Below are positions 1 through 24,129 of a stretch of 24,129 bases of DNA, in pieces (the first letter of the stretch is position 1; each line of letters begins with the position of its first letter). The position numbers and the translations under genes were made by a program. The stretch comes from a virus. The notes below the pieces were generated by a model. It was not told the DNA's origin. It ran no database searches and was given only the letters and a program-made list of their open reading frames with translations. Location: IMG/VR virus record IMGVR_UViG_3300037891_000536, positions 1-24,129 of that record; one strand, given 5' to 3'.

Positions 1-1
1 A

Positions 2-496
2 GCAGCAAATGAATATGGAATAGCCCTGACGCTTGCAAATGATCCCAACGATGGCACCAGATATTTTGCGGCATTTGCTGGCGGCGGCACCGACAGATGC
101 AAAATACTCTCCAATGGCGATCTCTTAAACAGCAACAATTCTTACACTGGAATTTCAGATGTAAAGCTAAAAGAAAATATAGTTGATGCAGGTTCCCAGT
201 GGGATGACATAAAGGCATTAACGGTTCGCAAGTATAGTTTCAAAGAGGAAAACGCATCTGAACCCACGCAAATAGGTGTAATTGCTCAAGAGGTTGAAGC
301 AGCGGGAATGACTGGTTTGGTTTATGAATCTCCTGATCAAGTCACAGCAGACGATGGGAGCATTGAAGGCACTGGCGAAGTCACAAAAGTTATGAAATAC
401 AGCATTCTTTATATGAAGGCTGTTAAAGCACTGCAAGAAGCTATGACCCGAATTGAAACCTTAGAGTCTAAAGTACAAACACTGGAAAACAACTAA
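2..496 (+). CDS. C-terminal part of tail fibre/spike protein with S74 intramolecular chaperone domain (5' end outside window)
   Basis: The reading frame is open from base 2, so the start lies upstream of the window. The visible part encodes 164 residues. It contains the hallmark of peptidase S74 (the endosialidase-type intramolecular chaperone): a Ser-Asp pair followed by LKENI (Ser codon 155-157), then IGVIAQEVE and a C-terminal MKAVKALQEA coiled coil ending in LESKVQTLENN. In this family the domain trimerises the fibre and then cuts itself off just before the Asp; here that would release a 112-residue peptide. The stop codon overlaps the next possible start (TAATG). The upstream receptor-binding or enzymatic part cannot be seen. 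Confidence 0.88.
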   Translation, partial: AANEYGIALTLANDPNDGTRYFAAFAGGGTDRCKILSNGDLLNSNNSYTGISDVKLKENIVDAGSQWDDIKALTVRKYSFKEENASEPTQIGVIAQEVEAAGMTGLVYESPDQVTADDGSIEGTGEVTKVMKYSILYMKAVKALQEAMTRIETLESKVQTLENN

Positions 497-552
497 TGAC
501 CGCAACAAACAATTGGACAATCGCACAGTGCGGCAGTGTCGGTCGGATCTGA
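496..552 (+). CDS. possible 18-codon micro-ORF between fibre and holin
   Basis: An ATG shares one base with the preceding TAA (TAATG) and opens an 18-residue frame ending seven bases before the holin start. The peptide is MTATNNWTIAQCGSVGRI. It has no ribosome binding site of its own and no recognisable motif. Its only support is the tight stop/start coupling used throughout this operon and the weak ribosome binding site of the following holin, which could be reached by ribosomes ending here. It may equally be a chance frame. Confidence 0.25.
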   Translation: MTATNNWTIAQCGSVGRI

Positions 553-558
553 GTAGCT

Positions 559-936
559 ATGTCGTTAGTTAGTCAGTTAATCGGTCCAGTCTCTGGTCTA
601 TTAGATAAGTTCGTCCCTGACGCGGATCAGAAAGCTGCCCTCGCGCACGAAATCGCGACCATGTCCGAAAAGCATGGTCAGGAAATAGCTTTGCAGCAGA
701 TCGAGGTTTTGAAGCTCGACGCCAAAGGGAATTGGTTTCAGAGTTCGTGGCGCCCACTAGCCGGTTATTGCTGCGTACTGGGCTTATTCGTGAATTTCCT
801 CGTTTCGCCGCTCGCCGCTGGATTTGGCGTTGTCATCCCTCAAGCTGACGCTGGCGTGATGATGCCTTTGCTGCTTGGACTTTTGGGATTGTCTGGAGGA
901 AGAACTTACGAACGAACTAAAGGAGTTAGCAAGTGA
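559..936 (+). CDS. holin, 3TM / gene-transfer-agent type
   Basis: A 125-residue protein that fits the 'holin of 3TMs' family (GTA-type holins). Residues 1-60 form a soluble amphipathic part with a helix rich in Glu, Gln and Lys. The family-like NWFQSSWRPLAG stretch (58-69) leads into a first membrane helix at about 66-86 and a second at about 92-112, ending in the basic tail GGRTYERTKG. Holins form inner-membrane lesions that let an endolysin reach the cell wall; no endolysin gene is in this window. The next gene starts with GTG overlapping this stop (GTGA), so the two are translationally coupled. The family is fairly clear, but the lytic role is inferred from it. Confidence 0.8.
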   Translation: MSLVSQLIGPVSGLLDKFVPDADQKAALAHEIATMSEKHGQEIALQQIEVLKLDAKGNWFQSSWRPLAGYCCVLGLFVNFLVSPLAAGFGVVIPQADAGVMMPLLLGLLGLSGGRTYERTKGVSK

Positions 937-2579
937 CAGGATTTAAGCTTCAGACGTTTGGTGGCAAAGCTCCAAAAATATACTCTCGATTATTGCCGGA
1001 AGATATGGCTCAAGTTGCGACTAACACACGACTGGACAGCGGCAGGCTGGAGCCATGGAAAGGTAATGCTTCCGCGTCAATTACTCCAGTAGCTTCTTTT
1101 AGTATATCTGCGGCAACAAAGACCCTGTTCAGGTATAGCTCAAGCATCTGGATAGGTTCAAACGAAGAAATAGATATCATTAGATCACCTATTGCGGAGG
1201 ACGTTCATGAGCGTTTGTATGTAACCGGAATAGGCGGAAGCACGGGTTACCCTCGGATGACAACTGCCGCAATAGTTGGAAACGGAACCTATTATAAGTT
1301 GGGGATACCCAAGCCGGCTAGTTTTTCCTCTGTTGCTGTAACGGGTTCTTCCTCAGTAACTGGGACGGAGACTGCACAATCGAGAAGTTACATTTTTACC
1401 TACGTCAGTTTCTACGGCGAAGAAGGGGAGCCAAGCTTGGCGTTAGCGTCACAAGTCGTCGATGTGTTCTCTGACCAGGGAGTTACAGTTACTTTCCCTA
1501 GCAATCCTACTGGCCCTCACAATCTGTTAAAGAAGCGTGTGTACAGGACTGATGCTAGCGGAGTCTTTAGATTTGTAGCAGATGTAAGTATCAACGCGGC
1601 TAATTTAGCAGACTCCATTGCAGAAATAAATTTGGGCGAAGAAATCCCCACCACAACTTTTGCCGCTCCGCCTGACGAAGTAACCGCTGACCATCCCGAT
1701 GGAGCTTTGCTTGGTTTAGTGAGTATGCCTAACGGTATTTTGGCGGGGTTTAGTGGTCAAACCGTTGCCTTCTCTCAAGCATTCCAGCCTCATGCTTTTC
1801 CTACGGCGTACAGGCTAACGATGAAGAGCGATGTTGTAGCCTTAGCGCCACTTAACAGTGGATTGTTAGTTTTAACAAAAGAGAAGCCTGCATTGATCCA
1901 AGGTCTAGACCCTGAAGCCATGACTATGACCGAAGTCGATTCGACACTGTCTTGTGTATCTAAGAGATCAGTCGTGGATATGGGCGAGTACGTTTTGTAC
2001 GCATCGCCAGACGGTCTCGTTAGGGCTACGGATAGTGGACTTGAGTTACTCACTGAAGGGCTGCTGAGTAGAGATCAGTGGCAGGAGTTGGTTCCCTCTT
2101 CGATTGTCGCTTTCCAGTACGAAGGTCACTACCTTGGCTTTTATAATGACGGGTCCGAAAGCAAGGGCTTTATCATCGATCCTCGTGGAGGTAGAGCTAG
2201 CTATATAAAACTAGACTTCCACGCTACTGCCGGATTCAACGACTTAGAGAACGACGAACTTTATTTGGTTGTTGGTGGAGCGGTGTACAAATTTGCTCAA
2301 GGCTCCAATTTAGCCTACACATGGAAGACAAAAAAGTTTCATGTCGCCAGACCAATGAATCCTGGTATAGCTAAAGTCGACTGTGACAGTTATTCACCAA
2401 ACCCTACGTTTAAGCTTTATGCGGACGGTGTGTTAAAGCACACGCAGACCGTAACGAGTAACGGGTTATTTAGATTGCCATCTGGATACAAAGCAAACGA
2501 GTTTGAGGTTGAGCTCTCTGCGTCTGTGCCGATCAATGAAATTTGCGTTTACGAATCTGCTGGAGAGCTTGGTGCATAA
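933..2579 (+). CDS. large beta-rich tail/virion structural protein (nozzle or stabilisation type)
   Basis: A 548-residue protein with a GTG start overlapping the holin stop. No membrane segment or enzymatic motif is seen; the composition is that of a soluble beta-rich virion protein. The N-terminal NTRLDSGRLEPWKG resembles many phage proteins that open with a list of 'degrees from a reference' residues. The middle part, around PHAFPTAYRLTMKSDVVAL, CVSKRSVVDMGEYVLYASPDG and LLSRDQWQEL, matches my memory of a widespread phage tail family that probably forms a beta-propeller in the tail nozzle. P22 gp10-like stabilisation protein or T7 gp12-like nozzle are the nearest named roles; I cannot choose between them. 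The next gene starts inside its last codons. Confidence 0.6.
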   Translation: MTGFKLQTFGGKAPKIYSRLLPEDMAQVATNTRLDSGRLEPWKGNASASITPVASFSISAATKTLFRYSSSIWIGSNEEIDIIRSPIAEDVHERLYVTGIGGSTGYPRMTTAAIVGNGTYYKLGIPKPASFSSVAVTGSSSVTGTETAQSRSYIFTYVSFYGEEGEPSLALASQVVDVFSDQGVTVTFPSNPTGPHNLLKKRVYRTDASGVFRFVADVSINAANLADSIAEINLGEEIPTTTFAAPPDEVTADHPDGALLGLVSMPNGILAGFSGQTVAFSQAFQPHAFPTAYRLTMKSDVVALAPLNSGLLVLTKEKPALIQGLDPEAMTMTEVDSTLSCVSKRSVVDMGEYVLYASPDGLVRATDSGLELLTEGLLSRDQWQELVPSSIVAFQYEGHYLGFYNDGSESKGFIIDPRGGRASYIKLDFHATAGFNDLENDELYLVVGGAVYKFAQGSNLAYTWKTKKFHVARPMNPGIAKVDCDSYSPNPTFKLYADGVLKHTQTVTSNGLFRLPSGYKANEFEVELSASVPINEICVYESAGELGA

Positions 2580-4374
2580 ACGATCCAATTCCAATGTTCC
2601 TGCTGATTGGTCACAACAAGACCGTCGATTTGGTGAGTCGATCAAGCAGAATCTAGATACGCTCCAAGGATTGCGTGGTGACAAGTTAGATAGGGCGGTT
2701 ACTTTCAGAGACCTATTGGACGCTGGAATAGTGAAGCTTGCGTCAGGGATAACCAACTTCAATGGTCTTTCCTCAAGCATCGCAATCGTTAATGAGTTCC
2801 CAGACTTGGCGATACCGCCAGCACCAACAAATCTGCAAGCTAGCGGTGCATTTAGAAACATTATCCTGACTTGGAATCTGAAGATTTATAACGGTCATAG
2901 CGCAGTACAGGTATGGAGGCACACCTCTGATGTGATTTCATCAGCGACTATGGTTGCTCAGGTATCTGGCTTTACGGGCGTTTACGCAGACCCTGTTGGC
3001 TCTGGGAAGACCTTCTACTACTGGGTTCGGGCAATCAACAACAACGACGTTACCGGACCATATAATTCTAGTTCAGGGGTGCAGGGTGTTACCGCCCCAG
3101 ATGTTAATTTTCTATTAACTACGTTGACTGATTCAATAACTTCTGGTCAGCTTGCTACTAGCCTTTCCACTCCTATTGCGAAGATCGATCCGCTTGAAAC
3201 CTTTACTGGATTTTCATCTAGTTACAGCGGCAACAGTTTGCTGACACGCATGGGCGCTGTAGAAACAACAGCGAACGGTGCAGCAACGTCTGCTCAATTT
3301 AGTTCTGAAGTTACTACAAGAGCCAGTGCTGACAGTGCGTTGAGTCAGTCCATCACTACAGTCAGTACTACACTCGCGGGAAACACTGCGGCGGTGACAG
3401 CCGCAGCGACCAGTATCAATGGGTTAGAGGCTCAGTACACCGTAAAGATTGATCTTAATGGGGCTGTAGCGGGGTATGGTTTAGCCAGCACAACGACAGC
3501 GTCAGGCAATATTGTTAGCGAGTTTGTCGTCAACGCGGATCGCTTTGCCATCATGCGTGGCGGATCTAACACCACTGCCGCCTCAGTCCCTTTTATAGTC
3601 CAGGCTTCAGCAACCACCATTGGTGGGGTAGCAGTCCCCGCTGGCGTTTATATGACCGATGCATTTATTCGTAACGGGTCAATCATAAACGCTAAAATTG
3701 CGGACGCAGCTATCGATAACGCTAAGATCGCGAATCTAGATGCCGGCAAAATAAATGCAGGGACGATTAGCACCAGCAGACTAAACATTGATGGAAGCAC
3801 GCTGTCTTCTCTTAACGGCGTTTTGCAAGTTAATGAATTAAACGCAAACAAGATCACGGCAGGGACACTTAGTTCAAGCAGATTGTTTCTTGATGGAGTT
3901 ACGATAGACACAGATGGATCTGGTCGAGTAATTATCAAAAATCTCGGGGTGGACACCTTGCAAATCAAAGGTAATGCAGTGACGATTCCGACGTCGGCAT
4001 ATTCTAGTGTAGCTAATGGTCAGATAGCTGTTGCCGTTCCTAGAAGCACTTCGTATACAACGCTTCAATCGCTTTCGTTTACGTCAGCAGGCTCCCCTGC
4101 GTTAATTGTCGCCAGTTTTACTGCAAACAACACCAGCGGCAGAAGCCACAGTGTCACTGCCGTAATAAAAAAGGGTGGGACCATAATCTATACGCAGAAA
4201 CGTGCGGTAACCACTGGAGTGATCCACTTCAATATATCTTTCACTGACTTCAGCACTACTGCTGGCAGCTTAACTTATACCCTTGAGGCGAGAAACAACG
4301 GAGGCTCCGTCAACAGTTCATCAGGCACCAATGCGGATGAAAGAAGCCTCGCTGTTATTGAGGTTAAGAAGTGA
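2572..4374 (+). CDS. tail tip / fibre protein with FN3 and J-like DUF1983 region
   Basis: The preferred start is GTG at 2572, eight bases before the previous stop, because GGAGAG lies at the right spacing before it; a longer frame from 2503 would overlap the upstream gene needlessly. The product has 600 residues. Residues about 80-178 look like a fibronectin type III domain (PPAPTNLQASG, then YYWVRAINNN). Residues about 285-345 (GYGLAS, SEFVVNADRFAIMRGG) match the DUF1983 region of lambda J-type central tail/host-specificity proteins. After this come repeated IADAAIDNAKIANLDAGKI and ITAGTLSSSRLFLDG motifs seen near the end of such proteins, and a terminal beta sandwich. It likely sits at the distal tail and contacts the host surface. 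A J-like protein next to a T7-like core is a mosaic arrangement. Confidence 0.75.
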   Translation: MHKRSNSNVPADWSQQDRRFGESIKQNLDTLQGLRGDKLDRAVTFRDLLDAGIVKLASGITNFNGLSSSIAIVNEFPDLAIPPAPTNLQASGAFRNIILTWNLKIYNGHSAVQVWRHTSDVISSATMVAQVSGFTGVYADPVGSGKTFYYWVRAINNNDVTGPYNSSSGVQGVTAPDVNFLLTTLTDSITSGQLATSLSTPIAKIDPLETFTGFSSSYSGNSLLTRMGAVETTANGAATSAQFSSEVTTRASADSALSQSITTVSTTLAGNTAAVTAAATSINGLEAQYTVKIDLNGAVAGYGLASTTTASGNIVSEFVVNADRFAIMRGGSNTTAASVPFIVQASATTIGGVAVPAGVYMTDAFIRNGSIINAKIADAAIDNAKIANLDAGKINAGTISTSRLNIDGSTLSSLNGVLQVNELNANKITAGTLSSSRLFLDGVTIDTDGSGRVIIKNLGVDTLQIKGNAVTIPTSAYSSVANGQIAVAVPRSTSYTTLQSLSFTSAGSPALIVASFTANNTSGRSHSVTAVIKKGGTIIYTQKRAVTTGVIHFNISFTDFSTTAGSLTYTLEARNNGGSVNSSSGTNADERSLAVIEVKK

Positions 4375-4760
4375 AGAACTACGTCGTATATAACGAGCAA
4401 GGAGCCATCGTTAAGACGGGGCATTGTGTCGATAGTGATTTGTCTATGCAGGCTGGCGTTGGCGAGACAGTAATAGAGGGCACTTTAGGCGAAGGAGCTT
4501 ATCATGTTGTTAATGGCTTAATTGTCGCCAAACCTGCTCCCTCTGATAGCGATAAAACTACCCAGGTGCTGGAGCAAGTAAGACGCGAACGAGACCTAAT
4601 CCTTTTGTCTACTGACTGGACACAAGTAACAGACTCCCCATTGACCGCAGAGCAGCGCAGTGAGTGGCAAATGTATCGACAGGCATTGAGGGATTTGCCT
4701 GCTGACTACTCTTATATAACTTCGTTAGAGCAGGTGACGTTTCCAGAAGTACCTAGCTAG
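4371..4760 (+). CDS. tail assembly chaperone-like protein (Phage_tail_APC type)
   Basis: A 129-residue protein with a GTG start overlapping the previous stop (GTGA). Residues 1-60 are a small beta-rich part (YVVYNEQGAIVKTGHC). The C-terminal region has the motif RRERDLILLSTDWTQV followed by PLTAEQRSEWQMYRQALRDLP, the conserved core of the phage tail assembly chaperone family found after many tail fibre genes. In those phages the protein helps fibre or tail-tip folding and is not always in the virion. Its place directly after the J-like gene supports this. The assignment rests on the recognisable motif, not on a search. Confidence 0.72.
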   Translation: MKNYVVYNEQGAIVKTGHCVDSDLSMQAGVGETVIEGTLGEGAYHVVNGLIVAKPAPSDSDKTTQVLEQVRRERDLILLSTDWTQVTDSPLTAEQRSEWQMYRQALRDLPADYSYITSLEQVTFPEVPS

Positions 4761-5209
4761 TGGTCGTCGGTGAAATCACCGCGATTATTGCAGGAGTCAA
4801 TGCTGCTACTGCTGCCATAAAGCAAGTGGCAGGCGCAACTGACGACCTGTCAAGTATTGGTTCGTTTCTAACTAAGCTGGGTGGAGCGGAGGTCGAGCTT
4901 GCTAGGGCGGCTAACGACGGCGGATTGAGTGAAGCGGATGCAGTCAAAGCTGCATTAGCTAAAAAACAGATTCAAGAGACCATGCGCGAGGTGAAGGACT
5001 TATTTACCGTCAGCGGAAACGGGCATTTATACGCTGAGTGCATGATTCAAATGGCTGAAGCGAGGAAGGCAAAGCAAAGGGAACTTGCTGCGCGGATTGC
5101 TACTAAGAAAAGACTTAGAAAGGATTTAGCTCAGATTGGGGTTATTGTTTTGATTTGCTTGTTAGTGGTCCCGCTGGCTCTAGGGCTCTTAATCTATCGA
5201 ATCATGTGA
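4760..5209 (+). CDS. small protein with C-terminal membrane anchor, unknown function
   Basis: A 149-residue protein starting with GTG that shares its first base with the previous TAG. The N-terminal half is Ala-rich and helical (IIAGVNAATAAIKQVAGA), the middle is a long charged helix rich in Lys, Arg, Glu and Ala (about 85-125), and the end is one strong membrane helix, IGVIVLICLLVVPLALGLLI. The N-in/C-anchored layout is unlike a typical holin or an inner-membrane spanin. Similar small proteins occur in other podovirus-like genomes beside tail or internal core genes, but I do not recognise a named family. It is the last gene before the 194-base non-coding gap. Confidence 0.65.
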   Translation: MVVGEITAIIAGVNAATAAIKQVAGATDDLSSIGSFLTKLGGAEVELARAANDGGLSEADAVKAALAKKQIQETMREVKDLFTVSGNGHLYAECMIQMAEARKAKQRELAARIATKKRLRKDLAQIGVIVLICLLVVPLALGLLIYRIM

Positions 5210-5224
5210 AGAACAAAACAGGGT

Positions 5225-5362
5225 CGGCGTTGCTTTGCTAACGCCTACAAAAGGACTAAAATAAGGGTGCTCAACTCTAATTCTAAGATTACTGAGCGCC
5301 TCTAAACTGGGTAAGCAGCCGTCCGGCAGAGCTTAACCCAGCAACGCACACCGATCATGGTG
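5225..5362 (+). other. structured non-coding gap with four consecutive stem-loops
   Basis: The 194 bases between 5210 and 5403 contain no credible gene but several inverted repeats in series: GGCGTT/AACGCC (5225-5244); an 8-base-pair stem GGTGCTCA/TGAGCGCC (5266-5300) with one G-U pair and an inner TAAT/ATTA stem; CTGGGT-AAGC/GCTTAACCCAG (5307-5341) with one bulged base and an inner GCCG/CGGC stem; and CACC/GGTG (5349-5362). None is followed by a clean T-run, so a simple terminator is unlikely. It separates the tail module from the core module and could be a leader RNA, an RNA processing site or a small RNA. Only the pairing is seen; the function is unknown. Confidence 0.5.
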
Positions 5363-5403
5363 GACGTCATTACACGGATCAACTTTAGCAACTAGGCACG
5401 ATT

Positions 5404-5868
5404 ATGGCTTTTGTCGTTCGTCCTTCCTCTATTGAGGATTACGAATCAATAAACGCATTAGGTCGCTGGTTTCAAGAGAACAGCTTGTACGCAAATTGCG
5501 GGTGGTCTGATCAAAAATCACTCGCCCTTGTGCAGGCTGGATCTAACCCAGCATCCAACACGTTTATGAGAGTTGTCGAAAAGGAAGGTCAGATCGTTGG
5601 CTTTTTCTTGGGCTACATAAGCGAGTACTTCTTTTCTGAGAAGAAGATCGCGCAAGACATGGTTATGGTTTTTTCTCCAGATCAGCGCGACGGGATATCA
5701 AAGCCCACAGTGCAGGTGTTGCGAGAGTTTGTTAATTGGGCAACGGGTCGCGGAGTCAATGAGGTTTGTATTGGAATCACATCAGGCATTGCAGGCGCGG
5801 GTTACGAAAAGTTGATCTTAAAAAACGGCTTTAAGAAGGTCGGAATAATTATGAAGAAAGAGGTGTAG
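5404..5868 (+). CDS. GNAT-fold protein at the T7 gp13 position
   Basis: A 154-residue protein with the layout of GNAT N-acetyltransferases: FVVRPSSIEDYESINAL at the start, a central beta pair (MRVVEKEGQIVGFFLGY), the acetyl-CoA-loop-like QRDGIS at about residue 98, and a final YEKLILKNGFKKVG. In T7, gp13 is a GNAT-like DUF2833 protein of similar length encoded just before internal core genes 14, 15 and 16. The same order here makes a gp13-like role in core assembly at least as likely as a metabolic acetyltransferase. No substrate can be named. It opens the core operon after the structured gap; its ribosome binding site is weak. Confidence 0.7.
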   Translation: MAFVVRPSSIEDYESINALGRWFQENSLYANCGWSDQKSLALVQAGSNPASNTFMRVVEKEGQIVGFFLGYISEYFFSEKKIAQDMVMVFSPDQRDGISKPTVQVLREFVNWATGRGVNEVCIGITSGIAGAGYEKLILKNGFKKVGIIMKKEV

Positions 5869-5870
5869 TT

Positions 5871-6443
5871 ATGTGCGGAGGCGGAAGTGATTATGGACCA
5901 GAAGAATCTGAGTCAAGGCTAGCGTTAGCGCAGCGATCAGCAGTCGATTACAACAGGTTTAATGAAGTCTTTGGCAAGTTTGAAGACATGGCGATAGCTG
6001 ATGCAACCGCACAATTTAGTGATCAAAACTACAATTCTGCGATGGGTGCTGCCTCTAATGCGGCTCAAGGCGTATACGAGCAAGGTCAGATAGACATGAA
6101 TCGCGCAGCTTATAACCGAGGTTTTGACCCTTCATCTGGCGCAGTGCAAAACGAATCAGCGGCTCTCATGGCAGCTAAAAGTAGAGGTATGGGTTTAGGA
6201 GCGAGTTCCGCCGGAATTGCCAACACTGATCGCGGCTTCCAGATGTTGGGCAACGTAGTAAACATCGGGCAAGGGCTACAAAACGACTCAATGCAGGGTC
6301 AGATTGATGTTGCTCAGACTGGTGTTGATCGGGTCAGCAGGCAGGCTCAACAAGACTTTATGAGGTCCAGTAGTCTGCAAAACATAGCAGGCACCGCTAC
6401 AGGTGTTGCCGCTGGCTACGGTCTTCAACAGAGGACTGTCTAA
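5871..6443 (+). CDS. internal virion protein, T7 gp14-like by position
   Basis: A 190-residue protein with a good GAGGTG ribosome binding site. It begins MCGGGSDYG, a start I associate with internal core proteins of podovirus-like phages, and is rich in Ala, Gly, Gln and Asn. Its length and place match T7 gp14 (196 residues), the first ejected core protein, which forms the outer-membrane channel during DNA entry. Residues 174-187 read GTATGVAAGYGLQQ, a segment that recurs in the protein encoded at 6940. The assignment is by context and composition; there is no decisive domain. Confidence 0.6.
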   Translation: MCGGGSDYGPEESESRLALAQRSAVDYNRFNEVFGKFEDMAIADATAQFSDQNYNSAMGAASNAAQGVYEQGQIDMNRAAYNRGFDPSSGAVQNESAALMAAKSRGMGLGASSAGIANTDRGFQMLGNVVNIGQGLQNDSMQGQIDVAQTGVDRVSRQAQQDFMRSSSLQNIAGTATGVAAGYGLQQRTV

Positions 6444-6943
6444 TGTCTAATTTTTTCTTAGAGATGATGAACGGGCTGAACCCTGAGTCTCAAATGGCTG
6501 CCGGTCAGTTTTTCCAGACTGCACAAACGCAGAGGATTGACCCATACGGCTACCTAGGAATGGACCCACGGCTAAACCCTGGGGACAAACTTTACGCAGA
6601 CATTATCCGCGCACAAACCTCCGACTACATGAGGAAGTTCGCCCCAGTGGAAGATGCTTTAGCGGCATCAATTACTCCTACAGGAACAACTTCTCTTGAA
6701 GGAGACCTCACTAGGACGAGAGAGGCGGTTATGGGTGCGGGGCTAAACATCCAAGGGCAGCAAGGTCGTGCCATGGAGCGTCTTGGCGTAGCGGACAACT
6801 CAGGATATTCAAATCAAAACGCTAACGTATCCGCTTTAGTTGGTGGATTGAACGATACAAGACTAAGGGACAGTGATAGACGCGATGCATTGCTTACAGG
6901 CACTACAACTGCGTTAGGTCAGAAAGCAAGGAGTGGCGCATGA
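6443..6943 (+). CDS. small virion-associated protein, internal core region
   Basis: A 166-residue protein whose ATG shares one base with the previous TAA (TAATG). It is soluble, with no membrane segment, and contains RIDPYGYLGMDPRLNPGDKLYADIIRAQ near residues 30-60 followed by an Ala/Gly/Gln/Asn-rich second half like that of its upstream neighbour. I do not recognise a named family. Translational coupling on both sides places it in the ejected core protein set, so a structural or scaffolding role for the internal core is the best inference. Confidence 0.55.
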   Translation: MSNFFLEMMNGLNPESQMAAGQFFQTAQTQRIDPYGYLGMDPRLNPGDKLYADIIRAQTSDYMRKFAPVEDALAASITPTGTTSLEGDLTRTREAVMGAGLNIQGQQGRAMERLGVADNSGYSNQNANVSALVGGLNDTRLRDSDRRDALLTGTTTALGQKARSGA

Positions 6944-7494
6944 CGTTAATAGCTGTTGGACAAGGGTTGCGCAAAAGATCTAACGCAGGATTTTCCGCGA
7001 ACGCTCAGTTAGAAAATAGAGAAAACGCTGCGGCAGACCAGATAGAAGCTGCCGAGATGCAGCAACGGAGCCAGTTGTACGGAACAGCTTCCGGTATTGG
7101 TGCTAGTTACGGTTTGCAGAAATCTTTGCAGGCGGGGAAAGCGGCAAGTGATTCTGTAAGTACTTTGAATTCCATGGCTGGAGTTGCGGAAAGTGGCGAG
7201 TTTGCTACCAAAGGTGGGAAGTTAATTTTCAATCCAGCCTCTGGCGAGGCTGCTGTAACCGGCGCGGAGGGAGTCGCTGCTGTTTCTGAGACTCTGGCAA
7301 CCAATGCAGCACTAGAAGGTGGAGCCGTCGCAGTCGGAGAAACCGGAGCTGCTGTCGCGGCTACAGAAGGGGCAGCAGCTGCTGCTGGTACAGCCGCCAG
7401 TTCAACTGGAACCATGGCAACTCTTTCTACTATTGCGGCTCCTATAGCTATTGGCTTGGGCGCTGCTTTTTTGATCTCAAAATTATTTGATTAG
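6940..7494 (+). CDS. small Ala/Gly-rich virion protein with hydrophobic C-terminus
   Basis: A 184-residue protein with AAGGAG seven bases before an ATG that overlaps the previous stop (ATGA). Residues 48-61, GTASGIGASYGLQK, nearly repeat the C-terminal segment of the protein encoded at 5871. The C-terminal half is very rich in Ala, Gly, Thr and Val and ends in a membrane-like segment, TIAAPIAIGLGAAFLISKLF. This composition suits a protein that inserts in or crosses the envelope during ejection. No family is recognised. Codon order along the Ala-rich part also leaves a long open frame on the other strand, which is a shadow. Confidence 0.55.
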   Translation: MTLIAVGQGLRKRSNAGFSANAQLENRENAAADQIEAAEMQQRSQLYGTASGIGASYGLQKSLQAGKAASDSVSTLNSMAGVAESGEFATKGGKLIFNPASGEAAVTGAEGVAAVSETLATNAALEGGAVAVGETGAAVAATEGAAAAAGTAASSTGTMATLSTIAAPIAIGLGAAFLISKLFD

Positions 7495-7501
7495 GTGATT
7501 T

Positions 7502-9004
7502 ATGGCTGTTCGTAATTACGGTGGATTTGGTGCTGGACTGGCGCAAGGTTTTGGTTTGGTACAAGGCGTACAAGATCGGTTCGATAGAAACGAGCTAGCT
7601 AAGGATACGCTTGAAGCTAAGGTTGCTAGTGATGAAGCGACTGCGGATTTTCGGACGAAACAGTTAGGTCTGCAAGCTGAAGAGAATCGGTTGAGGCTTA
7701 TGTCAACGGCTGCGACTGCGCAGGCTACAGCCGACAATAGAAGATTGACGTTAGAGGAAACCAATCGCCGGAATCTAGCTGATGAAGAACTAAAGCGTAA
7801 CAAGCAAAAATTCGACCAAGACCCGAACAATCCAGCGAATGTAAAAACAACACTTGAAAACGAACGCAGACAATCTTATCAGGCAAAAGTTAACCAAGCA
7901 GGAGCTTTAGATCGATTACATAGCCTGCTTACTGATACTGAAGACTACACACCAGAAACTCTTAATCAAGTTAATGAGTTGGTAGCGTCTCTGGAGGGGG
8001 GCATATTCGATGTTGGCGATATGGTTAGTAAAAAACAGGGTGAAGGAGCGAGAGCTATTCAAGCTTTCACTTACAACCTTTCTCAAAACCCTGGCGCACA
8101 AATGACTGATGACGTAACTGACGCTTACGGAAGGGCATTGAACCTAAATAGATCAGCAAATATCGGGCGCAACATCGGCGCCGAGTGGAGCAACGCTCCG
8201 CAATGGATTCGGGAAGACGGTAACTACAAAGTATCAAAGATTGCATTAGCTAATGTTAAAGGTAACGGGGTTCAACCTAATCCATCCAATCCTGGTCAAC
8301 AGGACGTAACGCTTAGTGCCACCGTATACGTTGAAGCTACTAACGCGCTCACTGGCGACGTTCAGGTCTATGAAGCTCCGTTGACAGGTAACAGGGCGAT
8401 CACTGATGGAGAAGCTGTAGCAATACAACTTTCTCAGGTTCAAGAGGTCGCAGCAGCCGGACACTATATGTCTGGAAGTATATCGCCGCAAATAAGGAAT
8501 GGTGTTCGTCGGGCAAGAATTTTGCAGCGTTTCGGCGATCCGGATGGGGACGGCATAGGCTCTGACGGACAAGCAGAGTTTGCGAAGGCTGTTGACGATA
8601 AGGTAGAGATTGTTAGACGCGCTATACAAAATGGCGATAACAACACATTCATAAACTTAGTTAGCTCCGATGAAGCAAACGCTTTGGCAGGGAAGAATCT
8701 AACCCAACAACAAATCGATGAAATCACGGCGAGAGTACAAGAAAACCTACTCTTCGACGTTGATCACACCCCACCTCAACAATCTATGCGTCAGTTTATG
8801 GAGCAAACAAGAGCGGATCTAAGTGCAATAGAGCTGCCAACAGGTTTGCAGTTCGTAGAGCCGGCGCTTCAAGGAAGGGACAACGTGACTCTCGGCGAGG
8901 TTTATACACTGACAAACAACGCGATAGTTTCACAACTAAACGGGGTTGCGGACGATCCGAAAAAACTTATAAGAGCAATGAAAGCCGCTGGAAAAATAAA
9001 ATAA
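7502..9004 (+). CDS. internal virion protein, T7 gp15-like by position
   Basis: A 500-residue protein with an AGGTGA ribosome binding site. After a Gly-rich start (MAVRNYGGFGAGLAQGFGLVQG) residues about 25-140 form a long charged helix or coiled coil. The middle part is a mixed globular region and a DPDGDGIG loop lies around residue 348, a Ca-binding-like Asp cluster. The order (small gp14-like protein, this protein, then the giant protein) matches T7 gp15, a helical core protein that forms the periplasmic tunnel with gp16. It is shorter than T7 gp15 (747 residues). The assignment is by position and architecture; no sequence family is claimed. Confidence 0.58.
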   Translation: MAVRNYGGFGAGLAQGFGLVQGVQDRFDRNELAKDTLEAKVASDEATADFRTKQLGLQAEENRLRLMSTAATAQATADNRRLTLEETNRRNLADEELKRNKQKFDQDPNNPANVKTTLENERRQSYQAKVNQAGALDRLHSLLTDTEDYTPETLNQVNELVASLEGGIFDVGDMVSKKQGEGARAIQAFTYNLSQNPGAQMTDDVTDAYGRALNLNRSANIGRNIGAEWSNAPQWIREDGNYKVSKIALANVKGNGVQPNPSNPGQQDVTLSATVYVEATNALTGDVQVYEAPLTGNRAITDGEAVAIQLSQVQEVAAAGHYMSGSISPQIRNGVRRARILQRFGDPDGDGIGSDGQAEFAKAVDDKVEIVRRAIQNGDNNTFINLVSSDEANALAGKNLTQQQIDEITARVQENLLFDVDHTPPQQSMRQFMEQTRADLSAIELPTGLQFVEPALQGRDNVTLGEVYTLTNNAIVSQLNGVADDPKKLIRAMKAAGKIK

Positions 9005-9023
9005 CTGAAGTAAGGGAAGCCTG

Positions 9024-12000
9024 ATGCCATTAAATTCTTATACTGGTAGGCAAGATCCGTCTGCACGTTATGAGCCTAAAGCCCCTAAAGAAAAAAGATT
9101 TCAATCTTATCGTGATTTTGATCTATCTACTTTAGAGGATTTGTCTCTCGAAACTGAGGGAGAAGACTTTACAGTCCCTAACCAGCCAGATCCGGTAACT
9201 CCAACAATGCCGGCAGTGCAAGCTGCAAGCGTTCCGCCGCCCAGCGAAAACGCTCAATTTCAACAAACTGAAATGGAGCGCATTAACAATCTGGGTGATG
9301 CGTTATTAGAGGAAGAAGACTCTCAGTTTACTATGGGTGCCATCGCTGGCACTCAGCAAATGTTGGGCTTATATGGGGCAGCTAAAGCTACTTTAGGATC
9401 ACTTGTAGATGATCAAGAAATGGTCAATTCAGGGCTGGGGTACTATCAAGAAAAAATGCGTGAGGCGGAAAAATTCTCCCCCAACGTAGGAACATTAGAA
9501 GAGATAGACCTGACTCTAGATGGCGGCATGGAGCGGTTAGGCGATTACCTTGGTTATACGATCGGTAACGTATTACCTAGCATAGCTATAAGTTTAGGTA
9601 CTGGTGGAGTAACAGGTATAGTAGCCGGTACTGCGGCAAAGTACTTAGGGAAGGAGGGTGCTAAGGAAGCTTTAGAGGCGCTAGCTAAAAAACAAATTAA
9701 AGATGAAACAACCTTGGGTAGTGAAGGTTTATCTAACGCTCTCAAGAAGCTTCGCCTTAAAGACAGGGACTTTGACACAGCGGAAAATGATCGCCTACAA
9801 GAACTGATCCGTGAGGACATGGAAGGGGCGATAGCTAAAGAAGCTGCAAATAGAGCCAAGCAAGACTATATAAGTAAGCAAGCATATAAGTACGGGTTAG
9901 TCGGATCTGGATCGCAATCAGTAACTCTCAACACGGGTGAAAACTTTGGTGAGATATATGAGAGAACTGGCGTACAAGCTCCAGGCACCGCTATTGCTGC
10001 TGGTATAACTGCCGGAGCTCTGGATACCTTCGCAGTACCGTTGCGTGTGGCAAAGCAGCTTACGCCGGACATGCTGGAGCCGTTAAAAGATTTTCTAAGT
10101 GCGGAAGCATTACAAAAATCAGGAGCTATCGAGAGGGTTCTTAAAGAGGTTGGTAAGACCTCTGGTATCGAAGGCATGACAGAAGCTACTCAGGTAATGA
10201 TTACTGAGATGGCTGTAACCTTTGCCAATAACAATTTCACCGATCAGCAAAAGATAGAGTACTTAGAAGCTCTCTCTAATGAAGAAACAAGATCAAAAGT
10301 AATGAACGCCGCTGCTGCCGGATTGATAGGTGGCTTTGCGGTATCGGGCGTTACAGCACCAATAGGCGAGGGTGTAAGCGCCCTTAGAGGCAGAGAGCCT
10401 GAACCTAGTATTCGTGACGCACTAATACAAGATACTGAAAATCGCCTGCAAGCAATGCGAGACTCTGTTAGAGAGGTTGTTGATGCAGAGTTTACTGAAT
10501 CGTCTAACCAAGCATTACCAGCACCTGAAGCAAGTGATACTCAGGAATTAGTTGGGAATCAGGAAGTAGCTACTACACAGCAGCCATCGGTCGACAGTAA
10601 TATTGTAGATAACTTAGAGACGATTGATCTTTCTGCCGGCATTACCTCTGAAGAATTAGCCGAGGCAATGATGGAGACTCCTGAAAACCAACAACAGCTT
10701 ATAACTGCAATGTTGGCTGATGGGTTAATTACTGCTGATTCTACAGGTGGCACTACCACCTATAGCGTTAGCAATAAAGGCAGCATGATTCTTTATCCAC
10801 CCGAAGAGGTTGACGAAGGGTTAGTAGATCTTCCGCCTGTACCTTCACCAGTGGCGTCTACGACTACAGTTGAAACAGATGGATCGACAACGACTACAAC
10901 TCAAACTCTCGACGAAATTAGAGAGGATGCTGTTGCTGTAAGCGAAGAGACCCCACAGACAGGAGTTGCAGAAACCACTCCAACTAGGACTAGAGCCGAA
11001 CCCACGATGTCATCGCGCATTGAGGGTAGAGGCACAATTAGTACCAACGAGCCCGTAGTGTCGCCACTTATTGGTCCCGTAGACAATAAGCCCCTAAATG
11101 ACCGTGGTCCTTTCGTTAGCCCATTAACCGATGAAAATCGCGTTATAGCAAAACCTACTGTAAAAAACACCCTTAACGGAATAGGTATCCCTGTCACAGA
11201 GGTCAGCTTCCCCGACAGCGGCACAACATATCAAATGAAGGAGTACGCAGCGGATGCTGGCGGAGGTTGGTATTTAGCTTCAGAAGGATTGCCAGAGCTT
11301 GGTGTTGGGAGTAACGGAAGACTTAATGTTGACCTTGGGGACAACAAAGGTTCTGCGGTGCAAACTCTCGCCGGCATAGAAAGGCAGAGAGCTAGTACGG
11401 CGGTGCAAACTCCTGTTGCTGAAGAAGCTCTGGTAGAGGGTGTTGCAGAGCCAGTGGCTGACGCCGCTCCAATCGTTGAAGATCCGATTCAAAGGAATGC
11501 AGAAACATTAACGGCTATGGCTGAGTATGCCGGATGGGAAATAATCGGTGGAAAAGGTATTGTTGGACCGGAAGGCGAATCATTAGGTCGGTCTCCTTGG
11601 GTTGCTCGATCAGAATGGTTCCAACAGGCTCAAAAAGATGGAAACTTAGGAGGCAATACAAACGGTGAGGCAACTCGACGGGTTGTCGCAAAAGCAATTG
11701 CTGGAAAGAAGCTAGGGGTTGTAGAGCAGCGGCATATAGATTCCATGCTTGGTTATCTAGCGGATCTTGAGCTTATAGAACAAAGTCAACAGAGCAGTGT
11801 CATAGCTGACTTGTCCCAAGAAGGTGCTGGGGTAACTGTCACAGAATTAGAGTACGATGACGCATTAGCAGGCATTACTTTAGGCGATACTAATCGTCTC
11901 GAACTGCCAGTATGGGGCGAGATGACTGACAGCGAGAAAGACGCTGAACTTAACAACATATTTGGGGAACCTGATGGAAGAGAAACCAATGCAACTCAGC

Positions 12001-15000
12001 GAGAAGCAGAAGCGCGGACTGCAATTTCTGATCGACGGCAAAATGCCACCAATGAACGAGAACTCGCAGCGGTACGCGAAGGCGATGTTACGGAAGATAC
12101 TGGACGAGAGAGCGGACAAACAGAAAGCAGAGTCTCTCAGCCAGACGCAAACCCGAAACAAAAAAGAAATTTAGATAACCCAGACACCGAGACAGATTTA
12201 ACCTTTCCGGATGGTGATGTACGAACGATTCGTAAAGACGGTGAGTTTTGGTATGACGCCGAAACTGACTTGGAGTTGGGCGATAACAAACGGGAAGCTG
12301 TTCAGGCTATAAAAGATATCCGGCAAGAAGAGTTTGCCGCATCCGGCGGATCTGTTCAGGAAGCTCCCGCAACTCAAGAGCTTAGAGTTAAAGACCCTTC
12401 GCTCGACGCCAACAAATCAACGAAAAAAGATAAAGATTTTCAGCAAAACGGTGAACACATCGTTTCGTTTAGTGATGGCGATGAGCGCAGAATGTTCTAC
12501 GACGCTCAGTCCAGAAGCTGGTATGACCGAGAAGCTTTGGGTACTGCTGCTAAAGGAATGGATGGGTATCTGGGCGGCAACAAGAAAGACGCGCTTGAGC
12601 GATTCAAAGTGATTCGTCAGAGAGAATTTGACGAGCAGCAGGCGACAGATCCTTCAGATCAAATGATTATCGAAGTTGCTGGAATAGATGCGTTTCCTGG
12701 CATACCTATAGGTGCAAATCGAGCATCAGGGTCGATTACTGGTTCCGGCATGATTGAAGGGGAGCCCAACCCAACGATCGCCCAGAGAATAACCGCCATG
12801 AACCTGATGAAGGACCAACAGGTTCAAATGGGTCAGACTGGTGATTCGTTCACCCAGAAGGCTTTTGGGAGCATGTCGATGCTCTATAGAAATCTTGCGT
12901 CTTCAGGCAAATATGGAAGTGATAGAAATCCATTTGTTGTTGTTGAGTCAGACGATGGAAGGCAAGTTCCGTTGATGCCCTTACTTGATGAATACAGCGG
13001 CGACTTAACTGATAGCTTAGACTCTAGCTCTGAAGTTGCACAATTTGTTCACGTTCTGTTAGACCTGGTCGAAAAAGGGATGCCTGTCGATTTTGTCACC
13101 AATACTAATGGCATTTTTGTCAATGATTACAACCGAAGCGTTGCGGGTTCATTCTACCCAAGTCGGTTTTCAATAAGCGTTAGGCAAAGCCTGCTCGAAT
13201 CAGCTACGACAGACCTCCCTGCAAGAGCGAGGCTAATGCATGTCGTGGCTCATGAGCATTGGCACTTGGCTGACGAGCTAAATGGTTACTCCGCTAGGCT
13301 TCCTGAATTACGAATTGACATTGACTCTTCAGGTGGCTTCGTCGATCCAGACGACGCCGTCGTTTCTCTCGATTTTGCTGATCCAGTTGGTCGTCTCTAC
13401 GAGGAATGGGCTAGAGGGACTGAGTTGGGTAAAGAGTTCCACTACCCATTTGCTATTATCGGAAACACGCTAACAGACATCAATGAGAAGTATCCAGATC
13501 AGCCATCGCAAATGAGTGAAAGTCTGCGCACATTTGAAAAAGAAGTTTTTGCGCAGGCTGGCGCGGTGTTCATTACCAAGCCAGATCTGTTGAAAAACGT
13601 ATCACCAGAGATATACAATCTATTCAGGCTTATTCAGGCTGAGCCATTAAAAACCGCAGGACAACTAATAAACGATGAAAATAAACGTACCCCTAAAGAG
13701 AACAGAGAGCCCAGCGGTAGCTCAGTACCGTCAGAATTTCGGTCACGGACCAGCAATAGAGTCGTACAAATTCCTCTCAACAGAGGAAGTGGACCAGATA
13801 GCTCTAGAGGCGGTTCAGGCGGACGAGCCTCACCTACCATGGAGAGATCGACCTCAGATCAAAACAGGGACGCATCTGGACGCTCTCTACAAGTAACCCC
13901 TTCCTTAGACGTAAGGTTTGAAGATCTCCCTGAAGCGTCTCAAAGACTAACAGCCTCTCCCGTTCTGTACGGTGATCAAGCGCCTAGCCAAGTAGAGGGC
14001 AAGCCTACGGTTGTTAAGGTTGCTAGGGAATTCGACAATATAGCTAGCGCAGCATATCCACGCAGGGATTTGTCAGAGCAAACTGATGAGAATTCGGAAA
14101 TTATTTCAGATCTCATCGCTCACGAGGCAACTGAGGCGTTAAATAAAGAAGGTAACGCTGGGCAGTGGTATCAAGAAAAAGTAGCCAACGCCATGAGTCT
14201 CGCGGCGGAGCGATTCCCAGAGCTCAACAACGATCCAAATGCAAAGTTCGCGTTCACTGCGATTATGGCGATCACCAGTAACGGTGCAGACGTCCCAGGA
14301 AATTCTGTAAACACGTTCACCATATACGATCAGTATCGGGAGTCTAAAATCTTTCCTGATTTTGGTGCCGGAAAAGAGAGTCAAGCTATGAAAGCTGCTT
14401 TCATGCAGCTCAACGATCTCATTTCTGCTAGCCGGATAGATTCTGTGAGAGAGTTTATGGACCAAGACGTCACCGTTAAAGAGCTAAAAAATGACTACGG
14501 TCTGAAGGTTTCTGGCGAACTAATGGGTACTAAGTTAAAAGGTTCAGCCATCTTGGGACCAAAGATTGGTGGAGGGTTCTACCAAAACCTGAACGGCAAC
14601 TTCGATCCTTTAACTATGGACCGTTGGTTCATGCGCACTTACGGCAGACTTACTGGCTCCTTAATGAGCGAAGCTACTCGAAAGCTTCCAGCACAAATAG
14701 CTAAGTTTAGAGAAGTCGCCTTAAGTGACAGTTACAAAAAGAAATTAAAAGATGATGGAATAAGCAGGGTGCAGTTGCGAAATGATGACGACTACCTAGT
14801 CGACTACGCAACCAGGGTGCAACTTGCATATAGTAATGGTGGTTTCAAAATCAAGAGCACCATTAACAAGGCGTCTAACACCTTAAAAAATTCTCAGGGC
14901 GAAAAACAAGCGCCACAAAATGGCAACGAGCGAGAATATATACGCAGTGTGATGCAGAAAGCGTTAGATAAAGTAAATCTCAATTTCCCTGAAGATCCTA

Positions 15001-18000
15001 TTAACATGGGCGCGTTGCAAGCTATAATCTGGTATCCAGAAAAAGAGCTATACAAGCTGCATGGAGTAGGTAACGCAAAATCGGAGCCGACAGATTATGA
15101 AACAGAATTCAGAAAAATCATTGAGAGTGGACAAGGTGGACAGAGATTACCTAGATCAAGCAGATCTGCACTCGAGTCTGGAGCAGGAAGAGTTCAACGA
15201 ACAACTGGCGAAATTAACGCCGACTCAGAGCAAGTTGAACGCCCAGAGGTTCGCGAACAAAATCAAAGCGAAGTAAATGTTACTCCTTCTCTGGATATGG
15301 CAAACACGCCAGCATTCAGAGAAGCCCCCGATTCTCTGGCAACCAGGAATCGACTTGTTGATGACCTAGAAAACGCCGCCATCCCTCAAGGTGAGGATGT
15401 AGCCGACATAACAGATCAAGACCTTGACGCTATGTCTCCCGACTCTAAGCGTCTTCTCAAAGCGTTGCGAGACGATGACTGGTTAGGCTTCGATAATATC
15501 GACGACCTCCTAACTACCATCTTTGATGAAGGCTTAGACGGCTACGAAACATCCATCGCAACTCGCATAGCTCTCGGTCGGTACGTCAACCAAAACTATG
15601 GCGGGATAACTACATCGCTCGACATGCTTGCGAAGGGTGATCTTGACAATATACCCAACGACCACAAGTTTAACGGTGAAGACGCAACCGACATTGTGAA
15701 GGATCTTCAGTATCGGCTGGAAACCTTGCTGCCTTTCTACAAAGGGATCATGGATCAGTACGTCGACATGAAGCAGTTGGAGCGCAAGATAGCAGCTAAT
15801 CGAGGGCTGGAAAGATTGCCTGCATCCGAGTCCTTCTATGACTCTGAAAACCTTATGCATGGTAAGTCTGCTTATGAGTTAGATCTAGTTACCAAAAATT
15901 ATTTGATCCCCATTCAAAAAGTTTTAGCTTCTAAGAATCTTGATGTTGAAGCATTCGGTAAATATCTTTTAGCTAAACATGCCCCAGAGCGCAATGTGGT
16001 TATTGCACAGAAGGCTTTAGAGAAAAGAGAAAAGCTAGTAGCTGCTGCGGAGAATGCTGAAAACCAACGGATGATTCAGTACTTTGAAGAAACCCCTATC
16101 CCATTTCAAGATTACGAAACGGAGCAGGGCGGCTCGGGTATTAGTAGCAAAGAGGCTGTGGATATTCTTGCTCTGGCAGAGTTTGATGGCTTGTCTGGGA
16201 CAATGGAAGAAGCTGCTCAACTGGTTTACGACATGCTCAAAGAGCATCGAGACCGTATGGTAGAAAACCAATTATTGGATTTTGAAACCGTTGAAGATTG
16301 GGAAGGGCAGTATCAGTTCTACGTTCCACTCAAAGGCTTTGCGGCAGAAGAGGGCATCGATGCCGAATACCGCATGTCAGATAAAACCAGAGGCTTCTCT
16401 ATTGTAGGCAGTGAAAGCTTGAAAGCTAAGGGGCGCACCACGCTTCCAGCTAATCCGTTGGTAATTGCCATCTTAGACGTCGCTGCAAAAATCAAGGGCG
16501 GCGAAAAAAATCAAGTAGCCAATGTGCTATTGGACATGCTCCAGAACTCTGGTTTTGAAACTGATCCCGAGATCACCGAAAAAGATCCACGGGCTCCATG
16601 GACCATATATAACAACAAATATAGACCAAAGGAAAATCGTACTGACGGCGCTACCATGATCCCATTGGATCAAATGTCTAAAGAAAAAACGGTGAGTGGA
16701 GAGCCAAGATTTGTAGTTGTTAAGCGCGGCGGTCAGACGTTCTTTATAGAATTCAAAGATCCAGAGCTTAACAAAACGATACAGAGGTTGGGCGAGTCAC
16801 CATTTAACCAATACAATTTAATTGTGTCTCGTGGCGCTAAGTACCTGTCTACTTTCCAAAACTTCCGCCGTAACATGTTGATTAACTACAACCCTGCATG
16901 GGGATTAGTTAACCCTATAAGAGACGTTGTAACCGCCATACCCTACGCGATGTCTGAAAGTCAGGCTAAAGGTTCTCGAACTGAAGGGAAAGGCATAGTT
17001 CGCAAGATGGTGCAAAACTACCCCAATGCACTACGCGCATACTGGAGGCACCTCAGAGAGACGGAGGGTCGCGGAAAGGCTCTCACAGCTAGAGGCAAAG
17101 CGAGACAAGCTGAGTACGATCAATACGTCAAAGAATACTTCGAGGACGGCGCTCCAACAGGCATGATTCTGACGCGAACGTATGATGAAGAGGTCGCAGC
17201 TATTGAGCGTCAAGTTAAAGGCGGTGACGTTAGAGGTGCATTCGTTGCGATGGGTAAGTTCGTGGAGGACTTTAATCAAACTATGGAAAATGCTGTTCGA
17301 GTTTCAGCGTATGTTGAAGCTAGAAAAGCAGGCTCTCCGAGGGAAAACTCTGCAACCTTAGCGAAAGATTTGACTGTTAACTTCAACAGAAAAGGTGAAT
17401 CAAACGCCGCTATAAATCTTGCGTACTTGTTCTTCAACGCTGCTCAGCAGGGTACATTAAACTTCATACAGGCTGTGGGAAGGCATGGGATGAAAGTCCC
17501 CGCTTTTGCTGCTGGCATGGTTGCGTTCGGGTATGCGACGACAGTCTACAATATCTTAATGTCACCAATGGACGATGATGATGGCGAATTTGAGGAGGAT
17601 GATAAGTTTTTAGACACTCAGCCTTCGCTGATCGAATCGTTCATGGATGGAGACGCAAGCCAAACAAAGTACGCGGACTACTCTGATTATCAGTTAAAGC
17701 GTTCGATTAGCATAATGAGAGAAGACGGATCAATGGTTTCCCTACCGATGGCTTATGGTTGGATGTTTTTGCCAAACCTCGGGCGTTTGATGGCTGAGTG
17801 GCAGTTTGAGATCAAGAGTGAGCAAGAAGTTGTTGGTCAGATCGGTCAAACACTAATAGACAACTTTAGCCCTGTTGATACAGCAGCCGGAGAGGGCGTT
17901 GAGTCATTGCGTGGATTCGCTCCTGATATAGGGGAGCTATGGCTTGATTTAGTTGCTAACAAAAACTACTTCGGTTCGCCAATACAAAAAGAACAGACAC

Positions 18001-18635
18001 CCTTTGAAGCTCCAAAAGCTAAGGTTCATGTTACTAAGCGAGGCACCTCAAAAGCAGCTAAAGACGTACTCCAATACCTGAACGATTTGGATGGATCTAA
18101 GTTTGATGACAATGAGTACTTGCCATACAACTACCTAACGCCAGACAGAGTGGATTATGTTTTTGCGTGGACGCTAGGCGGGGTAGGTAGGTTTGTCGGT
18201 GATGTATCGGATGTAACGTACAAGGCAGCGACAGATCCAGACGCAATAGAGCTCGTTGACTTCCCTATCGTTGGGCAGTTTTACAAAGAGCCAAGCGCGT
18301 ACACCGACCAGATGAACTACTACGAGAATAGGAAGGATTTGCAAAGCAAGATTGCTGAGCTAGAAGAAGCTACCACGCCAGAAAAAAGAGAAAACTTTAA
18401 GCGAAGAAACCTAGAGCCTTTTGTAACCAGAACTATGCAAGAAGTGTACAAGGCGAGTGACAAGGAACTAAGAGCTATAAGAAAGGTGCAGAACTTCCAA
18501 GAAGCACACTTGACCGACGACGCGAAGTTAAGAGTAGAGATTGAGAGGTTGGATAAGTTGAAGCAAAAGATTTACGACAGATTCAACAAGTTTTATGAAA
18601 ATGCTGTAAAGAAATCGAAAGAGCAGGCTAAGTGA
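9024..18635 (+). CDS. giant polyvalent internal virion protein (3203 residues) with zincin-like and LPD38-like modules
   Basis: The ATG follows AAGGG at good spacing. Modules seen in order: a hydrophobic-segment N-terminal region (about 172-207 and 431-450); an acidic/Thr-rich linker to about 725; three copies of a WY...LG-NK repeat (727-790, 1059-1105, 1147-1203); a zincin-like module with HEHWH at 1410-1414 and a possible third ligand Glu1507 in KEVFAQA; the motif VTPSLD at 1624; a conserved unnamed module with DRWFMRTYGR and QAIIWYPEKELY (about 1630-2030); VTPSLD again at 2086; and a C-terminal part resembling 'large polyvalent protein-associated domain 38', with NPAWGLVNPIRD and LTVNFNRKG (2783-2791), a membrane-like segment at 2825-2846 and an acidic tract after it. 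Polyvalent proteins are thought to be packaged and injected with phage DNA. It sits where T7 has gp16 (1318 residues), so a role in ejection is likely. No transglycosylase or RNA polymerase motif was found. Confidence 0.8.
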   Translation: MPLNSYTGRQDPSARYEPKAPKEKRFQSYRDFDLSTLEDLSLETEGEDFTVPNQPDPVTPTMPAVQAASVPPPSENAQFQQTEMERINNLGDALLEEEDSQFTMGAIAGTQQMLGLYGAAKATLGSLVDDQEMVNSGLGYYQEKMREAEKFSPNVGTLEEIDLTLDGGMERLGDYLGYTIGNVLPSIAISLGTGGVTGIVAGTAAKYLGKEGAKEALEALAKKQIKDETTLGSEGLSNALKKLRLKDRDFDTAENDRLQELIREDMEGAIAKEAANRAKQDYISKQAYKYGLVGSGSQSVTLNTGENFGEIYERTGVQAPGTAIAAGITAGALDTFAVPLRVAKQLTPDMLEPLKDFLSAEALQKSGAIERVLKEVGKTSGIEGMTEATQVMITEMAVTFANNNFTDQQKIEYLEALSNEETRSKVMNAAAAGLIGGFAVSGVTAPIGEGVSALRGREPEPSIRDALIQDTENRLQAMRDSVREVVDAEFTESSNQALPAPEASDTQELVGNQEVATTQQPSVDSNIVDNLETIDLSAGITSEELAEAMMETPENQQQLITAMLADGLITADSTGGTTTYSVSNKGSMILYPPEEVDEGLVDLPPVPSPVASTTTVETDGSTTTTTQTLDEIREDAVAVSEETPQTGVAETTPTRTRAEPTMSSRIEGRGTISTNEPVVSPLIGPVDNKPLNDRGPFVSPLTDENRVIAKPTVKNTLNGIGIPVTEVSFPDSGTTYQMKEYAADAGGGWYLASEGLPELGVGSNGRLNVDLGDNKGSAVQTLAGIERQRASTAVQTPVAEEALVEGVAEPVADAAPIVEDPIQRNAETLTAMAEYAGWEIIGGKGIVGPEGESLGRSPWVARSEWFQQAQKDGNLGGNTNGEATRRVVAKAIAGKKLGVVEQRHIDSMLGYLADLELIEQSQQSSVIADLSQEGAGVTVTELEYDDALAGITLGDTNRLELPVWGEMTDSEKDAELNNIFGEPDGRETNATQREAEARTAISDRRQNATNERELAAVREGDVTEDTGRESGQTESRVSQPDANPKQKRNLDNPDTETDLTFPDGDVRTIRKDGEFWYDAETDLELGDNKREAVQAIKDIRQEEFAASGGSVQEAPATQELRVKDPSLDANKSTKKDKDFQQNGEHIVSFSDGDERRMFYDAQSRSWYDREALGTAAKGMDGYLGGNKKDALERFKVIRQREFDEQQATDPSDQMIIEVAGIDAFPGIPIGANRASGSITGSGMIEGEPNPTIAQRITAMNLMKDQQVQMGQTGDSFTQKAFGSMSMLYRNLASSGKYGSDRNPFVVVESDDGRQVPLMPLLDEYSGDLTDSLDSSSEVAQFVHVLLDLVEKGMPVDFVTNTNGIFVNDYNRSVAGSFYPSRFSISVRQSLLESATTDLPARARLMHVVAHEHWHLADELNGYSARLPELRIDIDSSGGFVDPDDAVVSLDFADPVGRLYEEWARGTELGKEFHYPFAIIGNTLTDINEKYPDQPSQMSESLRTFEKEVFAQAGAVFITKPDLLKNVSPEIYNLFRLIQAEPLKTAGQLINDENKRTPKENREPSGSSVPSEFRSRTSNRVVQIPLNRGSGPDSSRGGSGGRASPTMERSTSDQNRDASGRSLQVTPSLDVRFEDLPEASQRLTASPVLYGDQAPSQVEGKPTVVKVAREFDNIASAAYPRRDLSEQTDENSEIISDLIAHEATEALNKEGNAGQWYQEKVANAMSLAAERFPELNNDPNAKFAFTAIMAITSNGADVPGNSVNTFTIYDQYRESKIFPDFGAGKESQAMKAAFMQLNDLISASRIDSVREFMDQDVTVKELKNDYGLKVSGELMGTKLKGSAILGPKIGGGFYQNLNGNFDPLTMDRWFMRTYGRLTGSLMSEATRKLPAQIAKFREVALSDSYKKKLKDDGISRVQLRNDDDYLVDYATRVQLAYSNGGFKIKSTINKASNTLKNSQGEKQAPQNGNEREYIRSVMQKALDKVNLNFPEDPINMGALQAIIWYPEKELYKLHGVGNAKSEPTDYETEFRKIIESGQGGQRLPRSSRSALESGAGRVQRTTGEINADSEQVERPEVREQNQSEVNVTPSLDMANTPAFREAPDSLATRNRLVDDLENAAIPQGEDVADITDQDLDAMSPDSKRLLKALRDDDWLGFDNIDDLLTTIFDEGLDGYETSIATRIALGRYVNQNYGGITTSLDMLAKGDLDNIPNDHKFNGEDATDIVKDLQYRLETLLPFYKGIMDQYVDMKQLERKIAANRGLERLPASESFYDSENLMHGKSAYELDLVTKNYLIPIQKVLASKNLDVEAFGKYLLAKHAPERNVVIAQKALEKREKLVAAAENAENQRMIQYFEETPIPFQDYETEQGGSGISSKEAVDILALAEFDGLSGTMEEAAQLVYDMLKEHRDRMVENQLLDFETVEDWEGQYQFYVPLKGFAAEEGIDAEYRMSDKTRGFSIVGSESLKAKGRTTLPANPLVIAILDVAAKIKGGEKNQVANVLLDMLQNSGFETDPEITEKDPRAPWTIYNNKYRPKENRTDGATMIPLDQMSKEKTVSGEPRFVVVKRGGQTFFIEFKDPELNKTIQRLGESPFNQYNLIVSRGAKYLSTFQNFRRNMLINYNPAWGLVNPIRDVVTAIPYAMSESQAKGSRTEGKGIVRKMVQNYPNALRAYWRHLRETEGRGKALTARGKARQAEYDQYVKEYFEDGAPTGMILTRTYDEEVAAIERQVKGGDVRGAFVAMGKFVEDFNQTMENAVRVSAYVEARKAGSPRENSATLAKDLTVNFNRKGESNAAINLAYLFFNAAQQGTLNFIQAVGRHGMKVPAFAAGMVAFGYATTVYNILMSPMDDDDGEFEEDDKFLDTQPSLIESFMDGDASQTKYADYSDYQLKRSISIMREDGSMVSLPMAYGWMFLPNLGRLMAEWQFEIKSEQEVVGQIGQTLIDNFSPVDTAAGEGVESLRGFAPDIGELWLDLVANKNYFGSPIQKEQTPFEAPKAKVHVTKRGTSKAAKDVLQYLNDLDGSKFDDNEYLPYNYLTPDRVDYVFAWTLGGVGRFVGDVSDVTYKAATDPDAIELVDFPIVGQFYKEPSAYTDQMNYYENRKDLQSKIAELEEATTPEKRENFKRRNLEPFVTRTMQEVYKASDKELRAIRKVQNFQEAHLTDDAKLRVEIERLDKLKQKIYDRFNKFYENAVKKSKEQAK
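11202..12632 (+). repeat. three divergent protein repeats inside the giant gene
   Basis: The protein-level repeat lies at 11202-11393, 12198-12338 and 12462-12632. Each unit starts with a V/L-x-F-x-D-G/S pair, has an aromatic WY (GGGWYLAS, EFWYDAET, RSWYDREA), then LG-DNK or LG-GNK, and ends in a helix of the form A-x-x-x-[IF]-x-x-I-R-Q-x-E-F or similar. The first copy is separated from the other two by about 270 residues including an overprinted linker. DNA identity is low, so this is an old duplication kept at protein level. The repeats probably form a small beta-plus-helix domain that binds something repeated or anchors the protein; no function is known to me. Confidence 0.7.
11974..12174 (+). 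CDS. nested ORF 1 (66 codons, +1 frame) inside the giant gene
   Basis: An ATG at 11974 follows TTTGGGGAACCTG, a plausible ribosome binding site, and opens a 66-residue frame read in +1 relative to the giant gene. The peptide is charged and helical and contains KQKRGLQFLIDGKMPPMNE and YAKAMLRKILDERADKQ. In the giant frame the same DNA encodes a low-complexity Arg/Glu/Thr/Asn/Gln linker (about residues 984-1050), and the natural-looking giant-frame sequence stops at its left edge and resumes at its right edge. It could be an overlapping gene or the ancestral frame of a small gene over which the giant gene was extended. Expression is not shown. Confidence 0.42.
   Translation: MEEKPMQLSEKQKRGLQFLIDGKMPPMNENSQRYAKAMLRKILDERADKQKAESLSQTQTRNKKEI
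13675..13896 (+). CDS. nested ORF 2 (73 codons, +1 frame) inside the giant gene
   Basis: The ATG at 13675 comes directly after tandem in-frame stops (TAATAAACG) and has only a distant AGGAC. The 73-residue peptide reads like a real protein (AQYRQNFGHGPAIESYKFLS, then VDQIALEAVQADEPHLPWRD), whereas the giant frame here is a Ser/Arg/Gly-rich linker (about residues 1551-1624). The stop lies at the exact point where the giant frame starts the motif VTPSLD and a new module. It uses the same +1 frame as nested ORFs 1 and 3. A retained small gene or a true overlapping gene are both possible. Confidence 0.42.
   Translation: MKINVPLKRTESPAVAQYRQNFGHGPAIESYKFLSTEEVDQIALEAVQADEPHLPWRDRPQIKTGTHLDALYK
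15097..15276 (+). CDS. nested ORF 3 (59 codons, +1 frame) inside the giant gene
   Basis: The ATG at 15097 has GGAG ten bases upstream. The 59-residue peptide is helical and charged, with KVDRDYLDQADLHSSLEQEE and NEQLAKLTPTQSKLNAQRF, and ends with TAA directly before the second VTPSLD of the giant frame. The giant frame over the same DNA is a Gly/Arg/Ser/Gln/Glu-rich linker (about residues 2025-2085). It is short enough to be missed by usual length cut-offs. Same frame, same linker context and same boundary motif as nested ORF 2. Confidence 0.42.
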   Translation: MKQNSEKSLRVDKVDRDYLDQADLHSSLEQEEFNEQLAKLTPTQSKLNAQRFANKIKAK

Positions 18636-18961
18636 AAGCTAAAAAACTCCAACCAGGTTCTAAGTATGAAGCCTTAGATCTAGACAATGATGGCGAGATT
18701 TCTGACCATGAAATACAGCTATCAAAGGAGCTCCAGCAACTCGAAATATCCAACGAGAGGGCGGATGCACAGAGGGCTATGAGTTGGTTCGCCCTCTGGG
18801 GAATGCTCCTGTATCCCTCTCTGGTGGTCTTTAGTAGCTGGGTTGGGCTTGGGCAAGCCGCCGACATACTGGGTGATATGGCTAGCGTCTACTTCGTATC
18901 AGTAGCAGGCATATTGGCTGCATTCTTTGCCGCTCAAAGCTTTCAAAACAGGGGCTCGTAA
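18632..18961 (+). CDS. EF-hand protein with two membrane helices
   Basis: A 109-residue protein with a GTG start overlapping the stop of the giant gene (GTGA). Residues 16-27 form a complete canonical EF-hand loop, DLDNDGEISDHE, with Asp at positions 1, 3 and 5, Gly at 6, Ile at 8 and Glu at 12, so Ca2+ binding is likely. Two membrane helices follow at about 50-70 and 84-103, separated by GLGQAADILGDM. I recall similar short EF-hand membrane proteins in other marine phages but know no established function. Being last in the structural operon, it could act in entry, lysis or membrane signalling; none of these is shown by the sequence. Confidence 0.7.
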   Translation: MKAKKLQPGSKYEALDLDNDGEISDHEIQLSKELQQLEISNERADAQRAMSWFALWGMLLYPSLVVFSSWVGLGQAADILGDMASVYFVSVAGILAAFFAAQSFQNRGS

Positions 18962-18981
18962 GCACATCTATTTGTTGTTCA

Positions 18982-19025
18982 CAAATGGGGAAAGTCCGCA
19001 AAAAAATACGGACTTGTTCCATTTG
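18982..19025 (+). terminator. long hairpin after the structural operon, probable terminator
   Basis: Two 17-base arms (18982-18998 and 19009-19025) pair with one mismatch and two G-U pairs around an A-rich ten-base loop. The inner core is AAGTCCG/CGGACTT. The DNA after it, GCATTTTGTTT, is only moderately T-rich. It lies 20 bases after the last gene of the operon, as expected for a terminator, and would isolate the small cassette downstream. Confidence 0.6.
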
Positions 19026-19028
19026 CAT

Positions 19029-19079
19029 TTTGTTTCTAAAGATTTACATATTGGCTGTTTGTTTCCAAAAATGTACATA
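19029..19079 (+). repeat. two 22-base direct repeats upstream of the DUF1289-like gene
   Basis: TTTGTTTCTAAAGATTTACATA (19029-19050) and TTTGTTTCCAAAAATGTACATA (19058-19079) agree at 19 of 22 positions and start 29 bases apart. The second ends just before AAGGAG (19082-19087) and the ATG at 19094. The spacing and position suggest a tandem operator or promoter repeat for the small cassette. No clear sigma70 -35/-10 pair could be fixed. Confidence 0.55.
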
Positions 19080-19093
19080 ATAAGGAGTAAACG

Positions 19094-19345
19094 ATGAACC
19101 TTAACGGAGAAGTAGAGCGCCTTCATGACGATCCTTGCAGTGGTTGGTGTACCACCCGACAGTGGGGTGATGCTCGGTGCAAGGGTTGCGGTAGGTACGA
19201 GAATGAAATTTCTCAGTGGAGTTCTTTAAGCGTGGTATACCGAAAGCTTCGTGTGCTAGAAAACAGCGAAGAGGGGTATCCCATTCGGCATATGAACAGG
19301 AAAGGTTGGAGACCAGTGCCGATCAATTTGATCGAACTGCCGTGA
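19094..19345 (+). CDS. DUF1289-like small Cys4 protein
   Basis: An 83-residue protein with a strong AAGGAG ribosome binding site. Residues 13-42 match the DUF1289 pattern: DPC-x3-C, then C-x2-C-GR, E-I-x-x-W, with Cys15, Cys19, Cys29 and Cys32. These four cysteines probably bind a metal or iron-sulfur cluster. DUF1289 proteins are small and of unknown role in proteobacteria. It is separated from the structural operon by a hairpin and preceded by direct repeats, so it is likely regulated on its own. Its stop overlaps the start of the next ORF (GTGA). Confidence 0.65.
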   Translation: MNLNGEVERLHDDPCSGWCTTRQWGDARCKGCGRYENEISQWSSLSVVYRKLRVLENSEEGYPIRHMNRKGWRPVPINLIELP

Positions 19346-19551
19346 TCATGATGTTTCTTCTTGTTGTCGTAGTGGATAACGCGCAAATCGAAGAAGAGTT
19401 CATGTTTCGAGACATTACCAGATGTAACACTTTTGCCCACTTAATCGAGAGCGGTAAGTCGCCCATGACAGAACGGCACCGACGGCAAGCAAATATCACC
19501 GCATACTGCATACCGAAGTACGGTCGTAAAGGAACCAAGACTTGGGACTAG
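19342..19551 (+). CDS. small protein with hydrophobic N-terminus, unknown function
   Basis: The chosen start is GTG at 19342, overlapping the preceding stop (GTGA); ATG at 19348 or 19351 are alternatives. A longer frame from 19216 lies inside the DUF1289-like gene and is not favoured. The 69-residue product starts with MMFLLVVVVDNAQIEEEFMF, more like a buried beta strand than a signal peptide, then has Cys residues in ITRCNTFA and TAYCIPKYGRKGTKTW. Small proteins of this style are common in marine phages. The stop codon overlaps the 3' end of the convergent tRNA gene. No function is known. Confidence 0.55.
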   Translation: MIMMFLLVVVVDNAQIEEEFMFRDITRCNTFAHLIESGKSPMTERHRRQANITAYCIPKYGRKGTKTWD

Positions 19552-19620
19552 AGGGAGGTCGGAGTCGAACCGACATGAACGGAGTTGCAGTCCGCTGCAT
19601 AACCAGTCTGCCACACCCTC
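19550..19620 (-). tRNA. tRNA-Cys (GCA)
   Basis: On the - strand a full cloverleaf can be drawn: acceptor GAGGGTG paired to CTCCCTC with one T-T mismatch, D arm GCAG..TGC with GGTTA, anticodon stem CGGA/TCCG with loop CTGCAAC (anticodon GCA, at 19586-19588), and T arm GTCGG-TTCGACT-CCGAC. The discriminator base is T, as expected for tRNA-Cys. CCA is not encoded. Because both flanks are phage genes it is a phage-borne tRNA or part of the attachment region, not an adjacent host gene. Confidence 0.9.
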
Positions 19621-19630
19621 CAAAATAGAT

Positions 19631-19681
19631 CCCGTCTTCCGATCGCGCAGACGGGCATGCGCCGCTTAGGGGACCACCCTA
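19631..19681 (-). terminator. two hairpins at the end of the leftward operon
   Basis: Read leftwards from the last - strand gene there is TAGGG/CCCTA (19667-19681) and then CCCGTCT/AGACGGG (19631-19655, perfect 7-pair stem, 11-base loop) followed by ATCTATTTT. The second is a plausible weak terminator, lying just before the tRNA. It could instead be a processing signal for the tRNA or part of the attachment region. Confidence 0.42.
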
Positions 19682-19712
19682 GATCGTTTATAAATCGCCT
19701 TCCTTGTGTGGG

Positions 19713-20108
19713 TTAATGTGTAGTCTCAACTTTAGGACCACGTTTGTATGCAGGAAATCCGTCCATTGTCAGGACTGGGTTACCGTCTTCATCCACACGA
19801 AACCGCTCAGGGCTAAGATTGAACTCATGCCATCTACTGTCGTTCGTGCCAGAAAAATCTGCGCCTACAATCGTAGGGGGTGACTTCGGTGTAGACATTT
19901 GCTCATCGGATAGACCACCATTACTGATAGAATCCTTCCTAGCTGCGATGAAAGCGTCTGCTAGTTCATAAGCGTATTGCGCTAATTGGTAGGGGATAAA
20001 CTGCATATCCATCTCTACTATTTTTGCGTATTCATGCTCGTAAATACTCTTCGCGACAGAGTCGCGTAACTTGGCATTGCTGCCGTTATCAAAACTCAAA
20101 ATTGACAT
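19713..20108 (-). CDS. hypothetical phage protein, last gene of leftward cluster
   Basis: A 131-residue soluble protein with AGGGAT upstream of the ATG. The first 60 residues are helical, with YEHEYAKIVEMDMQFIPYQL and AYELADAFIAARKD; the second half is Pro/Ser/Asp-rich and ends in FRVDEDGNPVLTMDGFPAYK. I recognise no family. It is separated from the integrase by 167 bases with nested inverted repeats, and TATAGT preceded by TG (20171-20176 on this strand) could be an extended -10 element, so it may have its own promoter. A role in lysogeny is possible only by position. Confidence 0.6.
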   Translation of the reverse strand: MSILSFDNGSNAKLRDSVAKSIYEHEYAKIVEMDMQFIPYQLAQYAYELADAFIAARKDSISNGGLSDEQMSTPKSPPTIVGADFSGTNDSRWHEFNLSPERFRVDEDGNPVLTMDGFPAYKRGPKVETTH

Positions 20109-20186
20109 CTATGTTATCCCTGAAAAACATGTTAAGTTGAAGAAAAACGAACCCTCGTAAGTCATTGATTACTATACATTTTTTTT

Positions 20187-20254
20187 GGAAGTCGCTCTTT
20201 AACATAATATATGTTCGATTGACTTCCTTCATAATATGCGGCATTTCCGCATAT
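20187..20254. promoter_or_regulatory. nested inverted repeats beside the integrase gene (operator or attP candidate)
   Basis: In the 167-base gap after the integrase stop there is AACATA-ATA-TATGTT (20201-20215, perfect), enclosed by GGAAGTC (20187-20193) and its inverse GACTTCC (20221-20227), then a separate perfect 8-pair hairpin ATATGCGG/CCGCATAT (20234-20254). Such stacked symmetry next to an integrase suggests a recombinase core/arm site, an excisionase or repressor operator, or a strong RNA hairpin. No T-run follows, so it is not an evident terminator. Confidence 0.5.
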
Positions 20255-20275
20255 ATTAAGTGCAAACAGGCCGGT

Positions 20276-21175
20276 TTAGTTGTACCTAACCATCCCCTCA
20301 AAACCCTGCACTGCCTTGCGTTTTTGCTCATCTTTTATGTGAACATAACGCTGCAACATTGCAGTATTCGACCAGCCCCCGAGTTGCTGGATTACCATCT
20401 CCGGAACCTCGTTTCGCATATGCCAACTAGCAAAAGTATGCCGTAGCGTATGGAAGCAAGTTCCTTCTGGAAGACCGGCTCTTACTACCGCCTTTCGCCA
20501 AACACCATCGCAAACGTTAACGCTGGGTTTGTTGGTCAGATCCTTTGCAAAAACAAATTCAGACCTGCGAATACCACGACCTTCCCTAGTCTCTGCACGA
20601 GACAGACGTCTGAGAATTACATCTCTTGCGTCAGAATTAAGTACCGTCCGGAACTTTTTACCGTTCTTCGTTTTGATACTTTCGATACTGACTTCCCAGT
20701 AGTCTTTCTCAAGCTGATCCCATCGAAGGTGTGAACAGTTGGTTTTGCGTAGTCCGGTATTCAGACCAAACATAACCAGGTCACTTCTCCAAGGGTCCAA
20801 CTCTCTGATCAGCGCCTCGACCTGTTCAGGTTCGAGAAACCCATCACGCTCTTCTCCTTTAGGAACTTTTATCACCGGAACAGAATCAAGTTTCCCTGCT
20901 TCGTTCGCCCATCTTAGTAATGCTTTTAAGTACCCTAAGTGGTTGGCGATAGTCGACACCGCATAATTACCACCTCTCTTCGTTTTCGTGGTTGCTAACC
21001 AAGAATGAAGGTCGTCGATAAGCATTCGGTCGATTTCACTTAACGGAACATCGCCGATAAATGATTTCAATCGCTTCAGAACGCTGCGCTTATTGGCGTC
21101 ACACGCTCTACCTTTGTCGCTAAGTTTCCTTTCATACCGCTCTGCGGCTTTATAAAAAGTCATCTCATTCATCAA
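20276..21175 (-). CDS. int: tyrosine recombinase / phage integrase
   Basis: A 299-residue integrase. An N-terminal SAM-like DNA-binding region (about 1-100, with YERKLSDKGR and HLGYLKALLRWANEAGK) precedes the catalytic domain. Catalytic residues visible: Arg143 in NTGLRKTNCSHLRW, Lys170 in the beta hairpin IKTKNGKKF, His242 and Arg245 in HTLRH, Trp268 in LGGW in place of the third His, and the nucleophile Tyr277 in QRYVHI. It would integrate and excise the phage at an att site. The start ATG overlaps the stop of the upstream gene (ATGA), so it is co-transcribed with the recombination genes. This gene is the main evidence for a temperate lifestyle. Confidence 0.93.
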   Translation of the reverse strand: MMNEMTFYKAAERYERKLSDKGRACDANKRSVLKRLKSFIGDVPLSEIDRMLIDDLHSWLATTKTKRGGNYAVSTIANHLGYLKALLRWANEAGKLDSVPVIKVPKGEERDGFLEPEQVEALIRELDPWRSDLVMFGLNTGLRKTNCSHLRWDQLEKDYWEVSIESIKTKNGKKFRTVLNSDARDVILRRLSRAETREGRGIRRSEFVFAKDLTNKPSVNVCDGVWRKAVVRAGLPEGTCFHTLRHTFASWHMRNEVPEMVIQQLGGWSNTAMLQRYVHIKDEQKRKAVQGFEGMVRYN

Positions 21176-21483
21176 TCAATCTCCTGAATTGAAAAATGAC
21201 TGAGGCTTCGTACTTCTTCGTCAGTGACTATACCCCAGAGAGGTCTGATATTGCTAATTGCTAAATCGCTCACTCGGCTACGAAGCTCCTGCTCAGTCAT
21301 CTCCCTGTCCTCCACGATCCAAATTTGATTGCCTGCGGAATCCTTGGCGAAATTAGTTGATCGAACGCTTTTACGCTTTCTATGAACTGGTCGCCAAAAC
21401 TTTCTCGCAAAAACAACCCAGAGCGGTTCTGTCGAGGGGTCTTTCCCAAACCCTTGGGGGCTCTTCTTAACTTCTTTGGTCAT
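21172..21483 (-). CDS. hypothetical protein upstream of integrase
   Basis: A 103-residue protein with a basic N-terminal half (FARKFWRPVHRKRKSVRSTN) and an acidic helical second half (EMTEQELRSRVSDLAIS). Its stop overlaps the integrase start and its start directly follows the stop of the gene before it. The basic, small, integrase-adjacent character would fit a recombination directionality factor, but no helix-turn-helix or excisionase family motif is recognised, so this is only a positional guess. Confidence 0.55.
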   Translation of the reverse strand: MTKEVKKSPQGFGKDPSTEPLWVVFARKFWRPVHRKRKSVRSTNFAKDSAGNQIWIVEDREMTEQELRSRVSDLAISNIRPLWGIVTDEEVRSLSHFSIQEID

Positions 21484-21723
21484 CTACTGAACTGTTGGCT
21501 CAGTCTCAGCGTCTTCCACCATCGGTCCTGGAAGAAGCTTACGCATATCGCTTTCCATATCCTTCACTCCGCGAGTGATCGCTTCGATGGTTGCGCTCAT
21601 TTGTGCAAGAGCGTCATTTGCTCTTTGCATTTTCACAATTAGGTCTATTCCAAGCTGTGGAATATCTGAGACTAGGTACTTAGCACCATCTAACGATAGG
21701 TACTGTTGTTGTTGGTCATCCAT
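21484..21723 (-). CDS. small helical hypothetical protein
   Basis: A 79-residue protein with a good GAAGGG ribosome binding site inside the end of the upstream gene, which it overlaps by 34 bases. It starts MDDQQQQYLSLDGAKYLV and then forms one long heptad-rich helix (IVKMQRANDALAQMSATIEA, then ITRGVKDMESDMRKLL) ending in an acidic tail, suggesting a coiled-coil oligomer. No family is recognised. Confidence 0.55.
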   Translation of the reverse strand: MDDQQQQYLSLDGAKYLVSDIPQLGIDLIVKMQRANDALAQMSATIEAITRGVKDMESDMRKLLPGPMVEDAETEPTVQ

Positions 21724-22130
21724 TTTTTTCCCTTCTTTTTAATGCCCCTTCTAGAGCGATGTGCGATAACTGACTTAGGCATATCGAAACTCCACAGAGC
21801 GTCGAGCGCATGCAGGTGCGCGTCGATCAGGGTGATCTCCCCGCAACTAGCACAAATTACTTCGTCAGTTTTTTCAATGCTTTTAGATATCGATAACAAT
21901 CGAATGTCTGTGGCGATTCCCTTCAAATGAATTACATGATTAACGCGCATATCCTCTTCTGTGATTTGCTTCTCTCCGCTGGAGTACACGCTTACGATCG
22001 CGTAAGCAGGAACCCCTCTGGCAATTCGTCCGACATAAAACTTATAGTCGTATGTCCTTTCCAAGTTATCTTTGTCGAGATTCTTACCAAGGTAGATAGA
22101 TTGGTGACTGTGCGTAATCAGCTTCAGCAT
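21690..22130 (-). CDS. hypothetical protein with CxxC and basic tail
   Basis: A 146-residue protein starting directly after the SSB-like stop (TAAATG). The N-terminus MLKLITHSHQSIYLGKNL recalls the first beta strand of CsrA-type RNA-binding proteins (ML-x-L...SI-x-x-G), but the rest does not continue the CsrA pattern. A CASC motif lies near residue 93, and the C-terminus is strongly basic (RSRRGIKKKGKKW), so nucleic acid binding is possible. The last 34 bases overlap the next gene. Function unknown. Confidence 0.55.
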   Translation of the reverse strand: MLKLITHSHQSIYLGKNLDKDNLERTYDYKFYVGRIARGVPAYAIVSVYSSGEKQITEEDMRVNHVIHLKGIATDIRLLSISKSIEKTDEVICASCGEITLIDAHLHALDALWSFDMPKSVIAHRSRRGIKKKGKKWMTNNNSTYR

Positions 22131-22556
22131 TTAGAAGGGGATGTCTTCCGCAAATGCGTCAACCTCGGCAGGCGCTTGTGTAGGTGCCTGTGTAGGTGCT
22201 TGCCCTGTCGGAAGGTCTGCATTCTTCTTGTAGTCTTTGAAGGCTCCAGATTCTTTCGTCCAAATATCTTGCAGCTTAATCACGCCTAGTCCGCTGTTTG
22301 TGGTGTCTCGGTAGCCTTTCCAATTCAATCTCACGGACTGACCATCTCCAGCATCTACCATGGTTTGCAGATAATTCACCAAAGTCTGGTCAACCATTAA
22401 AAAACCATCGTGCGTCGGGGTAGGGGCGTCTGCAAGAAAGGCAGTGTTGCCACCCTTCGCCGCTTGTGCATCCATTCGTGCGCGTTCAGCCTCAATCTTT
22501 TCCTTGGGCAGTTGATAGATTCGTGCGTTTCCAGCATGTACTTCAAAATTACTCAT
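22131..22556 (-). CDS. single-stranded DNA-binding protein-like, acidic C-terminal tip
   Basis: A 141-residue protein. The C-terminus DAFAEDIPF (133-141) is the acidic-aromatic tip with which SSB proteins recruit partners, preceded by a flexible Pro/Gln/Ala linker containing tandem APTQ repeats. The N-terminal region (GFLMVDQTLVNYLQTMVDAG, SVRLNWKGYRDT) may be the OB fold, though it is not classical bacterial SSB sequence. It lies between the exonuclease and small genes, overlapping the exonuclease stop by eight bases. The role would be to coat single strands in replication and Red-type recombination. The tip and context are clear; the fold is inferred. Confidence 0.68.
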   Translation of the reverse strand: MSNFEVHAGNARIYQLPKEKIEAERARMDAQAAKGGNTAFLADAPTPTHDGFLMVDQTLVNYLQTMVDAGDGQSVRLNWKGYRDTTNSGLGVIKLQDIWTKESGAFKDYKKNADLPTGQAPTQAPTQAPAEVDAFAEDIPF

Positions 22557-23553
22557 GTGTTTCCTCTAAGATTATTTTTGCTCTCTTGGTATCGGCACGA
22601 CGGAAGTCGTCGGATCGTTTACCTTGTTTAGCGAGAAGATCCTCGCCCTGTACAGCATCGAAAGCCTTGGAATAATCAATCGTTCCTTTGCTCTTAATGA
22701 TCTGTATTTTTACCGTCCCGTTGGTGACGCTTGATTCGTAACGGTCTCCCATAGACTTTCTAAGGGTCTCGATTTCTTCTTTGATTTCAGTGGCGCGGTT
22801 TAACTGTGGCTCAATAGCCGCATCGATCTCACGCTGCTCAAACACAAGCTCTTGTATACGGTCTATATCGCTGTCTTGAACGTCTTTATATTTACGGGAG
22901 TCTTTGTCGTCTAAATACTTTTCTGCTTTCGCAGGGTCTTTAGCTTCATCGTGCGCATGGTTAAACCAAGTATGATAAAGATCGAGTCGAGTGACTTTGT
23001 CTGACCTAGGTGTCGGCATGAGTCGACCAGGCAACATCTCTGCTAACCAGTTCGGATCGCGTTCTAACTCGTCGATGTGAAACACATCAGGCGAGATGTA
23101 GCAGACGAAGTAGAGGTGATCTAGATCACAGACTTCCATGTGATGCCTGCATTGCACTAGATATGAAGGCTTGTCATAAACAGAGTAGGGCTGCTTGGTG
23201 TACTTCGTGAAGGGACACTTTACTTCTGCGCCACTCGAGAGCCCATATCGCTTGTCGATCGAGGACATAAGCCAGTCATGCGCTCTATGAAGCTGATAAG
23301 GCTGATCCCAGCCGCCATCCTCCAAACCTTTCAGTTGCTCAAGCCATTCAAGGGCTATCGGTTCTGTTTTAGATCCGTGTGCGACCGCAGGTATATGGCT
23401 CAAATCTTCGTGTATCCCAAGTATCGAGCGGACCTTTTTCCTCAACCACTGCTGTTGCGACTCATATGAATTCACACCTTCAATGCTGCCAGCGTCTGTG
23501 CTTGTGATTTTATTCGGACGCAGTTCAAGCCATTCTTTATCACCTTGTTGCAT
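22549..23553 (-). CDS. YqaJ / lambda-exonuclease-type recombination nuclease
   Basis: A 334-residue protein. I choose ATG at 23553 because GGGAGG lies six bases before it; a TTG at 23559 gives two more residues. The N-terminus QGDKEWLELRPNKITSTDAG is the typical YqaJ opening. Other family motifs are HGSKTEPIALEWLE (59-72), Asp100 in MSSIDKR, Glu110-x-Lys112 in AEVKCP (the PD-(D/E)xK active site) and VQCRHHMEV (133-141). Residues about 215-260 form a coiled coil. The enzyme would resect double strands 5' to 3' to make the 3' tails used by the annealing protein encoded just upstream, which it overlaps by 14 bases. Confidence 0.88.
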   Translation of the reverse strand: MQQGDKEWLELRPNKITSTDAGSIEGVNSYESQQQWLRKKVRSILGIHEDLSHIPAVAHGSKTEPIALEWLEQLKGLEDGGWDQPYQLHRAHDWLMSSIDKRYGLSSGAEVKCPFTKYTKQPYSVYDKPSYLVQCRHHMEVCDLDHLYFVCYISPDVFHIDELERDPNWLAEMLPGRLMPTPRSDKVTRLDLYHTWFNHAHDEAKDPAKAEKYLDDKDSRKYKDVQDSDIDRIQELVFEQREIDAAIEPQLNRATEIKEEIETLRKSMGDRYESSVTNGTVKIQIIKSKGTIDYSKAFDAVQGEDLLAKQGKRSDDFRRADTKRAKIILEETHE

Positions 23554-24127
23554 TGGCAACCTCCCAGCCTTGTTTCTTGCACAAAGCTGCCCAGCGGCTG
23601 GAGGTGTCGTCGTCTAACTCCGTACCGTTTACAGCAGCTTTATATTTGGTTGCAGCCGCGTGAGCTTTTTCTCTGGTGGTTTGCCTTTGTACGTCAGCCC
23701 ACATAGCAGTTCTCGGATCTTGCTTCGCCCCGTCTTTCTTCTTGGCTACCGGCTTAGCTTTCGTAGACGCCTCTAAAGGCGCATCTTCGCCGTACAGCGT
23801 GCAACCTAACCCGAATTCCGCTAATGCTCTTGTACGCAGCCGCAGCTTCGTGTTGTGAACGTCAGCCGCATTCGGGTTGGTGATTAGCTCAAAAGAATTA
23901 GCTTTGTAAATTGGAAGGCTGGTTTTGATGGTTTCGTTTGCGATCGTCATCGTGATCGAAACGTATGCTGTGCCGTCTGGCAGCAGAAAATAATCGAGCC
24001 CCTCGTAAGATTTTTCAAACTCAAAAAAATAATCGGGGAATCTGGAGATAACTTCTTGGTGTGCGTCCATCCAATTTAGGTATTTGTAACCCTCATCGTT
24101 TGTGCGCAGGAGTGGATCGATATCCAC
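23540..24127 (-). CDS. DUF1071/Sak-type single-strand annealing protein (5' end may lie outside window)
   Basis: A 195-residue frame starting from GTG at the window edge; it may begin further upstream. Residues about 16-116 match the DUF1071 family of phage recombinases: YLNWMDAHQEVISRFPD, the beta strands DGTAYVSITMTIANETI, and RALAEFGLGCTLYGED, which corresponds to the conserved K-x-LA-x-FGLG-x-x-LY-x-GED signature. A Lys/Ala-rich linker and a C-terminal helical part with NGTELDDDTSSRWAALCKKQ follow. Such proteins anneal complementary strands and work with an exonuclease, as Red beta does with lambda exonuclease. It is the first visible gene of the leftward operon. Confidence 0.8.
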   Translation of the reverse strand: MDIDPLLRTNDEGYKYLNWMDAHQEVISRFPDYFFEFEKSYEGLDYFLLPDGTAYVSITMTIANETIKTSLPIYKANSFELITNPNAADVHNTKLRLRTRALAEFGLGCTLYGEDAPLEASTKAKPVAKKKDGAKQDPRTAMWADVQRQTTREKAHAAATKYKAAVNGTELDDDTSSRWAALCKKQGWEVANATR

Positions 24128-24129
24128 AT

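Follow-up and report, generated by a model that had tools for sequence, protein, structure and literature searches.

The put RNA of phage HK022 suppresses transcription termination through the zinc-binding domain of the RNA polymerase β′ subunit, and to our knowledge antitermination by RNA alone is known mainly from HK022. The published account of putL describes an element of ∼70 nt, with two stem-loops right after the PL promoter, that acts at least 10 kb away (PMC9378689). Another role for structure at the start of a transcript comes from E. coli, where a 5′ hairpin is known to stabilize mRNA (PMC3997798).

Here we analyze a 194-nt gap (5210–5403) in the genome of an uncultured, marine virus of bacteria; the whole stretch of DNA analyzed, 24,129 bases of record IMGVR_UViG_3300037891_000536, is called the window. 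The reading we favor, with a probability of roughly 0.7, is that the gap is the promoter and structured 5′ untranslated leader of an operon for ejection/core proteins. Like HK022 put, this leader is a structured RNA close behind a (predicted) promoter, with more than one stem-loop and a long transcription unit downstream, and leaders of this kind share with put an asymmetric internal loop. Unlike put, which serves early operons, it heads a late virion operon; it has no sequence or covariance match to put, and a put-like function is only conjectural. Like the hairpins of E. coli ompA and papA type, it places a predicted hairpin at the 5′ end of a transcript before a long operon, but it has two more hairpins and conserved loops. 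Among cultured phages, the Bcep22-type temperate podovirus BcepIL02 and Vibrio phage douglas 12A4 both encode a homolog of the window's phrog_511 virion protein (∼32% identity) and, downstream of it, a very large protein; in BcepIL02 the position of the GNAT gene described below is taken by an acyltransferase-like gene. The gap is 59 nt in BcepIL02 and 48 nt in douglas 12A4, with no long leader in either phage, and is absent from CF418P1.

Genomic Context of the Gap

The gap separates the end of one plus-strand open reading frame (ORF; 4760–5209) from the start of the next (5404–5868) and is the sole big non-coding gap in a closely packed plus-strand structural operon, as the initial annotation of the sequence had pointed out. 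The next-largest, from 496 to 559, spans ∼62 nt, and the remaining ORF borders overlap or are short. On the upstream side, all in plus orientation, lie a holin-like gene (559–936), the gene for the phrog_511 virion protein (933–2579), a tail fiber gene that ends at 4374, a fiber assembly gene (4371–4760), and, at the end of the tail-fiber side, the gene for a 149-amino-acid protein with a weak match to phrog_32327 (4760–5209). The first gene after the leader (5404–5868, plus strand) is acetyltransferase-like (GNAT; phrog_1249, E 1.8e-12), and its product has no Pfam match. The remainder of the transcription unit (5871–18635, plus strand) comprises genes for phrog_611 and phrog_596 proteins, two unmatched ORFs, and the gene for a 3203-amino-acid protein. 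The gap thus lies between the tail and core modules, where it had originally been placed.

The 3203-amino-acid protein is encoded at 9024–18635 (plus strand), and its first 659 residues are without a Pfam match; in BcepIL02, a giant DarB-like protein occupies the corresponding place. Named relatives of the phrog_511 protein come from Vibrio, Burkholderia (BcepIL02), and other phages, at ∼24%–33% identity, and the best explanation of the source is an uncultured temperate short-tailed phage, distant kin of the Bcep22-type and Vibrio phages. A tRNA-Cys gene (19549–19621, minus strand) lies near a tyrosine integrase gene (20276–21175, minus strand; PF00589); this is probably the end of a temperate phage that bears the attachment site. 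Genes for a YqaJ-type exonuclease (22549–23559) and a Sak-type annealing protein (23540–24127) adjoin on the minus strand as a recombination pair.

A search of phage DNA with window positions 4400–6500 gave no match, nor did a search with the phrog_611 protein. Genome contigs searched with the GNAT protein yielded nothing, and those searched with the virion protein yielded 19 loci; the GNAT profile found nothing in these 19 loci or in L031–L033. One contig in a Porticoccaceae MAG (L255) encodes a phrog_511 protein with 68% identity to that of the window, a weak hint of a marine gammaproteobacterial host.

A Candidate Promoter and Its Inverted Repeat

A σ70-like promoter, TTGCTA-16-TAAAAT (5235–5262, plus strand), has its −10 box at 5257–5262 and a predicted start near 5268–5270. 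The pattern match is weak alone, being the only one found against 1.6 expected; its score is equaled in 2 of 117 other windows of sequence and 6 of 200 shuffles. All six positions of the −10 box are identical in the two close relatives described below (L034 and L035).

An inverted repeat, GGCGTT-8-AACGCC (5226–5245), overlaps the −35 box. Even with three mismatches allowed, the window has no other copy of it (0 expected), and it is identical at 19 of 20 positions in L034 and 17 of 20 in L035; there is one double change from G-C to A-T and one T-T break, the latter in L035. The initial annotation had drawn this repeat as the first of a row of stem-loops, at 5225–5244. The repeat exists, but because it overlaps the −35 box and lies upstream of the predicted start, it is better read as DNA, outside the RNA made from the promoter, and it is probably a DNA site (an operator or activator site).

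We scanned the 200 nt before the GNAT gene with a rough σ70 table in 40 rows, which are not independent of one another. The best site ranks in the top 5% of its own locus's other windows in 25 of the 40 rows, and 13 of the 40 upstream regions pass a stricter shuffle control (at most 10 of 200 as good); some top-scoring sites differ from those picked by eye. Distant relatives L248–L252 and lineage h (lineages are defined below) have the cleanest sites; none of the σ70 sites in lineages c and d is convincing. The most distant relatives carry canonical promoters in the corresponding position, TTGCAA-17-TATACT in L249 and L251 and TTGCAT-17-TATAAT in L252. Read by eye, an inverted repeat lies over or beside the promoter in many lineages. 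Several of L040, L048, L057, L058, L062, and L066 carry an inverted repeat of the ATACACC..GGTGTAT type between −35 and −10, resembling a repressor site. The promoter match, with its conserved −10 box and inverted repeat, agrees with the late promoter region that had been among the first suggestions for the gap; promoter activity and start position are predictions, and the genes behind the promoter suggest that it is late.

Structure of the Probable Leader in the Window and Its Close Relatives

The gap has a predicted folding energy of −56 kcal/mol, compared with −44.9 ± 3.9 for dinucleotide shuffles (z = −2.84; 1 of 200 as good), and its reverse strand folds too (z = −2.20). The predicted transcribed core reaches z = −3.64 in the window, and the cores of the close relatives reach −4.38 (L034) and −3.75 (L035), with 0 of 200 shuffles as good in each case.

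This core comprises three hairpins on the plus strand. Hairpin 1 (5265–5301) lies at or a few nucleotides from the predicted 5′ end; hairpin 2 (5307–5341) has an apical stem; and hairpin 3 (5344–5367) has the inner stem CACC-GATCAT-GGTG. The bounds of hairpin 2 had been given exactly, those of hairpin 1 nearly so (5266–5300), and a smaller stem-loop at 5349–5362 proves to be the inner part of hairpin 3. They are followed by a tail (5370–5403, plus strand) with the ribosome-binding site, AGG, at 5394–5396. No run of five T occurs in the window's leader and no intrinsic terminator was found on the plus strand of the gap, in keeping with the initial observation that no stem-loop is followed by a T-run; a small RNA, another of the initial proposals, finds no support, and no terminator to end it.

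The same gap is present in two IMG/VR contigs, L034 (identical to L003) and L035 (identical to L001 and L002), at 86% and 84% identity, which together with the window form clade a. In a three-row alignment (A7; 42 pairs, 125 cells), 93.6% of the cells are paired, and this drops to 34%–40% when the partners are slid. Both sides have changed in 3 of the 42 pairs, against 1.0 in shuffles, and 22 of 500 shuffles reach this covariation in an alignment of three sequences only. One double change falls in each of the inverted repeat, hairpin 1, and the apical stem of hairpin 2 (C-G/U-A), and eight pairs deviate through unpaired cells only.

The region of hairpin 1 (5263–5303) is the most changeable element, with 28 of 42 and 27 of 42 letters identical in the two relatives, so its letters change while its pairs are mostly kept. 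Around hairpin 3 (5342–5369), 24 of 28 letters are identical, and the tail is identical at 34 of 34 positions in L034 and 32 of 34 in L035; overall, the −10 box, inverted repeat, and ribosome-binding tail are 85%–100% identical across the clade. Fourfold sites in clade a are identical at 42 of 57 and 40 of 56 positions in the GNAT gene and at 42 of 84 in the phrog_611 gene.

Leader Lineages in Distant Relatives

Searches of IMG/VR with the GNAT profile gave 33 and then 48 loci, many of which are the same contigs. Distant relatives have structured leaders at the same place before the GNAT gene, and these are lineage-specific. The window represents lineage a; L036, L037, and others form lineage b; L055, L065, and L053 lineage c; L054, L056, L059, L060, and others lineage d; and L061, L063, L064, and L245 lineage e. 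There are further lineages f and g, as well as short leaders of type h and others. Leader length and fold vary between lineages, the sequences are unalignable across them, and some relatives have a promoter with a leader of just 30–60 nt, so these data do not establish one conserved RNA. Conserved pairing, together with leaders in the corresponding position of related phages, does support the leader RNA first proposed for the gap.

Folding was tested for 28 leaders, namely L066 and 27 from the 37-row GNAT tree. The z score is negative in all 28 leaders given, and 21 have at most 10 of 200 shuffles as good; several of the short leaders (L048, L057, L058, and L066) fold no better than chance. 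Lineage e is 96.3% paired, with double changes in 10 of 28 pairs (14 cells; 0 of 500 shuffles), and lineage d, in which the sequences are highly conserved, has one double change (61 of 500 shuffles). The compensatory changes that the initial annotation proposed to seek across relatives are thus found in clade a and lineage e. They bear on the view that only the promoter matters and that the hairpins are accidents of a spacer. The existence of promoter-only versions with 30–60 nt leaders would fit such a view, as would leaders that cannot be aligned between lineages, but the negative z in all long leaders given, the covariation of lineage e, and the pairing that clade a keeps despite changed letters in hairpin 1 make chance structure improbable.

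Hairpin 1 might instead be purely an mRNA stabilizer, blocking 5′-end-dependent decay by RNase E with its sequence irrelevant. This is possible, if not the reading we prefer: the hairpin starts at or a few nucleotides from the predicted start, its letters are the freest to change (28 of 42), and relatives with short leaders (L040, L057, L066, and others) have one small hairpin near the start. It leaves unexplained hairpins 2 and 3, the good conservation of hairpin 3 and the tail, and the loop letters of lineages c, d, and e; moreover, the structure in lineage b is away from the predicted 5′ end, and the short leaders that fold no better than chance also speak against it.

A hairpin with the asymmetric internal loop MCUC...GAAYAY (13 rows) is common to lineages c, d, and e, and the unpaired letters of this loop are conserved while the stems change. 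Model R1 of this motif re-finds the three lineages and has no match in the window, where the gap scores at most 5.9 bits even when filters are turned off. Membership of the window's hairpin 1, suggested by eye, is without support from R1, and an R1 match on the other strand of L067 (8865–8916; E 0.009) was taken as chance. The pattern GCTACTC..GAATATAGC occurs at no fewer than 80 loci, at least 8 of them with the family's leader; the others inspected read as chance, and among the paired matches listed the loop motif and its surroundings are confined to the window's phage family.

Loop letters kept while stems change fit recognition better than mere 5′ protection, and raise the prospect of a put-like antiterminator, in which nascent stem-loops would bind elongating RNA polymerase and secure read-through of ∼13 kb, including the 9.6-kb gene. 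The leader's place after the promoter, its size, and its multi-hairpin form match putL as described. We located putL and putR in HK022 by mutual similarity (our placement, not annotated in the record); model R2 finds both, at 92 bits, and matches no leader among 36 sources (best other E 2.2, elsewhere). The leader may thus work like put but lies outside its sequence family. With the c/d/e loop motif not found in the window and no terminator requiring read-through identified, we regard this mechanism as unlikely.

The leader types follow the GNAT tree (37 rows), on which they require 10 changes where at least 9 are needed. Type h is scattered over more than one part of the tree, and L245, with an e-type leader, stands apart from the other three e members; since the tree is compatible with a single origin of each of these types, it is only possible that the promoter-leader block has been exchanged. 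Among the long leaders, that of L047 has the clearest look of a terminator, a stem and then five T (GGATGA..TCATCCTTTTT), and could be an attenuator.

Searches for Other Elements in the Gap

At the gathering score, Rfam (release 15) matches nothing in the gap, a tRNA being its only match in the window, and nothing in 12 related loci. When the threshold was relaxed, the known families of RNA, ribozymes and riboswitches among them, gave only a chance match in the gap (E 3.4). A riboswitch, attenuator, or autoregulated translation, with a ligand or phage protein hiding or freeing the ribosome-binding site or a terminator, would make sense of specific conserved loops and of the window's AGG, which can pair in a weak hairpin. 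Yet roughly half of the region from −15 to −4 is unpaired (0.37–0.74 across 28 leaders), with no consistent sequestration, the window's leader lacks a terminator, virion genes lie downstream, and Rfam is silent. A CsrA gene is above the Pfam cutoff in 0 of 15 records (sub-threshold in 2 of 15), which may be fragments and whose hosts may possess CsrA, and control by CsrA was dropped. We consider this group of mechanisms improbable. Because the ribosome-binding region is separate from the hairpins and not consistently hidden, the window's leader has no terminator, and the genes downstream encode virion proteins, we think it unlikely that the element is a classical riboswitch or a free small RNA.

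A small coding gene in the gap was rejected, as the overlapping ORFs have just 20–29 amino acids; hairpin 3 contains a frame of 12 codons, but by-eye reading of the L001 copy shows an indel that interrupts it. Nine leaders compared by blastn with pieces of nine records returned themselves, sister-lineage copies, and short chance matches, and no second leader copy. A second gap of ∼180–195 nt before a ∼305-amino-acid gene (L068:10349–10543, L070:946–1140, L082:8881–9072, L074:19412–19591) reads as an open frame overlapping the preceding gene and is probably an overlapping gene missed by the naive caller. A search of titles and abstracts, covering few subscription journals, found no paper on a phage late-operon leader of this kind.

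Discussion

We propose that host RNA polymerase would start most likely near 5269. The resulting leader of ∼135 nt would carry three hairpins; beyond these come a conserved region, separate from them, in which ribosomes would bind for the acetyltransferase gene, and then ∼13 kb of virion genes. The leader would act in cis on its own mRNA, through 5′-end protection, specific recognition, or both, and as a cis-acting RNA it may affect mRNA stability, translation, or, in the manner of put, antitermination. Hairpin 1 and the short leaders are accounted for by 5′ protection alone. The extra hairpins and the conserved loop letters would be explained by specific recognition, with RNA polymerase, as for HK022 put, one possible partner. 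The leader probably contributes to the control or protection of a single, very long late message. It is ordinary in kind and new in identity.

A more speculative picture, which we think rather unlikely, is that these are rapidly evolving late-operon leader RNAs with a put-like cis action on host RNA polymerase, by which one promoter would serve the 13-kb ejection unit. Stems would be rebuilt and recognition loops kept, and the promoter-leader block might be exchanged as a unit.

Little is known about structured RNAs in the late operons of phages, and lineage e (L061, L063, L064, and L245), in which covariation is strong, offers a compact, testable RNA. A promoter and leader at the border between the variable tail-fiber genes and the conserved ejection genes would allow expression of the core whatever is swapped upstream.
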